From contig NZ_CP100604.1 of assembly GCF_031202265.1 (NCBI RefSeq), positions 3,268,501-3,332,500 on the forward strand: DNA of 64,000 nucleotides, in the 5' to 3' direction. The notes under the pieces were generated by a model, which worked only from the letters and a program-made list of their open reading frames with translations, was not told the origin of the DNA and searched no databases. How positions within the stretch are numbered: position 1 is the first letter of the stretch; every line of letters starts with the position of its first letter. This DNA comes from Bradyrhizobium sp. Ash2021. Lineage in GTDB: Bacteria > Pseudomonadota > Alphaproteobacteria > Rhizobiales > Xanthobacteraceae. Below are positions 1 through 64,000 of this stretch, in pieces. The translations under genes and the position numbers were made by a program.

Positions 1-617
1 TTGTCGGCGAGGTTCTTGGCGCGCATCGGCAAGGTCAGGTTCATATAGTCCTGCAGCGAGCGCACCAGATAGGGATTGCCGCAGGCCGAGAACAGCGCGA
101 CGTGGAAGGCGTCGTTGGCCTCATGGATACCGCGCAGATCCTGCGCGTCGGCCCTGGCGCAATATTGCCGCTGCAACTCGCTCAATTGTTCGATCAGGCC
201 GGCAGGCGCCGGCAGCGCGATCATCAGCGCCGCCTGCCGCGTCAGCATTTCCCGCACCTCATAGATCTGCCGCACTTCCTCGGCGGAATAGAACCGCACC
301 GTGGCGCCGATATTCTTCTCGCGCAGCACGATGCCCTGGCGCTCGAGCTGAAACAGGCCCTGGCGCACGAAATGGCGGCTGGCGCCGTAGCGCGACATCA
401 AGGTGTCTTCGACCAGCCGCGACCCCGGCGCGAAGCGGCCGAAGATGATGTCTTCCTCCAGCCGGCGAATGACTTCCGCCTGCTCCTCCTCGCGCGACAG
501 CGCGGAAGGTTCGGTTGGGCTGGCAAGCGGTTTCATGGCCATCCGCGTCGGATCATCGCCGGAAATCAGCACGGTACGGCAGCCATTGTCAATAATGATG
601 GCCGTTTTGGGGTCCAT
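1..617 (-). CDS. GntR-family transcriptional regulator, FCD subfamily (partial, C-terminus outside window)
   Basis: Read on the minus strand from ATG at 617, the frame stays open to the window edge and gives about 205 residues. After a 35-residue leader comes a winged helix (residues about 36-100: EVIRRLEEDIIFGRFAPGSRL, then an SRYGASRHFVRQGLFQLE recognition region), then the start of an all-helical FCD ligand domain (YEVREMLTRQAALMIA, HEANDAFHVALFSACGNPYL). FCD regulators usually bind carboxylic or sugar acids. It is divergent from the dehydratase at 707 with 89 bp between them, the usual arrangement for a local repressor. The start is the first ATG; MAMKPLASPT about 25 residues in is an alternative. 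Family call is firm, effector is inferred from the neighbours. Confidence 0.9.
   Translation of the reverse strand, partial: MDPKTAIIIDNGCRTVLISGDDPTRMAMKPLASPTEPSALSREEEQAEVIRRLEEDIIFGRFAPGSRLVEDTLMSRYGASRHFVRQGLFQLERQGIVLREKNIGATVRFYSAEEVRQIYEVREMLTRQAALMIALPAPAGLIEQLSELQRQYCARADAQDLRGIHEANDAFHVALFSACGNPYLVRSLQDYMNLTLPMRAKNLAD
585..593. promoter_or_regulatory. Operator-like palindrome ATTGTCAAT inside the gntR 5' end
   Basis: A 9-bp palindrome with one central base (ATTG-T-CAAT). It lies within the first dozen codons of the divergent GntR gene and repeats the core of the palindrome at 647-657. The two centres are 63 bp apart, about six helical turns, which would suit cooperative binding or looping. 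Operator function is inferred. Confidence 0.4.
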
Positions 618-646
618 TGTCGCCTTCCAGAGGTCGAATAATCAAA

Positions 647-677
647 TATTGACAATAATTCGACGGGCTCGTTTAGT
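647..677 (+). promoter_or_regulatory. Promoter of the dehydratase with overlapping operator
   Basis: TTGACA at 649-654, a 17-bp spacer and TTTAGT at 672-677 form a good sigma70-like promoter for the gene at 707. The -35 hexamer is embedded in the palindrome TATTGACAATA (647-657), the same core as at 585-593 and 3987-3995. A regulator bound there would block RNA polymerase. The GntR protein encoded alongside is the obvious candidate; this is inference from position and motif. Confidence 0.55.
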
Positions 678-706
678 GCCCCACCACCACGACAGGAAAT
701 GAGAAA

Positions 707-2413
707 ATGGCTGAAGGACTTCGCAAGGGACTGGCAAGTTATGGCGATGCCGGGTTTTCGCTGTTCCTGCGCAAGGCCTTCATCAAGGCGATGGGTTATT
801 CCGACGACGCGCTGAACCGCCCGATCGTCGGCATCACCAACACCTACAGCGACTACAATCCCTGCCACGGCAACGTGCCCCAGATCATCGAGGCGGTGAA
901 GCGCGGCGTGATGCTGACCGGCGCCATGCCGATGGTGTTTCCGACCATTTCGATCGCCGAAAGCTTTTCGCATCCGACCTCGATGTATCTGCGCAATCTG
1001 ATGGCGATGGATACCGAGGAGATGATCCGCGCCCAGCCGATGGACGCCATTGTCGTGATCGGCGGCTGCGACAAGACCCTGCCGGCGCAGATCATGGCCG
1101 CGGTCTCGGCCGATCTGCCGACCGTCGTTATCCCCGTCGGGCCGATGGTGGTGGGGCATCACAAGGGCGAGGTGCTGGGCGCCTGCACCGATTGCCGGCG
1201 GCTGTGGGGCAAATACCGCGCCGGCGAAATCGACGACGTCGAGATCGAAGCCGTCAATGGCCGTCTCGCGCCGTCGGTCGGCACCTGCATGGTGATGGGC
1301 ACCGCGAGCACGATGGCCTGCATCACCGAGGCGCTCGGTCTGTCGCTGCCGATGAGCGCAACGATTCCGGCGCCCCATGCCGAGCGGTTTCGCTTGGCCG
1401 AAGCAAGCGGCAAGGTAGCGGCGGCGATGGCCAAGGCGAAAAGCCCGCGGCCGAGCGAGTTTCTGACCGCTTCATCGTTCCGCAATGCGCAGGTGGTGCT
1501 GCAGGCGATCGGCGGCTCGACCAATGGTCTCATTCATCTCACCGCGATCGCTAACCGCACCAAGCATCGCATTGATCTCGAAGGTTTCGACAAGCTCGGC
1601 CGCGAGGTGCCGGTGCTGATCGACCTGAAACCGTCGGGCGAGCATTACATGGAGCACTTTCATCATGCCGGCGGCGTGCCGAAGCTGATGGCGCAACTCG
1701 GCGACCTCATCGACCTCGATGCCAAAACCATTACCGGCGCGACGTTGCGCGATGTGGTCGCCGGCGCCGAGGAAGTGCCCGGCCAGGACGCGATCCGCCC
1801 GCGCAAAGATCCGATCAAGCCGGAAGGCGCAATGGCGGTGCTGCACGGCAATCTCGCGCCGCGCGGCGCGGTCATCAAGCATTCCGCGGCGAGCCCAAAG
1901 CTGCTGCAGCACACCGGCCGCGCCGTGGTGTTCGAATCCGTCGAGGACATGACTGAGCGGGTCGACGATCCCGCGCTGGATGTGACCGCCGACGACGTGC
2001 TGGTGCTGCGCAATGCCGGGCCGAAGGGCGCGCCGGGCATGCCGGAAGCCGGTTATTTGCCGATCCCGAAGAAGCTCGGACGCGCCGGCGTCAAGGACAT
2101 GGTGCGGATCTCGGACGCGCGCATGAGCGGCACCGCGTTCGGCACCATCGTGCTGCACATCACTCCGGAATCCGCCGTCGGCGGGCCGCTGGCGCTGGTC
2201 CGGAACGGCGACATGATCCGGCTCGATGTCGCCAGGCGCAGCATCGATCTCTTGGTCGACGAGGCCGAACTCGAAAAGCGCCGCGCCGCGCTGAAGCCTG
2301 CCGTGACGCCCGATTGGGCGAAACGCGGCTACGCGCACCTGTTCAACGAGACCATTCTGCAGGCCGACGAAGGCTGTGATTTCGATTTCATGCGCGGCGA
2401 GGGGAAGGGGTAG
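707..2413 (+). CDS. IlvD/Edd-family sugar-acid dehydratase
   Basis: 568 residues, typical of the family. It should carry out Fe-S-dependent dehydration of an aldonic (sugar) acid to a 2-keto-3-deoxy acid in the cytoplasm. Three cysteines sit in the family's cluster-binding contexts: C53 (NPCHG), C121 (GGCDK) and C194 (GTCMVMGTAS); the C-terminal ISDARMSGT motif carries the catalytic serine. Members beginning with a KGLASYGD-like segment group with pentonate/hexonate dehydratases (arabinonate, xylonate, galactonate) rather than the branched-chain amino-acid enzyme IlvD, and no ilv genes are nearby. Its neighbours, an FCD regulator and a TRAP importer, support a sugar-acid catabolic role. Exact substrate unknown. 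Confidence 0.88.
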   Translation: MAEGLRKGLASYGDAGFSLFLRKAFIKAMGYSDDALNRPIVGITNTYSDYNPCHGNVPQIIEAVKRGVMLTGAMPMVFPTISIAESFSHPTSMYLRNLMAMDTEEMIRAQPMDAIVVIGGCDKTLPAQIMAAVSADLPTVVIPVGPMVVGHHKGEVLGACTDCRRLWGKYRAGEIDDVEIEAVNGRLAPSVGTCMVMGTASTMACITEALGLSLPMSATIPAPHAERFRLAEASGKVAAAMAKAKSPRPSEFLTASSFRNAQVVLQAIGGSTNGLIHLTAIANRTKHRIDLEGFDKLGREVPVLIDLKPSGEHYMEHFHHAGGVPKLMAQLGDLIDLDAKTITGATLRDVVAGAEEVPGQDAIRPRKDPIKPEGAMAVLHGNLAPRGAVIKHSAASPKLLQHTGRAVVFESVEDMTERVDDPALDVTADDVLVLRNAGPKGAPGMPEAGYLPIPKKLGRAGVKDMVRISDARMSGTAFGTIVLHITPESAVGGPLALVRNGDMIRLDVARRSIDLLVDEAELEKRRAALKPAVTPDWAKRGYAHLFNETILQADEGCDFDFMRGEGKG

Positions 2414-2447
2414 TTTCTTCGCACATACACACGGTCGTCATGCCCGC

Positions 2448-2485
2448 CAACGGGTCGGCCGAACGGCCGCCCGATGACAGGCTCC
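2448..2485 (+). repeat. Nested 38-bp repeat module, copy 1
   Basis: Starts CAACGGGTCGG and ends CCGATGACAGGCTCC, with an internal GGTCGGCC/GGCCGCCC partial hairpin. Here it is embedded in a GTCATGCCCGC..GCGGGCATCC palindrome. Nearly the same module occurs at 2530-2567 and 14351-14389, inside a different host palindrome. Confidence 0.65.
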
Positions 2486-2516
2486 AGCGGGCATCCAGTA
2501 ATCACCGCTGCTTCCC

Positions 2517-2633
2517 CGTCATTGCGAGCCAACGGGTCGCACGAACGCGCGCCCGATGACAGGCTCCGCGAAGCAATCCATGGCGCCACGAGAAGAAAGA
2601 GTGGATTGCTTCGTCGCTTCGCTCCTCTGACGG
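2517..2633. repeat. TCATTGCGAG-type palindromic repeat, copy 1 (with nested module at 2530-2567)
   Basis: Left arm CGTCATTGCGAGC, then GCGAAGCAATCCA, then the inverted arm TGGATTGCTTCGTCGCTTCG. The distal right arm is worn (CTCCTCTGACGG instead of CTCCTCGCAATGACG). Other copies are at 14338, 15955, 17017 and 40223. This one contains the 38-bp module in place of the four bases GAAG or GCAG found in short copies. Confidence 0.8.
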
Positions 2634-2689
2634 TAGTAGGTGTGATCGCACGCCGCCATCTCGCACATGCGTTGCCGCCTTTGGTTTGA

Positions 2690-2719
2690 TTGACTTTCAA
2701 ACAATCCCGATGGGATGAT
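2690..2719 (+). promoter_or_regulatory. Putative promoter of TRAP binding protein 1
   Basis: TTGACT (2690-2695), an 18-bp spacer and GATGAT (2714-2719). The paralogous gene at 4049 has TTGACA, 18 bp, GATGAT, followed in both leaders by the same CAGGGGGA ribosome-binding site, so the two leaders descend from one duplication. The operator palindrome is degraded here: only ATTGAC and CAAT half-elements remain. Confidence 0.45.
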
Positions 2720-2746
2720 GAAACAAAAATATCACAGGGGGAGACG

Positions 2747-3748
2747 ATGACCAGATTGAGAGCAATGCTCGGTGCGATCGCGGCCGTGTCCGTGATGATG
2801 ACGGCGGCAAGTGCCGGTGCGCAGCAGGTGAAGCATTATCGCTTCGCCTATGATCAGCCGAAGACGACGGGTTACGGCATCGTCGGCGATATCTTCAGCG
2901 ACAGACTGAAAGCGCTGAGCAAGGGCACTATGCTGATCGACCAGTATCCCGGCGCGCAGCTCGGGCAGGAGCCGCAGGTGTTGCAGCTCGTGAAGGCGGG
3001 CGACGTCGAGTTCTGCATTTCCTCCTCCGCCAATGCCGCGACGCTGTCGCCGCAGGCCGGCGTGATGTCGATGCACTTCCTGTTCCGCTCCGAGGCGCAT
3101 CTGATCAAGGCGATCGCGGACCCCGAAGTGTCGAAGGCGGTCAAGGCGATGATCGCGGATACCGTGCAGGGCGCCCGCGTCATCGCGCTGTCGACGCTCG
3201 GCTTACGCAGCATGTACGCCAAGCGCGAGATCAAGAACATCGCTGACATGAAGGGCCTCAAGGTGCGCGTGCAGGCGACGCCGACCGAGGACACCATGTT
3301 CCCGGCCTATGGCGCCCAGATCGTGCACATGCCGTTCGGCAGCGTCTATACGTCATTGCAGACCGGCGTGGTCGACGTCGCGGAAAACGGCGTCAACGTC
3401 TATCTCGCCAACAAGCATTACGAAGTCGCCCCCGTGCTTTCGATGACCGAGCACGAGGCCAACAACAGCCTGGTGTGGATCAGCGACAAGCTCTGGAACA
3501 GCCTGACGCCGGAGCAGCAGGGCTGGGTGCAGGCCGCCGCCGACGAGGTCAACAAGACCGAACCGGCGAAAGCGATCGAGCTCGAACATCAGTCGCAGGA
3601 CCAGCTGCGGAAGATCGGCGTCAAGATCGTCACCGACGTCGACAAGTCCGGCTTCATCGCGGTCGCCGATCCCTATCTCGACAAGCTCGCCAAGGAGCTT
3701 GGGCCGCACGCCGAGAAGGTCAAAGACCTGATCCGCGCGATCAAGTAG
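2747..3748 (+). CDS. TRAP transporter solute-binding protein, DctP family (paralogue 1)
   Basis: 333 residues with a Sec signal peptide (residues 1 to about 25, ending ASAGA). ATG at 2747 is preferred over the in-frame upstream TTG at 2690 because AGGGGGAG lies just upstream and the signal peptide begins there. As a periplasmic receptor it would hand a carboxylate to a DctQM permease. Conserved elements are QYPGAQLGQEPQ near residue 63, MKGLKVRVQA with the arginine that clamps the ligand carboxylate in DctP proteins, and MPFGSVYTSLQTGVVD. It closely resembles the protein at 4049 and has the same length. The dehydratase upstream suggests an aldonic or uronic acid ligand. Confidence 0.92.
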   Translation: MTRLRAMLGAIAAVSVMMTAASAGAQQVKHYRFAYDQPKTTGYGIVGDIFSDRLKALSKGTMLIDQYPGAQLGQEPQVLQLVKAGDVEFCISSSANAATLSPQAGVMSMHFLFRSEAHLIKAIADPEVSKAVKAMIADTVQGARVIALSTLGLRSMYAKREIKNIADMKGLKVRVQATPTEDTMFPAYGAQIVHMPFGSVYTSLQTGVVDVAENGVNVYLANKHYEVAPVLSMTEHEANNSLVWISDKLWNSLTPEQQGWVQAAADEVNKTEPAKAIELEHQSQDQLRKIGVKIVTDVDKSGFIAVADPYLDKLAKELGPHAEKVKDLIRAIK

Positions 3749-3771
3749 GCGAGCAGCGAGGAAAACGAAAT

Positions 3772-3901
3772 CGTCATGCCCGGGCATAGCGGTCAAGCTT
3801 GCGCAGACCGCGTAGACTTGTCTGCGATCCCGGGCATCCACGTTCTTCCTTCAGCTGTGCCGAAAAGACGTGGATGGGCCGGGACAAGCCCGGCCATGAC
3901 G
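3772..3901. repeat. GTCATGCCCGGGC-type palindromic repeat, copy 1
   Basis: Left end CGTCATGCCCGGGCAT and right end GGGACAAGCCCGGCCATGACG, with internal ATCCACGT..ACGTGGAT arms. It lies directly after the first TRAP binding-protein gene. A second, shorter copy follows the second binding-protein gene at 5077-5163. Confidence 0.75.
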
Positions 3902-3925
3902 CAGAGGGAACTGATGGCTGAATTA

Positions 3926-3995
3926 TAGACAATCTTCGCTCCAGCGCGCCGCGAATTGCCGCAAGTGGTCGCTTGCCCGTTACTTTATTGACAAT
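3926..3995. promoter_or_regulatory. Paired ATTGNCAAT-type sites upstream of TRAP binding protein 2
   Basis: A perfect ATTGACAAT lies at 3987-3995 and a one-mismatch ATAGACAAT at 3926-3934, centres 61 bp apart. This nearly matches the 63-bp spacing of the pair at gntR/dehydratase. TTGACA at 3988-3993 with GATGAT at 4012-4017 (18-bp spacer) is the likely promoter, so a repressor would again cover the -35. Because TTGACA is itself the -35 consensus, part of the resemblance could be trivial. Confidence 0.45.
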
Positions 3996-4048
3996 CCGGC
4001 GACCTTGATGGGATGATCGGGAAAACCAAAACAGGGGGAAACGGCGCG

Positions 4049-5050
4049 ATGGATAATCGAAGGACGTTCATGGCCGCGGCAGTCGCTGCGGCGGCTTTCG
4101 TGTTCGCGGGCGCTGCCGGTGCGCAGGAGGTGAAGCATTATCGTTTCGCCCACGATCAGCAGCTCAACACCGGCTACAGCGTCGCCTACGACATGTTTTC
4201 CGCAAAGCTCAAGGAACTGAGCAATGGCACCATGCTGGTCGACCAGTATCCCGGCGCGCAGCTCGGGCAGGAGCCGCAGCTGCTGCAACTGGTGAAATCC
4301 GGCGACATCGAATTCGCCGTCGTCTCGTCAGCGAATACCGCGACCATCTCGCCGCAGGCCGGCGTGATGTCGCTGCATTTCCTGTTCCGCAACGCCGATC
4401 ACCTTGTCAAGGCGCTGGCCGACCAGCAGGTGATCGATGCGATCACGGCGATGATCGACGAAACCACGCAAGGCCTGCACGTCATTGCCACCGGCTCGCA
4501 GGGTGTGCGCAGCATCTACAGCAAGAAGGAAATCCACAACGCGGGCGACATGAAGGGAATCAAGATCCGCGTACAGGCCACGGCGACGGAGGACGCGATC
4601 TTCCCGGCCTATGGCGCGCAGACCGTGCACATGCCGTTCGGCAGCGTCTACACCTCGCTGCAAACCGGCGTGGTCGATGCCGCCGAGAACAGCATCAACG
4701 TCTATCTCGTCAACAAGCATTATGAAGTCGCACCCGTGCTGTCGATGACCGAGCATGAGGCCAACAATGCGCTGTTGTTCGTCAGCGACAAGCTGTGGCA
4801 GAGTCTTTCCGCCGAACAGAAGGCGTGGGTGAAGACGGCAGCGGCGGAAGTCAGCGCCAGGGAGCCGGCCAAGGCGTTCGAGCTCGAGAAGGCTGCGGCC
4901 ACCAGGCTGAAGGGTTTGGGCGTCAAGATCGTCGAGGATGAGGACAAGAAAAGCTTTGCCGCGGTCTCCGATCCCTATCTCGACAAGCTCGCCAAGGAGC
5001 TTGGGCCGCACGCGGAGAAGATCAAGAACCTGATCCGCGCGATCAACTGA
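4049..5050 (+). CDS. TRAP transporter solute-binding protein, DctP family (paralogue 2)
   Basis: 333 residues, the same length as the preceding paralogue and alike through most of the mature chain, including an identical LDKLAKELGPHAEK segment near the C-terminus. Signal peptide of about 25 residues ends AGAAGA. ATG 4049 follows AGGGGGAA (4032-4039); an upstream in-frame ATG at 4013 lacks a site and would mask the signal peptide. The ligand arginine sits in MKGIKIRVQA. It is followed by a palindromic repeat and then the DctQ/DctM permease genes, so it is the more likely cognate receptor. Two receptors feeding one permease would widen or tune substrate range; that is inference. Confidence 0.93.
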   Translation: MDNRRTFMAAAVAAAAFVFAGAAGAQEVKHYRFAHDQQLNTGYSVAYDMFSAKLKELSNGTMLVDQYPGAQLGQEPQLLQLVKSGDIEFAVVSSANTATISPQAGVMSLHFLFRNADHLVKALADQQVIDAITAMIDETTQGLHVIATGSQGVRSIYSKKEIHNAGDMKGIKIRVQATATEDAIFPAYGAQTVHMPFGSVYTSLQTGVVDAAENSINVYLVNKHYEVAPVLSMTEHEANNALLFVSDKLWQSLSAEQKAWVKTAAAEVSAREPAKAFELEKAAATRLKGLGVKIVEDEDKKSFAAVSDPYLDKLAKELGPHAEKIKNLIRAIN

Positions 5051-5076
5051 GGTCGTGGAATGAATTGCAATTAAGT

Positions 5077-5163
5077 CGTCATGCCCGGGCTTGTCCCGGG
5101 CATCCACGTCTTTCTTGATGCCGAGGCAAGACGTGGATGGCCGGGACAAGCCCGGCCATGACG
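5077..5163. repeat. GTCATGCCCGGGC-type palindromic repeat, copy 2
   Basis: A near-perfect long palindrome: CGTCATGCCCGGGCTTGTCC .. ACGTCTT..AAGACGT .. GGACAAGCCCGGCCATGACG. It fills most of the gap between the binding protein and DctQ, where an RNA hairpin would protect the upstream transcript from 3' decay. Confidence 0.8.
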
Positions 5164-5191
5164 AGGGAATACCAACCGCTCAGGAATTTTG

Positions 5192-5773
5192 ATGGCCATC
5201 GCCGATAAACTGGTGCTGCAGCGGCATCGCCATCTGAAATGGCAGTCGTTCGACCGGCTCGAACTGGTCCTGATGATCCTCTGCGGCGTGCTGTGTTTCG
5301 GCTTTTCGCTTTCGGTGACGTGCGACATCGTCACACGCACCATCGGCCATCCCTGGCTGTGGCTGCAGGAAGTCACTTCCACCCTGTTCATCTATGCGAT
5401 CTTCATCGGTGCGGCAGTCGCCACCCGCCGCAACGATCATTTGTACCTGACCGCGATCTCCGAGGCGATGCACGGCACGCCGCGCATGATCGTCGAGATC
5501 ATCATCCGCATGGTGGTGCTTGGCGTCGCGTTCGTTCTGATCTGGTACGGCTATCTCAACTATATCAGGGGATTTGGCAGCTTCCGGCTGCCATCGGGCA
5601 CCCCGATCGCCTCGCTCTACGCGATCATTCCCCTGTCCGGCATCCTGATCGGACTGTTCACGATTGAGCAAATGGTCAACGGCATCAGAAATGGCTTTGA
5701 CCATCCCGAACCGCCGGAACAAGACCTCGCGATTCCTGCGATCGACACCACCCGGATCGGGACGCAGCCGTGA
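5192..5773 (+). CDS. TRAP transporter small permease, DctQ family
   Basis: 193 residues with four predicted membrane helices (about 25-47, 55-80, 95-118 and 132-155), the DctQ plan. It pairs with the large permease DctM in the inner membrane to drive sodium- or proton-coupled uptake. ATG 5192 is preferred over TTG 5189; CAGGAA at 5181 is the ribosome-binding site. Its stop overlaps the DctM start by 4 bp (GTGA at 5770-5773), so the two are translationally coupled, as a stoichiometric membrane complex would require. Confidence 0.9.
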   Translation: MAIADKLVLQRHRHLKWQSFDRLELVLMILCGVLCFGFSLSVTCDIVTRTIGHPWLWLQEVTSTLFIYAIFIGAAVATRRNDHLYLTAISEAMHGTPRMIVEIIIRMVVLGVAFVLIWYGYLNYIRGFGSFRLPSGTPIASLYAIIPLSGILIGLFTIEQMVNGIRNGFDHPEPPEQDLAIPAIDTTRIGTQP

Positions 5774-7110
5774 GCGCGCCCGTCGTCCTCGCGTTGATGT
5801 CGTTCTGCTTCCTGTTCTTCGGCTATCTGGGCGTGCCCGTGCCGTTTTCGCTGCTGGCCGGCGTGTTCGTCGGCGCGATATTGTCCGATGTCTCGCTGGC
5901 GGCGATCATCCAGAAGATCTTTGACGGCGTGGACTCCGAGGCGCTGCTCGCGATCCCGTTCTTCCTCCTGGTCGGCGAACTCATGAGTTCGGCGAATGTG
6001 GTGGTGCGAATAGCCAATCTGTCGGTGTCGCTGGTCGGGCACGTCAGGGGCGGGCTGTCGCAGGTCGTCGTGGTGTTCTCGATGTTCTTCTCGGAAATGT
6101 CGGGCTCGACCACCGCCGACGTCGCGGTGATGAGCCGGGCGCTGGGCGGGCCGATGAAGCGGGAAGGCTATACGCCGGCTTTCATCGCGGCGATCATCGC
6201 ATCCGCTTCCACCATCGCGGCGCTGGTGCCGCCGAGCATCACCGCGGTGGTCTACGGCGCGGTCGGCAACGTCTCGATCGCAGGTCTTTTCATGGCCGGC
6301 GTCGTCCCGGGCTTGATGATCGGCTTCGGGCTGATGATCTATTGCTATTTCTTCGGCCCCTCCGGCATGCGCAAGCCGCGCGCGCCGCTGCGTCAGGTCG
6401 CCTTCGCCGCCGGCGACGCCGCGCTGCCGCTGATGATCCCGGTGATCCTGCTCGGCGGCATCCTCACCGGCTGGTTTACGCCGACGGAAGCCGGCGTCGT
6501 TGCGGTGGTCTGGATCATCGCGGTCGTGATTCCCGCGCTCAACCGCGGGCACATCAAGAAGATCCCTTACGACTTTTGCCTGGCCGGGCTGATCTTCTCG
6601 CTGCCGTTGATCACCATCGGCGCCGCCAACGCCTTTGGTTGGATGCTGGCTTACCTGCGCGGCGCCATCTACATCGCCGACACGATCACCGGGATCGCCG
6701 GCCACGATCCGCATTTGATCATGCTGCTGATGGTGCTGCTGTTCACGGTCGTCGGCGATTTCATCGAGCCGGTGCCGACCATCATCATCTTCATGCCGCT
6801 GGTGAATGCGCTGACCCAGGCGGGGGACATCAACGGCGTCCATATGGGCGTGGTGCTGATTGCGACGCTGGCCTTCGGTTTGATCACGCCGCCTTACGGG
6901 CTGGTGCTGCTGATGGCCTCGAAGTTCGTCGGCGTCAGTTTCGCCAAAGCGTTGCGCGCGGCGCTGCCGATCTATGTGGTGTTTCTGGTGACGATCTGTT
7001 TCACGATCTATTTTCCAAAAGTGGTGCTGTGGCTGCCGAAGCAGGTGATCCCGGAATCGGTCGGCTGCTTCAAGTCGCCGGCGGGGACGGGGTATATCTG
7101 TCCGCCGTAA
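5770..7110 (+). CDS. TRAP transporter large permease, DctM family
   Basis: 446 residues, extremely hydrophobic, about twelve membrane helices; the transport channel of the TRAP system. Family signatures include IPFFLLVGELMSSANV near residue 60, the SGSTTADVAVMSRAL loop near 115, and ALVPPSITAVVYGAVG near 155. It starts at GTG overlapping the dctQ stop. The C-terminal tail after KVVLWLPKQV (residues about 420-446) is polar and somewhat longer than in many family members. It is followed by a palindromic repeat at 7112-7240. Confidence 0.93.
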   Translation: MSAPVVLALMSFCFLFFGYLGVPVPFSLLAGVFVGAILSDVSLAAIIQKIFDGVDSEALLAIPFFLLVGELMSSANVVVRIANLSVSLVGHVRGGLSQVVVVFSMFFSEMSGSTTADVAVMSRALGGPMKREGYTPAFIAAIIASASTIAALVPPSITAVVYGAVGNVSIAGLFMAGVVPGLMIGFGLMIYCYFFGPSGMRKPRAPLRQVAFAAGDAALPLMIPVILLGGILTGWFTPTEAGVVAVVWIIAVVIPALNRGHIKKIPYDFCLAGLIFSLPLITIGAANAFGWMLAYLRGAIYIADTITGIAGHDPHLIMLLMVLLFTVVGDFIEPVPTIIIFMPLVNALTQAGDINGVHMGVVLIATLAFGLITPPYGLVLLMASKFVGVSFAKALRAALPIYVVFLVTICFTIYFPKVVLWLPKQVIPESVGCFKSPAGTGYICPP

Positions 7111-7111
7111 T

Positions 7112-7240
7112 CGTCGTCCCGGGCAAGCGAAGCGCGACCCGGGACCCATACCGCGTTGTGCTCTCGATGAGGCAAGGCCGACGCCTTCCGTAACAACCAA
7201 GACCCTGTGGTTATGGGTCCCTGCTTTCGCAGGGACGACG
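7112..7240. repeat. CGTCGTCCCGGGC-type palindromic repeat between convergent genes
   Basis: Ends CGTCGTCCCGGGCAAGCGAA and TTTCGCAGGGACGACG with inner arms GGGACCCATA..TATGGGTCCC-like. It sits between the 3' ends of dctM and the minus-strand phosphatase, where it could serve as a bidirectional 3'-end structure. Confidence 0.65.
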
Positions 7241-7246
7241 ATGGGG

Positions 7247-7828
7247 CTAACCTACTTCCTCAACATTCCACCCATCGCCCGTCCGCGCAAAGCGGAACGG
7301 CGTGCGGTGGCGGTTGTCGAACCAGCGACCGCACAGCGCCGACGCCAGCGATTGCATCACCGCGTCATGACAGACGAACAGGATGTTGGCTTGGGGAAGA
7401 TGGTCGAGCCATTTGCGCACGCAATACAGCGCGCGGGTTGAGACCGAACTCCATGCCTCGCCATCGGGCGGCAGGATCGAGACCATCTCCTCCATCGCGC
7501 TGATGCCGTGCTCGGCCATGGCGCCGCGAATCGATATTCCTTCCAGGCTACCGAAATCGCATTCGGTGATGCCGTCGTCTGTGCTGACCGGCTTCGAACA
7601 AGCCGCGGCAATAATTTCGGCGGTCTTCGCCGCGCGGACCAGCGGGCTGGTGACGATGTGGTCGAGGCGGACGGGCTGCAAGCGCCGGGCGGCGGCCTGC
7701 GCCTGCGCGATGCCGTCGTCATTCAGGGGATTGTCGGTGCGTCCCTGAAACAGCCCTTGCCGGTTCCAGTCGGTGGCGCCGTGACGCAGGCAGAGAAAGG
7801 AACGCGACGGCGCCGCCAACGGCTTCAC
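7247..7828 (-). CDS. Histidine phosphatase (phosphoglycerate-mutase-like) family protein
   Basis: 193 residues from a GTG start at 7828 that overlaps the stop of the upstream gene (GTGA), so it is translationally coupled. LCLRHGATDWN near residue 13 contains the phospho-accepting histidine of the RHG motif; FVCHDAVMQSLA near residue 155 supplies the second catalytic histidine. The family hydrolyses phosphate esters or moves phosphate on sugars, nucleotides or small metabolites. Coupling to an enoyl-CoA hydratase/isomerase-like gene is unusual and does not identify a substrate. Upstream extension of the frame is ruled out because it would overlap that gene for over 200 bp. Confidence 0.85.
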   Translation of the reverse strand: MKPLAAPSRSFLCLRHGATDWNRQGLFQGRTDNPLNDDGIAQAQAAARRLQPVRLDHIVTSPLVRAAKTAEIIAAACSKPVSTDDGITECDFGSLEGISIRGAMAEHGISAMEEMVSILPPDGEAWSSVSTRALYCVRKWLDHLPQANILFVCHDAVMQSLASALCGRWFDNRHRTPFRFARTGDGWNVEEVG

Positions 7829-8628
7829 TTCGATTTGCTGGTGAATTTCTTCACCGCCGCACGAAACTCGTCGGTGTTCATGGCGTCGATGATCTTCGCT
7901 TCTTCGGCGTCGAGTTGCTGTTTGGTCGGGGTAACGCAGGCCTGGTACACCAGTGATTTGGTGCCGCTGATGGCGGCCGGCGGATTCTGGGCGAGCCGTT
8001 CGGCGAATTGCCGGGTCGCCGCTTTCAGTTCCACCGCCGGAACGATTTTGGCGACAAGACCCCAATCAAGCGCCTGCTGCGCGGAAAAACTGTCCTCCGC
8101 CAGAAATATCTGCAACGCGCGGCGGACGCCGACGGTGCCGACCATGCCGACCGTGCTGCCGCCGTCCGGGGAGACGCCGATCTTGGCGTAGGCCGGCGTA
8201 AAGCGGGCGTCGTCGGCGGCGATGCAGAGGTCGGTGACGAAGGCCAGCCCCATGCCCGCGCCGGCGGCGGAACCGTGAACGCTGGACAGCACGATCTTCG
8301 GCATCCGGCGCACGGTCTCGATAAACGCGTGATAGTGTTTCAGCAATTCCCCGACCACCGGAGCGATGGTGTCCGCGGCCGCGGCGGCGCCGATGGTTTG
8401 CAGATCGCCGCCGGCCGAGAACGCCCGGCCTGTGCCCTCGATGACCAGCACGCGGACATCGCCATTGGCCTCGACCTCGAGGCCCAGCTGTTCGAGCTTT
8501 TTCGCGATAGACAGATCGATCGAGTTGAAGGCGGCGGGCCGGTTGAGCGTGATGGTCGCAATCGGGCCTTCGACCCTGAGCAGCGCCGGATCGTCGGCAG
8601 GGGCGGTGGTAGGAGCGGGTGCGGGCAT
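7825..8628 (-). CDS. Enoyl-CoA hydratase/isomerase (crotonase) family protein, isomerase-like active site
   Basis: 267 residues, crotonase fold, acting on CoA thioesters in the cytoplasm. The oxyanion-hole segments are present (GRAFSAGGDL and VHGSAAGAGMGLA). The two catalytic glutamates of true hydratases are not: the region reads FTPAYAKIGVSPDGGST, where the single acid is the aspartate of SPDGG, as in PaaG-type enoyl-CoA isomerases. A double-bond isomerase is therefore more likely than a hydratase. ATG 8628 is preceded by CCGGAGGCC; a longer in-frame start at 8820 adds non-homologous sequence. Coupled to the phosphatase downstream. Confidence 0.85.
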   Translation of the reverse strand: MPAPAPTTAPADDPALLRVEGPIATITLNRPAAFNSIDLSIAKKLEQLGLEVEANGDVRVLVIEGTGRAFSAGGDLQTIGAAAAADTIAPVVGELLKHYHAFIETVRRMPKIVLSSVHGSAAGAGMGLAFVTDLCIAADDARFTPAYAKIGVSPDGGSTVGMVGTVGVRRALQIFLAEDSFSAQQALDWGLVAKIVPAVELKAATRQFAERLAQNPPAAISGTKSLVYQACVTPTKQQLDAEEAKIIDAMNTDEFRAAVKKFTSKSK

Positions 8629-8919
8629 TGGCAGGCCTCCGGTCGGAGCGGTCGCGGATCCTCTGGATAGCGGGGCATTTAAATAGCAGAAGGGAAGGGG
8701 TGACAATCCCCGGCCAAGTCTGCAAAATGCGGCCTGACCTTCCTCCTGGGCAAGGACGCTCTTGCGCATCCCTGGACCATGAGGCCAAATAAAGCCCGCC
8801 ATCGTTCGGGACGCGGACACGAGCGCCGCTCCTTAGAACGATGAGGCGAGCAAGCCAAAATCGGCAGAGAGAGGAGACGACATGGGTCATTCCTGTGCGC
8901 TTGCAATTGGGTTGTCGCG
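8629..8919. other. Divergent intergenic region
   Basis: About 290 bp between the crotonase (minus) and the ferredoxin reductase (plus). I see no convincing gene. AGAGAGGAGACGACATGGG near 8868-8885 looks like a leader with a ribosome-binding site, but the reductase start at 8920 fits the homologous N-terminus better. Confidence 0.4.
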
Positions 8920-10140
8920 ATGACGCAAGGACCCGTCCTTATCGTCGGCGCCGGCCACGCCGGCTTTCAGCTCGCGGCCTCGTTGCGCCAACATGGTTTT
9001 GGCGAGCGCATCGCGCTCATCAACGACGAGGGCCATCTGCCGTATCAGCGGCCGCCTTTGTCGAAGGCCTATCTCAAGGGCGAAGGCCGTCCCGACAGCC
9101 TGATGTTCCGGCCGGACAAATTTTATCACGACCAGAACATCGATCTGATCTCCGATCGCGCGGTGTCGATCGATCGTGTCAGGCGGAAGCTGTTGCTCGC
9201 CTCCGGTGCGTCGCTCGATTACTGGCGTCTGGTGCTGGCCACCGGCGCGCGCAATCGCCTGCTCGATATCCCCAATGCCAATCTGGAAGCCGTGCGCTAT
9301 CTACGGATATTGGACGAAAGCGAGGCGTTGCGGCAGCGGATCAGTTCGGGCCAGCGCGTCGTCGTGATCGGCGCCGGCTTCATCGGGCTGGAATTCGCCG
9401 CGACCGCGCGCGCAAAAGGCCTTGAAGTCGATGTCATCGAACTCGGCACCCGCGTGATGGCGCGCGCGGTGACCGCGGAGATTTCGGAATTCTTCCAACA
9501 AAGGCATACGGTGGCGGGCATTCGCATCCATCTCGGCGTGCAGGTCACCAGCATCGAGGCCGAGGGCGGTAAGGTCACCGGCGTCAGCCTCAGCGACGGC
9601 CGGCACATCCCGGCCGACCTCATCGTGGTCGGCGTCGGCGTTTTGCCCAATGTCGAGCTTGCTGCGGAGGCCGGATTGCCTGTCGCGTCAGGGATTATCG
9701 TCGACGAGCACCTGCTGACCGCGGATCCGAACATCTCGGCCATTGGCGATTGCGCGTTGTATGCGAGCCCACGGTTCGGCGCGTCGCTGCGGCTTGAGTC
9801 CGTGCAGAACGCCACCGATCACGCGCGCTGCGTCGCGGCTCGGCTGACCGGTGATGCCAAGGCCTATGACGGCCTGCCGTGGTTCTGGAGCGATCAGGGC
9901 CCCGACAAGCTGCAGATCGCCGGTCTGACCACCGGCTACGACCGCGTGGTGGTGCGGGGCGATCGCGCGCAGGGCGCGTTCTCGGCCTTCTGTTACAAAT
10001 CCGGGCAACTCGTCGGCATCGAGTCCGTCAACCGCGCCGGCGATCACATGTTCGGCCGGCGCCTGCTCGCCGCCAACGGCTCGATCACGCCGGAGCAGGC
10101 CGCCGATACCGGCTTCGATCTGAAGCATGCGCTGACTTAA
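8920..10140 (+). CDS. FAD-dependent ferredoxin/rhodocoxin reductase family (NAD(P)H-dependent)
   Basis: 406 residues, the size of putidaredoxin/rhodocoxin reductases. The FAD dinucleotide motif is VLIVGAGHAGFQLA (residues 6-19), the NAD(P)H motif VVVIGAGFIGLEFA (about 147-160), and ISAIGDCALY marks the second FAD contact; a reductase C-terminal domain follows. Such enzymes pass electrons to a [2Fe-2S] ferredoxin that serves a P450 or dioxygenase. No ferredoxin lies next to it. A class I P450 is encoded 18 kb away (28430-29662), so pairing is possible but unproven. ATG 8920 places the FAD motif at the usual distance. Confidence 0.88.
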   Translation: MTQGPVLIVGAGHAGFQLAASLRQHGFGERIALINDEGHLPYQRPPLSKAYLKGEGRPDSLMFRPDKFYHDQNIDLISDRAVSIDRVRRKLLLASGASLDYWRLVLATGARNRLLDIPNANLEAVRYLRILDESEALRQRISSGQRVVVIGAGFIGLEFAATARAKGLEVDVIELGTRVMARAVTAEISEFFQQRHTVAGIRIHLGVQVTSIEAEGGKVTGVSLSDGRHIPADLIVVGVGVLPNVELAAEAGLPVASGIIVDEHLLTADPNISAIGDCALYASPRFGASLRLESVQNATDHARCVAARLTGDAKAYDGLPWFWSDQGPDKLQIAGLTTGYDRVVVRGDRAQGAFSAFCYKSGQLVGIESVNRAGDHMFGRRLLAANGSITPEQAADTGFDLKHALT

Positions 10141-10238
10141 GTTGCGCCCGCTTCCACTTGCATCCGTTGGTCATTTCGGCAACGCTATCGACTCAAGACC
10201 CGTCAAAGATGTCTCAGGCGGCCATCTGGGAGGGTATC

Positions 10239-11225
10239 ATGCCGGTCTGGACACGCTGTCTCACGCTATCGGCGGCATTGATCGTTGCAGCCGTAGTCGC
10301 AGGCCCGGCTTCGGCCCAGATCAAGCTGAAATGGGCGCATGTCTACGAGATTACCGAGCCCTTCCACACTGAAGCGTTGTGGGCGGCCGGCGAAATCAAG
10401 AAGCGCACCAAGGGCAAATACGACATCGAGGTGTTTCCGCTCTCGCAGCTCGGCAACGAGAACCAGATCAACGAAGGGCTCGGCCTCGGCACCATCGATC
10501 TGATCTACACCGGCGTGACTTTTGCGGCTGCGACCTACAAGCCGCTCGGTATCAGCGGCGCTCCGTTCATGCTGCGCGATTTCGAGCACTGGAAGGCCTA
10601 TCGCGATAGCAAGCTGTTCCAGGATCTGGCCAGCGGTTACGAGGACAAGACCAGGCACAAGATCGTCGCGTTCACCTACTACGGCCTGCGTCAACTCACC
10701 GCCAACAGGCCGATCATGAAGCCTGAGGACATGCAGGGCATGAAGCTGCGGGTGCCGCCGGCGCCGCTGTTTTTGATGTTCACCAAATCTGTCGGCGCCA
10801 GTGCGACGCCGATCGCATTCGCGGAAGTCTACCGCGCCCTGCAGCAGGGCACAGTCGACGGCGAGGAAAATCCGATGCCGACGATCATGGCCAAGAAATT
10901 CTATGAAGTGCAAAGCCATCTCATTCTGACCGGCCACATCATGGAATCGATGCTGACGGTGGTCGGCAACCATGTCTGGAGCAAGCTGACGCCGGATGAG
11001 CGAAAGATTTTTGCGGAGGTGCTGAAGGAAGCCGCATCGCGAGCGACGGACGCAATCGAGGCCTCCGAGCGGGTGCTTGCCGTCGAGTTCAAGGGGCTCG
11101 GCATGACCGTGGTCGTGCCCGACCGCGAAGCCTTCCGCAAGGCGGCGATCCCGCTGCACAACGATCCATCCGCCGGCGCCGGCTGGAGCCGGGCGCAATA
11201 CGACGAATTGCAAGCGCTGAAGTGA
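10239..11225 (+). CDS. Orphan TRAP transporter solute-binding protein, DctP family
   Basis: 328 residues; signal peptide 1 to about 23 (ending GPASA) followed by QIKLKWAHVYE. ATG 10239 follows GGGAGGG at 10228. MQGMKLRVPPAP carries the expected ligand-binding arginine, and FAEVYRALQQGTVDGEENP is the conserved C-domain motif. It differs clearly from the two paralogues at 2747 and 4049. No DctQ/DctM genes accompany it, so it must borrow a permease or act as a sensor receptor. The flanking genes (reductase, ribokinase) give no firm ligand. Confidence 0.9.
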   Translation: MPVWTRCLTLSAALIVAAVVAGPASAQIKLKWAHVYEITEPFHTEALWAAGEIKKRTKGKYDIEVFPLSQLGNENQINEGLGLGTIDLIYTGVTFAAATYKPLGISGAPFMLRDFEHWKAYRDSKLFQDLASGYEDKTRHKIVAFTYYGLRQLTANRPIMKPEDMQGMKLRVPPAPLFLMFTKSVGASATPIAFAEVYRALQQGTVDGEENPMPTIMAKKFYEVQSHLILTGHIMESMLTVVGNHVWSKLTPDERKIFAEVLKEAASRATDAIEASERVLAVEFKGLGMTVVVPDREAFRKAAIPLHNDPSAGAGWSRAQYDELQALK

Positions 11226-11300
11226 CGGGCCGGCCGGCAAGGAGGTCATGGCGCGGATGGTTTTCCTTTTTTCGGAGCGGTGTGGGAAACCACTGTATAG

Positions 11301-12236
11301 CTACAGCGGCGCTTCGGGACGACCGGCGGAGATGATTGCCGCAACTTCCGCGGCCGTCGGCATCGACGGCGCGGCGCCCATCCGCCGCACGCAGATCGAG
11401 GCGGCGACGTTGGCGTAGTCGAGCGCTTCGTCGATCGTCCTCCCGCTTGCAAGCTGCGCCGCCAGCGCGCCGACGAAGCAATCGCCGGCGCCGGTGGTGT
11501 CGACGGCTTTGACTTGATGGCCCGGAACGAGCAGCGATTGGCCCTCGATCAGCGCCAGCACGCCGCGTTTGCCGAGCGTCACGCAGATCGTTCTGCCAAG
11601 GTTTGCCGGCAGCCGGCGCGCCGCCTCGACGAAGCGCGCGGGCTCGTCGCTGTCGCGCAGCTCGGTTTTGGTGAGAAGGCCAAGCTCGGTTTCATTGAGA
11701 ATGAGAATATCGACGAGATCGAGTAACTCAGTGCCGAATTCGACCGCCGGCGCCGGATTGAGAATCGTGGTCGCGCCCGCGGCCCGCGCCCGCTTGAAGA
11801 ACGCGCTAACGGTCGCTAGCGGGATTTCAAACTGGCTCACCGCGATGTCGCCCTTGGCGAGCACCGGTGCGGCGATATCCTCGGCACTCACCAACCCATT
11901 GGCGCCGGGCACGACCACAATGGTGTTGTCGGCTTTCGCGATGGTAATGACAGCCGTTCCGCTGTGCGCCTCGGCCGTGTCCTTGACGAAGGAGATGTCG
12001 ACATCCTGCGCGGCGAGGAACGCCTTCAACTCCCGTCCGAACGCATCGGTGCCGACCCGGCCGATCAGCGTTGTCGGCGCGCCCAGTTTGGCCGCGGATA
12101 CCGCCTGGTTGGCGCCCTTGCCGCCGGGAAAATACAGCACGGCCTTGCCGGCGACGGTCTCGCCGATCCGGGGATGCCGGTCGGCCGTCGCCACCACATC
12201 CATGTTGATGCTGCCGGCGACGAAAACCCGCGCCAT
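11301..12236 (-). CDS. rbsK: Ribokinase (PfkB family)
   Basis: 311 residues. It phosphorylates ribose or a related sugar with ATP. Diagnostic features are the N-terminal VFVAGSINMD, GGKGANQAVSAAKLGA near residue 41, and VDTTGAGDCFVGAL near 250, which carries the anion-hole glycines and catalytic aspartate. ATG 12236 gives the standard N-terminus; the longer frame would overlap the upstream kinase. It lies 10 bp after a second PfkB kinase on the same strand, making a two-kinase operon with no sugar transporter. Ribokinase is the best call, but other furanose substrates such as deoxyribose or nucleosides cannot be excluded. Confidence 0.82.
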   Translation of the reverse strand: MARVFVAGSINMDVVATADRHPRIGETVAGKAVLYFPGGKGANQAVSAAKLGAPTTLIGRVGTDAFGRELKAFLAAQDVDISFVKDTAEAHSGTAVITIAKADNTIVVVPGANGLVSAEDIAAPVLAKGDIAVSQFEIPLATVSAFFKRARAAGATTILNPAPAVEFGTELLDLVDILILNETELGLLTKTELRDSDEPARFVEAARRLPANLGRTICVTLGKRGVLALIEGQSLLVPGHQVKAVDTTGAGDCFVGALAAQLASGRTIDEALDYANVAASICVRRMGAAPSMPTAAEVAAIISAGRPEAPL

Positions 12237-12246
12237 GACTGCCCGC

Positions 12247-13158
12247 CTAATCCCAGAACTCCTTCTTGCTTCCGATTTGAAACTCCTGCTTGACCGTCTC
12301 GATATCGGCCAGCGTCGGCAGTCCGGCCTCATTGCCGAGCTTTTGAATCTTGTAAGTCGAGGCCGCGCGCGCAAACTCGAAATGGTCCTTCCAGCCTTTG
12401 CCGGGACTGGCGAGATAGGAATAGATGTAGGCGCCATGGAATACGTCACCCGCGCCGTTGGTGTCGAGCACGCGATCGGGCGCGATCGGAAGCGCGGGCA
12501 AGGTGCGAACCGCCCCCGCCTCGTCATACCAGAGCAGGCCTTTTTCCCCCATGGTCACGCCGCCGACGCGGCAGCCGCGGCTCTTGAGATAATCCAGCAT
12601 CTTTTCCGGGGTCAGGTCCATCTGCTCGCACAGCCGCTCGGCGACGATGGCGACATCGATGAACTCCAGCAGCTCGTGTGTGTTGGTGCGCAGCCCGCCG
12701 CCGTCGAGCGAGGTCAAAATTCCATCCTCACGGCATAGCCTGGCATAGTGGATCGCAGCGTCGGGCTGGTGGCCGTCGACATGCAGGGCTCGGCAACCCT
12801 TCAGGTTCAGCATCGGAAAGGGATGGATGTGATCGTCGTCGCGGCAGCGCACGATGGCACGCTTGCCGTCCTTCGGCATGATGAAGGACAGCGACGAGGA
12901 GTTGACCTTGCGCGGGTGGATCGAGATCCCGTATTTCGCGCTCATATCCCAGAACATCCGCCCCAGCCAGTCATTGGCGACGGTGGCGACGAGGTCCGGC
13001 ACGATACCGAGCTTGGCGCAGCAGAACGCGGCCGTGACGGCGTTGCCGCCGAAGGAAACCGCGTAAGCGGACGCCACATGTTTCTCGTCGCCGGTCGGCA
13101 TGTGGTCGGTGATGAAGGTAACGTCGATATAAGTCTGTCCGATGAAGAGAGCCTGCAT
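12247..13158 (-). CDS. PfkB-family carbohydrate kinase
   Basis: 303 residues. An ATP-dependent sugar kinase: N-terminal LFIGQTYIDVTF, substrate region VSFGGNAVTAAFCCAKLG, and C-terminal LDTNGAGDVFHGAY with the catalytic aspartate. It differs from the adjacent ribokinase throughout, so it is not a recent duplicate and probably has a separate substrate. Members with FGGNAVTAA and ILTSLDGGGLR motifs are usually annotated only as PfkB or sugar kinases. The ATG at 13158 is the first start in the frame. First gene of the two-gene operon. Confidence 0.82.
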   Translation of the reverse strand: MQALFIGQTYIDVTFITDHMPTGDEKHVASAYAVSFGGNAVTAAFCCAKLGIVPDLVATVANDWLGRMFWDMSAKYGISIHPRKVNSSSLSFIMPKDGKRAIVRCRDDDHIHPFPMLNLKGCRALHVDGHQPDAAIHYARLCREDGILTSLDGGGLRTNTHELLEFIDVAIVAERLCEQMDLTPEKMLDYLKSRGCRVGGVTMGEKGLLWYDEAGAVRTLPALPIAPDRVLDTNGAGDVFHGAYIYSYLASPGKGWKDHFEFARAASTYKIQKLGNEAGLPTLADIETVKQEFQIGSKKEFWD

Positions 13159-13302
13159 TCGTTTTCCGTCGTGGCTGAGGGGTGGTACCCGGCCGGCGTC
13201 GATACATTAGCACCGGTTATCGGATGCATTCGCTGAAATTATTCGCATGCCTGCCGTCTTTGCAGCTTGAGATGGGGATATGAGGAGACTAGGACCGTCG
13301 AT

Positions 13303-13326
13303 CCAAGTCGGCTGTTGCCGACTTGG
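13303..13326. repeat. Perfect stem-loop 1 (10-bp stem)
   Basis: CCAAGTCGGC (13303-13312), loop TGTT, GCCGACTTGG (13317-13326). Flanking GAT/ATCGAT lets the stem extend with a bulge. No T-run follows. It is 12 bp from a second perfect hairpin. Confidence 0.7.
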
Positions 13327-13338
13327 ACATCGATATAA

Positions 13339-13364
13339 CTGAACTCGGGTAAACCCGAGTTCAG
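13339..13364. repeat. Perfect stem-loop 2 (11-bp stem)
   Basis: CTGAACTCGGG (13339-13349), loop TAAA, CCCGAGTTCAG (13354-13364), followed by GGGG rather than T residues. Candidate RNA structure in a leader, or the binding site of a dyad-symmetric regulator; dispersed palindrome is the dull alternative. Confidence 0.7.
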
Positions 13365-13449
13365 GGGGCTTCACCAGCATGCCGCCGATAACGGTCGGCC
13401 GCGGCCTTGAGTTCCGGGCAGCGAGACAGAGGGAGAGGGGTGTGTTTCC

Positions 13450-14307
13450 GTGATTACCGGGCTTGATCATGTCGTCGTCCTGGTCGGGGACATCGCAGCC
13501 GGCGAAGCGGCGTATCAGACGCTGTTCGCGCGGCAGCCTTCCTGGCGCAACAGCGGCGACGGCGCCGAGCGCGTGCTGTTCACGCTGGACAACATGACGC
13601 TGGAGCTGATGGCGCCGAGCGGCGAGGGGGCGCCTGCGGACCGGATCCGCACGGTGCTGGCGGCGCAAGGCGAGGGGCTGGCGAGCCTTTGCTTCCGCAC
13701 CGGCGACATCGCGAAAATGCACCGCCGGCTCGACCGGCTGACGCTGAAGCCGGAACCGGTCTCCGAGGTCGAGAGCCACGACTTGATTTCGGGCGCGACC
13801 TTGTCGTGGAAGCGCACCCGCGCCGCGACCGATGCAACGCGCGGCGTCCGGCTGTTCTTCCTCGAGCGTTCGAAGGAGCGCCCGCTCTCGGTGCGGACCG
13901 CGCCCGCATCGATCACCGCGATGGACCACGTCGTGGTCTCGACGGGCGATCCGGAACGCGCCGCCGCACTGTATGGCGCGCGGCTCGGGCTCGACATGGC
14001 GCTCGACCGTTCGCATCCGGACTGGGGCCGGCTGATGTTTTTCCGCTGCGGCGATCTCGTCGTCGAGGTGACGCACCGGCCGCGCAAGCCTGGCGACAAG
14101 CCAACGGACACGGCGCAGGACCGGCTTCGCGGCATCTGCTGGCGCGTCGCCGATATCGACGCGACCCGGGCGCGGCTTGCCGCCGACGGCGTCGATGTCT
14201 CGGAGGTCCGCACCGGCCGCAAGCCGGGGACGCGGGTCATGACCGTGCGCAGCGGCACCTGCGGCGTGCCGACGCTGCTGGTGCAGCCGTCGGCGGGACG
14301 GGAGTGA
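13450..14307 (+). CDS. VOC/glyoxalase-like domain protein
   Basis: 285 residues, two vicinal-oxygen-chelate modules. The first starts ITGLDHVVVLVGDI (residue 2) and matches the Glyoxalase_3-like group; the second starts AMDHVVVSTGDPERAAALYG (about 157) with FRCGDLVVEV and a terminal GVPTLLVQP strand. VOC proteins bind a divalent metal and include lyases, dioxygenases and resistance proteins; the substrate cannot be read from sequence. The GTG start fits homology with the first beta strand. Followed by a palindromic repeat and a TetR gene on the same strand. Confidence 0.8.
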   Translation: MITGLDHVVVLVGDIAAGEAAYQTLFARQPSWRNSGDGAERVLFTLDNMTLELMAPSGEGAPADRIRTVLAAQGEGLASLCFRTGDIAKMHRRLDRLTLKPEPVSEVESHDLISGATLSWKRTRAATDATRGVRLFFLERSKERPLSVRTAPASITAMDHVVVSTGDPERAAALYGARLGLDMALDRSHPDWGRLMFFRCGDLVVEVTHRPRKPGDKPTDTAQDRLRGICWRVADIDATRARLAADGVDVSEVRTGRKPGTRVMTVRSGTCGVPTLLVQPSAGRE

Positions 14308-14337
14308 TTTGGCGTGAAGCGGAGCGATCTCTATCAA

Positions 14338-14457
14338 CGTCATTGCGAGCCAACGGGTCGGCGCGAAGCGCCGGCCGATGACAGGCTCCGCGAAGCAATC
14401 CATGAGGCCACAAAGGAAGAATGGATTGCTTCGTCGCTGACGCTCCTCGCAATGACG
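14338..14457. repeat. TCATTGCGAG-type palindromic repeat, copy 2 (with nested module at 14351-14389)
   Basis: Ends CGTCATTGCGAGC and CTCCTCGCAATGACG with internal GCGAAGCAATCCATG..ATGGATTGCTTCGTCG. Like copy 1 it carries the module CAACGGGTCGGC..CCGATGACAGGCTCC (39 bp here) where short copies have four bases. The repeat ends only five bases before the TetR start codon. Confidence 0.85.
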
Positions 14458-14461
14458 GTGG

Positions 14462-15241
14462 ATGGAGCATGATTCATTCTCAAATGCCGCCATGCGTGCT
14501 ACATCCAGTCTGACATCACCCGGGCGAGACGATTTGGCCAAGGCAAAGCGAGTTCTGAAATGGCAACGTGACCCCGAGGGCATGCGGATCCGCATCCTCG
14601 AGGCCGCGAAGCAGGAATTCGCCGCGCACGGCATTGCTGGTGCGCGGGTCGACCGGATCGCGGCCAGCGCCGGCGCCAACAAGCGCATGCTGTATTATCA
14701 CGTCGGCAACAAGGAGGACCTCTATCTCGAGGTGCTCGAAGGCGCCTACGAAAAAATCCGCGCCGAGGAGCGCGGGCTCGACCTCGAACATCTCGATCCG
14801 CCCGAGGCGATCGAGCGGCTGATCGACTTCACCTGGAATTACTTCCTCCGCAATCCGGAATTCCTGGCGCTGCTCAACACTGAAAACCTGGCCAAGGCGC
14901 GCCATCTCAAGCGCTCGACTAAGGTCAAATCGATGCATTCGCCGTTCGTCGAGATGATCCGCACGGTGGTGAGGCGCGGCGTCGAAAGCGGCGATTTCCG
15001 CGTTGCGGTCGATCCGGTCCAGCTCTATATTTCGATCGCAGGCCTGTGCTTTTTCTATCTGTCGAACAGCGCCACGTTGAGCGTGATCTTCGGCCGCGAC
15101 CTCCTGAAGAAGGAGGCGCGGGACGAGCGCCTCGCGCACATGGTGGCCTTGGTGCTGGCGGCGCTGACCGGAAAATCCACCGCGGATTTCGGCAAGGACG
15201 CGGCGCCGAAGCTGCGGTCTGCGGCACAGCAGGTGGTTTGA
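14462..15241 (+). CDS. TetR/AcrR-family transcriptional regulator
   Basis: 259 residues. N-terminal HTH domain at about residues 41-90 (RILEAAKQEFAAHGIAGARVD then ANKRMLYYHVGNKEDLY). The C-terminal ligand domain has the LYISIAGLCFFYLSNSATLSVIFGRDL pattern found in regulators related to RutR/YcdC. ATG 14462 lies at the edge of a repeat; ATG 14492 (MRATSSLTSP) is an equally plausible start. It lies about 0.95 kb upstream of the ABC-transporter/catabolic operon on the same strand, and RutR-type proteins sense pyrimidine breakdown products, so it may control that operon. That link is inference. Confidence 0.85.
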   Translation: MEHDSFSNAAMRATSSLTSPGRDDLAKAKRVLKWQRDPEGMRIRILEAAKQEFAAHGIAGARVDRIAASAGANKRMLYYHVGNKEDLYLEVLEGAYEKIRAEERGLDLEHLDPPEAIERLIDFTWNYFLRNPEFLALLNTENLAKARHLKRSTKVKSMHSPFVEMIRTVVRRGVESGDFRVAVDPVQLYISIAGLCFFYLSNSATLSVIFGRDLLKKEARDERLAHMVALVLAALTGKSTADFGKDAAPKLRSAAQQVV

Positions 15242-15439
15242 ATTCGATGTCGTCCCGGCGAACGCCACTCCGCCACAGGCGGCCGTCATACCCCGCGCAG
15301 GCGGGTATCCAGTACGCCGCGGCTTTTCGGTTCTATCGCTAACGTCCTGGAATACTCGATCGCCCGCCTTCGCGGGCGATGACAGTGAGAGAGTAGTTCA
15401 GCTTCATTTTTATTCGCAAACATGCTTTCGCGATCTCGC

Positions 15440-15905
15440 CGCGCATTCCGCGCGAGTTTTACCTTGAATGTCCCACCCTCTGAAATCAGAGGGCGCAGGG
15501 AAAGCCGGGTGCGCGCTGCACCCGCGGTCTCGCGTGCTAAATGCACACAGCAAAAACGCACACGAGCATACAGGTTCAGCGGAGAACATCCGGCCTTCCC
15601 TGCGCAATGGTTTTACGGCTTATGGCGCGCTCTCCTTGGTGAGCCGGGCTCTTTTGCCACCATCGCCCGCGAGAAGCCTGCTTCTCACGAACTTGACGCC
15701 AGCGTCGGGCGCCAGGACCACACGATTTCGCCGTCCGCGTCCGCCACGCTCGTCAGTCGCAGCTTCCGCGTCCACCGCATCCCACCGCGCGTTTCGTGAC
15801 GTGCGCAACGCCCCTCTTGCCGGGTGAGACGGCCAAATCAATAGCCTGATTTGCATTTCGGAAAAACAGAAATATTTTTCACGAGGGGACTAGACAGATT
15901 TTGGG
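15440..15905. repeat. Probable long dispersed intergenic element
   Basis: From memory of related genomes, this block (containing GGGCGCAGGGAAAGCCGGGT, CTCTCCTTGGTGAGCCGGGC and the AT-rich AAAAACAGAAATATTTTTC near 15862) belongs to a long non-coding repeat present in many copies. The window has only this one copy, so repetition cannot be shown here. AGAAATATTT carries a small dyad and is the most AT-rich stretch nearby. Confidence 0.4.
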
Positions 15906-15954
15906 TGATTTGCCCGTCGGGCTGAATTTTGCGCGTTACGTCCAAATCCTACCC

Positions 15955-16038
15955 CGTCATTGCGAGCGAAGCGAAGCAATCCATAGCGGTCCAAGCCGAG
16001 GAATGGATTGCTTCGTCGCTACGCTCCTCGCAATGACG
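15955..16038. repeat. TCATTGCGAG-type palindromic repeat, copy 3 (short form)
   Basis: CGTCATTGCGAGCGAAGCGA..AGCAATCCAT with inverted arm ATGGATTGCTTCGTCGCTAC..CTCCTCGCAATGACG. No nested module. Confidence 0.85.
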
Positions 16039-16188
16039 GAACCTGGAGTCTCAAAATTCCGTCAAGCCCGGGCATGACGGCGGAGGGTGAGGCCCGACGA
16101 GCCCCAAAATGTCACACGCAAGCCACTAGACAGTATTTATCCAACGAGTTAATTTCTCCGCGAAAAACGAAAACCGAGGGAGTAGAGC

Positions 16189-16998
16189 GTGGCCGAACAA
16201 AAGGGCCCTGGAGGCGTAGCGAAAGCGCTGAACGCGGCGTGGGTGCGGCCGTTTCTGTTCCTGATTTTCATCGTGGTGGCCTGGGACCTGAGCATCCGGC
16301 TGTTCCACATTCCCGCCTATCAGATCCCGGCGCCCGGCGATGTCGTGGCGGTGCTGTGGAGCGACTGGCCGGAGCTGCTGCGGCAGGCGTGGCCCACGAC
16401 GTATGCGACGATCTGCGGCTTCCTGCTGTCGGCGTTGTTCGGCATTCCCGTGGCGATGCTGATCGCGGGCTCGAAGACGGTGGAGAGTTACGTCTATCCG
16501 CTGCTGGTGTTCTCGCAATCGGTGCCGAAGATCGCGATCGCACCCTTGTTCGTGGTCTGGTTCGGCTTCGGCATCATCCCGAAGGTGATCTCGGCGTTCC
16601 TGCTCGGATTTTTTCCGGTGGTGGTGTCGGCGGTGCAGGGGTTCAAATCGGTCGACCCCGACATGGTCGATCTTGCACGCGCTATGCAGGGCAGCCGCTT
16701 TCAGGTGTTTTGCGCGGTCAATCTGCCGCACGCGATGCCGGCGATCTTTTCCGGGCTGAAGGTGTCGGTGACGCTGGCGGTGGTCGGGGCTGTCGTCGGC
16801 GAGTTCGTCGGCTCCAATTCCGGCATCGGCTATGTGTTGCAGCGTTCGATCGGTACTTTCGATCTGCCGACGATGTTCGCAGCACTGGTGATCCTGGCAT
16901 TGCTCGGCGTCATCCTGTTCTGGATCGTCGACATGATCGAAAGTTTCGTCATTCCCTGGCATGTCAGCCAGCGCGAGGACATCATTCTTGCGGCGTGA
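16189..16998 (+). CDS. ABC transporter permease, SsuC/TauC/ThiX type
   Basis: 269 residues with about six membrane helices; inner-membrane channel of a binding-protein-dependent importer. GFKSVDPDMVDLARAMQGSRFQVF near residue 150 is the EAA-like loop that contacts the ATPase, and VVGEFVGSNSGIGYVL is typical of the nitrate/sulfonate/thiamine-precursor class. GTG 16189 follows GAGGGAG (16176-16182). First gene of an operon running to 24021. The next gene, its binding protein, is separated by a palindromic repeat. Confidence 0.9.
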   Translation: MAEQKGPGGVAKALNAAWVRPFLFLIFIVVAWDLSIRLFHIPAYQIPAPGDVVAVLWSDWPELLRQAWPTTYATICGFLLSALFGIPVAMLIAGSKTVESYVYPLLVFSQSVPKIAIAPLFVVWFGFGIIPKVISAFLLGFFPVVVSAVQGFKSVDPDMVDLARAMQGSRFQVFCAVNLPHAMPAIFSGLKVSVTLAVVGAVVGEFVGSNSGIGYVLQRSIGTFDLPTMFAALVILALLGVILFWIVDMIESFVIPWHVSQREDIILAA

Positions 16999-17016
16999 AC
17001 GAGAAGAGAAATAAGC

Positions 17017-17098
17017 CGTCATTGCGAGCGCAGCGAAGCAATCCATAGCGTCACAAGAAAGAATGGATTGCTTCGTCGCTACGCTCCTCGCAATGACG
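17017..17098. repeat. TCATTGCGAG-type palindromic repeat, copy 4 (short form, inside operon)
   Basis: CGTCATTGCGAGCGCAGCGA..AGCAATCCAT / ATGGATTGCTTCGTCGCTAC..CTCGCAATGACG. It occupies the gap between permease and binding-protein genes of one operon and so is certainly transcribed with them if they are co-transcribed. Confidence 0.85.
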
Positions 17099-17122
17099 AA
17101 CAACAAAGAAGAGGGGAGAAAT

Positions 17123-18124
17123 ATGATGATGCGTTTGCTGGCGGCGGTTTTCGCTGCACTGATCTGGACGGCGCTGGCGGTGGTGCCGGCATCGGCGGCG
17201 GACAAGGTCGTGCTGATGCTGAACTGGTACGTCTATGGCGAGCACGCGCCGTTCTATTACGGCAAGGCCAAGGGCATTTATGCCACTGAGGGCATCGATC
17301 TCGAAATCCAGGAAGGCCGTGGCTCGGCGGCGACCACGCAGGCGGTTGCGGCCAAGACCGCCGACTTCGGCTATGTCGACGTGCCCACCATGATGCGCGC
17401 GGCGATCAAGGGCGCGCCCGTGATTGCCACCGGCGTGCTGCTGCAGACCAGCCCGATGTCGGCGATGGGGTTTGTCGACAAGAACATCAGGAAGCCCGAG
17501 GACATCAAGGGCAAGACGGTCGCGATCACGCCTGCGGATTCGATGACCCAGATCTGGCCGCTGTTCCTGAAAAAGACCGGCCTGAAGGAAAGCGACTTCC
17601 AGACCGTTGCCGGCGACGGCCAGACCAAGCTCAACGCTGTCATCAACGGCCAGGCCGATCTCTTGCTCGGCTATGTCATGGACCAGTCGATGAAGATCAA
17701 GGACGCCACCGGCAAGGACGTCTATCCGATCAAATTCGCCGACTACGGCATCAACATGGTCTCCTCAGGGATCATCGCCAACACCGATTACGTCAAGGCC
17801 AACGCCGATCTGGTCAAGCGTTTCATGTCGGCGACCACGAAGGCGGTCGAAGCGGCCGAGAAGGATCCCAAGGGTGCGGCGCAGTCGATCCTCGACGCCA
17901 ATCCCAAGGGCGGCAAGATCGAAACGCTGACGCAAGGCTTTGAGCTCACGATCCCGCTCTATCGGACGCCGGAAACCAAGGCCAGGCGGCCGTTCCAGGT
18001 CACCGACCAGAACATGACCGACACGGTCAATCTGATGGTCGAATATGGCGGGCTCGATGCCAAGGCCAAGGACAATCCGAAGGCGTTTTATACCAACGAC
18101 TATCTGCCGAAGGGCGGCTCGTGA
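17123..18124 (+). CDS. ABC transporter substrate-binding protein, NMT1/THI5-like
   Basis: 333 residues. Signal peptide 1 to about 24 (ending VVPASA). The mature start (KVVLMLNWYVYGEHAPFYYG, then GIYATEGIDLEIQEG) is the NMT1/THI5 fold seen in ThiY, RutR-regulated pyrimidine and sulfonate receptors. GYVDVPTMMRAAIKGAPV follows. ATG 17123 follows GAGGGGAG; the in-frame ATG at 17063 lies inside the repeat and is not used. Ligands of this class are usually heterocycles or sulfonates, which sits oddly with the sugar-type enzymes downstream. Palindromic elements lie on both sides of the gene. Confidence 0.9.
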   Translation: MMMRLLAAVFAALIWTALAVVPASAADKVVLMLNWYVYGEHAPFYYGKAKGIYATEGIDLEIQEGRGSAATTQAVAAKTADFGYVDVPTMMRAAIKGAPVIATGVLLQTSPMSAMGFVDKNIRKPEDIKGKTVAITPADSMTQIWPLFLKKTGLKESDFQTVAGDGQTKLNAVINGQADLLLGYVMDQSMKIKDATGKDVYPIKFADYGINMVSSGIIANTDYVKANADLVKRFMSATTKAVEAAEKDPKGAAQSILDANPKGGKIETLTQGFELTIPLYRTPETKARRPFQVTDQNMTDTVNLMVEYGGLDAKAKDNPKAFYTNDYLPKGGS

Positions 18125-18141
18125 GCGCGACAAGCAGATGC

Positions 18142-18223
18142 CGTCATTCCGGGGCGATGCGAAGCATCGAACCCGGAATCTCGAGATTCCGGGTCTGGTC
18201 CTGCGGACCATCCCGGAATGACG
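18142..18223. repeat. CGTCATTCCGGGG-type palindromic repeat inside operon
   Basis: CGTCATTCCGGGGCGATGCG at the left and GGACCATCCCGGAATGACG at the right, with an inner CGGAATCTCGAGATTCCG hairpin. It fills the gap between the binding-protein and ATPase genes. Only copy of this type in the window. Confidence 0.8.
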
Positions 18224-18258
18224 GATTCGCAACACCGCTTTTCGAATGGATTTGCTGA

Positions 18259-19101
18259 ATGAGCGCAGCGACCAAACAAATCGATCAGCCGGCCGCGCAT
18301 CTGCGCCTGGTGTCCGATCGCGCCGCCAGCGGCACGGCGGGGATCACGCTCTCCGGCGTGTCGAAAACCTACCGGTCGCGCGACGGCGATGTGCCGTCGC
18401 TGCGGCCGCTCGACTTCCACATCAACGAAGGCGAGTTCTTTGTCGTGGTCGGTCCGTCCGGCTGCGGCAAGTCCACATTGCTCAAGATGATCTCCGGCCT
18501 GCTGCCGCCCTCAACCGGCGAGATCCTCGTCGAAGGCGAGCAGGTGACAAAACCGCACGGCAATGTCGGCATCGTGTTCCAGAACGCGCTGCTGCTGCCG
18601 TGGCGCAACATCCTGTCCAACGTGATGTTGCCGATCGATATGAAAAAACTGCCGCGCGAAAAATATCTGGCGCGCGCCAAGGCGCTGTTGAAACTGGTCG
18701 GGCTCGAGGGTTTTGAGAAAAAGCTGCCCTGGCAACTTTCCGGCGGCATGCAGCAGCGCGCCTCGATCTGCCGGGCGCTGGTGCACGACCCGAAAATCAT
18801 GCTGATGGACGAGCCGTTCGGCGCACTCGATGCGATGACGCGCGAGAAGATGAATGTCGAGTTGATGCGGATCCAGCGCGAGACCGGCAAGACCGTGCTC
18901 TTGATCACGCATTCCATACCGGAAGCGGTGTTCCTGGCCGACCGTGTCCTCGTCATGACCGAGCGGCCCGGCGCGATCGCGGCGATCTACGACGTGCCGC
19001 TGCCGCGGCCGCGCTCGCTCGACGCCATGGCCGATCCCGCCTTCACCGAACTGGTGCAGCGGATCCGCAAGCATTTCTTCACCCAGGGCACGCTGGATTG
19101 A
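18259..19101 (+). CDS. ABC transporter ATP-binding protein, SsuB/TauB type
   Basis: 280 residues. Walker A GPSGCGKST (about residue 71), Q-loop GIVFQNALLLPWR, signature LSGGMQQR, Walker B IMLMDEPFGALD, and H-loop LLITHS are all intact, so it should power the importer formed with the permease at 16189 and receptor at 17123. An N-terminal extension of about 33 residues precedes the first domain strand. Its stop overlaps the start of the enolase-superfamily gene by one base (TGATG), so importer and catabolic enzymes are translationally linked. Confidence 0.92.
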   Translation: MSAATKQIDQPAAHLRLVSDRAASGTAGITLSGVSKTYRSRDGDVPSLRPLDFHINEGEFFVVVGPSGCGKSTLLKMISGLLPPSTGEILVEGEQVTKPHGNVGIVFQNALLLPWRNILSNVMLPIDMKKLPREKYLARAKALLKLVGLEGFEKKLPWQLSGGMQQRASICRALVHDPKIMLMDEPFGALDAMTREKMNVELMRIQRETGKTVLLITHSIPEAVFLADRVLVMTERPGAIAAIYDVPLPRPRSLDAMADPAFTELVQRIRKHFFTQGTLD

Positions 19102-20504
19102 TGCCTTATCGCCTGTCCGTACGAGATATCGCCTTCTTCGAACGTCCGGTCAGTTTTGCCCGGCCGTTCCGCTTCGGCGCGGTAACGATCAACGCCACGC
19201 CGCAGGCGTTCGTGCGGGTCGAGATCGAGGTCGAAGGCAAGGGCACGGCCACCGGTGCCAGCGCCGAGTTGCTGGTGCCAAAATGGTTCGACAAGCGGCC
19301 GCATCTTGCGCCGGACGAAACGGTGGAAGCGTTGCGGCGCTCGCTCACGATCGCTCGCGAGCTTTATCTCGGGCGCAAGGGTTTTGAGACCGCGTTCGGC
19401 TTGCATGCGGCGTGCATCGATGCGCAGGTTGAGGCTTGCGCGCGCGAGGATATCCCGCCGCTTGCAGCGGCTTACGGCCCGGCCGAGATCGACAAGGCCA
19501 TCCTCGATGCGCTGTTGCGCTGTGTAGGCGTGAACTTCTTCGACGGCATGGCCGGAAATATCAGCGGTATCGACGCGCGTCTGTCGCGCGATTTGAACGA
19601 TGAGGAGATCGCGGGCTTCCTGGCCGGACGTCAACGGTTGGAGCGCGTCGCGATCCGGCACACCGTCGGGCTCGACGACAGGATAGAAGGCGAGGGCGGC
19701 GTTGCCGACGCAAAGGAAACCGCCGGCGCGCGGTATTTCAAGTTGAAGCTCAATGGCGATCCCGCGCATGACGCGGATCGCCTGACCGGCATCGGCAAGG
19801 AACTCGCCACGCTGCCGCATGACTACAGGGTTTCTCTGGACGCCAACGAGCAATATGCCGACCTGACGGTTCTAGGCGCGCTGGTCGAGCGGCTCGACCG
19901 CGATAGCGCGCTAAAGCCGATTGCGGCAAAACTGTTATATCTCGAACAGCCGATGCCGCGCGACGTTACCCGGCAATCGCCGCTGGGCGCGCTCGCCGGC
20001 CGCAATTTCATCATCGACGAAGCCGACGATGGCTATGACGCCTTCCCGGTGGCGCGCGCGCTCGGCTATCGCGGCATTTCCTCGAAATCGTGCAAGGGCA
20101 TCTACAAGTCGATCGTCAATGCGACCCGCGCCGCCAAATGGAGCGCGAAGGGCGAGAAGTACTTCATCACCGGCGAAGACCTGACCTGTCAGGCCGGCCT
20201 CGGCGTGCAGCAGGACCTTGCGCTGGGCGCCCTGATCGGCGTCACCCACGCCGAGCGTAACGGTCACCATTATGTCGACGGTTTCGCCGAAACGCCGGCC
20301 GGCGAAGCCGAAGCGTTCTTGTCGGCGCATCCCGATCTCTATGCCCGCGACGGCAACAAAATCCGCCTAGCGATCCACGACGGGGATCTCCTGACGGGAT
20401 CGCTGACCGCACCCGGTTTTGCCACATCCGTCCATCCGGACTGGTCCACGCTATCGCCGCTGGCGCGGCCAACAACACAAGTTTTGCAGGAGCAGATTGT
20501 ATGA
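19101..20504 (+). CDS. Enolase-superfamily enzyme (MLE/mandelate racemase-like)
   Basis: 467 residues, longer than the usual 370-400 for this group. The C-terminal TIM-barrel motifs are recognisable: YFKLKLNGD (KxK acid/base pair), VSLDANEQY and LLYLEQPMPR as metal ligands, NFIIDEADDGYDA as the third acidic position, and GISSKSCKGIYKS with the opposing lysine. That lysine pair is the MLE-subgroup arrangement. Such enzymes abstract a proton alpha to a carboxylate, giving dehydration, racemisation or cycloisomerisation; acid-sugar dehydratase is one option. ATG 19101 overlaps the ATPase stop and the next gene overlaps it by 4 bp. Substrate unknown. Confidence 0.85.
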   Translation: MPYRLSVRDIAFFERPVSFARPFRFGAVTINATPQAFVRVEIEVEGKGTATGASAELLVPKWFDKRPHLAPDETVEALRRSLTIARELYLGRKGFETAFGLHAACIDAQVEACAREDIPPLAAAYGPAEIDKAILDALLRCVGVNFFDGMAGNISGIDARLSRDLNDEEIAGFLAGRQRLERVAIRHTVGLDDRIEGEGGVADAKETAGARYFKLKLNGDPAHDADRLTGIGKELATLPHDYRVSLDANEQYADLTVLGALVERLDRDSALKPIAAKLLYLEQPMPRDVTRQSPLGALAGRNFIIDEADDGYDAFPVARALGYRGISSKSCKGIYKSIVNATRAAKWSAKGEKYFITGEDLTCQAGLGVQQDLALGALIGVTHAERNGHHYVDGFAETPAGEAEAFLSAHPDLYARDGNKIRLAIHDGDLLTGSLTAPGFATSVHPDWSTLSPLARPTTQVLQEQIV

Positions 20505-21652
20505 CCACCAAACGCCTCGGCCTGATCATGAACGGCGTCACCGGCCGGATGGGGCTCAACCAGCATCTGATCCGCTCCATCGTCGCCATCCGCGACCAGG
20601 GTGGCGTGCTGCTGTCGAACGGCGATCGCATGATGCCGGATCCGATCCTGGTCGGCCGCGACGCGGAAAAGGTGGAAGCCTTGGCCAAGCGCTTCGACGT
20701 GCAGCGCTGCACCACCGATCTCGACAAGGCGCTGGCCGACAGGAATGACACGATCTTCTTCGATGCCGCGACGACGCAGGCGCGCCCGTCGCTGCTGACC
20801 AAGGCGATCAACGCCGGCAAGCACGTTTATTGCGAGAAGCCGATCGCGACCAATCTCGACGAGGCGGTGGCCGTGCTGCGGCTTGCCAACGGCAAAGGCG
20901 TCAAGCATGGCACGGTGCAGGACAAGCTGTTTTTGCCGGGCCTGAAGAAGCTCGCCTTCCTGCGCGACTCCGGCTTCTTTGGCCGCATGCTCTCGGTGCG
21001 CGGCGAGTTCGGCTATTGGGTGTTCGAGGGCGGCTGGCAGGAAGCGCAGCGGCCGTCGTGGAATTATCGCAGCGAGGACGGCGGCGGCATCATTCTGGAC
21101 ATGGTCTGCCACTGGCGCTATGTGCTCGACAATCTGTTCGGCGAAGTCGAGAGCGTGAGCTGCCTCGGCAGCACGGATATTCCCGAACGTTTTGACGAGA
21201 AGAACAAGAAGTACACCGCGACCGCCGACGATTCCGCCTACGCCACCTTCCGCCTCAAGGGCGGCGTGATCGCGCATATCAACATGAGCTGGGTGACGCG
21301 GGTCTATCGCGACGATCTCGTTACCTTCCAGGTCGACGGCACCCACGGCTCGGCGGTGGCGGGCCTCACCGATTGCGTCATTCAGGCGCGACAGGCGACG
21401 CCGCGGCCGGTATGGAATCCGGACGAAAAGCGCACACACGATTTCTACGGCGACTGGCAAAAGCTTCCCGAAAACGTCGTCTACGACAACGGATTCAAGG
21501 AGCAGTGGGAAATGTTCATTCGCCATGTCTGCGAGGACGCGCCCTACAAATACACGCTGCTGGAAGGCGCCAAGGGCGTGCAGCTCGCCGAGTGCGCGCT
21601 GCAGAGCTGGAAGGAGCGCCGCTGGATCGACGTCGCTCCGATCAAGGTGTGA
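20501..21652 (+). CDS. Gfo/Idh/MocA-family oxidoreductase
   Basis: 383 residues. Nucleotide-binding N-terminus (GLIMNGVTGRMG), GKHVYCEKPIATN with the family's EKP lysine near residue 113, and a C-terminal substrate domain containing EDGGGIILDMVCHWRYVLDNLFG with the histidine/aspartate catalytic region. Members are NAD(P)-dependent dehydrogenases of sugars, inositols and sugar acids. Start ATG overlaps the upstream stop (ATGA, 20501-20504). It is placed between an enolase-type enzyme and a DapA-like protein, so it most likely oxidises or reduces an intermediate of the same pathway. Confidence 0.88.
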   Translation: MTTKRLGLIMNGVTGRMGLNQHLIRSIVAIRDQGGVLLSNGDRMMPDPILVGRDAEKVEALAKRFDVQRCTTDLDKALADRNDTIFFDAATTQARPSLLTKAINAGKHVYCEKPIATNLDEAVAVLRLANGKGVKHGTVQDKLFLPGLKKLAFLRDSGFFGRMLSVRGEFGYWVFEGGWQEAQRPSWNYRSEDGGGIILDMVCHWRYVLDNLFGEVESVSCLGSTDIPERFDEKNKKYTATADDSAYATFRLKGGVIAHINMSWVTRVYRDDLVTFQVDGTHGSAVAGLTDCVIQARQATPRPVWNPDEKRTHDFYGDWQKLPENVVYDNGFKEQWEMFIRHVCEDAPYKYTLLEGAKGVQLAECALQSWKERRWIDVAPIKV

Positions 21653-21662
21653 GGTGAGGGCC

Positions 21663-22856
21663 ATGAACAAGCCCGTTTTGCCCGTCTCGTCGCTGTCGCT
21701 AAAACTGCCGAATGCGGATCGTTCGATCGAGACCTATCGATTGGCGGCCTCGCGGACCTTTCCGGCCAAACTTGAAGGCACGCTCAACCGCGTCGCGTTT
21801 TCCGCCGCGCATGTGGTGGCTGATCCGCTGGCCGAGTGCGATCCGTGGCTGACGGCGGCGGTCGACTGGGACCGGACGATCGCGTTCCGCGAACACGTCT
21901 GGGACTTGGGCCTCGGCGTTGCCGAAGCAATGGATACCGCGCAGCGCGGCATGGGGCTGGATTGGCCGACCTCGCTGGAACTGGTCCAGCGCTCGGTGAA
22001 GGCCGCCAAGACCAGAGGCAACGCGCTGGTGTTCTCCGGCGCCGGCACCGACCATCTCGCGGTCGAAGACGCCAAAAGTATCAACGACGTGATCCGCGCT
22101 TACGAAGAGCAGATCGCGGCGGTGGAAAAAGCCGGCGGCCGCATCATCCTGATGGCGTCGCGGGCACTGGCCAAGCTCGGCCGCAGCGCCGACGATTACG
22201 CAAAAGTCTATGACCGCGTGCTGTCGCAGGTCCGCGAGCCCGTGATCATCCACTGGCTCGGCGACATGTTCGATCCGGCGCTCAGGAATTACTGGGGCAC
22301 GTCCAGCCTCGATACCGCGATGGACATCGCGGTCGGCATCATCAATGCCAACGCCGCCAAGGTCGACGGCGTAAAAGTCTCGCTGCTCGACAAGCAGCGC
22401 GAGATCGATATGCGCCGCCGGCTCGACAAATCTGTGAAGATGTATACCGGCGACGACTTCAATTACGCCGAACTGATCGCCGGCGACGACGCGGGCTTTT
22501 CGCACGCGCTGCTCGGCATCTTCGATGCCATCGCGCCGGCGGCGTCCTATGCGCTGTCGCGGTTGGCGGCCGGCGACGAAGCGGGCTTTCACGACGTGCT
22601 GGGGCCAACGGTGCCGCTGTCACGCCACATCTTCAGGGCGCCGACGCGGTTCTACAAGACCGGCATCGTTTTTATGGCCTGGCTCAACGGCCATCAGGAC
22701 CACTTCACCATGGTTGGCGGGCAGGAGAGCACGCGCTCGACGCTGCATCTGGCCGAACTGTTTCGTCTCGCCGACAAGGCCGGCCTGCTCGCCAATCCGG
22801 AGTTGGCGACACGGCGGATGAAAACGTGGCTTTCCACCCGCGGCGTTGAATCCTGA
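21663..22856 (+). CDS. DUF993 family protein (DapA-like TIM barrel, putative aldolase)
   Basis: 397 residues. I recognise DUF993: conserved FSAAHVVADP, LDWPTSLELVQRS, VFSGAGTDHL, VIIHWLGDMFDPAL and VDGVKVSLLD. The family is uncharacterised but related to dihydrodipicolinate synthase/N-acetylneuraminate lyase barrels. The lysine of GVKVSLLDKQ aligns by context with the Schiff-base lysine in the GIK(E/D) strand of DapA. A class I retro-aldol or dehydration step on a 2-keto acid is therefore plausible, and it would follow the enolase-type enzyme logically. ATG 21663 lies 10 bp after the previous stop, behind GTGAGG. Confidence 0.82.
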   Translation: MNKPVLPVSSLSLKLPNADRSIETYRLAASRTFPAKLEGTLNRVAFSAAHVVADPLAECDPWLTAAVDWDRTIAFREHVWDLGLGVAEAMDTAQRGMGLDWPTSLELVQRSVKAAKTRGNALVFSGAGTDHLAVEDAKSINDVIRAYEEQIAAVEKAGGRIILMASRALAKLGRSADDYAKVYDRVLSQVREPVIIHWLGDMFDPALRNYWGTSSLDTAMDIAVGIINANAAKVDGVKVSLLDKQREIDMRRRLDKSVKMYTGDDFNYAELIAGDDAGFSHALLGIFDAIAPAASYALSRLAAGDEAGFHDVLGPTVPLSRHIFRAPTRFYKTGIVFMAWLNGHQDHFTMVGGQESTRSTLHLAELFRLADKAGLLANPELATRRMKTWLSTRGVES

Positions 22857-23719
22857 TGCGGGATTTTTCGGGCGATCATCGCTGGCTGTCGCTGAACACG
22901 GCGACTATCCGCAAGCAGGGCGATCTCACTGAGATCATCGACGCCTGCGCCCGCCATGGCATCCGCGCCATCGATCCCTGGCGCGACCAGATCGCAGCGA
23001 TCGGGCTCGACCGCGCTGCGCGTGCCGTGCGCGACGCCGGGCTCGAGCTGTCAGGCTATTGCCGCGGCGGCATGTTCACGGCCGACGCCGCGCACCGGAT
23101 CGCGGTGCGCGACGACAATCACCGCACGATCGATGAGGCCAAGGCACTGGGCGCACCCTGCATCGTGCTGGTCGCGGGTGGCCTGCCGCAATATTCGCGG
23201 CCCGGCAGCAGCGCCTCAAAGGATATTTTGGCGGCGCGGGCGCAGGTCCATGACGGCCTGGCCGAAATGCTGGACTACGCCAGACAGGCAAACATGCCGC
23301 TGGCGATCGAGCCGCTGCATCCGGCCTATGCCGCCGACCGCGCCTGCGTCAACACCACAAAACAGGCGCTCGATCTCTGTGACGCGCTGGACCCGCAACG
23401 ATCAGGCGCGCTCGGCGTCGCGCTTGACGTCTATCACATCTGGTGGGACCCCGAGATGCTGCCGCAGATCGCCCGCACCGGCAAGGATCGCCTGCTCGCG
23501 TTCCATGTTTGCGACTGGCTGGTGCCGACCAAGGACATCCTCAACGACCGCGGCATGATGGGCGACGGCGTCATCGACATCAAATCGGTGCGCGCGGCGG
23601 TCGAAGCGCAGGGATTTGCCGGCTATTCCGAGATCGAGATTTTTTCCAGCGATTGGTGGGGCAGGCCAATGGATGAGGTCTTGCAGATCTGCATCGAACG
23701 GCACCGGACAGTGGTTTGA
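22856..23719 (+). CDS. Sugar phosphate isomerase/epimerase family protein (AP-endonuclease-2-like TIM barrel)
   Basis: 287 residues. The expected metal-site residues appear in order: glutamate of LAIEPLHP (near 151), aspartate of VALDVYHIWWDPE, histidine of LLAFHVCDW, and glutamate of GYSEIEIFSSDWWG. The fold covers xylose-isomerase-like isomerases, epimerases and 3-keto-sugar enzymes. Start ATG overlaps the DUF993 stop by one base. Its pairing with a Gfo/Idh dehydrogenase recalls systems acting through 3-keto sugars; this is an analogy, not proof. Confidence 0.85.
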   Translation: MRDFSGDHRWLSLNTATIRKQGDLTEIIDACARHGIRAIDPWRDQIAAIGLDRAARAVRDAGLELSGYCRGGMFTADAAHRIAVRDDNHRTIDEAKALGAPCIVLVAGGLPQYSRPGSSASKDILAARAQVHDGLAEMLDYARQANMPLAIEPLHPAYAADRACVNTTKQALDLCDALDPQRSGALGVALDVYHIWWDPEMLPQIARTGKDRLLAFHVCDWLVPTKDILNDRGMMGDGVIDIKSVRAAVEAQGFAGYSEIEIFSSDWWGRPMDEVLQICIERHRTVV

Positions 23720-24021
23720 GCGGCGCGAAAGCGTTGATCGGCCACGCCGTCACGTTCCGCGCCGACCGGATCGACGCGCCGCCTCCGCTGGGGTGCAAAA
23801 AGCCGCATTACGCGATCAAGCAATATGCGCCCGACATGCTGTTTCAGGGCGGATTGACCGATCCCGGCAAGCAGGCCACGGCGCTGGGTTTTACCGACAA
23901 GACGATCCCGACAATCGAGACCGGATGCGACGGCGCCATCGATTTTCATTTCGTCAACGCCGGCACGGCGCTGTTCGGATTGAACAACCGGGTCTATCGA
24001 ATGGAAAAGAAGCCGAACTGA
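23716..24021 (+). CDS. Small hypothetical protein, possibly a truncated secreted-protein remnant
   Basis: 101 residues from a TTG that overlaps the previous stop (TTGA). Codon use (strong G/C third positions) is that of a real gene. No signal peptide or membrane helix. GHAVTFRADRIDAPPPLGC, MLFQGGLTD and FGLNNRVYRM look like the C-terminal part of small secreted proteins of Rhizobiales, which would carry an N-terminal signal sequence missing here. Either it is a genuine short last gene of the operon, or the surviving 3' part of a gene whose 5' end was lost. I cannot decide, and I know no function. Confidence 0.55.
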   Translation: MSGAKALIGHAVTFRADRIDAPPPLGCKKPHYAIKQYAPDMLFQGGLTDPGKQATALGFTDKTIPTIETGCDGAIDFHFVNAGTALFGLNNRVYRMEKKPN

Positions 24022-24044
24022 ACTTGCGCGATAGCGGCCGCAGG

Positions 24045-24100
24045 TCGCGGCCCACGACAAATCCTGCTTCAAGGCGGCTCCGATCCTCTCCAACGCCCGG
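24045..24100 (-). pseudogene. Remnant resembling the 3' end of ornithine aminotransferase
   Basis: On the minus strand, about 24096 down to 24048 encodes ADRALERIGAALKQDLS, against [17 protein letters not shown] at the C-terminus of the intact gene at 26252-27466. The DNA matches over most of this stretch as well (GACAAATCCTGCTTCA is shared). No stop codon at the equivalent place and no upstream homologous sequence. Best read as a small leftover of a duplication or rearrangement of the aminotransferase region. Confidence 0.55.
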
Positions 24101-24118
24101 TCGGCAAAGGGGCACGCG

Positions 24119-24229
24119 TCAGCCGTGGTAAAACGCCAGCGGCAGGAAGATATAGGTCCAGCAGAACAGGACAGCCAAGCCGGCCGGTACCGCGATGTCC
24201 TCGATTGTCATGCCGAATCTGGTGGTCAT
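24119..24229 (-). CDS. Small membrane protein, 36 residues
   Basis: ATG at 24229 is preceded by CAGGAG seven bases upstream, a clear ribosome-binding site. The product begins MTTRFGMTIEDIAVPAGLAV and continues LFCWTYIFLPLAFYHG, then TGA at 24119-24121. Residues about 13-34 form one hydrophobic helix rich in aromatic residues. It lies between the catabolic operon (convergent) and the LTXXQ protein gene, upstream of neither in an operon sense. Too short for most gene callers. The ribosome-binding site and helix support it as real; function unknown. Confidence 0.6.
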   Translation of the reverse strand: MTTRFGMTIEDIAVPAGLAVLFCWTYIFLPLAFYHG

Positions 24230-24278
24230 GTCGAATCTCCTGGGTTCGTAAACTGCGACATGCGTTCTTCGGATTAGG

Positions 24279-26087
24279 TCAGGGGCTTGCGACCTGCTGC
24301 AGTGTGTTGAAGCGGGCCTTCTGCTCGCTGCTCAGTTCGGCATAGAACTCGTCGAGCGCGGGCTGCACCCTGTTCGCCGCCTCCAGCATGGCCTCGAGCC
24401 GCTTCTGCATCGCCTGCAGCCGCCCGACCGGCGTCAGCGGCACCTCGTCCGGGCAGGCCGCCTGCAATCCCTGAACGGCCTTCCTGGTCGCCGCGCTCAG
24501 GCGGTCGAGCGCTTCCTTTTGCTTGCCGGCCGGGTGCACCACGGCCTCGATCCGCTCGATTGGCAGCTGGGTCAGGCTGGACTTGGGCTGGCCGCAGCTT
24601 TCGGACTGCGCATTCGCATCCTGCGACGGTTGCTGCGGCGGACGCTCACCGACATGAGGACCAAGCGCGTTGAAGCGGGCCTGTTGCTCGTCGCTTAGCG
24701 AATTATAGAACTTCTCCAGTGCCGGCCGCACGATCCGCACCGCCTCGAGCGTCGCGCTGATGCGGTTCGTCATCGCCCGCAGACGGCCGGGTGGCGTCAT
24801 CGCAAAAGTATCGGAGCAGGATTCTTTGAACACGGCGGCAGCCTGTGCCGCCGCGGTCTTCAATTCGTCCAGCAACGCACGCTGCTCGGGCGTCGGCCGT
24901 ACCGCCCGCGCGATCGAGGCCAACGGCCAGGCCGTGACGCCCTTGTCGGCATCGCCGCACAATTGCCGCAGGGTCTGCGGGCTCGCGCTTGGCCGTTCGC
25001 GTGCGCGCGAAGCGTATCCTTCGCCTCCGGGTTCCGGGCCAAGCATGGCGTAGGCGGAATACGGACCTTCGTCGCCCCAGAATACGGTGTCGAAAAAGTC
25101 ATCATAGGCGTACGCCCAATAGCCGGGGTCGTAGGCGTAAGGCCAGAACGTGTAATCGAAGATGTCGGAATAGGCATAGGGCCAGAACACCGGGCCAAGC
25201 CATGGCACGAACGCCGCGTGCAGGCCGCGCCGCCAGGCGAAGCGGGGAGCCCAGCCGTGCTGTCGGACGGTGAGTGCCGCCTGGGCCTGCGGGTTGGCAT
25301 TGCCGCGGAAGCGCGCCGCAAACCGCCCGCGTTCGGCGGCCTGCACGGCGGCGGCTGCCGCGGCGGCTCGCCCAGCCGCGGGAGACTGCAGTCCCAACTG
25401 CTTCTGGCGCGCCAGATCACTCTGCTGCGCATGCTGCTCGCGCTCGAGCAGGCGGCTCTGCGCCTGCAGCAATCGCTCTTGCTGGCGTTGCGCCCGCGCG
25501 CCTTGCGGCTTCTGCGACTGCAATTGCTGCACGCGCTGCTGCAGGCGATCGATACGGGTCTGACGCTCCACAGTCTGGCGCGAAAGCGTCTCGCGCTGAC
25601 GTTGCTGCACGATTTGCTGTCGCTGCTGGATGTTCTGCTCACGCTGTTGCGCGCGTTGTTCCTGTCGCGACTGCCGCGCGCTCACAGCGGGCGCTGTGTT
25701 GGGGCGCGATGGTGCGGCGATGTGGGGCTCCGGCCGCCGCGTCATGGCCGGACGCTGCGGCAGCGCCGCCGGACCACGATGGAACTCAGGCCGCGGAGCT
25801 GCAACGCGCGGTGCAGCCACGTGTGGCGGTGCAGCGAAGTGAGGCATCGGGCGCGGCGCCGCCATGGCTGGACGCTGTAGGGGAGCGGAATGGAATGCCG
25901 GTGCGGCCGGCCGTGCCATTGCCGGCGGTGCTGCAGGATGAAATGCCGCGGCTGGCGGTCCGGCGGGCCGGGCGGCCGCCGCAGGCGGTCCATGCCCTTT
26001 CTGCTGGGCGTGCGCGCCGACGCTCGCCGCGATCGCGGAGAGACCAACAAATAACGCTGCAAGGCAAGCGCCACGTGGAAGGATCAT
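24279..26087 (-). CDS. Periplasmic Spy/CpxP-like protein with two LTXXQ-type domains
   Basis: 602 residues from ATG 26087, which follows GGGGAG. Signal peptide about 1-28 (ending GAHA). Then a Pro/Ala-rich tract with repeated AAPRP/RPA units (30-140), a Gln/Arg-rich coiled coil (about 140-240), an aromatic region with FWPYAY repeats (about 290-345), and two related helical domains ending YNSLSDEQQARFNAL and YAELSSEQKARFNTL. Those ends match the LTXXQ motif of Spy/CpxP envelope-stress chaperones, here as LSDEQ/LSSEQ. Paired cysteines recur in both domains. Probably a large envelope-associated chaperone or structural protein; the N-terminal half is low-complexity, so homology there means little. 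Confidence 0.75.
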   Translation of the reverse strand: MILPRGACLAALFVGLSAIAASVGAHAQQKGHGPPAAAARPAGPPAAAFHPAAPPAMARPAAPAFHSAPLQRPAMAAPRPMPHFAAPPHVAAPRVAAPRPEFHRGPAALPQRPAMTRRPEPHIAAPSRPNTAPAVSARQSRQEQRAQQREQNIQQRQQIVQQRQRETLSRQTVERQTRIDRLQQRVQQLQSQKPQGARAQRQQERLLQAQSRLLEREQHAQQSDLARQKQLGLQSPAAGRAAAAAAAVQAAERGRFAARFRGNANPQAQAALTVRQHGWAPRFAWRRGLHAAFVPWLGPVFWPYAYSDIFDYTFWPYAYDPGYWAYAYDDFFDTVFWGDEGPYSAYAMLGPEPGGEGYASRARERPSASPQTLRQLCGDADKGVTAWPLASIARAVRPTPEQRALLDELKTAAAQAAAVFKESCSDTFAMTPPGRLRAMTNRISATLEAVRIVRPALEKFYNSLSDEQQARFNALGPHVGERPPQQPSQDANAQSESCGQPKSSLTQLPIERIEAVVHPAGKQKEALDRLSAATRKAVQGLQAACPDEVPLTPVGRLQAMQKRLEAMLEAANRVQPALDEFYAELSSEQKARFNTLQQVASP

Positions 26088-26251
26088 CGTAGCTCCCCGG
26101 TAGGTCCGGTCGCCCACCGAACTCAACGCGAGAGCGCAAGAATCGTTCGCCCGCCGACGATTGCGGCATTGCGATTTTACGCCGCAGGGGAACGGGTGAA
26201 CCCAATTCGCTCAAGAGAATCGGCGGCTGCGACGGCGGTCGTGCACCATCG

Positions 26252-27466
26252 TCATGACAAATCCTGCTTCAGCGTCGCATCGATCCGCTCCAGCGCCCAG
26301 TCGACCTGATCGCTTGTGATCACCAGCGGCGGGGCGATGCGGATGGTGTGCTCGTGGGTGTCCTTGGCGAGCAGGCCCCGCGCCTGCAGCGCCTCGCAAT
26401 AGCGGCGGGCGCGGCCGGCTTCGGGGTGAAGCTCGACCGCCAGCATCAATCCGCGGCCTCGCACCTCGCGGACGGTGTTGGCGCGGATTGTCTTGAGCCC
26501 GTCGAGGAAGCGCGCGCCTTGCACGACCGCATTCTCGATCATGCCTTCCTCGACCAGTACGCGCAGCGCGGCCCGTGCCACCGCGCAGGCGAGCGGGTTG
26601 CCGCCGAAGGTCGAGCCGTGCTGGCCGGGCCTCAACGTGCCCAACACGTCGTTGTTGGAAAGCACCGCCGAGACCGGATAGAAGCCGCCGGACAGCGCCT
26701 TGCCGAGCAGCGTCACATCCGCCTCGATGCCTTCATGCTGCTCGGCGAGCAGCTTGCCGGTGCGGCCGAGCCCGGTCTGGATCTCGTCGAGGATCAGCAT
26801 CACGTCATGCGCGGTGCAGAGCTCGCGTACCCGCGCAAAATAGCCCGCCGGTGGAATGATGACGCCGGCCTCGCCCTGAATTGGCTCGACCAGGAAGGCG
26901 ACGGTGTTTGGCGTGATCGCCGCTTCCAGCGCGTCAGCGTCGCCGAATGCGATGATCTTGAAGCCGGGCGCGAACGGTCCAAAATGCTTGCGCGTCTCAG
27001 GATCGGTAGAGAAGCCGACGATGCCGAGCGTGCGGCCGTGGAAATTGTTGGCGCAGACGATGATCTCGGCTTGCCCGTCAGGCACGCCCTTGATCACGTA
27101 GCCCCATTTGCGCACCGACTTGATCGCGCTCTCGACCGCTTCGGCGCCGCTGTTCATCGGCAGCACCTTGTGCGAGCCGGTCAACTGCGCGAGTTCTTCG
27201 TAGAACGGCGCCAGCTGATCGTTGTGGAAGGCGCGCGAGGTCAGCGTCAGCCGGCCGGCCTGTTGCACCATCGCCGCCAGGATCTTGGGATGGCAATGGC
27301 CCTGGTTGACCGCCGAATAGGCGGAGAGGCAATCGAGATAGCGGTTGCCTTCCGTATCCCACACAAAGACGCCTTCGCCGCGCGACACCACGACCCCGAT
27401 CGGCTCGTAATTGTAGGTGCCCAGGCGGGCTTCGGTGGCGAGGAAATCAGTGACCGATCGATTCAT
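26252..27466 (-). CDS. rocD: Ornithine--oxo-acid aminotransferase
   Basis: 404 residues, class III PLP aminotransferase. It moves the delta-amino group of ornithine to 2-oxoglutarate, giving glutamate semialdehyde, in arginine/ornithine breakdown. N-terminal [72 protein letters not shown] and [15 protein letters not shown] (PLP lysine) are the diagnostic features, all intact. Length and these motifs match bacterial RocD better than acetylornithine or GABA aminotransferases. ATG 27466 is the only sensible start. No arginase or proline genes are adjacent. A fragment of its 3' end recurs near 24048-24096. Confidence 0.9.
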
Positions 27467-27536
27467 CTTTCGTCACTCCCCTGGCAGGCCGCGCCGGCGC
27501 GACCAAAGCGCTCGGAACAGCGCCAGCCACGACGCC

Positions 27537-27581
27537 ATCAATCACGCTATCGATCACGCTATCAATCACGCTATCAATCAC
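27537..27581. repeat. 12-bp tandem repeat, about 3.75 copies
   Basis: ATCAATCACGCT at 27537, ATCGATCACGCT at 27549, ATCAATCACGCT at 27561, then ATCAATCAC at 27573. It lies 71 bp upstream of the rocD start codon and so could affect rocD expression through copy-number change. The unit is a multiple of three but no convincing gene covers it. Confidence 0.85.
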
Positions 27582-27710
27582 TTGGGCATCGGCCCGGCCG
27601 CTGGGAAGGATTGATGCCGACCTAATTGCAAATATTCCCTGGTCGCAGGGCGCCGCGCCGAACGGGCAAGTCGCATGGCCCGGCTCGCTGGTCCCGACCA
27701 TGGTTGGGCG

Positions 27711-28400
27711 TCAATCCTTCTCCCGGTGCGCCAGTTCGAGCGTCACCAGCCGTGCCAATAGCGTCGCGGGATAAAGCTGGCCAAAGATCGCCTCCAGATT
27801 ACAGAGGCTGCGCGCGATCGGGTCGACGGGAGCAACGTCGCCATAGCCGGTAGTGGTCATCGTCGCGAAACTGAAATAAATCAGCCGGCTCGCCAGCGCC
27901 GGGCTGTCTTCGACAATCATGCCGGAAAATGCCTTCGGCTCCAGCGTTCCGACAAAGGTGTACAGGCTTGCGAAGACGACGGCGACCGTCAGGTACAAGA
28001 GCACGGCGCCGATGACGCGGTGATAGGTGATTCGTCCCGGCGCAAAGGTCGCACGCGCGACGACCCATCCCATCGTCACTCCCATTATCAGCCAGGACGC
28101 CGCGAACAGATTGAGGTCGAGGATCGAGGGTGATCGGATGCGCAGGATGGCACCGGTGACGATCATGCTGAGCGCGACCAGCATCGCGATCACCGCCCAT
28201 CGGCTGCCCGACATGAAGAAAACGCCGCCGACGAGAAACAGCGCCAGCACCAGTTCGAACACCTGAAACGCGAAAATGCCCTGCGCCTGCAGCGGGGCCA
28301 CGACAAACAGCATGACGACGAGCAGAATGGTGAGGGCCGTCAGCAGGGAATCGGCCAAGCGATCGCGCAATTGATCGATGTCCATGGGATCAGGCTTCAT
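27711..28400 (-). CDS. Ion-channel family protein (two-helix K+ channel pore)
   Basis: 229 residues. Four or five hydrophobic helices in the N-terminal part (residues about 18-125), then the pore module: a helix, FSFATMTTTGYGDVAPVD with the TTTGYGD selectivity filter near residue 190, and a final helix. Such proteins are inner-membrane potassium channels. There is no cytoplasmic RCK/TrkA-N domain, so gating is not apparent. ATG 28400; MDIDQ five residues on is an alternative. Lies downstream of the P450 gene on the same strand with a 29-bp gap. Confidence 0.82.
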   Translation of the reverse strand: MKPDPMDIDQLRDRLADSLLTALTILLVVMLFVVAPLQAQGIFAFQVFELVLALFLVGGVFFMSGSRWAVIAMLVALSMIVTGAILRIRSPSILDLNLFAASWLIMGVTMGWVVARATFAPGRITYHRVIGAVLLYLTVAVVFASLYTFVGTLEPKAFSGMIVEDSPALASRLIYFSFATMTTTGYGDVAPVDPIARSLCNLEAIFGQLYPATLLARLVTLELAHREKD

Positions 28401-28429
28401 TCATCGGTGATGACGAGATTGATGCAGCA

Positions 28430-29662
28430 TTAGCTGGCCACACATGGCACCCTCAAAAAACCGCGAAATCGCACCCGGCCGCCGCGCACCGGTTCGCCGT
28501 TCAGCTTATACTCCGGAAACCGCGCCAAAAAATGCGAGATCGCGATCGCGCCTTCGAGCCGTGCCAGCGCCATCCCGGCGCATTGATGCGCGCCGGTGCC
28601 AAAGGCGAGGTGGCGGTTCGGGGTACGGCCGATGTCGAGACGCTCCGGATCGGGGAATTGCAGGGGATCGCGGTTGGCGGCGCCGATGCACAGCGTCACC
28701 GGCGTGCCCGCGGGCAGCGTGACGCCGCCGAGTTCGACGGGCTCCACGGTCATGCGGTTGCCGAGCTGGTTCGAGCTTTCGAACCGCAGCATTTCCTCGA
28801 CCGCGGTCTTGATCAGTTCGGGGTGTTCGATCAGCCGTTGCTTCTCGGCGGGATGATCCAATAGGGCCACCAGGCCGTTGCCGATCAGATTGGTCGTGGT
28901 CTCGTGGCCGGCGTTGAGCAGGAAGATGCAATTGTGCAGCAATTCCTTCTTGGTCAGCCGCTCGCCATTGTCTTCACCCTGGATCAGCCGCGTCAGCACG
29001 TCGTTGAGGGGATTTCCCGGCTTGGCGCGCCGCTTTTCGACCAGGCCTTCGAGATAGGCGCGAAAGTCCTTCACCGCCAAATTGCCGCGGGCAAAGGCGT
29101 CCGGGCTGACGACGGGTTCGAGCGCGCCCAAAATCGCCAGCGACCAGTCGCGTAAGGGCTCGCGCTCGTCGTGGGGGACGTCGAGCAAATTGCCGATCAC
29201 TTCAATGGGGATCGCGGAAGCAAAATCGTCGATCAGGTCGACGCTGCCCTCGACTTGGCCTTTGGCGGCGAGGCCATCGAGCAGGCGGTCGACCAAGGCG
29301 ATCAGGTCGGGCTCCATCGCCGCGATCGCGCGCGGCGACAGCGCGCCCATGATCAGCCGCCGCACGCGGGTGTGGGCGGGCGGATCGTTGAAGACGAGGC
29401 TGGTGGTGTGGTGCTCGTAGAGCAGGGAGGCGCCATATTTCGGCGCAAACTCCTTCTTCTTGTCGGATGAGAACACCTTGGTGCTCTTGTAGGCCGAGAC
29501 CAGATCGTCGTAGCGGGTCAGGAACCAGGAACCGTTCGGCAGGCACTTGACCGGCTCGTGCTCGCGCAGGGCCCGATAGGTCGGGTAGGGGTTGGCGTAG
29601 AACTCCGGTGTCAGTTTCTCAAGGTCGAAACCGGCCGCCAGCTCGCGCGCGTCTGAATTCAT
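28430..29662 (-). CDS. Cytochrome P450 (class I, bacterial)
   Basis: 410 residues from ATG 29662 (GTG at 29671 would add three). The I-helix oxygen-activation motif is LLNAGHETTTN (AGHETT at 251-256), the K-helix EEMLRF gives ExxR, and the heme loop is HLAFGTGAHQCAGMALAR with cysteine 361 as heme ligand. It has no fused reductase, so it needs a ferredoxin and reductase; the reductase at 8920 is the only candidate in the window. Sequence style (FYANPYPTYRALREHEPV) is that of soluble Rhizobiales P450s of broad or unknown substrate. A different class from the CYP102-like fusion at 60157. Confidence 0.9.
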   Translation of the reverse strand: MNSDARELAAGFDLEKLTPEFYANPYPTYRALREHEPVKCLPNGSWFLTRYDDLVSAYKSTKVFSSDKKKEFAPKYGASLLYEHHTTSLVFNDPPAHTRVRRLIMGALSPRAIAAMEPDLIALVDRLLDGLAAKGQVEGSVDLIDDFASAIPIEVIGNLLDVPHDEREPLRDWSLAILGALEPVVSPDAFARGNLAVKDFRAYLEGLVEKRRAKPGNPLNDVLTRLIQGEDNGERLTKKELLHNCIFLLNAGHETTTNLIGNGLVALLDHPAEKQRLIEHPELIKTAVEEMLRFESSNQLGNRMTVEPVELGGVTLPAGTPVTLCIGAANRDPLQFPDPERLDIGRTPNRHLAFGTGAHQCAGMALARLEGAIAISHFLARFPEYKLNGEPVRGGRVRFRGFLRVPCVAS

Positions 29663-30000
29663 GCCTGTCACTCTTCGTGAAGACGGACAAATGAACGACC
29701 ACCAAAATTAGTCGCACCTGCAACTATCTTAAATGCTGTTCCCGCGCCGGCGTCAACTCGGATTGAAGCGATGATGCCGGGCGATTACGACCACGACGCC
29801 CGGCCGGGACCACAAGCGGTGCGCTGGGGCTCGCAGGCCGATCCGAGTGAGCCGCAAGTAATGAGGCTTAGGTTTTCGGAAAACTGACGTTCAAACAAAG
29901 AGATGAGGGTGTGATTTTTGCGCCGCAGCGTACCGGAATTCGCCCGCAGCGTTGCCATATTTCTTGACATTCACCTTGGTGAGTGATTACTCACATTCCC
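29663..30000. other. Divergent intergenic region, P450 / TetR
   Basis: About 340 bp, no gene seen. On the minus strand TTGACG (29756-29751) followed about 19 bp on by TAAGAT (29731-29726) could be the P450 promoter. On the plus strand it ends with the TetR promoter and operator. Confidence 0.4.
29964..29994 (+). promoter_or_regulatory. TetR promoter and palindromic operator
   Basis: TTGACA at 29964-29969 is a consensus -35. GTGAGT-GATT-ACTCAC at 29979-29994 is a perfect 6-bp inverted repeat over the expected -10 region and ends six bases before the TetR start codon. This is the textbook layout for an autorepressed TetR gene and would also control the RND efflux genes downstream. The operator role is inferred from symmetry and position. 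Confidence 0.6.
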
Positions 30001-30702
30001 ATGTCTACCCTGCGCATGACCAGTGATTTGCGGCGGCAATTGATCTTGAGCGCCGCCAAGCGATGCTTCGCCCGAAATGGCTTTGCCGGAACCACGACCA
30101 AGAGCGTCGCGGCGGCGGCGGCCATATCGGAAGGGCTGTTGTTCAAGCATTTCCCCTCCAAAGCGGCGCTTTATGCCGAAATCCTCGCCGAAGAGTGCGA
30201 GGCCGACCCGGATCTGATGCATCTGCTCGGCCAGGAGCCGTCGACCGCGACGCTGGTCGAATTGGTTTGCGGCATGGTTGGGCATTTCAGGGAGCTTCTC
30301 GAGGCGCCGGACCAGGAAGAGGCGCAGCGGCTGCGGCTGATGGTGACGAGCCATCTCGACGACGGCGAGTTCGCGCGGCTGCTCTACGGCAAGATCGAAA
30401 ATCTGATCGGGTCGGTGTTCACCACCTCGCTCGAAAGCGCGATCGCCGCCGGTGATGCCTCAGCCATCGGCCACGCGCCGCTCAATCTGTTCTGGTTTGC
30501 GCATCACACCGTGCTGATGGCGGCGCTGGTGCGGCTTCCCGCCGTGCCCTGTCTTTCCTATGGCGATGCCGCCGGCCACGAGCGGCAGCTTTGTCAATTC
30601 ATACTCCGCGGAATCGGGCTTAACGAAGCCGCAATTGCTTTTCATCTGGATCGCGAGCTGTCGCCGAATTCGGGACAATCGGTAACCGCAGAAAGTGCAT
30701 GA
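30001..30702 (+). CDS. TetR-family regulator of the RND efflux operon
   Basis: 233 residues. HTH domain about 10-60 (LILSAAKRCFARNGFAGTTT, SVAAAAAISEGLLFKHFPSK). ATG 30001 is chosen because the earlier GTG at 29983 lies inside the operator palindrome. C-terminal ligand domain is helical. The membrane-fusion-protein gene begins two bases after its stop, so regulator and pump form one operon. It probably represses its own operon through the palindrome at 29979-29994 and is released by a pump substrate. Confidence 0.88.
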   Translation: MSTLRMTSDLRRQLILSAAKRCFARNGFAGTTTKSVAAAAAISEGLLFKHFPSKAALYAEILAEECEADPDLMHLLGQEPSTATLVELVCGMVGHFRELLEAPDQEEAQRLRLMVTSHLDDGEFARLLYGKIENLIGSVFTTSLESAIAAGDASAIGHAPLNLFWFAHHTVLMAALVRLPAVPCLSYGDAAGHERQLCQFILRGIGLNEAAIAFHLDRELSPNSGQSVTAESA

Positions 30703-30703
30703 C

Positions 30704-31897
30704 ATGAACATTGTAACCGAAAGCCATATCTCGGGCGAACCGATTGGCGAAAAATCGCGCAAGCGTCCGATTCGGATGGTGCGCTGGTTTATCATCGTCG
30801 GGCTGTTGCTGGCGCTGCTGGTGGGCGGTCTGGTCGGCTTCAATGCGTTACGCAGTTACGGGATGGCGAAGTACTTCGCCAACATGAAGCCGCCGCCGGC
30901 CTCCGTCAGCATTGCGGAGGCCAGGACCGAAGTGATTCCCAACCTCTTGATCGCGGTCGGCGATCTCGCCGCCGTGCACCAGGTCAACGTCACCTCCGAT
31001 GTCAGCGGGCGCATCACCGACATCATGTTCACTCCGGGTGCCAGCGTGAAATCGGGTACGCCGCTGGTTCAGTTGTTCGACGCCCCCGACCAGGGCGACC
31101 TCGCCAACTTCAAGGCGCAGGCGACGGTGGCGCAGCTTTCGCTCGACCGCGCCAAGCAGCTCGCCTCGCGCCAGTTCGGTCCGCAGGCGACCGTCGATAC
31201 TGCGCAGGCGGCGTTCGACCAGGCCCAGGCCGGCATTGCCAAGACCGAGGCCTTGATCTCGCAGAAGCTGGTGCGCGCGCCGTTCGACGGCGAGCTCGGC
31301 GTTCGCAAGGTCGAAGTCGGTCAGTACCTGACCGCGGGCACCCAGATCGTCTCTCTGACTGATCTGTCCGAGCTCTATGCGAACTTCACCGTGACGGAAA
31401 AGGGCAGCGCCGCACTCAAGGTCGGACAGACCGTTCGGATCGCTGTCGACGCCTATCCGGGCCGCAAGTTCGAGGGCAAGATCAGCACCATCGAGCCGCA
31501 GGTCGCAACCGACACGCGCAACATCCGCGTACAGGCGACGATTACCAATCCCGATCATATTCTCAAGCCCGGCATGTTCACCACCACCACCGTGGTGCTG
31601 CCGGACAAGCCGGCGGTCGTCACCGTTCCCGAAACGGCGGTGGACTACACGCTCTATGGTGACGCGGTCTATCTGATCACCGAGAAAAAGGAAGACGATG
31701 GCAAGACCAGCCTGACGGCTGTGCGCACCTTCGTCCAGACTGGCAATCGCCTCGACGGACGGGCTGAAATTCTCAAGGGCCTGAAGACCGGAGACCGGGT
31801 TGTTGCTGTCGGCCAGCTCAAGCTGCAGTCGGGCGCGGCCGTGACGATCTCCGCCGATCCGGCCCCGCCCATCCCCGCGCAGCCGCCGCGCTATTGA
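30704..31897 (+). CDS. RND efflux periplasmic adaptor (membrane fusion protein)
   Basis: 397 residues. A cytoplasmic leader rich in Arg/Lys (about 1-25) precedes one membrane helix (WFIIVGLLLALLVGGLVGF, about 28-46). Next come the biotinyl-lipoyl halves (VNVTSDVSGRITDIMFTPG and KLVRAPFDGELGVRKVEVG), a helical hairpin between them, and beta-barrel and membrane-proximal domains. It is anchored by a helix and lacks a lipobox cysteine. It links the inner-membrane RND pump at 31916 with an outer-membrane channel, which is not encoded here. ATG 30704 is preferred to GTG 30695, which would overlap the TetR gene. Confidence 0.92.
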   Translation: MNIVTESHISGEPIGEKSRKRPIRMVRWFIIVGLLLALLVGGLVGFNALRSYGMAKYFANMKPPPASVSIAEARTEVIPNLLIAVGDLAAVHQVNVTSDVSGRITDIMFTPGASVKSGTPLVQLFDAPDQGDLANFKAQATVAQLSLDRAKQLASRQFGPQATVDTAQAAFDQAQAGIAKTEALISQKLVRAPFDGELGVRKVEVGQYLTAGTQIVSLTDLSELYANFTVTEKGSAALKVGQTVRIAVDAYPGRKFEGKISTIEPQVATDTRNIRVQATITNPDHILKPGMFTTTTVVLPDKPAVVTVPETAVDYTLYGDAVYLITEKKEDDGKTSLTAVRTFVQTGNRLDGRAEILKGLKTGDRVVAVGQLKLQSGAAVTISADPAPPIPAQPPRY

Positions 31898-31915
31898 TAA
31901 CGAGAGACTGTCGCG

Positions 31916-34900
31916 ATGGTTTTTACCGATCTCTTCATCAAGCGTCCGGTTCTCTCGGTCGTCGTCAGCCTGCTGATCCTGTTGATCGGTCTGCGGGCAG
32001 CGACCACGCTGCCGATCCGGCAATATCCGAAACTGTCGAATACGGTCGTGACCGTCACGACAGTCTATCCGGGCGCGGCGGCGGATATGATTCAGGGCTT
32101 CATCACGACGCCGATCGAACAGGCGGTCGCCTCCGCCGAAGGCATCGACTACATCACCTCTTCCTCGGTGCTCGGCACCTCTACGATCCAGGTTTTCGTC
32201 AAGCTGAACTTCGACCCGAACCAGGCGCTGACCGAGGTTCTCGCCAAGGTAAACTCGGTTAGATACCTGATCCCCAAGGAATCCAACGATCCGATCGTCA
32301 GCAAGACCACCGGCGATACCATTGCCGTGATGTATCTCGGCTTCTCGAGCGAGGAGCTCTCGGGTTCGGCGATCTCGGACTATCTGACGCGCGTAGTGCA
32401 GCCAGTGCTATCGACGGTCGACGGCGTGGCGTCGGCCGACATTCTCGGCGGCCAGACCTTCGCGATGCGGCTGTGGCTCGACCCGGTCAAGATGGCCGGA
32501 CGCGGGGTGTCGCCGAACGACGTGTCGCTGGCCATCGCCGCCAACAACTTCCAGGCCGCGGCCGGTCAGGCCAAGGGCTATTTCATCGTTTCCAACGTCT
32601 CGACCAACACCGACCTGCGCAACCTCGACGAGTTCAAGCGCATGATCGTCAAATCGCAGGACGGCGGCTTCGTGCGGATCGAGGATATCGCCTCTGTCGA
32701 ACTTGCCGCGCAGAGCACGGATGCGAGCGTTGCGTTCAACGGCGAGCACGCGATCTTCATCGGTATCAAGGCGACGCCGCAGGGCAACCCGCTGACACTG
32801 GTGAAGGGCGTTCGCGCGCTGTTTCCCGAGATGGAACGCAACCTGCCGCCGTCGATGAAGATGAAGGTGGCCTACGATTCCACCAAATTCATCCAGTCAT
32901 CGATCAACGAAGTGGAGAAGACGCTCGGCGAAGCCGTGCTCATTGTCGTCGTCGTGATCTTCCTGTTCCTGGCCTCGTTCCGCTCGGTCGTCATTCCCGT
33001 CGTCACGATTCCGCTGTCGCTGGTCGGCGTCTGCAGCCTGATGCTGATCATGGGCTTCAGCATCAATCTGCTGACCTTGCTGGCGATGGTACTGGCGATC
33101 GGGCTCGTGGTCGACGACGCCATCGTGGTGGTGGAGAATATCCACCGCCATCTGGAAGAGGGCAAATCGCCGGTACAGGCGTCGCTGCAGGGCGCGCGTG
33201 AAATCGTCGGTCCCGTGATCTCGATGACGATCACGCTCGCTGCCGTGTACGCGCCGATCGGCTTCCTCGGCGGTCTCACCGGTTCGTTGTTCCGCGAATT
33301 CGCGTTCACGCTGGCGGGCTCGGTGATCGTGTCAGGCGTGATCGCGCTGACGCTGTCGCCGATGATGTGCTCGGTCCTGCTCAAGAACACCGAAGAGGGC
33401 CGGTTCGCCAGGATCGTCAACAAGGTGTTCGGCGCCATGACGCGCTGGTACGGCCGCAAGCTCGACCGCTCGCTCGATTATCGTCCGATCACCGGGCTGT
33501 TCGCGCTGACGATCCTCGGCCTCGTCGGCTTCCTTTACATGCACACGTCGAAGGAGCTCGCGCCGGAAGAGGACCAGGGCATCGTGTTTGCTGTGACCAA
33601 GGCGCCGAAATACGCCAACATCGACTATATCGATTACTACGGCGAAAAGCTCGACAAGCAGTTCCAGAAGTTTCCGGAAACCGACCTTCGCTTCGTTCTG
33701 AACGGCATCAACGGTCCGCAGGGCGGGATCGCCGGCATGCTGCTCACGTCGTGGGATGAGCGCACCCGCTCGTCGATCAAGCTGAAGCCGCTGGTGCAGG
33801 CGGAACTCTCCAAGATTGAAGGCGTCAACGCGTTCGCCTTCAACCTGCCGCCGCTGCCGGGCGGGCCGGGCGGCTTGCCGGTGCAGATGGTCATCAATAC
33901 CACCGCGGGCTTCCAGGCCGTCTATGAACAGATGGACAAGCTGAAGGCGGCCGCGCGCAAGAGCGGGTTGTTCATCGTCTCCGACAGCGACCTCGACTTC
34001 AACCAACCGGTGGTGCGGATCAAGGTCGATCGCTCCAAGGCGAGCAACCTCGGCATCAACATGCAGCAGGTCGGCAATACGCTGGCGACGCTGCTAGGCG
34101 GCAATTACGTCAACCGCTTCAACCTCGAGGGGCGGTCGTACCAGGTGATCCCGCAGGTGCCACGCAGCCTGCGGCTGTCGCCGGAATCGCTCGGCGGCTA
34201 TTACGTGCCGACCAACACCGGGCAACTGGTGCCGATCTCGACCATCGTGTCGATCGAGACCGGAACTGATCCGAATGCGCTGACGCATTATAACCAGCTC
34301 AACTCCGCGACCTTCCAGGCGGTGCCGATGCCGGGCGTCACCGTGGGCCAGGCCGTCGACTTCCTCGAAGGCGAGGCCAGGAAGATGCCGTCGGGCTTCA
34401 GCCACGACTATCTCGCCGACTCCCGCCAATATGTGCAGGAAGGCAACCAGCTCGCGATCACCTTCGGGTTTGCGTTGATCATCATCTTCCTGGTGCTGGC
34501 AGCGCAGTTCGAGAGTCTGCGCGATCCGCTGGTGATCATGATCAGCGTGCCCATGGCGATCGTGGGCGCGCTGATCCCGCTGTTCTTCGGCGTGGCGACG
34601 ATGAACATCTACACGCAGGTGGGATTGCTGACGCTGGTGGGTCTCATCACCAAGCACGGCATCCTGATGGTGGAATTCGCCAATGAGTTGCAGCTCAACG
34701 AAGGCCTCGACCGGCGCTCGGCGATCGAGATGTCGGCCCGCATCCGGCTTCGTCCGATCCTGATGACGACGGCGGCGATGGTCACCGGATTGATTCCGCT
34801 CCTGACCGCATCGGGCGCCGGCGCCGCAAGCCGGTTCTCGATCGGGCTCGTGGTCGTCTCGGGCATGTCGATCGGCACGCTGTTTACGCTGTTCGTGCTG

Positions 34901-35011
34901 CCCGCGGTCTATGTGACGATCGCGACCGATCACCGGGCCCATGCCGAGTCCGACCGCACCAAGGAGATCGAGGAATTCGATCTCGGCCGGACGGCGCTGA
35001 AGCCGACCTGA
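31916..35011 (+). CDS. RND multidrug efflux transporter, AcrB/MexB (HAE1) type
   Basis: 1031 residues, the usual size. N-terminal FTDLFIKRPVLSVVVSLLIL, twelve membrane helices and two large periplasmic loops. The proton-relay aspartate pair is present in LAIGLVVDDAIVVVENIHRH (near residue 400), with a matching lysine-bearing fourth-quarter helix (LLTLVGLITKHGILMVEF). The pump expels hydrophobic or amphiphilic compounds using the proton gradient, as a tripartite complex with the adaptor at 30704. Gap to the adaptor gene is 18 bp. A GC-rich stem-loop follows at 35042. Confidence 0.94.
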   Translation: MVFTDLFIKRPVLSVVVSLLILLIGLRAATTLPIRQYPKLSNTVVTVTTVYPGAAADMIQGFITTPIEQAVASAEGIDYITSSSVLGTSTIQVFVKLNFDPNQALTEVLAKVNSVRYLIPKESNDPIVSKTTGDTIAVMYLGFSSEELSGSAISDYLTRVVQPVLSTVDGVASADILGGQTFAMRLWLDPVKMAGRGVSPNDVSLAIAANNFQAAAGQAKGYFIVSNVSTNTDLRNLDEFKRMIVKSQDGGFVRIEDIASVELAAQSTDASVAFNGEHAIFIGIKATPQGNPLTLVKGVRALFPEMERNLPPSMKMKVAYDSTKFIQSSINEVEKTLGEAVLIVVVVIFLFLASFRSVVIPVVTIPLSLVGVCSLMLIMGFSINLLTLLAMVLAIGLVVDDAIVVVENIHRHLEEGKSPVQASLQGAREIVGPVISMTITLAAVYAPIGFLGGLTGSLFREFAFTLAGSVIVSGVIALTLSPMMCSVLLKNTEEGRFARIVNKVFGAMTRWYGRKLDRSLDYRPITGLFALTILGLVGFLYMHTSKELAPEEDQGIVFAVTKAPKYANIDYIDYYGEKLDKQFQKFPETDLRFVLNGINGPQGGIAGMLLTSWDERTRSSIKLKPLVQAELSKIEGVNAFAFNLPPLPGGPGGLPVQMVINTTAGFQAVYEQMDKLKAAARKSGLFIVSDSDLDFNQPVVRIKVDRSKASNLGINMQQVGNTLATLLGGNYVNRFNLEGRSYQVIPQVPRSLRLSPESLGGYYVPTNTGQLVPISTIVSIETGTDPNALTHYNQLNSATFQAVPMPGVTVGQAVDFLEGEARKMPSGFSHDYLADSRQYVQEGNQLAITFGFALIIIFLVLAAQFESLRDPLVIMISVPMAIVGALIPLFFGVATMNIYTQVGLLTLVGLITKHGILMVEFANELQLNEGLDRRSAIEMSARIRLRPILMTTAAMVTGLIPLLTASGAGAASRFSIGLVVVSGMSIGTLFTLFVLPAVYVTIATDHRAHAESDRTKEIEEFDLGRTALKPT

Positions 35012-35041
35012 GGCCGCAAGCCCAATAGCGTTGAGGATCCA

Positions 35042-35061
35042 GCGGCGGCCTCGGCCGCCGC
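35042..35061 (+). terminator. Stem-loop after the RND operon
   Basis: GCGGCGGCC (35042-35050), loop TC, GGCCGCCGC (35053-35061), followed by GGCTGTTTAAA. A strong perfect stem 30 bp after the RND stop and 66 bp before the sensor-kinase start. The T-run is short and offset, so termination efficiency is uncertain. Confidence 0.45.
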
Positions 35062-35127
35062 GGCTGTTTAAACCCTACCGCACTGCGGCAAGAGACAAAT
35101 TCCTGCGTTCTTGCTAGACAGGGCGGG

Positions 35128-37701
35128 ATGAGCATTTCACTGCATCCCGATACGCCGGAAGGCCGGACGCTGGCGGCATCGCCGGCGGCGGCCGTGCCGC
35201 CCGCATCGGGACCGACGGGCACCAAGATCCGCAGCCGGCTGTTCACCAAATACGTCGCGCTGTTCGTCGCGGTGGTCGGCGTTGCATTGCTTTCCAACGG
35301 GATTTTCGAGGTTTTCTTCTACTACCGCGAGCACAAGCTGGCCCTGATCCGGATTCAGCACGAGCAGGCCGAGGCCGCGGCGGCCAAGATCAGCCAGTTC
35401 ATCAAGGAAATCGAAAGCCAGCTCGGCTGGACCACCCAATTGCCCTGGTCGGCCGGGTCGCTGCAGGACCGCCGGTTCGATGCGCTGCGGCTGTTGCGGC
35501 AGGTGCCGGCCATTACCGAACTGTCGCAGATCGATTCGACCGGCAAGGAGCGCTTGCGGGTTTCGCGCCTGGCCATGGACGTCGTCGATTCCGGCGTCGA
35601 CCTCTCCAAGGACCCGAAATTTACCGAGGCCGTCGCCAACAAGGTCTATTACGGGCCGGTCTATTTCCGCCGCGAATCCGAGCCTTACATGACGCTGTCG
35701 CTGGCCGGCACCCGCAAGGACGCCGGCGTCAGCATCGCCGAGGTCAATCTGAAGCTGATCTGGGACGTGGTTTCGCAGATCAAGGTCGGCGAGAAGGGCC
35801 ACGCCTATGTGGTGGGCTCGCAGGGCCGCCTGATCGCGCATCCCGACATCAGCCTGGTGCTGCGCAACACCGACATGTCGAAGCTCGCGCAGGTGCAGGC
35901 TGCAATGTCGGGAAATCCGGATGGCGTGGACCCGTTGCAGGGTGCGCTGAACATTCAAGGGCAAGAGGTGCTGACGGCCTCCGCGCCGATCTTGCCGCTT
36001 AAATGGACCATGTTCGTCGAACTGCCGGTCAAGGAAGCCTATGCGTCGCTGTACCAGGCGTTGCAGCGGCTCGCGGTGGTGCTGCTGATGGCATCGATCT
36101 TCGCCGTGCTCGCCGGGATATTCCTGGCCCGGCGCATGGTCGGCCCGATCCAGGCGTTGCGGGCCGGCGCGGAGCGGATCGGCGGCGGCGATTTCGCCCA
36201 GCGCATCTCGATCAAAACCGGCGACGAACTGGAAGGCCTCGCCAATCAGTTCAACGACATGGGCTCACGCTTGCAGGAATCCTACGCGGACTTGGAGAAC
36301 AAGGTCGAGCAGCGGACTGCGGAACTGAGCGAATCGCTGCAGCAGCAGACGGCCACCGCGGATGTGCTCAAGGTGATCAGCCGCTCGGCATTCGACCTGA
36401 AATCGGTGCTGACGACACTGACGGAATCGGCCAAGGCGCTGTGCGGGGCATCGCTTGGCATCATTTGCCTCAGGGATGGCGAGGTAATGCGGCTGCAGGC
36501 CGAATCGGGCTGTACGCGGGCCTTTATCGATTTCATGCACGCCAACCCGATCAAGCCGGGCCGTAACACGATCACCGGCCGGGTTTTTATGGACAGCAAG
36601 CCTGTCCACGTCCCGGATGTGCAACGCGATCCCGAATATAATTTTGGTCCAGCATCCACACTCGGCGATTACAGGGCGGTGCTCGCGGTGCCCTTGATGC
36701 GCGACGGCGCGGTCGAAGGCGTGCTGCTGCTGGGACGGCCCAGGCCCGGGCCCTTCAGCGAGCGCCAGATCGATCTCGTCCAGACCTTTGCCGACCAGGC
36801 CGTCATCGCTATCGAGAACGTGCGCCTGTTCGAGCAGGTCCAGGAGCGCACCAGGGAGCTGTCGCTCTCGCTGGAAGACCTGCGCACCGCGCAGGACCGC
36901 CTGGTGCAGACCGAAAAACTCGCCTCGCTCGGCCAGCTCACCGCCGGCATCGCGCATGAAATCAAGAATCCGCTCAATTTCGTCAACAATTTCTCGGCGC
37001 TGTCGGGTGAATTGATCGACGAACTGAACGATCTGCTCAAGGACGCTTCGCTCGACGACAAGACGCGCGAGGAGATCGACGAGCTGACGCATATGCTGAA
37101 GGGCAATCTGGAAAAGGTGGTTCAGCACGGCAAGCGCGCCGATTCGATCGTCAAGAACATGCTGCTGCATTCGCGCGAGGGATCGGGTGAGCACCGCCCG
37201 GCCGACATCAACGCGATCGTCGAGGAGAGCCTCAATCTCGCCTACCACGGCGCGCGCGCGGAAAAATCCGGATTCAACATCAAGCTTGAGCGCGACCTCG
37301 ATCCCGCAGCCGGGATGGTCGATCTCTACCCGCAGGAAATCACGCGCGTCTTCCTCAACCTGATTTCGAACGGCTTCTACGCCGCGACCAAGCGCAAGGG
37401 AGCCGGCGACGGAACCTTCGAGCCGACGTTGAGGGCGTCGACCAAAAGCCTGGGCGCCAAGGTCGAAATCCGGATTCGCGACAATGGCACCGGTATCCCC
37501 TTGGAGGTGAAGGAGAAAATGTTCAATCCCTTCTTCACCACCAAGCCCGCGGGCGAGGGAACCGGGCTTGGCCTGTCGATGAGCCACGACATCGTGGTGA
37601 AACAGCACGGCGGCGCAATCGACGTCGATACCGAACCTGGCGTATTTACCGAATTCATCATTACGCTGCCCCGAACCGGGGCGGCACAAGCAAAGGCATG
37701 A
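35128..37701 (+). CDS. Membrane sensor histidine kinase with Cache-like, HAMP and GAF domains
   Basis: 857 residues. Order: cytoplasmic leader, TM1 (about 42-66), periplasmic Cache-like sensor (about 75-300), TM2 (about 313-334), HAMP (335-390), short coiled coil, GAF (about 418-565), dimerisation/phosphoacceptor domain with SLGQLTAGIAHEIKNPLNF (H610), and HATPase_c (about 715-850; NLISNGFYAA, DNGTGIP, GTGLGLSM). Cache domains bind small extracellular metabolites and GAF small intracellular ligands, so it probably integrates two inputs. It is not a hybrid: no receiver domain is attached. Two receiver proteins follow immediately, the likely phosphorylation targets. Confidence 0.92.
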   Translation: MSISLHPDTPEGRTLAASPAAAVPPASGPTGTKIRSRLFTKYVALFVAVVGVALLSNGIFEVFFYYREHKLALIRIQHEQAEAAAAKISQFIKEIESQLGWTTQLPWSAGSLQDRRFDALRLLRQVPAITELSQIDSTGKERLRVSRLAMDVVDSGVDLSKDPKFTEAVANKVYYGPVYFRRESEPYMTLSLAGTRKDAGVSIAEVNLKLIWDVVSQIKVGEKGHAYVVGSQGRLIAHPDISLVLRNTDMSKLAQVQAAMSGNPDGVDPLQGALNIQGQEVLTASAPILPLKWTMFVELPVKEAYASLYQALQRLAVVLLMASIFAVLAGIFLARRMVGPIQALRAGAERIGGGDFAQRISIKTGDELEGLANQFNDMGSRLQESYADLENKVEQRTAELSESLQQQTATADVLKVISRSAFDLKSVLTTLTESAKALCGASLGIICLRDGEVMRLQAESGCTRAFIDFMHANPIKPGRNTITGRVFMDSKPVHVPDVQRDPEYNFGPASTLGDYRAVLAVPLMRDGAVEGVLLLGRPRPGPFSERQIDLVQTFADQAVIAIENVRLFEQVQERTRELSLSLEDLRTAQDRLVQTEKLASLGQLTAGIAHEIKNPLNFVNNFSALSGELIDELNDLLKDASLDDKTREEIDELTHMLKGNLEKVVQHGKRADSIVKNMLLHSREGSGEHRPADINAIVEESLNLAYHGARAEKSGFNIKLERDLDPAAGMVDLYPQEITRVFLNLISNGFYAATKRKGAGDGTFEPTLRASTKSLGAKVEIRIRDNGTGIPLEVKEKMFNPFFTTKPAGEGTGLGLSMSHDIVVKQHGGAIDVDTEPGVFTEFIITLPRTGAAQAKA

Positions 37702-37760
37702 CCCGAAGGGCCGCGTTAGCGAAAAGTGGAAACCGGTTTTCGGGAAAGATCGTGCTCAAA
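37696..37760. repeat. GCATGATCCGAAAA..GGAAACCGGTTTT-type repeat, degenerate copy
   Basis: GGCATGACCCGAAGGGCC, GTGGAAACCGGTTTTCGGGA and AAGATCGTGC form a worn version of the element at 58883-58951. It overlaps the last codons of the sensor kinase and fills the gap before the response regulator. Confidence 0.6.
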
Positions 37761-37777
37761 TATATTGGAGGCAAGAA

Positions 37778-38167
37778 TTGAGCGTTTACATACTCGTCGT
37801 CGATGACGAGCCCGATGTCGAAGCCTTGTTTCGCCAGCAATTCCGGCGCGATCTCAAGTCCGGGCGCTTCACGATGGAGTTTGCTCCGTCGGCGCCCTCG
37901 GCCTTGCTGCGTGCCGCGGAAATTCGTGACCCGTCGCTGATCCTGATCCTATCTGACATCAATATGCCCGGCATGAGCGGCCTTGAAATGCTGCCGAAGG
38001 TGCGCGCCGAACGGCCCGACGTGCCCGTGATCATGATCACCGCCTATGGCGACGCCGAGACGCGGCGCAAGGCGATCGAGCGCGGCGCGGTGGGTCTGTT
38101 GACCAAGCCGATCGATTTCGCGCTGCTGCGCCACGAGATCGATACCAGGCTCGGGCAAGCCGCATGA
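37778..38167 (+). CDS. Single-domain response regulator (REC only)
   Basis: 129 residues, a receiver domain with nothing after it. Phosphoacceptor D60 in LILSDINMPG, acidic pocket VVDDEPD, conserved threonine in MITAYGD, and lysine of LLTKPIDF. Start is TTG, seven bases after GGAGG; no ATG alternative keeps the VYILVVDDE strand. A stand-alone receiver can act as a phosphate shuttle or bind a partner. It overlaps the REC-cyclase gene by 4 bp, so it is made with it and presumably works in the same relay. Confidence 0.9.
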   Translation: MSVYILVVDDEPDVEALFRQQFRRDLKSGRFTMEFAPSAPSALLRAAEIRDPSLILILSDINMPGMSGLEMLPKVRAERPDVPVIMITAYGDAETRRKAIERGAVGLLTKPIDFALLRHEIDTRLGQAA

Positions 38168-39414
38168 CCGCAACCATCCTCGTCGTCGATGACGAGCCCG
38201 ATCTCGAGGCTCTGGTACTGCAAAAATTCCGCCGGCAGATCCGCGACGGCGCGATGACCTTTGTGTTCGCGCATGACGGCATCGAGGCGCTGGCCTCGAT
38301 CGAGCAACATCCGCATGTCGACATGGTGGTGTCCGACATCAACATGCCCCGGATGGACGGGCTGTCGCTGTTGCAAAAGCTGCAGGAGGCCGAGGACAAG
38401 ACATCGACCATCATCGTTTCCGCCTATGGCGACATGAGCAACATCCGCACCGCGATGAACCGCGGCGCGTTCGACTTCCTGACCAAGCCGATCGATTTCG
38501 GCGATCTCGAAATGACGATCGACAAGACCATCCGCCATGTCGAGATGATGCGCGAAGCCCGCCGTCGCCAGGCCGAGGCCGAGCGCGCCCATGCCTCGCT
38601 GTCGCGGTATTTCTCGCCGCAGATTGCAAGCCGGCTTGCCGCGATCGGCGATAGCGACGGCATGGAGGTGCATTGGCGCGACGTCGCGGTCATCTTCACC
38701 GACATCACCGGTTTTACCTCGCTGGTGGAGACCGCAGCAGCTGAAGTGCTGGGCGCGCTGCTCAACGAATATGTCGGCGGGATGACCGATGTCGTGTTCG
38801 CCCATGAGGGGACGGTCGCCAAAATCATCGGCGATGCGATCCAGATTCTGTTCAACGCGCCGGGAGAACAGCCGGATTATGCCAGGCGCGCGATCGCCTG
38901 CGCGCATGATCTCGACATCTGGGCCCAGGCGTTCCGCGAACGCTGGAAGGCGAAGGGCGTGAATTTCGGCGCCACCCGGATCGGCGTTCACGCCGGTCCG
39001 GCGCTGGTCGGGAATTTCGGCGGCAGCCGGTTCTTCGACTACACCGCCTATGGCGACACCATCAACACCGCAGCACGGCTCGAGGCCGCCAACAAGTTCC
39101 TGGGCACCCGGATCTGCGTCAGCGCCGTGGTGGCCGACGCCGCCGCGGATTTTCGCGGGCGGCCGGTCGGCGATCTCATGCTGCGCGGCCGCAGCGAGCC
39201 GCTGCGCGCCTACGAACCGTTGCCGGAGGCGGTGTTCGCGGAGTCCGCGACGTCGCAATATTCCGATGCCTTCGCCAAGCTCGAGGCCGGCGATGCCACG
39301 GCGATGCCGGCCTTTGCGGCGCTGGTCGGGCTGCATGCCGACGATGCGCTCGCCGGCTTTCATCTGAAGCGGCTATTGAACGGCGCCAAGGGCGTCCGCA
39401 TGCAGCTGGAATAA
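38164..39414 (+). CDS. Response regulator with class III adenylate cyclase output
   Basis: 416 residues: REC domain 1-120 (phosphoacceptor D58 in VVSDINMPRMDG, K of LTKPIDF), helical linker about 120-170, then a class III cyclase catalytic domain about 170-360. Catalytic residues are present: metal ligands D180 (VIFTDITGFT) and D224, purine-selecting K220 and T294 (FDYTAYGD), and transition-state residues N301 and R305 (TINTAARLE). The combination favours ATP over GTP. It should convert kinase phosphorylation into cAMP. A short C-terminal extension follows the domain. Coupled by a 4-bp overlap to the single-domain regulator. Confidence 0.92.
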   Translation: MTATILVVDDEPDLEALVLQKFRRQIRDGAMTFVFAHDGIEALASIEQHPHVDMVVSDINMPRMDGLSLLQKLQEAEDKTSTIIVSAYGDMSNIRTAMNRGAFDFLTKPIDFGDLEMTIDKTIRHVEMMREARRRQAEAERAHASLSRYFSPQIASRLAAIGDSDGMEVHWRDVAVIFTDITGFTSLVETAAAEVLGALLNEYVGGMTDVVFAHEGTVAKIIGDAIQILFNAPGEQPDYARRAIACAHDLDIWAQAFRERWKAKGVNFGATRIGVHAGPALVGNFGGSRFFDYTAYGDTINTAARLEAANKFLGTRICVSAVVADAAADFRGRPVGDLMLRGRSEPLRAYEPLPEAVFAESATSQYSDAFAKLEAGDATAMPAFAALVGLHADDALAGFHLKRLLNGAKGVRMQLE

Positions 39415-39447
39415 CGGGATACGAGTAACAGGATCTGGGGAACAGAC

Positions 39448-40191
39448 ATGACGCGCGATTTTCCGGCCGGGAATTACCGGTTCATTCCGGCGGTGTTTCA
39501 ATATTCGAGCGGCGCCGCCGCCGCTCCCGGCTTTGAAATCGAGCGCGTGCGCTTCGACAAACCGGTAGCCCTGGCCGAGGGCTTTGCGCGGATCGCAACA
39601 TATATTCAGGCGGCGGGGCGGCCGCTGACGTCGTTCTGCGCCTGCGAGTTGCGCTCGCCCGCGGCGTTTACCGAGGATGGCTTTCGCGCCTTCAACCAGC
39701 ATTACGTCAAGACGCTGGCCGAATGGGGCCTGTTCGACGGGACCACCAACCCGGTGGCGCGCAGCAATGTCTGTCCCGAGATCGATCCGCCCGCCGAGCC
39801 GTCGTTTTACGCGTTCTCGTTCACGCGCCCGGGTTCGGGCACGTCGCCGTCCTTCGTCATCGCCGGCAGCGCCGAAGCGCGCGGCGGCGCCGGGAGCTAT
39901 CCCGAGCGCATCGTGCGCTACCGCGATCTCAGTCCGGACGGCTTGAAGGAAAAGGTGAGGTTCACGACCGCAGAGATGGAACGCCGCCTCGCCGAGTTCG
40001 GTTTCGGCTGGAACGACACCACGGCGGCGCAGGCCTACACCGTGCACGACTTCCATCCCGTCATGGTCGACGAACTGGCGCGCCGCGGCGCCACGCGCTC
40101 CGGATTGACTTGGCACTTCGCGCGTCCGCCGGTGATCGATCTCGAATACGAGATGGATTGCCGGAGGGTGGCGCGCGAGATGGTGATTTGA
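39448..40191 (+). CDS. Conserved protein, possibly 2-aminomuconate-deaminase (CnbZ)-like
   Basis: 247 residues, no signal peptide or membrane helix. The sequence (YRFIPAVFQYSSGAAAAPGF, ALAEGFARIATYIQAAGRPL) and the length recall the proteins annotated as 2-amino-5-chloromuconate deaminase CnbZ, a distant RidA/YjgF relative. I place it there from memory of the pattern only. None of the surrounding genes belongs to an aromatic-amine pathway, so the substrate would be different or unknown. ATG 39448 follows AACAGGATCTGGGGAACAG. It lies 33 bp after the cyclase on the same strand and may share its transcript. Confidence 0.5.
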   Translation: MTRDFPAGNYRFIPAVFQYSSGAAAAPGFEIERVRFDKPVALAEGFARIATYIQAAGRPLTSFCACELRSPAAFTEDGFRAFNQHYVKTLAEWGLFDGTTNPVARSNVCPEIDPPAEPSFYAFSFTRPGSGTSPSFVIAGSAEARGGAGSYPERIVRYRDLSPDGLKEKVRFTTAEMERRLAEFGFGWNDTTAAQAYTVHDFHPVMVDELARRGATRSGLTWHFARPPVIDLEYEMDCRRVAREMVI

Positions 40192-40222
40192 GAGTCTGAC
40201 TGGAGCGAAACAGGCCTTCTTT

Positions 40223-40308
40223 CGTCATTGCGAGGAGCGAAGCGACGAAGCAATCCATTCTTTCTTTGTGTGGTGAGATGGATTGCTTCGCTTGCGCTCG
40301 CAATGACG
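40223..40308. repeat. TCATTGCGAG-type palindromic repeat, copy 5
   Basis: CGTCATTGCGAGGAGCGAAGCGACGAAGCAATCCAT against ATGGATTGCTTCGCTTGCGCTCGCAATGACG. It lies between the convergent CnbZ-like and DppC-type genes, so it could form a shared 3' hairpin. Confidence 0.85.
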
Positions 40309-40322
40309 ATGTTGAAGCGGCA

Positions 40323-41207
40323 TCACCGCTCCCTTGGGTCGAGCGCGTCGCGCAAGCCGTCGCCGACCAAATTGAACGACAGCACCACCAGGAAGATCGC
40401 AAGCCCCGGCCACAGCGCCATCCAGGGTGCGTTGGTCAGGAAGCGCTGCGCGGCGTTGAGCATGCTGCCCCAGGACGGCTGCGGCGGCTGCTGGCCTAGG
40501 CCCAGGAACGACAGCGCGGCTTCGGCGATGATGGCGGCCGCGATCGACAGCGTCGCCTGCACCAGCAGCGCCGGCATGATGTTGGGCAGGATGTGGAACA
40601 GCGCGATGCGCCAGCGCGGGTTGCCCATCGCGCGCGCGGCCTCGACATAGTCCTCTACCTTGACGCTCATCGCCTGGCCGCGGGTCAGCCGGATGAAGAT
40701 CGGCGTGGCGGAGACACCGATCGCGATCATGGCGTTGCCGAGGCTGGGACCTAAAAACGCCGCGAGCGCAATGGCGAGGATCAGGAACGGGACCGCCAGC
40801 ATCGCATCGGTGATGCGGCTGATCAGGGCGTCGATGAAGCCGCCGCGATAGCCCGACAGCAATCCGAGGGGGACGCCGACGGAAAGCGCAATCCCGACCG
40901 AGATCGCACCGGCCACCAGCGAGGCCCGCGCGCCGTAGATGACGCGGCCCAGAATGTCGCGGCCGAGATCGTCGGTGCCGAACCAATGCAAAGCCGACGG
41001 CGGCTTGCGCACCAGCGACCAGCTGGTCGCGATCGGGTCATAGGGCACGATCAAGGGCGCAAACAGCGCCAGCAGGATGAACGTCGCGATCACGATCAGG
41101 CCGACCACCGCGCCCTTGCGCTGGAACAGCCGGCGCAGCGCGCGCCGCGTCGGGCTCTCCAGTTCTTCGGAGACCCCAATGGGAATGTTGAGTGCAGCGT
41201 CGGTCAT
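40323..41207 (-). CDS. Peptide-type ABC transporter permease, DppC/OppC family (system 1)
   Basis: 294 residues, about six membrane helices. The DppC N-terminal region (FQRKGAVVGLIVIATFILLALFAPLI), FGTDDLGRDILGRVIYGAR, and the EAA loop VEAARAMGNPRWRIALFHILPNIMP are clear. It forms the heterodimeric channel with the DppB-type protein five bases upstream. The ATG at 41207 follows the DppB stop; the longer open frame overlaps that gene and is spurious. Last gene of the minus-strand importer cluster that starts at 54639 or 46822. Confidence 0.92.
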   Translation of the reverse strand: MTDAALNIPIGVSEELESPTRRALRRLFQRKGAVVGLIVIATFILLALFAPLIVPYDPIATSWSLVRKPPSALHWFGTDDLGRDILGRVIYGARASLVAGAISVGIALSVGVPLGLLSGYRGGFIDALISRITDAMLAVPFLILAIALAAFLGPSLGNAMIAIGVSATPIFIRLTRGQAMSVKVEDYVEAARAMGNPRWRIALFHILPNIMPALLVQATLSIAAAIIAEAALSFLGLGQQPPQPSWGSMLNAAQRFLTNAPWMALWPGLAIFLVVLSFNLVGDGLRDALDPRER

Positions 41208-41212
41208 GCCGT

Positions 41213-42154
41213 TCAAGCCCTCAGCCGCGGATTGACCAGGATATAGGCGATATCGGCGATCAAATTCAGCGTGATGTAGATCGTCGCCGTCACCAGCACC
41301 ACGCCTTGCACCACCGCATAATCGCGGTTGAATACGGCGTCGACGATCAGCTTGCCAAAACCCGGAATCGAAAAGATCTGCTCGGTCAGCACCGCGCCAG
41401 ACAACAGCGTGCCGAGTTCGAGCGCGCCGAGCGTGATGACCGGCGTCAGCGCGTTGCGCATGGCGTGCTTGAGAATCACCGAGCGCTCGGAAAGGCCCTT
41501 GGCGCGGGCGGTGCGGACGTAGTCGCTCTCCAGCACCTGCAGCATGGCGCTGCGGGTATGGCGCATCAGGATCGCGGCGATCGCATTGCCCAGCACGAAA
41601 GCGGGCATGATGGTGGAGGCGAGGCTGGCGCGCCAGTTTTCGCTGAGCGGCACATAGCCTGAAGCCGGCAACCAGCCGAGTTCGATCGAGAACAGGAAGA
41701 TCAGCATGATGCCGAGCCAGAAATTCGGCGTCGAGATTCCCCACAGCGCGAACAGATTGGCGCCGTAGTCCCAGGCCGTACCCTTCTTTACCGCCGACAC
41801 GATGCCGGCGGGGATGCCGATCAGGAATGCGATCACGATCGCCATCGCCGCCAGTTGCATGGTCACGGGCAGTTTTTGCGCGATCAATTCGCGCACCGGC
41901 ACCTTGATGCGCAAGGACTCGCCGAAGTCGCCGGATAATACACCCTTGACCCAGTAGACATACTGGACCGGCACCGGCCGATCGAGCCGGTACTGCTGCC
42001 GGATTTGCTCGATGACCGCGGGATCGCGCTCCTCGCCGGCCATGATCAGCGCGGGATCGCCGGGCAACAGATGCTGCAGCGAAAAGATCAGGATCGACAC
42101 GAAGAACAGTGTCGGGATCAACTGGACAATACGCCGTGCGAGGAAGTTCAGCAT
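41213..42154 (-). CDS. Peptide-type ABC transporter permease, DppB/OppB family (system 1)
   Basis: 313 residues. DppB signature at the start (LNFLARRIVQLIPTLFFVSILIFSLQHLLPGDPA), then six membrane helices and the EAA loop YVRTARAKGLSERSVILKHAMRNALTPV. Inner-membrane half of the import channel. ATG 42154 gives the standard family N-terminus; the frame continues upstream into a palindromic repeat but without homology. The gap to the binding protein (42155-42304) is nearly filled by that repeat. Confidence 0.92.
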   Translation of the reverse strand: MLNFLARRIVQLIPTLFFVSILIFSLQHLLPGDPALIMAGEERDPAVIEQIRQQYRLDRPVPVQYVYWVKGVLSGDFGESLRIKVPVRELIAQKLPVTMQLAAMAIVIAFLIGIPAGIVSAVKKGTAWDYGANLFALWGISTPNFWLGIMLIFLFSIELGWLPASGYVPLSENWRASLASTIMPAFVLGNAIAAILMRHTRSAMLQVLESDYVRTARAKGLSERSVILKHAMRNALTPVITLGALELGTLLSGAVLTEQIFSIPGFGKLIVDAVFNRDYAVVQGVVLVTATIYITLNLIADIAYILVNPRLRA

Positions 42155-42162
42155 GGCATTAT

Positions 42163-42284
42163 CGTGTCCCGGGCGCAGCGCAGCGTGCAACGGTGCGCTG
42201 CAGAACCGGGACCCATCCACGATGCGCGGCAGGTCCCGGCTCCGCGGAGCAGCGTAAGAACGCTGCACCGCGTCCGGGACACGA
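42163..42284. repeat. CGTGTCCCGGGCGC-type palindromic repeat, copy 1
   Basis: CGTGTCCCGGGCGCAGCGCA at one end and ACCGCGTCCGGGACACG at the other. It sits between the binding-protein gene and the DppB-type gene. Related copy at 44971-45108. Confidence 0.75.
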
Positions 42285-42304
42285 GAATGCGGGCGCAGCC
42301 ATGC

Positions 42305-43816
42305 TCACTTCAGCTTCAGCCCGACCACGCGCACCAGGCCGTCGGGCATCTGCTTGTAGCCCTCCAGCCTCGTGGTATGCGCGATCAGTATCTTGCGGTG
42401 AAAGATGTAGAGGATCGGCTCCTCGTCGAGTGCGGCCTTCGTCAGCTTTTCATAGATCGCCTTGCGCTGCGCCTGATCGGTGACCAGGCGGCCGTCGTCG
42501 AGCGCCTTGTCGGCATCGGGATTCGACCAGGCGCTATAGTTCTGTGGCGCTTCGGTTTTGAGGAAGATGTAGGAATTGCCGTCCGGATCGATGCGCCCGC
42601 TCCACGCCAGCATATAGGCCTGGTATTCGCCGGCCTCGGCCTGCTTCAGCGACGTCGCGAACTCGGTGACCCTGATCTTCATGTCGAAGCCGGTCTCCGC
42701 CGCCATCGACTGGATCACCTGCGCGACGGCTTCGGTTTCGGCGCCCTTCGGCACCATGAAGTCGACGCTGACCGGCGCGGTCACGCCTGCTTCCTTCAAT
42801 AGCGCCTTGGCCTTGGCGACGTCGCGCCCGCGCACCGGGAAGGATTTCTGGTAGTAAGGATGATCGGGATTGACCCATTGATTGCCGGGTTTGAACTCGC
42901 TGTTGAATACGACCTGGTTGATGGCCTCGCGATCGATTGACAGATCGAGCGCCTGGCGCACCTTGGCGGACTGGCTGAGCGGTCCCTTGGCCTTGTCCTT
43001 GCCGATGTTCAAGGTCACGCCCTGATAGCCGAGCTCGATCGCGCTGGATAATTTGAGTTTCGGGTCCGCCTGCACCGCCTTGATGTCGGTCGCCAGCAGC
43101 CGTTCGATCAGATCGAGGCCGCCGGATTTCAGATTGGCGAGGCGGACCGTCGCATCCACCAGCGGCAGATAGACGATGCGGTCGATGTGGATGTTGTCCT
43201 TGTTCCAGTAATCGGCGAATTTTTCGAACACGATGCGGTCCTGCTGCACACGCTCGACGAATTTGTAGGGGCCGGCGCAAACCGGATGCAGCCCGAACTT
43301 GTCGCCTTCCTCCTTCGCCGCCTTCGGCGACACCATCATCCCCGCGCGATCGGTGAGTTGCGCGACCAGCGGCGAATACGGCGTCTTCAACACGATCTTG
43401 ATGGTCAGAGGATCGACGACGTCGATGTGGTCGACGGCGGCAAGCTCCGGCTTGCGAAACGACGTCGGCATCGTCAGGTGGCGATCGAGCGAGAATTTCG
43501 CAGCCGCGGCGTCCAGCGGCTCGCCGTCCTGGAATTTCACGCCCGGCCGCAGCTTGATCGTGACCTCCTTGCCGTCGGCCGAGGTCTCGTGCGACAGCGC
43601 GAGCTGCGGCACGATGTTGAGCTTTTCGTCGATGTCGAACAGCTTGTCGCAAAACGCTGCAAATACGATGCGGCCGACATAGGTGCGCGCCAGCGTCGGG
43701 TCGAGGATATCAGGGTCCTCGGCAAGCCCGATGCGCAGCGTGGTCTGGGCTTGAACATTTGCCTCGAACGACAGCAGCAAGGCCGCCGCCGTCACTGCCA
43801 AACGCAGGATTTTCAT
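42305..43816 (-). CDS. Peptide-type ABC transporter substrate-binding protein (system 1)
   Basis: 503 residues, SBP family 5. Signal peptide about 1-23 (ending NVQA), mature start QTTLRIGLAEDPDILDPTLARTYVG. Family motifs include TIKLRPGVKFQDGEPLDAAAAKFSLDRH and the late TEAPQNYSAWSNPDADKALDDGR. It binds a dipeptide, glutathione-like or other small amphipathic ligand in the periplasm for the channel at 40323-42154. Nearby gamma-glutamyltransferase suggests gamma-glutamyl peptides. A tandem 17-bp duplication lies just upstream, between this gene and the ATPase. Confidence 0.92.
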   Translation of the reverse strand: MKILRLAVTAAALLLSFEANVQAQTTLRIGLAEDPDILDPTLARTYVGRIVFAAFCDKLFDIDEKLNIVPQLALSHETSADGKEVTIKLRPGVKFQDGEPLDAAAAKFSLDRHLTMPTSFRKPELAAVDHIDVVDPLTIKIVLKTPYSPLVAQLTDRAGMMVSPKAAKEEGDKFGLHPVCAGPYKFVERVQQDRIVFEKFADYWNKDNIHIDRIVYLPLVDATVRLANLKSGGLDLIERLLATDIKAVQADPKLKLSSAIELGYQGVTLNIGKDKAKGPLSQSAKVRQALDLSIDREAINQVVFNSEFKPGNQWVNPDHPYYQKSFPVRGRDVAKAKALLKEAGVTAPVSVDFMVPKGAETEAVAQVIQSMAAETGFDMKIRVTEFATSLKQAEAGEYQAYMLAWSGRIDPDGNSYIFLKTEAPQNYSAWSNPDADKALDDGRLVTDQAQRKAIYEKLTKAALDEEPILYIFHRKILIAHTTRLEGYKQMPDGLVRVVGLKLK

Positions 43817-43828
43817 CGCTCTGTCCCC

Positions 43829-43858
43829 ATGTCCTCTTGGATTAAATGTCCTCTTGGA

Positions 43859-43862
<4 letters not shown>
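43829..43862. repeat. 17-bp tandem duplication at a gene junction
   Basis: ATGTCCTCTTGGATTAA occurs twice in succession between the ATPase stop and the binding-protein start. On the transcribed (minus) strand each copy contains AAGAGGACAT, a ribosome-binding-site-like sequence, and the ATPase stop codon falls inside the first copy read. Confidence 0.75.
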
Positions 43863-44953
<1,091 letters not shown>

Positions 44954-44970
44954 TTTCGCGCTCCGAAGTT

Positions 44971-45108
44971 CTCGTGTCCCGGGCGCTGCGCAGCGCGAAG
45001 CGTTGCTCCGCAGTACCGGGACCCATTCTTCTCGGCATCAAAGTTAGGCCCCGGTTCAGCGGTGCACCACTGCGCTACGCCTGTGCTGCACCGCGCCCGG
45101 GGCACGAG
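44971..45108. repeat. CGTGTCCCGGGCGC-type palindromic repeat, copy 2
   Basis: CTCGTGTCCCGGGCGCTGCG and CGCGCCCGGGGCACGAG ends, with inner GTTGCTCCGCAGTACCGGGA and similar arms. It fills the gap between the two ATPase genes of system 1. Confidence 0.75.
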
Positions 45109-45125
45109 ATGGGAGAGGAGTGCGG

Positions 45126-46111
<986 letters not shown>

Positions 46112-46115
<4 letters not shown>

Positions 46116-46822
46116 CCCTGACTCGCAATCGCGGCGTTGATCCCGGCGTCGATGGTCTCGCGGTCGGTCACCCCGGCCGGATTTTTGCGGGTCGGGAGAA
46201 ATTGGCGGAAATGTACCCAGCGCTCGCGGCTGACTTGTTCAAGCCGCTCCAGCTCGGCAAGCGGATCGGCATGGTCGTCGACGCGCAGGTCGAGATCGGA
46301 CCATTCTTCCTCGCCGTGGATCAGCAGCGCCGCCGATTGCTTGCCGCGCTTGTCGCCGCCGGCGGCTTCGCCGGCCCGCATCGCTGCGATCAGCCGCCGG
46401 GCGAAGGGCAGGCTGGCACTCGCGGCATAGGCTTTCGCAGTGTCATCCAACACGGCTGCACCCGCCAGCATATTTCCCGCAATCGAAAAGCCGTCGCCCT
46501 GAATATGCCCGCACCAGTCGACGCATTCCTTGCCGGTGAAAGACGCGATGCGGCCCTTGGCATCCATGACGTGCAGTTGCCTGCTCTCCCGGCCGCTGTC
46601 GGCAGCGATCAAGGTTTTGACGATGTCGCAGGATTCGCGCCCCTCGCGCAGCAATTTCACGCCGTCGATGCCGTAATAGGGATTGACCAGCGCCTGCGTC
46701 GCGACAGCGCCACATCCGGCGGCGATGTGCGGCACGCGGGCGCCGACCGCGAAAAAACGCGTCGCGACCGCGATGCCAAAACGGCCGGTAGCGCTATCGC
46801 GGGCGATGATCGACCAGGTCAT
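46112..46822 (-). CDS. DUF1028 family protein (Ntn-hydrolase-like)
   Basis: 236 residues. The N-terminus TWSIIARDSATGRFGIAVAT and VGARVPHIAAGCGAVATQALVNPYYG are diagnostic of DUF1028, an uncharacterised family with a suspected N-terminal-nucleophile-like fold. In many genomes it accompanies gamma-glutamyltransferases and peptide importers, as here, so a role in peptide or amide hydrolysis is likely. ATG 46822 is the family start; the longer frame runs into a repeat. Overlaps the DppD-type gene by 4 bp. Confidence 0.88.
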
Positions 46823-46829
46823 CTCAAAT

Positions 46830-46985
46830 CTTCTCTCCCTCTCCCCGCTCCTCGCGGGGAGAGGGTTGGGGTGAGGGGCTTGTTCGGCAAACAAGGTGGA
46901 AATCGGGTTCGCGGAGGCTCCCCCTCACCCGGAATTCAAGCTGTGCTTGAATTCCGACCTCTCCCCGCAAGCGGGGCGAGGTGGA
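46830..46985. repeat. CCCTCTCCCCGC..GCGGGGAGAGGG inverted repeat element
   Basis: A hairpin CTCCCCGCTC..GCGGGGAGAGGGTTGG, then TCACCCGGAATTCAAGC..GCTTGAATTCCG and CCTCTCCCCGCAAGCGGGGCGAGG: three nested or adjacent hairpins in 155 bp. It lies between the gamma-glutamyltransferase and DUF1028 genes. Confidence 0.75.
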
Positions 46986-47044
46986 GTTTGGGGCTCGCTC
47001 TGCGATTCGATGCGAAGTCATCATGCGCTGACAGTCATCTCAGC

Positions 47045-48850
47045 CTACCGTCCGGCCGCATAGCCCTGCATGCCCCGCGGATTGGCAGCGGCGCGGCGGC
47101 GGCGGCCTACCTTGGAAGCCGCGGTCAGGCGTCCCTCCGACCAGTCGGGCCCGATCTCGACGACGTGGCCGCGGCTCTTCAGCGTATCCACGGTCGCCTT
47201 CGGCACGCGGTTTTCGACCACGAGCACGCCTGGGCGCGCGGTGCGCGGCCAGAACGAAATCGGGAAATGTTCGGAATGCCAGGCCGGCGCGTCGATCGCT
47301 TCCTGCAGGTTCAATTTGGCGTGGACGTGCCGCAGGAAGAATTGCGTGGTCCATTGATCCTGCTGGTCGCCGCCGGGCGAACCCCAGGCCATGTACGGCT
47401 CACCGTCGCGATAGCACATGGTGGGCGAGAGCGTGGTGCGCGGGCGTTTGCCGGGTGCCAGTGCCGCCGGATGATCTTCCTGGAGCCAGAACATCTGGGC
47501 GCGGCTGCCGAGGCAGAAGCCGAGTTCCCGAATAACCGGCGAGGATTGCAGCCAGCCGCCGGACGGCGTCGCCGAGATCATGTTGCCGGCCTGATCGATG
47601 ATGTCGAAATGCACGGTGTCGCCGCGCACCTCGCCGAACCGGCCAACGGTCGGCTCGCCCGCGCCCATCGCGCCGACGGCCTCGCGATGGCCTTCGGCGC
47701 GGCGCAGTTTGACCACCGAACCAAAACCTTCGACCGAGCCGGGGACGAAGTCGAGCGAGGCTTTATCCCTGGAGATCAGCTTGCGGCGTTCGTCGTTATA
47801 GGCGTCCGACAGCAAGGTCGCGATCGGGATCTCCGTGAACTTGGGATCGCCATAGAACTTCTCGCGGTCGGCAAACGCAAGCTTGGCTGCCTCGATCTGC
47901 AGATGGATGAATTCGGGGCCGGCGGGATCGAGCCCGTCGAGCTCAAATCCCTTCAACAGCGCCAGCTGCTGCAGCATCACCGGGCCCTGGCTCCAGACCC
48001 CCGCCTTGCACACGGTGTAGCGGCCGTAATCATAGGTCAGCGGCGCCTCGATGGTCGGCTGCCAGCGCGCCATGTCGTCGGCCGAGAGCACGCCGCGATG
48101 CGGCGAGCCGCTGACGTCCATCACGTCCTGGGTGCGGCAGAATTTGTCGATCGCCTCGGCCACAAAACCGTGCGACCAGGCCTTTCGCGCGGCTTCGATT
48201 TGGGCTGTGCGGTCGCCTCCCGCAGCTTCGGCCTCCTTGAGAATGCGCGCATAGGTTTCCGAAAGCGTCTTGTTGGTGAAGAGCGTGCCGGGTTTGGGCA
48301 CCTCATTGTTCGGCAGATAGACCGCCGCCGACGTCTTCCAGTGCGTGCGGAACAGTTTTTCGACGATCTGGATGGTGGCGGCGGCGCGCTCGACCAGCGG
48401 GTAACCGTCGCGGGCATAGGCGATCGCGGGCTCCAGCACGTCGCGCAGCCGCATCGTGCCGTAGTCGCGCAACAGCAGCATCCAGGATTCGAATGTGCCG
48501 GGCACGCAGGCGGCCAAAAGTCCGGTGCCGGGCACCATCTCCAGCCCCTCGCTGCGATAATGCGCAATGGTCGCTTTCGAAGGCGCGGGGCCCTGGCCGC
48601 AGATCACCTCGGTGCGCGCGCGCCTGGTGTCATGCACGATGATCGGGACGTCGCCGCCCGGGCCGTTCAGATGCGGCTCGACCACTTGCAGCGTAAACGC
48701 GGTGGCGACGCCGGCGTCGAAGGCGTTGCCGCCTTTCTCCAAAATACCCATCCCGACGGCGGTCGCGATCCAGTGGGTCGAGGTGACGACCCCGAACGTG
48801 CCTTCGATTTCAGGCCGGGTCGTGAACGGATCGGGATTGATGTTGCCCAT
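47045..48850 (-). CDS. ggt: Gamma-glutamyltransferase family protein
   Basis: 601 residues, the length of unprocessed Ggt precursors. Landmarks are THWIATAVGMGILEKGGNAFDAGVATAFTLQVVEPHLNG, the processing-site region RGDTVHFDIIDQAGNMISATPSGGW (threonine nucleophile in GDTVHF), and the late SPTMCYRDGEPYMAWGSPGGD loop. It would cleave gamma-glutamyl bonds of glutathione and similar amides. I see no clear signal peptide in the first 20 residues, which suggests a cytoplasmic enzyme acting after uptake, unlike secreted E. coli Ggt. It lies between two peptide importers. Confidence 0.88.
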   Translation of the reverse strand: MGNINPDPFTTRPEIEGTFGVVTSTHWIATAVGMGILEKGGNAFDAGVATAFTLQVVEPHLNGPGGDVPIIVHDTRRARTEVICGQGPAPSKATIAHYRSEGLEMVPGTGLLAACVPGTFESWMLLLRDYGTMRLRDVLEPAIAYARDGYPLVERAAATIQIVEKLFRTHWKTSAAVYLPNNEVPKPGTLFTNKTLSETYARILKEAEAAGGDRTAQIEAARKAWSHGFVAEAIDKFCRTQDVMDVSGSPHRGVLSADDMARWQPTIEAPLTYDYGRYTVCKAGVWSQGPVMLQQLALLKGFELDGLDPAGPEFIHLQIEAAKLAFADREKFYGDPKFTEIPIATLLSDAYNDERRKLISRDKASLDFVPGSVEGFGSVVKLRRAEGHREAVGAMGAGEPTVGRFGEVRGDTVHFDIIDQAGNMISATPSGGWLQSSPVIRELGFCLGSRAQMFWLQEDHPAALAPGKRPRTTLSPTMCYRDGEPYMAWGSPGGDQQDQWTTQFFLRHVHAKLNLQEAIDAPAWHSEHFPISFWPRTARPGVLVVENRVPKATVDTLKSRGHVVEIGPDWSEGRLTAASKVGRRRRAAANPRGMQGYAAGR

Positions 48851-48959
48851 GGGAACCTATCGTTTCGTTTGCGCTGGTATCTTGGTGCGGGCGCACTTGA
48901 TCACAGGAGAGGCCCGCTGCCAACCGTTTGGTTGACAAGGTTGGCTTCCATTCGCGTGA

Positions 48960-49961
48960 TCATGCGGAAGCTTTCGCCGGGACCGGATTGTTGACGGCGT
49001 GACAGGCGACGCCGTCGATCAGCGATGGCGCCACCTTGTGGCAGAGATCGAACGCCAGCGGGCAGCGCGGATTGAAGGCGCAGCCGGGCGGCGGATCGAT
49101 CGGATTGGGGATCTCGCCCTTGACCGGAATCCGCTGCCGGCCGGACATCGCGAGATCGGGAACCGCGCCGAGCAGCATCTTGGTGTAGGGCATCCGCGGA
49201 TTGTTGAAGAGTTCGCGCCCCTCAGCGATCTCGACGATGCGGCCGAGATACATCACGCCGATGCGGCTCGCCATGTGGCGGACCACCGCGAGGTTATGGC
49301 TGATGAAGAGATAGGTCAGACCGAATTTGTCCTGCAGGTCGCGCATCAGGTTGAGGATCTGCGCCTGCACGGAGACGTCCAGCGCCGAGGTCGGCTCGTC
49401 ACAGACGATGAATTCGGCTTCCGAGGCCAGCGCCCGCGCAATCGCGATGCGCTGCCGCTGGCCGCCGGAGAACTCATGCGGAAATTTCAGGCCGTCATCG
49501 GCATGCAGGCCGACCAGGTTCAACAACTCCCCGACGCGCGCCCTGATGTCGCGCTCGCCCTGGATCAGATCAAAGGCGCGAATCGGCTCTGCGACGATGG
49601 CATCGACCCGGAAGCGCGGATTGAGGCTCGCATAGGGGTCCTGAAAAATCATCTGGATGCGGCGGCGCAGACGCTGGCGAGCCTGCGATTGCTTGCGGTC
49701 GGTCATCGAAATGCCGTCGATGATCACCTCGCCGGAACTCGGCGGCAACAGTCCGACCACCATGCGCGCGACGGTAGTCTTTCCCGAACCGGATTCGCCG
49801 ACCAGCGCAAACGTCTCGCCCCGCCTGATATCGAAGGTCACGCCGTCGACCGCTTTGAGAAATTCCAGATGGCCGCCTTCGAGCACCCGGTTCAGCCACG
49901 GTTTTGAAACGTCGAACACGCGGCGCAAATTCCTGACGTCGATGAAGGGTGCCGGGCTCAT
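48960..49961 (-). CDS. Peptide-type ABC transporter ATPase, DppF/OppF family (system 2)
   Basis: 333 residues. Walker A GESGSGKTT, Q-loop [16 protein letters not shown], signature FSGGQRQR, Walker B FIVCDEPTSALD, H-loop FISHN, C-terminal GCAFNPRCPLAFDLC cysteines. Start overlaps the DppD-type stop by 4 bp. Differs throughout from the system 1 counterpart, so the two importers are not a recent duplication. Confidence 0.92.
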   Translation of the reverse strand: MSPAPFIDVRNLRRVFDVSKPWLNRVLEGGHLEFLKAVDGVTFDIRRGETFALVGESGSGKTTVARMVVGLLPPSSGEVIIDGISMTDRKQSQARQRLRRRIQMIFQDPYASLNPRFRVDAIVAEPIRAFDLIQGERDIRARVGELLNLVGLHADDGLKFPHEFSGGQRQRIAIARALASEAEFIVCDEPTSALDVSVQAQILNLMRDLQDKFGLTYLFISHNLAVVRHMASRIGVMYLGRIVEIAEGRELFNNPRMPYTKMLLGAVPDLAMSGRQRIPVKGEIPNPIDPPPGCAFNPRCPLAFDLCHKVAPSLIDGVACHAVNNPVPAKASA

Positions 49962-50956
49962 GCCGCGGTCTCCTTGACGTTTTCCTTGGCGGCGGGGTCG
50001 TAGAGATGGCAGGCCACCGCCTGCGTGGCGTGCGGAGTTGGCTCCGGCCGTTCGACGCGGCAGCGATCGAATGCGAACGCGCAGCGCGGGTTGAACGAGC
50101 AGCCCGGCGGGATCGCCGACAGCCGCGGCATCGAACCCGGAATTTGCACCAGCCGCTTGTCTTCGCCCGCCAATGTCGGGATCGCGCCCATCAGGCCCTT
50201 GGCGTAGGGATGCAGCGGGTTCTGCACGACGTCCTGTACCGGCCCGATCTCGGCAATCCGGCCGGAATACATCACAGCAACCCGGTCGGAGGTTTCGGCG
50301 ATCACGCCCATGTCGTGGGTCACCAGCATGACGGCTGTGCCGTGATCGCGGCCGAGGCGCTTGATCAAGGAGATGATCTGGGCCTGGACGGAGACGTCGA
50401 GCGCGGTGGTCGGCTCGTCCGCGATGATCAGCTCCGGCCCGGCGCAGATCGCCAGTGCAATCACGACGCGCTGGCGCATGCCGCCGGAGAATTCGTGCGG
50501 ATAGGCGTCGATGCGCTTTTCCGGTGCGGGAATGCCGACCTCGGCCAACAGATCGATCGCGCGCTTGCGCGCTGCGGACTCCGACAAATTGCTGTGGGTG
50601 CGGATGGTCTCGATGATCTGGTCGCCGATCCGGTAGAGCGGATTGAGACTGGTCAGCGGATCCTGAAAGATCATGCCGATGCGTTTGCCGCGGATGCGGC
50701 GGATCTCTTCCGGCGGCAGATGATCGATCCGCATGCCCGACAGATAGATCTCGCCGCCGGCGATCCGGCCGGGCGGGTCGATCAGCCCGATCACCGCAAG
50801 TCCCGTGACCGATTTGCCGGCGCCGGATTCCCCGACCACGCCGAGCACTTCGCCCTTGGCGATGTCGAACGAAACCCCGTCGATGGCGCGCAGCGTATGG
50901 TGGCGGGTGACGAACTCCACCTCGAGATTACGCACCGAGAGAACAGGAGCGGTCAT
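49958..50956 (-). CDS. Peptide-type ABC transporter ATPase, DppD/OppD family (system 2)
   Basis: 332 residues. Walker [11 protein letters not shown]-loop [16 protein letters not shown], signature FSGGMRQR, Walker [14 protein letters not shown]-loop LVTHD, and [15 protein letters not shown] near the C-terminus. Fourth gene of an A-B-C-D-F operon. Gap of 28 bp from the DppC-type gene. Confidence 0.92.
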
Positions 50957-50984
50957 ACAGCCAAATCTCTGAGAAAGCCGCGTC

Positions 50985-51947
50985 TCATCTGAGCTTCGGA
51001 TTGAGCGCGTCGCGCAGCCAGTCGCCGAGCAGGTTGATGGAAAGGATCAACGCCGCGAGCGCCATGCCGGGGAAGGCGACGATCCACCATTCGCCGGAAA
51101 ACAGATAATTGTTGCCGATGCCGATCAGGGTGCCGAGCGAGGGCATGGTATCGGGCATCCCTGAACCGAGAAACGACAGCGTCGCCTCGGTGATGATGGC
51201 AAGCGCGAGGTTGATGGTGGCGATGACGAGGATCGGCCCCATCGTGTTGGGCAGCACGTGACGCAGCATGATGACGGGGGCGGGCAGGCCGATCAGCTGC
51301 GCTGCGGCGACGTAATCCTTGCTCTTCTCCACCAGCACCGAGCCGCGCACGGTGCGGGCATATTGCACCCAGAAGCTAAGGCCGATCGCAACCACCAGCA
51401 CGGCCAGCATGTTCATCGCGTCCAGCCGGTTGCCGAACACCGACTTGACCACGCCGTTGACGAGCAGAGCGATCAAAATGGCAGGGAAGGTGAGCTGCAC
51501 GTCGGCGATCCGCATGATCAGGCTGTCGACGGCGCCGCCGACATAGCCCGCGATCAGGCCGAGCATGATGCCGAGCGCGCCGGAGAACACGACGCCGAGC
51601 ACGCCGACCACGAGCGAAATGCGCAGGCCGTACAGGATCGCCGAAAGCACGTCGCGGCCCTGCTCATCGGTGCCGAGCAGGAACGGGCTTTGGCCGTCGG
51701 CTGTCCACAGCGGCGCGATGCGCGAATTCATCAACTGAAGCTGTGCCGGATCGAACGGGTTCTGAACGGCCAGGACGGAAGCGAAGATCGCCAGCAGGAA
51801 AAACAGGATCGTGATGGCCGCCGCCACCATTGTCAGTCTGGAACGGCGGAATGAATAGAACACGTCGCTTTCGAGCGCGCGCCGCAACCAGCCGCGGCCG
51901 TGCGGTGCGCTCGGTTCGGCTTGGTGTGGGACAACGGCGTCGGACAT
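50985..51947 (-). CDS. Peptide-type ABC transporter permease, DppC/OppC family (system 2)
   Basis: 320 residues with an N-terminal cytoplasmic stretch of about 35, then six membrane helices. LGTDEQGRDVLSAILYGLR and the EAA loop YVAAAQLIGLPAPVIMLRHVLPNTMG identify the family. An insertion before the first motif (VQNPFDPAQLQLMNSRIAPLW) is the kind seen in DppC-type proteins with an extended periplasmic loop. Pairs with the DppB-type gene 12 bp upstream. Confidence 0.92.
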   Translation of the reverse strand: MSDAVVPHQAEPSAPHGRGWLRRALESDVFYSFRRSRLTMVAAAITILFFLLAIFASVLAVQNPFDPAQLQLMNSRIAPLWTADGQSPFLLGTDEQGRDVLSAILYGLRISLVVGVLGVVFSGALGIMLGLIAGYVGGAVDSLIMRIADVQLTFPAILIALLVNGVVKSVFGNRLDAMNMLAVLVVAIGLSFWVQYARTVRGSVLVEKSKDYVAAAQLIGLPAPVIMLRHVLPNTMGPILVIATINLALAIITEATLSFLGSGMPDTMPSLGTLIGIGNNYLFSGEWWIVAFPGMALAALILSINLLGDWLRDALNPKLR

Positions 51948-51959
51948 GAAAATCTCGCT

Positions 51960-52940
51960 CTAGCCCGGACGGCTGATGGTCGAGCGCAGGCGCGGATCGA
52001 CCACGGTATAGAGGATATCGACCACGAGATTGATGGTGACGAAGATCAGCGACACCATCAGCAGGTACGCCGCCATGATCGGGATATCCACGTTTTGCAC
52101 TGCCTGTACGAATAGCAAGCCCATGCCGGGCCACTGGAATACGGTTTCGGTGATGATTGCAAATGCAATAACCGAGCCAAACTGCAGCCCGGCCACCGTG
52201 ATCACGGGAACCAGCGTGTTCTTCAGCGCGTGGCCGAAATGGATCGCCCGCGTCGTCAGCCCGCGGGCGCGGGCGAAGCGGATATAGTCGGTGCGGAGCA
52301 CTTCGAGCATTTCGGCGCGCACCAGCCGCATGATCAGGGTCATCTGGAACAAGCCAAGCGTGATCGACGGCATGATCAGCGCCTTGAGGCCGGAAACCGT
52401 GAGCAGGCCGGTGGTCCACCAGCCGAGCCGCACCACCTCGCCGCGGCCGAACGAGGGCAGCCAGCCCAGCGTCACCGCGAACAGATAGATCAGGAGAATG
52501 CCGATCAGGAAAGTCGGCAGCGAGATTCCGATCAGCGATACCGCCTGGAATATCTTGGCAAGCACGGTGTCACGCCGCAGCGCCGAATAGACGCCCATCA
52601 GGATGCCGAACACCATCGCGAAAATCGTGGCGCAGATCGCGAGTTCCAGCGTCGCCGGCATTCGCTCCTTCAGGAGGTCCGAGACCGGCTGGCGAAACTG
52701 GTAGGAGACGCCAAATTTGAATTGCGCGGCGTTGGCGAAATAGTGCACGAACTGGACCGGCACGGGATCGTTGAGGCCGAGGGACTGGCGGATCGCGGCG
52801 CGCTCGGCGGCCGAGGTGTCGATCGCAACCATCTGGTTGACGGGGTCGCCGGCGAACCGGAACATCGAGAACGCGATGATGCCGACCGCGATCATGACGC
52901 CCATGGCCTGGATCGCCCGGCGAAGAGTGAAAGCGAGCAT
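51960..52940 (-). CDS. Peptide-type ABC transporter permease, DppB/OppB family (system 2)
   Basis: 326 residues. N-terminal LAFTLRRAIQAMGVMIAVGIIAFSMFRFAGDP, FANAAQFKFGVSYQFRQPV, six membrane helices and EAA loop YIRFARARGLTTRAIHFGHALKNTLVP. Import channel subunit. The 100-bp gap to the binding-protein gene contains a strong hairpin (52999-53023). Confidence 0.92.
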   Translation of the reverse strand: MLAFTLRRAIQAMGVMIAVGIIAFSMFRFAGDPVNQMVAIDTSAAERAAIRQSLGLNDPVPVQFVHYFANAAQFKFGVSYQFRQPVSDLLKERMPATLELAICATIFAMVFGILMGVYSALRRDTVLAKIFQAVSLIGISLPTFLIGILLIYLFAVTLGWLPSFGRGEVVRLGWWTTGLLTVSGLKALIMPSITLGLFQMTLIMRLVRAEMLEVLRTDYIRFARARGLTTRAIHFGHALKNTLVPVITVAGLQFGSVIAFAIITETVFQWPGMGLLFVQAVQNVDIPIMAAYLLMVSLIFVTINLVVDILYTVVDPRLRSTISRPG

Positions 52941-52998
52941 GTGATCCTTTCACTTCTCTGCAAGTGCGGTGCGCGTCATTGCGAACCGTAACGAAAAG

Positions 52999-53023
52999 TC
53001 CCGGAGGCGCGAGGCTCCCGGGA
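52999..53023. repeat. Stem-loop after the system 2 binding-protein gene
   Basis: GTCCCGGAGGC and GCTCCCGGGAC arms with one mismatch/bulge and a short GCGAG loop. Adjacent CGTCATTGCGAACCGTAACG (about 52976-52994) looks like a half copy of the TCATTGCGAG repeat. Transcribed as part of the importer operon on the minus strand. Confidence 0.6.
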
Positions 53024-53040
53024 CCCGTGCATTCAAGCTG

Positions 53041-54639
53041 CTACTCCTGCTTGGTCGCCCAGTACAACAGCACTTCGTTGTCCGCGCGCTGGGTCAATTT
53101 CACCTTGTTCGAGACGCCCCAGGCCAGGGCCTGCTGATGCAGCGGGACGTAGCTGTAGTCCTTGTTTCCGATTTCGAAGGCCTGCTTGATCAACTGGTCG
53201 CGCTTGGCCGCATCGGTCTCGACCAGGATCTTGTCGGTGAGGACGTCCAGTTCCCTGTTGCAGTACCCGCCGAGATTGGCTTCACCGCGGTTGGGGTCCT
53301 TTTCGTCGTCCCGGCAGCCCATGATGTCGTGCAGCACGTTGTGCGAGTCCGATGAGGCCGGCGTCCAGCCCAACATATAGAACGAGGTCTTGAACCCGCC
53401 GGGCTTCAAGACCTTGGCGAAGAACTGCTGCTTCGGCTGCGCCAGGAGGTCAACCTTGACGCCGATGCGCGCCAGCATGCCGACCACGGCCTGGCAGATC
53501 GCGGAGTCATTGACGTAACGGTCGTTGGGGCAATCCATCGTGACTTCGAAGCCGCTGGGGTAACCGGCCTCGGTCAGCAGTTTCTTGGCCTCGTCGGGGT
53601 CTAATTTCGGCCGCTTGAACTCCTTGGAAAGCGCAAACAGCGGCGGGGCGACCATCAGCGCCGACGGGGTCGAGAGGCCGCGCATCACGCGTTTCTGGAT
53701 CAGGTCGACGTCGACCGCCTTGTAGAAGGCTTCGCGGACGCGGATGTCCTTGAACGGGTTCTTGCCCTTGACGTTCGAGTACAGCAATTCGTCGCGGGTC
53801 TGGTCCAATCCGAGGAAGATGGTGCGCAGTTCCGGCCCAGTCAGAACCTTGGCGATCCCGCTCGCATTGACGCGTTCAATGTCCTGAATCGGAACCGGCT
53901 CGATGACGTCGACTTCGCCCGAGAGCAGGGCGGCAACGCGCGTCGCGGCGGAAGCGATCGGCGTGAAGTCGATTTCCTTCAAATTATGTTCGGGCTTGCC
54001 CCACCAGTTCGGGTTAGCCTTGAACACGGTCTTCACGCCCGGCTGATGGCTCTCGATGTAGAATGGGCCGGTGCCGTTTTCGTGCAGCGATGCGTAGCTC
54101 GGCGAGGTCGCCGAGGCGGGCGTCGGCGCCACCGAGTTGTTTTCCTGGCACCACTTCTTGTCCATGATGAACCAGCCGTCCCATTGCGAAACGAGAATCG
54201 GATTGGGCGAGTCGAGCATCACGTCGACCGTGTAATCGTCAACCTTGACGAACTTCGCGTCGGTCGCAACGTTGGTCAGAAAATTGGAGCCCGTGGCACG
54301 CACGCGATCCGCGGAGAAGATCACGTCCTCGGCGGTGAAGGGGTCGCCATTGTGGAACTTGACGCCCTTGCGCAGATGGAAGCGCCACTGGGTTGGTTTC
54401 AGGATTTCCCAGCTTTCCGCCAATGCCGGAACGATCTTCAGATCCTTGTCGCGGGTGACCAGGCCCTCATAGACATGCGCATGATGCGCAATGGTCGTGG
54501 TTTCCTTGAGCGTATAGGGATCCAGCGATTTCAGGTCGCCCTGGTTGGCGTAGCGCAAGGTTTGGGCCGATGCCGGCAGCGTCGCAATCGCGACAGTTAA
54601 GGCTGTGGCCGTTGCAAGCAAACTCTGACGTACCGACAT
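53041..54639 (-). CDS. Peptide-type ABC transporter substrate-binding protein (system 2)
   Basis: 532 residues, SBP family 5. Signal peptide about 1-25 (ending LPASA), mature start QTLRYANQGDLKSLDPYTLKE. The family motif WRFHLRKGVKFHNGDPFTAEDVIFSADRV is near residue 90. Two cysteine-containing loops in the C-lobe (MGCRDDEKDPN, GGYCNREL) resemble those of receptors for larger or amphipathic ligands. First gene of the system 2 operon; divergent from the FAD oxidoreductase at 54842 with a 202-bp shared upstream region. Confidence 0.92.
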   Translation of the reverse strand: MSVRQSLLATATALTVAIATLPASAQTLRYANQGDLKSLDPYTLKETTTIAHHAHVYEGLVTRDKDLKIVPALAESWEILKPTQWRFHLRKGVKFHNGDPFTAEDVIFSADRVRATGSNFLTNVATDAKFVKVDDYTVDVMLDSPNPILVSQWDGWFIMDKKWCQENNSVAPTPASATSPSYASLHENGTGPFYIESHQPGVKTVFKANPNWWGKPEHNLKEIDFTPIASAATRVAALLSGEVDVIEPVPIQDIERVNASGIAKVLTGPELRTIFLGLDQTRDELLYSNVKGKNPFKDIRVREAFYKAVDVDLIQKRVMRGLSTPSALMVAPPLFALSKEFKRPKLDPDEAKKLLTEAGYPSGFEVTMDCPNDRYVNDSAICQAVVGMLARIGVKVDLLAQPKQQFFAKVLKPGGFKTSFYMLGWTPASSDSHNVLHDIMGCRDDEKDPNRGEANLGGYCNRELDVLTDKILVETDAAKRDQLIKQAFEIGNKDYSYVPLHQQALAWGVSNKVKLTQRADNEVLLYWATKQE

Positions 54640-54841
54640 ATGACTGACCTTGTTCCCGTTATGATCAGCCGGTTCGCGCGCTACCGGCAGATATTACCTT
54701 TTTGTATTGTTGCCAGAGTTTGGCCGCCGCGCAAGCGCGATTTCCCGTATTGGCGAACCGGTTTGCGTCGCAATGCCGCAATGACTAGCTTCACCTTAAG
54801 CCGGGCGCGCAAGCGCGTGACATTCAACTTTCGGAGCGCCG

Positions 54842-56095
54842 ATGGCGGAATTGAAGGCCGATGTACTCGTCCTGGGTGCGGGCATGGTCGGCGTCGGCGC
54901 TGCGTTGCATCTGCAGAAGCGGGGCCGCGATGTGGTCCTGATCGACAAGCACGCGCTCGCCGGCGAAGAGACCAGCTTTGGAAACGGCGGGCTGATCGAA
55001 TGCGCCTCGGTATTTCCCTACATGTTTCCGCGGGATTTCAGCCAGATCCTGCGATACGCGATGAATCGCTCGCCGCAGGTGCGCTACAGCCTGTCCGATC
55101 TTCCGGCATTCCTGCCGTGGCTGGTGCGATATTATCTGGCGTCTTCGCCGGCGCGGGCACTGCACAGCGCGATGGCCGAGTTGCCGCTGATCCAGCGCAG
55201 CCTCATCGAGCACGAGGCGCTGATCGCGGAAGCCAGGGTGCCGGAGTTGTTGCGGCGCACCGGCTGGATCAAGCTGTTTCGCTCCGAAGCGACGCTTGCC
55301 AATGCCGGCCGCGACCTCGAACGCGCCAAACAATATGGCGTTGCGAGCGAGATTCTCGATCCCAAGGCGATCGCGGCGCGCGAGCCCAATCTGACCGGTG
55401 ACTTCGCCGGCGCAACTTATTTTCCAACACCCGGCTTCGTTCCTGATCCCGGGGGCCTCGCCAAGGCCTATGCGGCGCTGTTCGGCCGCAAGGGCGGGCG
55501 GTTTCTCGTCGGCGACGCGCGAACGCTCGAAGCGTCCGGCGGGCGGTGGCGGGTGGCGACGCTGGAGGGGGCGGTGACCGCGCGCGAGGTCGTCGTCGCG
55601 ATGGGGCCGTGGTCCGATCAGATATTCGGTCCGCTCGGCTATTCGATCCCGCTCAACATCAAGCGCGGCTATCATCTGCATCTTCAGCCGCGCGGCAATG
55701 CCGTGCTCAATCATCCCGTTCTGGACTCCGATCTCGGCTACCTGCTGGCGCCGATGAACCGCGGCATTCGCATGACCACGGGTGTGGAGTTCGCCCGCCG
55801 CGATGCGCCGCCAACGCCGCTCCAGGTGCTGCGGGCGCTGCCGCGGGCGCATGCGCTGTTTCCGCTGGGAGACCCGATCGAGGCCAAACCCTGGATGGGG
55901 GCGCGGCCCTGCTTGCCGGATATGCTGCCGGTGATCGGCAAGGCGCCCCGCCATGCCGGGCTGTGGTTCGATTTCGGCCACCAGCACCACGGGCTGACGC
56001 TCGGGCCTGCAACCGGCCGCCTGCTGGCGGAAATGATGACCGGCGAGGTCCCGTTCGCCGATATCAGGCCTTTTGCGGTGGAGCGTTTTGGTTGA
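54842..56095 (+). CDS. FAD-dependent oxidoreductase, D-amino-acid dehydrogenase (DadA)-like
   Basis: 417 residues. N-terminal dinucleotide motif VLVLGAGMVGVGAALHL and acidic ribose contact VLIDKHALAGEETSFGNGG, then AREPNLTGDFAGATYFPTPGFVPDPGGLAKAYAALF, and the C-terminal FAD contact HQHHGLTLGPATGRLLAEM. The layout is that of DadA-type enzymes that deaminate D-amino acids or related amines to quinones. Divergent from a peptide importer, it fits a role in catabolism of imported D-amino-acid-containing material. Exact substrate unproven. Confidence 0.87.
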   Translation: MAELKADVLVLGAGMVGVGAALHLQKRGRDVVLIDKHALAGEETSFGNGGLIECASVFPYMFPRDFSQILRYAMNRSPQVRYSLSDLPAFLPWLVRYYLASSPARALHSAMAELPLIQRSLIEHEALIAEARVPELLRRTGWIKLFRSEATLANAGRDLERAKQYGVASEILDPKAIAAREPNLTGDFAGATYFPTPGFVPDPGGLAKAYAALFGRKGGRFLVGDARTLEASGGRWRVATLEGAVTAREVVVAMGPWSDQIFGPLGYSIPLNIKRGYHLHLQPRGNAVLNHPVLDSDLGYLLAPMNRGIRMTTGVEFARRDAPPTPLQVLRALPRAHALFPLGDPIEAKPWMGARPCLPDMLPVIGKAPRHAGLWFDFGHQHHGLTLGPATGRLLAEMMTGEVPFADIRPFAVERFG

Positions 56096-56194
56096 CCATG
56101 TGGGACGAATGAGGGGCAAGGGCAGTGTCTTGTCCTTGCGTGACTCAGCCTGACGCGGCGATACTGCGGCAGGCGATCAAGAGAAGGAGCGGTC

Positions 56195-56446
56195 ATGAAG
56201 GTAAACGTCGAAATAGATTGCACGCCCCTCGAAGCCCGGCAGTTTATTGGGTTGCCGGATGTGCAGCCGATGCAGACGGCCGTGATGGACAAGCTGCAAC
56301 AGCAGATGCTGAGCAATATCGAAAAGGTCTCGCCCGAAGCCCTCATGCAGAGCTGGTTCACCTTCGATCCCAAGATCGCCGAGCGCTTTCAGGACATGTT
56401 CGTGACCATGGCCGGCCTCGGTGGCGCCAGCAAGAGTAAGAAATAG
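56195..56446 (+). CDS. DUF6489 family protein
   Basis: 83 residues, small soluble. MKVNVEIDCTPLEARQFIGLPDV then a helical region (VMDKLQQQMLSNIEKVSPEALMQSW) matches what I recall as DUF6489. The helical middle with spaced hydrophobics and the acyltransferase/hydrolase neighbours would suit a phasin-like or lipid-surface role, but that is speculation. AGAAGGAG sits just before ATG 56195. Its stop overlaps the GTG start of the hydrolase by one base. Confidence 0.75.
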   Translation: MKVNVEIDCTPLEARQFIGLPDVQPMQTAVMDKLQQQMLSNIEKVSPEALMQSWFTFDPKIAERFQDMFVTMAGLGGASKSKK

Positions 56447-57246
56447 TGGCCGCGACGGACGGGAGCGCGCCGGCGGAACAAAAAAAGCTTCGTGCACCGA
56501 GCTTGTTCCTGATGCTGGCCGAGGCGAGGAGCCTGTTCGAACTCAATTCGAGCCTGCTGCTGTCGCCGCTATTGCTGCGCGCGCCGAAGGGCGACGGTCA
56601 TCCGGTGCTGACGCTGCCGGGATTTCTCGCCAGCGACCTGTCGATGGCGCCGATGCGGCGATATCTCAAGGAACTCGGCTACGACGCCTATGCCTGGAAC
56701 ATGGGCCGCAATCTCGGCGGCATCTCCGGTCTGCGCGGCGCGCTGCGCGACCTCCTGAAACGGATTCACGAAATCACCGGGCGCAAGGTCTCTATCGTCG
56801 GCTGGAGTCTCGGCGGCGTCTACGCGCGCGATCTCGCACTGCAACTGCCGGACATGGTGCGATCGGTGATCACGCTCGGCAGTCCGTTCGCCAATGATGT
56901 CAGGGCGACCAACGCCACGCGGCTCTACGAGGCGTTGTCGGGCGAGGGCGTGAACGACAATCCGGAGATCCGGGAGGCGATCGCCGGCGACCTGCCGGTT
57001 CCCGCTACCTCGATCTATTCCCGTACCGATGGCATCGTGAACTACCATACCTGCCTGCTGCGCCCGTCCGAAACGGCCGAAAATATCGAGGTCTATCTCG
57101 CCAGCCACGTAGGTCTGGGCGTCAATCCCGCCGCGCTATGGGCGGTGGCCGATCGGCTGGCGCAGCCGGAGGGTGAATTCAGGCAATTTGACCGATCGGG
57201 GCCGTTTGCCATTGCATATGCGCCCCCGGAAAATGCACAATCCTGA
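56446..57246 (+). CDS. Alpha/beta hydrolase
   Basis: 266 residues. GHPVLTLPGFLASDLSMAPM forms the oxyanion strand-loop, VSIVGWSLGGVYARDLAL holds the nucleophile serine (GWSLGG near residue 122), and IYSRTDGIVNYHTCL and LASHVGLGVNPAAL provide plausible aspartate and histidine. Substrates would be esters or lipids. No signal peptide. GTG start overlaps the DUF6489 stop. The run DUF6489, hydrolase, acyltransferase suggests turnover of neutral lipids or wax esters. Confidence 0.82.
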   Translation: MAATDGSAPAEQKKLRAPSLFLMLAEARSLFELNSSLLLSPLLLRAPKGDGHPVLTLPGFLASDLSMAPMRRYLKELGYDAYAWNMGRNLGGISGLRGALRDLLKRIHEITGRKVSIVGWSLGGVYARDLALQLPDMVRSVITLGSPFANDVRATNATRLYEALSGEGVNDNPEIREAIAGDLPVPATSIYSRTDGIVNYHTCLLRPSETAENIEVYLASHVGLGVNPAALWAVADRLAQPEGEFRQFDRSGPFAIAYAPPENAQS

Positions 57247-57330
57247 TCGATGTCCTGATATCTTCAGGGCCGTGAGAACGCCAGAAGCGCCGCCAAGGCG
57301 CCGCGTGATTTGTTTCTCGGGAGGAAAAAT

Positions 57331-58881
57331 ATGAGCGACGCCAAAAAGCTGTCCTCGATGGACGCCTCGTTCCTGTATCTGGAAACGCCGGAAATGCCGA
57401 TGCATGTCGGAAGCATGGCGATCTTTCGCCTGCCCGAGAATTACAACGGCAATTTCTTCGAAGAGTTCAAGGCGATGATCGCCTCCCGGCTGCACATCGC
57501 GCCGATCCTGAAAGCGCGGCTGGAAAAGGCGCCGCTCGACATCGATCATCCGTCCTGGGTCGAGGACGACCAGTTCGATATCGACCGGCATATTTTCCGC
57601 GGCAGCCTGCCGGCCCCCTACGACCGCGCGACGCTGGAGCGCATCGTCGGCTGGATGCATGCCAAACTGCTCAACCGCGCCCGTCCGCTCTGGGAGTTCT
57701 ATGTCTTCGAGGGCATGAAGGACAACGAGATCGGGCTTTACTCCAAGATGCATCACGCCTGCATCGACGGCGGCGCAGGCGCGGCGCTGACCAACATGAT
57801 CTACGACGTGACGCCGGTGCCGCGGGTGGTCGAGCCGCCGATTCCGCAGGCCAAGGGCGGGCCGGAGCCGCGCGACATCGCCGCCAACCTCATCGATTCC
57901 TATCAGGCGCTTTGGCGGCAGCCATTCGATGCCTCGTCGAGCCCGAAGACCATCGACCTGCCGCGCTCCGGAAAGAGCGATCTCGGGTCGATCCTGTTCG
58001 ACAACGCCATGTTCCAGATCGAGAGCGCGGTGAAATTCGCCAGCAGCGTGCCGACGATGCTGAAGAGCGTCTCCGAGGTGATCGGCAAGGTCACCGATCC
58101 CAAATCGCGCGACAGCATCGCCAGCATGGTTTCGCCCTCGACGATCCTGAACAAGGCGATCTCGTCGGAGCGCAGCTTTGCCGGCACCTCGATCTCGCTG
58201 TCGAAAGCCAAGGCGCTGGCCAAACAATCCGGCGGCAAGCTCAACGACGTCGTGCTGGCGCTCGCCTCCGGCGTGGTGCGGCGCTATCTTTTGGAGCGCG
58301 GCGCCCTCCCGGCCAAGGCGATGACCGCCGCGGTGCCGATCTCGCTGCGCGAAGAGGGCAACACCGACGCCAACAACCAGGTGTTCGGCATGATCTGCTC
58401 GATTGCCACCAACGTCGAGGATCCCAAGACGCGGCTGGAAACCATCATCGCGCAATCCACCAAGTCGAAGGAGATGTCGCATCCGCTGCGCGCCTTCATG
58501 CCGCAGGTCTCTAATATCTCGATGCTGGGCACGCCGATCCTGGTCCAGATCATGGCGCTGCTCTACAGCCGCTCCGATCTCTCCAACGTGCTGCCGCCGG
58601 CGGCGAACATCACGGTCTCCAACGTGCCGGGGCCGCGGCAGACGCTCTATGCGGCCGGCGCCGAATTGCTGCACATCTTCCCTGTGTCAATCTCGACCCA
58701 CGGGCTTGCGCTCAACATCACCGTGCAGAGCTATCGCGACCAGCTCGATTTCGGCTTCATCGCCGGCGCCAACATCATTCCCCATGTCCAGGTTTTGTGC
58801 GACATGCTTCCGCTCGAATTCGAGGCGCTGGAAAAGGCGCTCGCGCCACCGCCCGCCGATATCAAGGGCGCAGCTGAATAG
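57331..58881 (+). CDS. Wax ester synthase / diacylglycerol acyltransferase (WS/DGAT) family
   Basis: 516 residues. The catalytic HHxxxDG motif is HHACIDG at residues 141-147, preceded by the family's MDASFLYLETPEMPMHVG start and followed by the second-domain NVPGPRQTLYAAGAEL motif and LNDVVLALASG. Such enzymes transfer acyl-CoA to long-chain alcohols or diacylglycerol, making storage lipid. ATG 57331 follows GGGAGG; seven earlier in-frame residues lack support. Its neighbours, a hydrolase before it and an epoxide hydrolase and CYP102-like P450 after it, place it in a lipid-modifying cluster. Confidence 0.92.
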   Translation: MSDAKKLSSMDASFLYLETPEMPMHVGSMAIFRLPENYNGNFFEEFKAMIASRLHIAPILKARLEKAPLDIDHPSWVEDDQFDIDRHIFRGSLPAPYDRATLERIVGWMHAKLLNRARPLWEFYVFEGMKDNEIGLYSKMHHACIDGGAGAALTNMIYDVTPVPRVVEPPIPQAKGGPEPRDIAANLIDSYQALWRQPFDASSSPKTIDLPRSGKSDLGSILFDNAMFQIESAVKFASSVPTMLKSVSEVIGKVTDPKSRDSIASMVSPSTILNKAISSERSFAGTSISLSKAKALAKQSGGKLNDVVLALASGVVRRYLLERGALPAKAMTAAVPISLREEGNTDANNQVFGMICSIATNVEDPKTRLETIIAQSTKSKEMSHPLRAFMPQVSNISMLGTPILVQIMALLYSRSDLSNVLPPAANITVSNVPGPRQTLYAAGAELLHIFPVSISTHGLALNITVQSYRDQLDFGFIAGANIIPHVQVLCDMLPLEFEALEKALAPPPADIKGAAE

Positions 58882-58882
58882 G

Positions 58883-58951
58883 GCATGATCCGAAAAAAGC
58901 CTGCCCCGCAGTTGATGCGGGGTGGGAAACCGGTTTTTCGACAGATCATGC
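58883..58951. repeat. GCATGATCCGAAAA..GGAAACCGGTTTTTCG..GATCATGC repeat
   Basis: GCATGATCCGAAAAAAGCCT and GGAAACCGGTTTTTCGACAG flank CCCGCAGTTGATGCGGGG (an internal hairpin); the outer arms GCATGATC/GATCATGC are inverted. I associate this element with rhizobial genomes. A worn copy is at 37696-37760. Confidence 0.75.
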
Positions 58952-58975
58952 CCAAGAGAAAACAGAGATCGTTCG

Positions 58976-59971
58976 ATGATAGAGATGCCGCCGCTGCAGT
59001 TCGCCCAGACCAACGGGATCCGCATGGGTTATTACGAGGCGGGCCCGACAACCGACAAGCCACCGGTCATTCTCTGCCATGGCTGGCCGGAGATCGCATT
59101 TTCCTGGCGTTACCAGATCAAGGCGCTGGGCGAGGCCGGCATCCGCGTGATCGCGCCGGACCAGCGTGGCTATGGCGCGACCGACCGGCCGGAGCCGGTC
59201 GAAGCCTATGACATGGAGCACCTGACCGGCGATCTCGTCGGCCTGCTCGACCATCTGAAGATCGACAAGGCGATTTTCGTCGGCCACGACTGGGGCGGCT
59301 TTGTCGTCTGGCAGATGCCGCTGCGGCATCCTTCACGCGTCGCCGGGGTCGTCGGGGTCAACACGCCTCACCTGGGTCGCGCGCCGGCGGATCCGATCGA
59401 GCTGTTCCGCCAGCGCTTCGGCGACAGCATGTATATCGTGCAGTTTCAGGCCCCCGGCCGCGAACCCGACAAGATCTTCGGCAGCCGTGTCGAGCAGACT
59501 TTCGACGCCTTCATGCGCAAGCCGGTGACGCGCCCCGAAGGCACGCCGGAAGAACAGCCTATTGCGGGCGTCGGCGCGTCAGCGCGACTCAATCTGGCGT
59601 TTCCGCAGATGATCGCGAATTACGACGCCAAGCACGATCCGCGCACGCCGATCCTGTCGCCGGAGGAAAAGCAGGTCTTCGTCGACACCTTTACGAAGAC
59701 GGGCTTCACCGGCGGCATCAACTGGTATCGCAACTTCACCCGCAACTGGCAGGGCTCGGCCGGCCTCGATTTCACCGTACGGGTACCGTCGCTGATGATC
59801 ATGGCCGAGAACGACGCGGTGCTGCCGCCCTCCGCCGCCGACGGCATGGAGAAGCTCGTTCTCGATCTGGAAAAATATCTGGTCCGGGGCAGCGGCCATT
59901 GGACGCAGCAGGAAAAGCCGGAAGAGGTCAGCGCCAAGCTGATCGAATGGCGTAGGAAGAGATTTGGGTGA
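58976..59971 (+). CDS. Alpha/beta-fold epoxide hydrolase
   Basis: 331 residues. Catalytic set of soluble epoxide hydrolases: HGWPEIAFSWRYQ oxyanion loop, nucleophile aspartate in VGHDWGGFVVW, a ring-opening tyrosine in GGINWYRNFTRNW, acid in MAENDAVLPP, and histidine in GSGHWTQQEKPEE. It hydrolyses epoxides to diols. ATG 58976; ATG 58985 is an alternative. Next to a fatty-acid-type CYP102 (epoxidation and hydroxylation) it may process epoxy-fatty acids formed by it. Confidence 0.9.
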   Translation: MIEMPPLQFAQTNGIRMGYYEAGPTTDKPPVILCHGWPEIAFSWRYQIKALGEAGIRVIAPDQRGYGATDRPEPVEAYDMEHLTGDLVGLLDHLKIDKAIFVGHDWGGFVVWQMPLRHPSRVAGVVGVNTPHLGRAPADPIELFRQRFGDSMYIVQFQAPGREPDKIFGSRVEQTFDAFMRKPVTRPEGTPEEQPIAGVGASARLNLAFPQMIANYDAKHDPRTPILSPEEKQVFVDTFTKTGFTGGINWYRNFTRNWQGSAGLDFTVRVPSLMIMAENDAVLPPSAADGMEKLVLDLEKYLVRGSGHWTQQEKPEEVSAKLIEWRRKRFG

Positions 59972-59985
59972 GGCGTATCCGGTGT

Positions 59986-60119
59986 CGTCATCCTGAGGTG
60001 CGAGCCCTCTTCGGCGAGCCTCGAAGGATGCGGCGACGGGCGCAAGCGGCCCATCCTTCGAGGCGCGCAAGTGCGCGCACCTCCCGAGCGAACGCAAGTG
60101 CGTTCGTCCGGGGATGACG
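59986..60119. repeat. CGTCATCCTGAGG-type palindromic repeat
   Basis: CGTCATCCTGAGGTGCGAGC .. CCTCGAAGGATGCGG .. CCCATCCTTCGAGG .. GTCCGGGGATGACG. Multi-arm inverted repeat between the epoxide hydrolase and P450 genes. Only copy of this type in the window. Confidence 0.7.
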
Positions 60120-60156
60120 CTGGTTATGTAGCGAGATCGCAGGAGAGACTACCGCA

Positions 60157-63100
60157 ATGGCGTCACCCAATAAACTCAGTCCGATCCCGCATCCGCCGAA
60201 AAAGCCCGTGGTCGGCAACATGCTGTCGCTGGATCCGAACGCGCCGGTGCAGCATCTGGTAAGGCTGACGAGGGAGCTCGGGCCGATCTATTGGCTGGAC
60301 ATGATGGGGGCGCCGCTGGTGATCGTGTCGGGCCACGATCTCGTCGATGAACTCAGCGACGAAACGCGCTTCGACAAGGCGGTGCGCGGCTCGCTGCGCC
60401 GGGTCCGCGCGGTCGGCGGCGACGGGCTGTTCACCGCCGATACCTCGGAGCCGAACTGGAGCAAGGCGCACAACATCCTGCTGCAGCCGTTCGGCAACCG
60501 CGCGATGCAGTCCTATCACCCGAGCATGGTCGATATCGCCGAGCAGCTGGTCAAGAAATGGGAGCGGCTGAACGCCGACGAGGAGATCGACGTCGTTCAC
60601 GACATGACGGCGCTGACGCTCGACACCATCGGCCTCTGCGGGTTCGACTACCGCTTCAATTCCTTCTACCGCCGCGATTACCATCCATTCGTCGAATCGC
60701 TGGTGCGCTCGCTCGAGACCATCATGATGACCCGCGGCCTGCCGCTCGAGGGCCTGTGGCTGCAGAAGCGCCGCAAGGATTTGGCGCAGGACGTCGCCTT
60801 CATGAACAGGATGGTCGACGAGATCATCGCCGAGCGGCGCGGCAACGCCGAAGCCGCCGAGGGCAAGAAGGACATGCTCGGCGCCATGATGACCGGCGTC
60901 GACCGCTTAACCGGCGAGCAACTCGACGACGTCAACATCCGCTACCAGATCAACACGTTTCTGATCGCGGGCCACGAGACCACGAGCGGCCTGTTGTCCT
61001 GCACGATCTACGCGCTGCTCAAGCATCCCGACATTCTCAAGAAGGCCTATGAGGAAGTCGACCGGGTGCTCGGGCCCGATACCAACGCCCGGCCGACCTA
61101 TCAGCAGGTCACGCAACTGACCTACATCACGCAGATCCTCAAAGAGGCGCTGCGGCTGTGGCCGCCGGCGCCGGCCTACGGCATCGCGCCGCTCAATGAC
61201 GAAACCATCGGCGGCAAATACAAGCTGAGGAAGAACACCTTCGTCACCGTGCTCGTCATGGCGCTGCACCGCGATCCGAGCGTGTGGGGACCGAACCCGG
61301 ACAAGTTCGATCCGGAAAACTTTAGCCGCGAGGCCGAGGCGGCGCGCCCGATCAACGCGTGGAAGCCGTTCGGCAACGGCCAGCGCGCCTGTATCGGGCG
61401 CGGATTTGCCATGCATGAGGCGGCGCTGGCGATTGGCATGATCCTGCAGCGCTTCAAGCTGGTGGATAATCACCGCTACCAGATGCATCTGAAGGAAACG
61501 CTGACGATCAAGCCCGACGGCTTCAAGATCAAGGTTCGTCCGCGCGCCGACCGGGAGCGCGGTGCGTTCACCGGCGGTACGGCGGCGGCCGCAGTGTCGA
61601 CCGCGGCGGCGCCTCGCGCCCGGACGCGTCCGGGACACAACACGCCGCTGCTCGTTCTGTATGGATCCAACCTCGGCACCGCGGAAGAGCTGGCGACGCG
61701 GGTCGCCGATCTCGCCGAGGTCAACGGCTTTGCGACCAAACTCGCGCCGCTCGACGATTACGTCGGCAAGCTACCGGAGCAGGGCGGCGTCCTGATCTTC
61801 TGTGCGTCCTATAATGGCGCTGCGCCCGACAATGCCACGCAATTCGTCAAATGGCTCGGTGGCGATTTGCCGAAGGATGCCTTTGCAAAGCTGCGCTATG
61901 CCGTGTTCGGCTGCGGCAACAGCGACTGGGCTGCAACCTATCAATCGGTTCCGCGCGGGATCGACGAGCAACTGGCCGCGCATGGCGGGCGCAGCGTCTA
62001 TGCGCGCGGCGAGGGCGATGCCCGCAGCGACCTCGATGGCCAGTTCGAAAAATGGTTCGCCGCACTGGGACCGGCGGCGGCGCAGGAGTTCGGCCTCGCC
62101 TCGAACATCACGCGCAGCGCCGACGACGAGCCGCTCTACAAGATCGAGCCGGTGGCGCCCTCAGCGGTGAATGCGATCGTCGCCCTGGGCGGCGCTGCGC
62201 CGATGAAGATGCTGGTCAATTCCGAGCTGCAGAACAAGGCGGGCGCCCAGCCATCCGACCGCTCGACCCGGCATATCGAGGTGCAACTGCCGTCCAACAT
62301 CACCTATCGCGTCGGTGACCACCTCAGCGTAGTGCCGCGCAACGATCCGGCGCTGGTCGATTCCGTCGCGCGCCGCTTCGGCTTTTTGCCGGCCGATCAA
62401 ATCCGGCTGCAGGTCGCCGAAGGCCGCCGCGCGCAATTGCCGGTCGGCGACGCGGTGTCGGTCGGGCGTCTCCTGACCGAGTTCGTCGAGTTGCAGCAGG
62501 TCGCGACCCGCAAGCAGATCCAGATCATGTCGGAAAACACCCGGTGTCCGGTCACCAAGCCGAAATTGCTTAGCCTTGTCGGCGACGACGCCGATTCGAC
62601 GGAGCGGTACCGGACCGAGGTGCTGGGAAAGCGCAAATCGGTGTTCGACCTGCTGGAGGAACATCCGGCCTGCGAACTGCCGTTCCATGCCTATCTGGAA
62701 ATGCTGTCGCTGCTGGCGCCGCGCTATTATTCGATCTCGTCGTCGCCCGCTGGCGATGCCGCGCGCTGCAGCGTCACCGTCGCCGTGGTCGAGGCGCCCG
62801 CAAGTTCGGGCCGCGGCATCTACAGGGGCGTCTGCTCGAATTATCTCGCCGGCCGCCGCAACGGGGAAACCATCCACGCCACGGTTCGCGAAACCAAGGC
62901 CGGCTTCCGGCTGCCCGACGACGCCGCCCAGCCGATCATCATGATCGGGCCCGGCACCGGCCTGGCGCCGTTCCGCGGTTTTCTGCAGGAGCGCGCCGAC
63001 CGCAAGGCGAAGGGCGCCAGCCTCGGGTCGGCGATGCTGTTCTTCGGCTGCCGTCATCCCGAACAGGATTATCTCTACGCCGACGAACTGAAAGCGTTCG

Positions 63101-63390
63101 CAGCCAACGGCATCACCGAACTGCACACCGCGTTCTCGCGCGCCGACGGGCCGAAGACCTATGTGCAGCACCTGGTCGCGGCGCAGAAGGACCGGGTATG
63201 GAGCCTGATCGAGCAGGGCGCGATCATCTATGTCTGCGGCGATGGCGGCAAGATGGAGCCGGACGTCAAGGCCGCATTGGTCGCGATCTATCGCGAACAC
63301 TCCGGCGCAGGCGCGGAAGCCGGGCAGCGCTGGATCGACGAGATGGGCACGAAGAATCGCTACGTGCTGGATGTGTGGGCCGGGGGGTAG
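60157..63390 (+). CDS. Self-sufficient cytochrome P450, CYP102 (P450 BM3)-like heme/FMN/FAD fusion
   Basis: 1077 residues. Heme domain 1 to about 462: DGLFTADTSEPNWSKAHNILL with F92 at the place of BM3 F87, I-helix IAGHETTSGLL (271-280), ExxR in KEALRLWPP, heme loop FGNGQRACIGRGFAMHEA with C412. An Ala/Thr/Arg linker about 464-494 is longer than in BM3. FMN domain about 497-650 (LVLYGSNLGTAEELA), then FAD/NADPH reductase (RYYSISSSPAG, IMIGPGTGLAPFRGFLQER, CGDGGKMEPDVK, final RYVLDVW). It should hydroxylate or epoxidise long-chain fatty acids with NADPH in one polypeptide. Directly downstream of the epoxide hydrolase. Confidence 0.95.
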   Translation: MASPNKLSPIPHPPKKPVVGNMLSLDPNAPVQHLVRLTRELGPIYWLDMMGAPLVIVSGHDLVDELSDETRFDKAVRGSLRRVRAVGGDGLFTADTSEPNWSKAHNILLQPFGNRAMQSYHPSMVDIAEQLVKKWERLNADEEIDVVHDMTALTLDTIGLCGFDYRFNSFYRRDYHPFVESLVRSLETIMMTRGLPLEGLWLQKRRKDLAQDVAFMNRMVDEIIAERRGNAEAAEGKKDMLGAMMTGVDRLTGEQLDDVNIRYQINTFLIAGHETTSGLLSCTIYALLKHPDILKKAYEEVDRVLGPDTNARPTYQQVTQLTYITQILKEALRLWPPAPAYGIAPLNDETIGGKYKLRKNTFVTVLVMALHRDPSVWGPNPDKFDPENFSREAEAARPINAWKPFGNGQRACIGRGFAMHEAALAIGMILQRFKLVDNHRYQMHLKETLTIKPDGFKIKVRPRADRERGAFTGGTAAAAVSTAAAPRARTRPGHNTPLLVLYGSNLGTAEELATRVADLAEVNGFATKLAPLDDYVGKLPEQGGVLIFCASYNGAAPDNATQFVKWLGGDLPKDAFAKLRYAVFGCGNSDWAATYQSVPRGIDEQLAAHGGRSVYARGEGDARSDLDGQFEKWFAALGPAAAQEFGLASNITRSADDEPLYKIEPVAPSAVNAIVALGGAAPMKMLVNSELQNKAGAQPSDRSTRHIEVQLPSNITYRVGDHLSVVPRNDPALVDSVARRFGFLPADQIRLQVAEGRRAQLPVGDAVSVGRLLTEFVELQQVATRKQIQIMSENTRCPVTKPKLLSLVGDDADSTERYRTEVLGKRKSVFDLLEEHPACELPFHAYLEMLSLLAPRYYSISSSPAGDAARCSVTVAVVEAPASSGRGIYRGVCSNYLAGRRNGETIHATVRETKAGFRLPDDAAQPIIMIGPGTGLAPFRGFLQERADRKAKGASLGSAMLFFGCRHPEQDYLYADELKAFAANGITELHTAFSRADGPKTYVQHLVAAQKDRVWSLIEQGAIIYVCGDGGKMEPDVKAALVAIYREHSGAGAEAGQRWIDEMGTKNRYVLDVWAGG

Positions 63391-63446
63391 TTCCGCCGTC
63401 CCGCCTGCGCCGGGACGACGGCAATTCGTGTGCTAGAACCCCTTCC

Positions 63447-64000
63447 ATGATTCCATGGGTCAAGATCGACACCGCGCGCATTCCCGGCACCGACGCGGAA
63501 TTGCGGCTGATGCGGCGCGGCGCCGAGTTCTCCATCATGCTCGGCACCAACGAGCTGATGAACAGCCGCCTCAGCGGTTCCGAGGCCGCGCTCGCGACGC
63601 TTGCAGCCAAGAAGATCGAAAAGGTCGCAAAGCCGCATGTGCTCATTGGCGGCCTCGGCATGGGTTTTACGGTGCGGGCGGCACTCGGCGTGCTCGGAAT
63701 CAAGGCGCAGGTCGTGGTGGCTGAGCTGGTGCCGGCGGTGGTGGCCTGGGCACGCGGCCCGATGGCCGAGATTTTCGGCGACAGCCTGATCGATCCCCGC
63801 GTCAGCGTTTTGGAGACTGATGTCACCGAGGTTATCCGGTCGCGTGCACGAACCTTCGATGCGATACTGCTGGATGTCGACAATGGTCCGGAGGGCCTGA
63901 CCCGCAAGGCCAATGATGCGCTCTATAATTCAGCCGGACTGAAAGCGGCGCACGCGGCGTTGCACCCCGGCGGCGTGCTGGCGGTCTGGTCGTCCGGACC
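63447..64000 (+). CDS. Spermidine-synthase-like protein (partial, C-terminus outside window)
   Basis: 184 residues visible to the window edge. IPWVKIDTARIPGTDAELRLMRRGAEFSIMLGTNELMNSRLSGSE matches small spermidine-synthase-like methyltransferase-fold proteins; the nucleotide loop is LIGGLGMGFTVRAAL, followed by VVAELVPAVVAWARG and AILLDVDNGPEGL. Catalytic specificity cannot be set from the fold. ATG 63447 is the first start and fits the alignment. It lies 56 bp after the P450 gene on the same strand. Confidence 0.75.
   Translation, partial: MIPWVKIDTARIPGTDAELRLMRRGAEFSIMLGTNELMNSRLSGSEAALATLAAKKIEKVAKPHVLIGGLGMGFTVRAALGVLGIKAQVVVAELVPAVVAWARGPMAEIFGDSLIDPRVSVLETDVTEVIRSRARTFDAILLDVDNGPEGLTRKANDALYNSAGLKAAHAALHPGGVLAVWSSG

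Follow-up and report, generated by a model that had tools for sequence, protein, structure and literature searches.

A conserved Bradyrhizobium operon encoding a DUF993 protein and its candidate role in polyhydroxylated carboxylate catabolism

Genes and features of the locus

The window, a 64,000-nucleotide stretch of the Bradyrhizobium sp. Ash2021 genome, carries a TetR-family regulator, an operator-like motif, and an operon for an ABC importer and four enzymes (Table 1). The genes from the ATPase through the enolase, Gfo/Idh and DUF993 to the isomerase are joined by overlaps or a 10-bp gap, and this tight joining, with the conservation of the set, bears out the proposal of an initial sequence-only reading that the enzymes form one functional unit. 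That reading had carried the chain one gene further, to a 101-residue protein, which we exclude because its gene belongs to a longer family, is cut short at the 5' end and was not found at 150 other loci. The gaps on either side of the receptor gene hold dispersed repeats, the first with 47 matches in its own genome, itself included, and the second with 80, both strands counted and itself included.

Table 1. Features of the operon and its control region in the window
Feature	Position	Strand	Basis or remark
TetR-family regulator (TetR_N + TetR_C_29)	14462..15241	+	true start may be 14582
Operator-like motif GACAGTATTTATCCAACGAGTTAATTT	16129..16155	+	33 bp before permease start
ABC importer permease (BPD_transp_1)	16189..16998	+	115.9 bits
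Dispersed genome repeat, permease-receptor gap	17016..17099	+	own-genome comparison
NMT1/THI5-type periplasmic receptor	17123..18124	+	PF09084, 152.9 bits
Second dispersed genome repeat, palindromic, receptor-ATPase gap	18142..18223	no strand	own-genome comparison
ABC importer ATPase	18259..19101	+	PF00005, 118.3 bits
Enolase superfamily, MLE-like	19098..20504	+	conserved residues
Gfo/Idh/MocA dehydrogenase	20501..21652	+	family match; close relative of structure 3oqb
DUF993, DHDPS-fold protein	21663..22856	+	family match, invariant lysine, fold comparison
AP_endonuc_2 TIM-barrel isomerase/epimerase	22856..23719	+	family match; relative of structures 3ju2 and 3qc0
5'-truncated remnant of longer hypothetical protein, not operon member	23716..24021	+	locus comparison

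The 150 comparison loci comprised 80 genome-contig loci (the best 80 of 550 found, and biased towards close relatives), 22 plasmid loci, and 48 per-genus loci drawn from surveys of the order (297 genomes) and phylum (398), for which one best match was chosen per genus, second places were added from three genera, and the window's own genus was excluded. Genes at these loci were labelled by similarity to annotated plasmid genes or loci at hand-set thresholds, and one scoring of candidates per genome considered up to five in each; family calls from alignment rows are among the families listed only. The locus counts include many close relatives, and some records are duplicated (L064 and L159).

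Two sets of upstream genes were rejected as members. The kinases at 11301-13158 belong to two families present at 32 and 27 of 81 loci, counting the window, and the glyoxalase at 13450-14307 is present at 29 of the best 80 of 550 genome-contig loci, one of 48 per-genus loci and none of 22 plasmid loci. Because the loci that carry these genes are, by record title, from Bradyrhizobium, Tardiphaga or MAGs, we regard the association as synteny of that group and not as part of the pathway.

Predicted chemistry of the four enzymes

The enolase-superfamily protein is too distant for a Pfam hit and has no close structure in the PDB; among the matches listed it is 12-20% identical to solved MLE-group members. 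Its K215-x-K217, D248, E283, D307/E308 and K330 are invariant in 34 sequences and fall at the ends of strands of the model, so that all 34 rows display the MLE-group pattern of K-x-K on strand 2, D/E/D(E) metal ligands and a lysine on strand 6. K113, D200 and H204 are conserved in the Gfo/Idh protein, as are E152, D191, H217 and E259 in the TIM-barrel isomerase. Three of the operon proteins have relatives of solved structure (3oqb; 4dnh, a DUF993 relative from S. meliloti; and 3ju2/3qc0), which were deposited as uncharacterised or with generic names, and a search of open-licence PubMed Central with these four codes returned no relevant paper.

DUF993 has the dihydrodipicolinate-synthase (DHDPS) fold, a (beta/alpha)8 barrel, and an invariant lysine occupies its Schiff-base position. 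This residue, K239 (numbering of alignment A2), lies within G-[IV]-K-[IV]-S-L-L, is identical in 44 of 44 rows, sits on predicted barrel strand 235-241 and aligns with the GIK lysine of DHDPS, so that its place, judged from the predicted strand and a weak sequence match (E 0.049), is that of the sixth-strand Schiff-base lysine. Of the Schiff-base aldol step originally ascribed to DUF993, the lysine therefore stands, but aldol cleavage is not assured, because the DHDPS match is weak, the GTTGE-type carboxylate-binding motif is not kept (DTAQR occupies the aligned place in that weak alignment), and H-W stands at the end of strand 195-200, the place of the catalytic tyrosine in DHDPS. The claim that no characterised pathway has this enzyme set agrees with our literature search, in which neither DUF993 nor PF06187 appeared in any open-licence PubMed Central paper and no description of the pathway was found there.

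Conservation and control

In the order, DUF993 is present in 42 of the 43 genomes that bear the enolase, versus 89 of all 297, and the two genes lie no more than 10 kb apart in 31 of the 43, while 47 of the 89 DUF993 genomes are missing the enolase. The enolase thus depends on DUF993 one-way, which shows that the DUF993 step is core and the enolase step an entry. DUF993 is also present in 36 of 398 genomes of the phylum, and this Gfo/Idh accompanies it at 36 of 70 DUF993 loci (48 per-genus, 22 plasmid). The scattering of the enzymes that the sequence-only reading had named as fatal to its proposal was not seen, and the neighbourhood survey it had suggested found the set recurring in many other bacteria.

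A TetR of this kind stands at 68 of the best 80 of 550 genome-contig loci, and the operon is probably under switch control. The 27-bp operator-like motif, newly described here, contains the imperfect palindrome TTATCC-AACG-AGTTAA and, in 30 of the 31 Bradyrhizobium genomes, has a single copy, upstream of the importer; it would be the site bound by the TetR protein. A TetR protein together with a 16-bp palindrome having CC/GG half-sites resembles RutR regulation, in which the RutR box is a palindrome of that form. Unlike the RutR system, the operon is without pyrimidine genes, and we rejected RutR as the identity of the regulator because it scores 55.9 of 368 bits against the RutR model, below the equivalog cut-off.

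The core TAACC-N4-GGTTA, generalised from Bradyrhizobium and Microvirga sites, also occurs upstream of unlinked modules. In a genome of 5.2 Mb the only two exact copies lie 2.7 Mb apart, one before gfo-DUF993 and the other before epimerase-enolase. Among seven unlinked enolase loci with a site, the site in two (L188, L189) is found only before another importer gene. Of 81 Gfo-class loci that do not belong to the Bradyrhizobium-like set, 46 lacked a copy at one mismatch or fewer; three of the 81, those of Microvirga, do not count as independent, because the core was generalised after their sites had been seen. In a scan of 12 genomes, three had no site, seven of 22 sites were distant from both DUF993 and the enolase, six of these seven had a neighbourhood without a clear pathway module, and in seven of the genomes a reversed control pattern outnumbered the real one.

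Candidate pathway and substrate

The operon is a genuine catabolic pathway made of known enzyme superfamilies, for which we infer the substrate and chemistry. The framework is what has been demonstrated of gene order, conservation, folds, catalytic residues, the dependency of the enolase on DUF993 and the shared operator-like motif. We lean, by a modest margin of confidence, towards an operon dedicated to a polyhydroxylated carboxylate taken up by the importer (a sugar acid, the corresponding lactone or a similar compound), with a Gfo-DUF993-TIM core, an enolase entry, and local control by the TetR protein through the operator-like motif. The Gfo/Idh enzyme would oxidise one hydroxyl or hemiacetal carbon, the metal-dependent TIM barrel would shift the carbonyl or epimerise beside it, and DUF993, with its conserved lysine forming a Schiff base, would split, or dehydrate, the keto compound, the fragments entering metabolism at the level of glycerate or pyruvate. 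The MLE-type enolase would be peripheral, abstracting the alpha proton of the acid, either to epimerise it or to open or close a lactone, and thereby supplying a second, related substrate to the core; in sugar-importing relatives, GMC and aldehyde dehydrogenases may first produce the acid. The presumed order of steps, the carboxylate, aldol cleavage and a glycerate outlet all belong to this proposal; against it, a glycerate kinase is rare beside the Gfo class, at only four of the 36 loci (L114, L117, L124, L131), and none is present in this operon.

The succession of a dehydrogenase, an enolase-superfamily step (galactarolactone cycloisomerase is such an enzyme) and a DHDPS-type enzyme is shared with the oxidative galacturonate route (Udh, Gli, galactarolactone cycloisomerase, KdgD). 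A route of this type for an aldose or uronate, with Gfo/Idh oxidation at C1 giving a lactone, beta-elimination by the enolase giving a 2-keto-3-deoxy acid, and DUF993 as aldolase or dehydratase, is possible and on the whole unlikely. The known path, a dehydrogenase, lactone isomerase, galactarolactone cycloisomerase and KdgD, is set out in PMC6353982; kdgD and a mandelate racemase adjoin the cluster in Palleronia, and the operon's Gfo shares 55% identity with one adjoining DUF993 on pAO1. However, the operon's dehydrogenase is of the Gfo/Idh type and misses every NCBIfam sugar-dehydrogenase cut-off (best IolG, 71.1 of 355 bits), DUF993 replaces KdgD, there is an extra TIM isomerase, and the enolase is dispensable: enolase-free DUF993 operons should be rare were it obligatory.

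The pAO1 cluster of Paenarthrobacter nicotinovorans, a proposed oxidative xylose cluster whose Gfo has been reported as a D-xylose dehydrogenase, has this Gfo next to a DUF993 protein 49% identical to ours; a paper titled on the cluster was not found in open-licence PubMed Central. Unlike the operon, it has a CUT2-type sugar importer, GMC, AldH and glycerate kinase, and the enolase and TIM are absent in the stretch examined. S. meliloti SMc04130/SMc04132/SMc04133, the source of 3ju2 and 4dnh, are relatives of the operon TIM and DUF993. In PMC12542648, the SMc04132 and SMc04133 proteins are both lowered in a phaR mutant background, and the same table gives SMc04135 as an amino-acid or peptide ABC receptor, a receptor type in which that locus differs from the operon.

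A 3-keto-glycoside logic, as for levoglucosan or C-glycosides, in which Gfo/Idh oxidises C3, the TIM barrel eliminates the aglycone and DUF993 acts on the resulting sugar, is decidedly doubtful. Structure 6a3f, a levoglucosan dehydrogenase (listed only as a putative dehydrogenase), is among the best PDB sequence matches of the Gfo protein, and some elimination/hydration enzymes of the levoglucosan route are AP_endonuc_2 proteins. Such a route, formed by levoglucosan dehydrogenase and elimination/hydration enzymes, is described in PMC7676230 and PMC10066097. Membership in it was rejected with a levoglucosan dehydrogenase equivalog score of 56.8 of 650 bits, below the cut-off; such a route, moreover, needs neither an enolase nor a Schiff-base lyase. 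A search of the genome for the C-deglycosidase subunit PF19906 (CGDB small subunit) gave no matches, and its controls likewise gave no signal.

We consider a cyclitol or quinate-like ring acid, degraded by inositol-type steps, very improbable. Gfo, AP_endonuc_2 and TPP enzymes do resemble the inositol toolkit, and one DUF993-TIM locus (L112) has a shikimate-dehydrogenase-like enzyme and no Gfo, but a TPP enzyme is present at only 14 of the best 80 of 550 genome-contig loci, 3 of 48 per-genus loci (in one of them at just 23% identity) and none of the 22 plasmid loci, and no ring hydrolase was recognised in the operon.

The receptor belongs to the NMT1-type class of thiamine-precursor import, and THI5 and a protein that binds N-formyl-aminopyrimidine are among the PDB entries related to it in sequence. 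We rejected importer class as a guide to substrate, because it varies among loci with the same enzymes: of the 36 Gfo/Idh loci, 16 have TTT and six NMT1 importers, a few have sugar ABC, TRAP or MFS importers, and the others no labelled importer. Sugar importers at Gfo-class loci L114, L115 and L124 make a neutral sugar a possible substrate. The glycosylated heterocycle, C-glycoside or sulfosugar earlier deduced from the receptor is thus given the least credence, the receptor also missing the SsuA-family (64.4 of 163.5 bits) and taurine receptor (27.3 of 304.25 bits) cut-offs, and family profile searches finding no desulfonating enzyme among the operon genes. A hydroxylated carboxylate fits better.

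Extending the carboxylate reading, we regard as evenly poised the wider proposal that DUF993 founds a new Schiff-base lyase family within a widespread, undescribed network, in which a core of oxidation, isomerisation, C-C cleavage and glycerate outlet would be fed by interchangeable entry modules. For acids these would be MLE-enolase and epimerase, and for sugars GMC, aldehyde dehydrogenase, SDR and CoA-transferase; one TetR with the operator TAACC-N4-GGTTA would hold the acid branch together even with its modules megabases apart. Linking orphan proteins to one pathway, regulator and operator makes their functions testable together, and the asymmetry between enolase and DUF993 separates a core step from an entry step. 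Judging by how often DUF993 turned up in the order (89 of 297 genomes) and the phylum (36 of 398), bacteria probably consume some common environmental compound along a route missing from the maps.

Architecture of the DUF993 loci

We compared the operon of the window with three samples of DUF993 loci. In the best 80 of 550 loci found on genome contigs, a sample skewed towards close relatives, Gfo/Idh was present in 79, the TIM-barrel isomerase in 78 and TetR in 68; 64 of these loci had the enolase and 51 the NMT1 receptor. The 48 per-genus and 22 plasmid loci split into two architectures. Class A, with Gfo and DUF993, also possessed the isomerase in 35 of 36 loci, TetR in 29 and the enolase in 16, and often an IolO-like epimerase; tripartite (TTT) importer genes, such as TctA, TctB and TctC, were found in 16 and an NMT1 receptor in 6, while a few loci had sugar ABC, TRAP or MFS genes. 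Class B combined, in varying mix, LacI, a CUT1 sugar importer, GMC, SDR, aldehyde dehydrogenase, CoA-transferase and enoyl-CoA hydratase, and sometimes a glycerate kinase. A CoA-transferase alongside Gfo occurred in none of the 36 class A loci, and in the same two samples the enolase accompanied Gfo 16 times and was never found without it.

Several neighbouring features are collected in the table. The permease-receptor and receptor-ATPase gaps each contain a dispersed repeat, different in the two, and gap lengths differ among Bradyrhizobium loci. In Burkholderiales loci, TPP enzymes of the L074 type are divergent from TetR, often with an operator-like site between the two.

Features of the window and of selected fetched loci (L-numbers)
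Feature	Coordinates	Strand	Remark
IlvD/EDD-type dehydratase, three DctP receptors, DctM permease	707-11225		Upstream of kinases; possibly another organic-acid region
TetR-family regulator	14462-15241	+
Operator-like motif	16129-16155	+
Permease	16189-16998	+
Permease-receptor gap with a dispersed repeat	16999-17122		47 own-genome matches
NMT1/THI5-type receptor	17123-18124	+
Receptor-ATPase gap with a palindromic dispersed repeat	18125-18258		80 own-genome matches
ATPase	18259-19101	+
MLE-like enolase	19098-20504	+
Gfo/Idh	20501-21652	+
DUF993	21663-22856	+
TIM-barrel isomerase	22856-23719	+
Gamma-glutamyltranspeptidase and oligopeptide-type ABC importer genes	40323-54639	-	Importer genes on both sides of the transpeptidase
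TPP enzyme, PRK08199 subfamily	L074:5257-6960		784 bits (cut-off 539); its cluster occurs at 17 further loci
Annotated ThiF adenylyltransferase	L112:9092-9916		Shikimate-dehydrogenase-like by Pfam; beside DUF993
DUF993 and type I polyketide synthase	L126:9908-21092		Streptomyces plasmid; synthase directly after DUF993, no labelled pathway gene nearby
GMC gene, aldehyde dehydrogenase	L201:5749-9002		G202:C1; exact operator-core site between the two genes; beside CUT2 importer

The enolase as a proposed entry step

Among 297 genomes of the order, 89 encoded DUF993 and 43 the enolase. DUF993 was present in 42 of the 43 enolase genomes (33 of 34 with the window's own genus left out), but the enolase was absent from 47 of the 89 DUF993 genomes (Fisher p 6.6e-25), and thus the enolase depends on the DUF993 core and not vice versa; given this one-way dependence, we consider it a peripheral entry step. 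In 31 of the 43 genomes, no more than 10 kb separated the enolase from DUF993. Twelve stretches with unlinked enolases came from 11 of the 12 remaining genomes (G032 was left out, and G080 contributed two); the IolO-like epimerase adjoined the enolase in 9, and TctA was there as well in 7 of these; L187 has NMT1-like ABC genes instead, and L182 no labelled importer.

An operator-like motif before the pathway genes

Alignment of the sequence upstream of the permease from 38 loci, including the window, gave the motif CTGGACAGTATTTATCCAACGGGTTAATTT. When as many as 3 mismatches are allowed, the window's own genome has a single match, which lies 33 bp ahead of the permease; across 31 Bradyrhizobium genomes, this one included, the motif occurred exactly once in 30 and was absent from one, and its reversed control gave 0 matches. 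In a locus missing the importer and enolase (L051), the site stands directly before gfo.

The Microvirga version of the motif suggested a core, TAACC-N4-GGTTA, which we searched for upstream of pathway genes, tolerating one mismatch and taking the 29 alternative orderings of the half-site as control. Of 34 Bradyrhizobium-like loci, 27 carried the core ahead of pathway genes, as did 35 of 81 further class A loci (control mean 1.9, maximum 10) and 3 of the 35 loci that lacked Gfo. It was also found at 7 of the 12 unlinked enolase loci (control maximum 2), before the epimerase or TctC gene in 5 and before another importer gene in 2.

Twelve chosen genomes held 22 exact core sites, 15 of them no more than 15 kb away from DUF993 or the enolase. 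No site was present in 3 of these genomes, and in 7 of the 12 the reversed control pattern outnumbered the core. The 5.2-Mb genome G100 has just two, 2.7 Mb apart: one lies 99 bp ahead of a gfo gene that is followed by DUF993, TctC, TctB, TctA and the isomerase (L200), and the other 80 bp ahead of the epimerase-enolase pair (L182). In G202 an exact site lies between the GMC and aldehyde dehydrogenase genes, roughly 130 kb away from DUF993 in this genome; this aldehyde dehydrogenase is 63% identical to its counterpart in a Paracoccus DUF993 cluster. The six remaining distant sites had no clear pathway module around them. The pathway genes are probably co-regulated, and we infer that TetR binds at the operator-like motif.

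Proposed pathway, substrate and outlet

The importer probably takes up a hydroxylated carboxylate, which Gfo/Idh would oxidise; the TIM barrel would then isomerise the product, and DUF993 would probably cleave it via a Schiff base, with the enolase probably preparing an alternative substrate. The TTT genes, found at 16 of the 36 class A loci, favour an acid substrate. GMC and aldehyde dehydrogenase, found with sugar importers (plasmid pAO1 of Paenarthrobacter nicotinovorans; G202), would turn sugar into acid. The pAO1 Gfo, reportedly a D-xylose dehydrogenase, is 55% identical to that of the window. For levoglucosan, sulfonate and RutR assignments, the cut-offs of the respective models were not reached.

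Glycerate kinases beside DUF993 belong to two non-homologous families, PF02595 in pAO1 (L124, an actinomycete) and DUF4147-MOFRL in Sinorhizobium meliloti, L129 being the rhizobial locus set against L124. Such a kinase accompanied DUF993 in 10 of 22 plasmid loci, 3 of 48 per-genus loci and 1 of the best 80 of 550 genome-contig loci, and the window's operon contains none. The presence of these kinases beside DUF993 suggests glycerate as an outlet, at least in some branches.

Among described routes, the oxidative galacturonate route, which uses galactarolactone cycloisomerase and KdgD (PMC6353982, PMC9795676), comes nearest in its logic; the step types are common to both, but the enzymes differ, and the enolase is dispensable in the DUF993 pathway. 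In the open-licence PubMed Central literature searched, SMc04132 and SMc04133 occur in a single paper, PMC12542648, where both proteins are lowered in a phaR mutant background. DUF993 is not mentioned by name in that literature. The pathway is real, conserved and probably co-regulated; it is a new version of the sugar-acid type of catabolism, with a hydroxylated carboxylate as its putative substrate.
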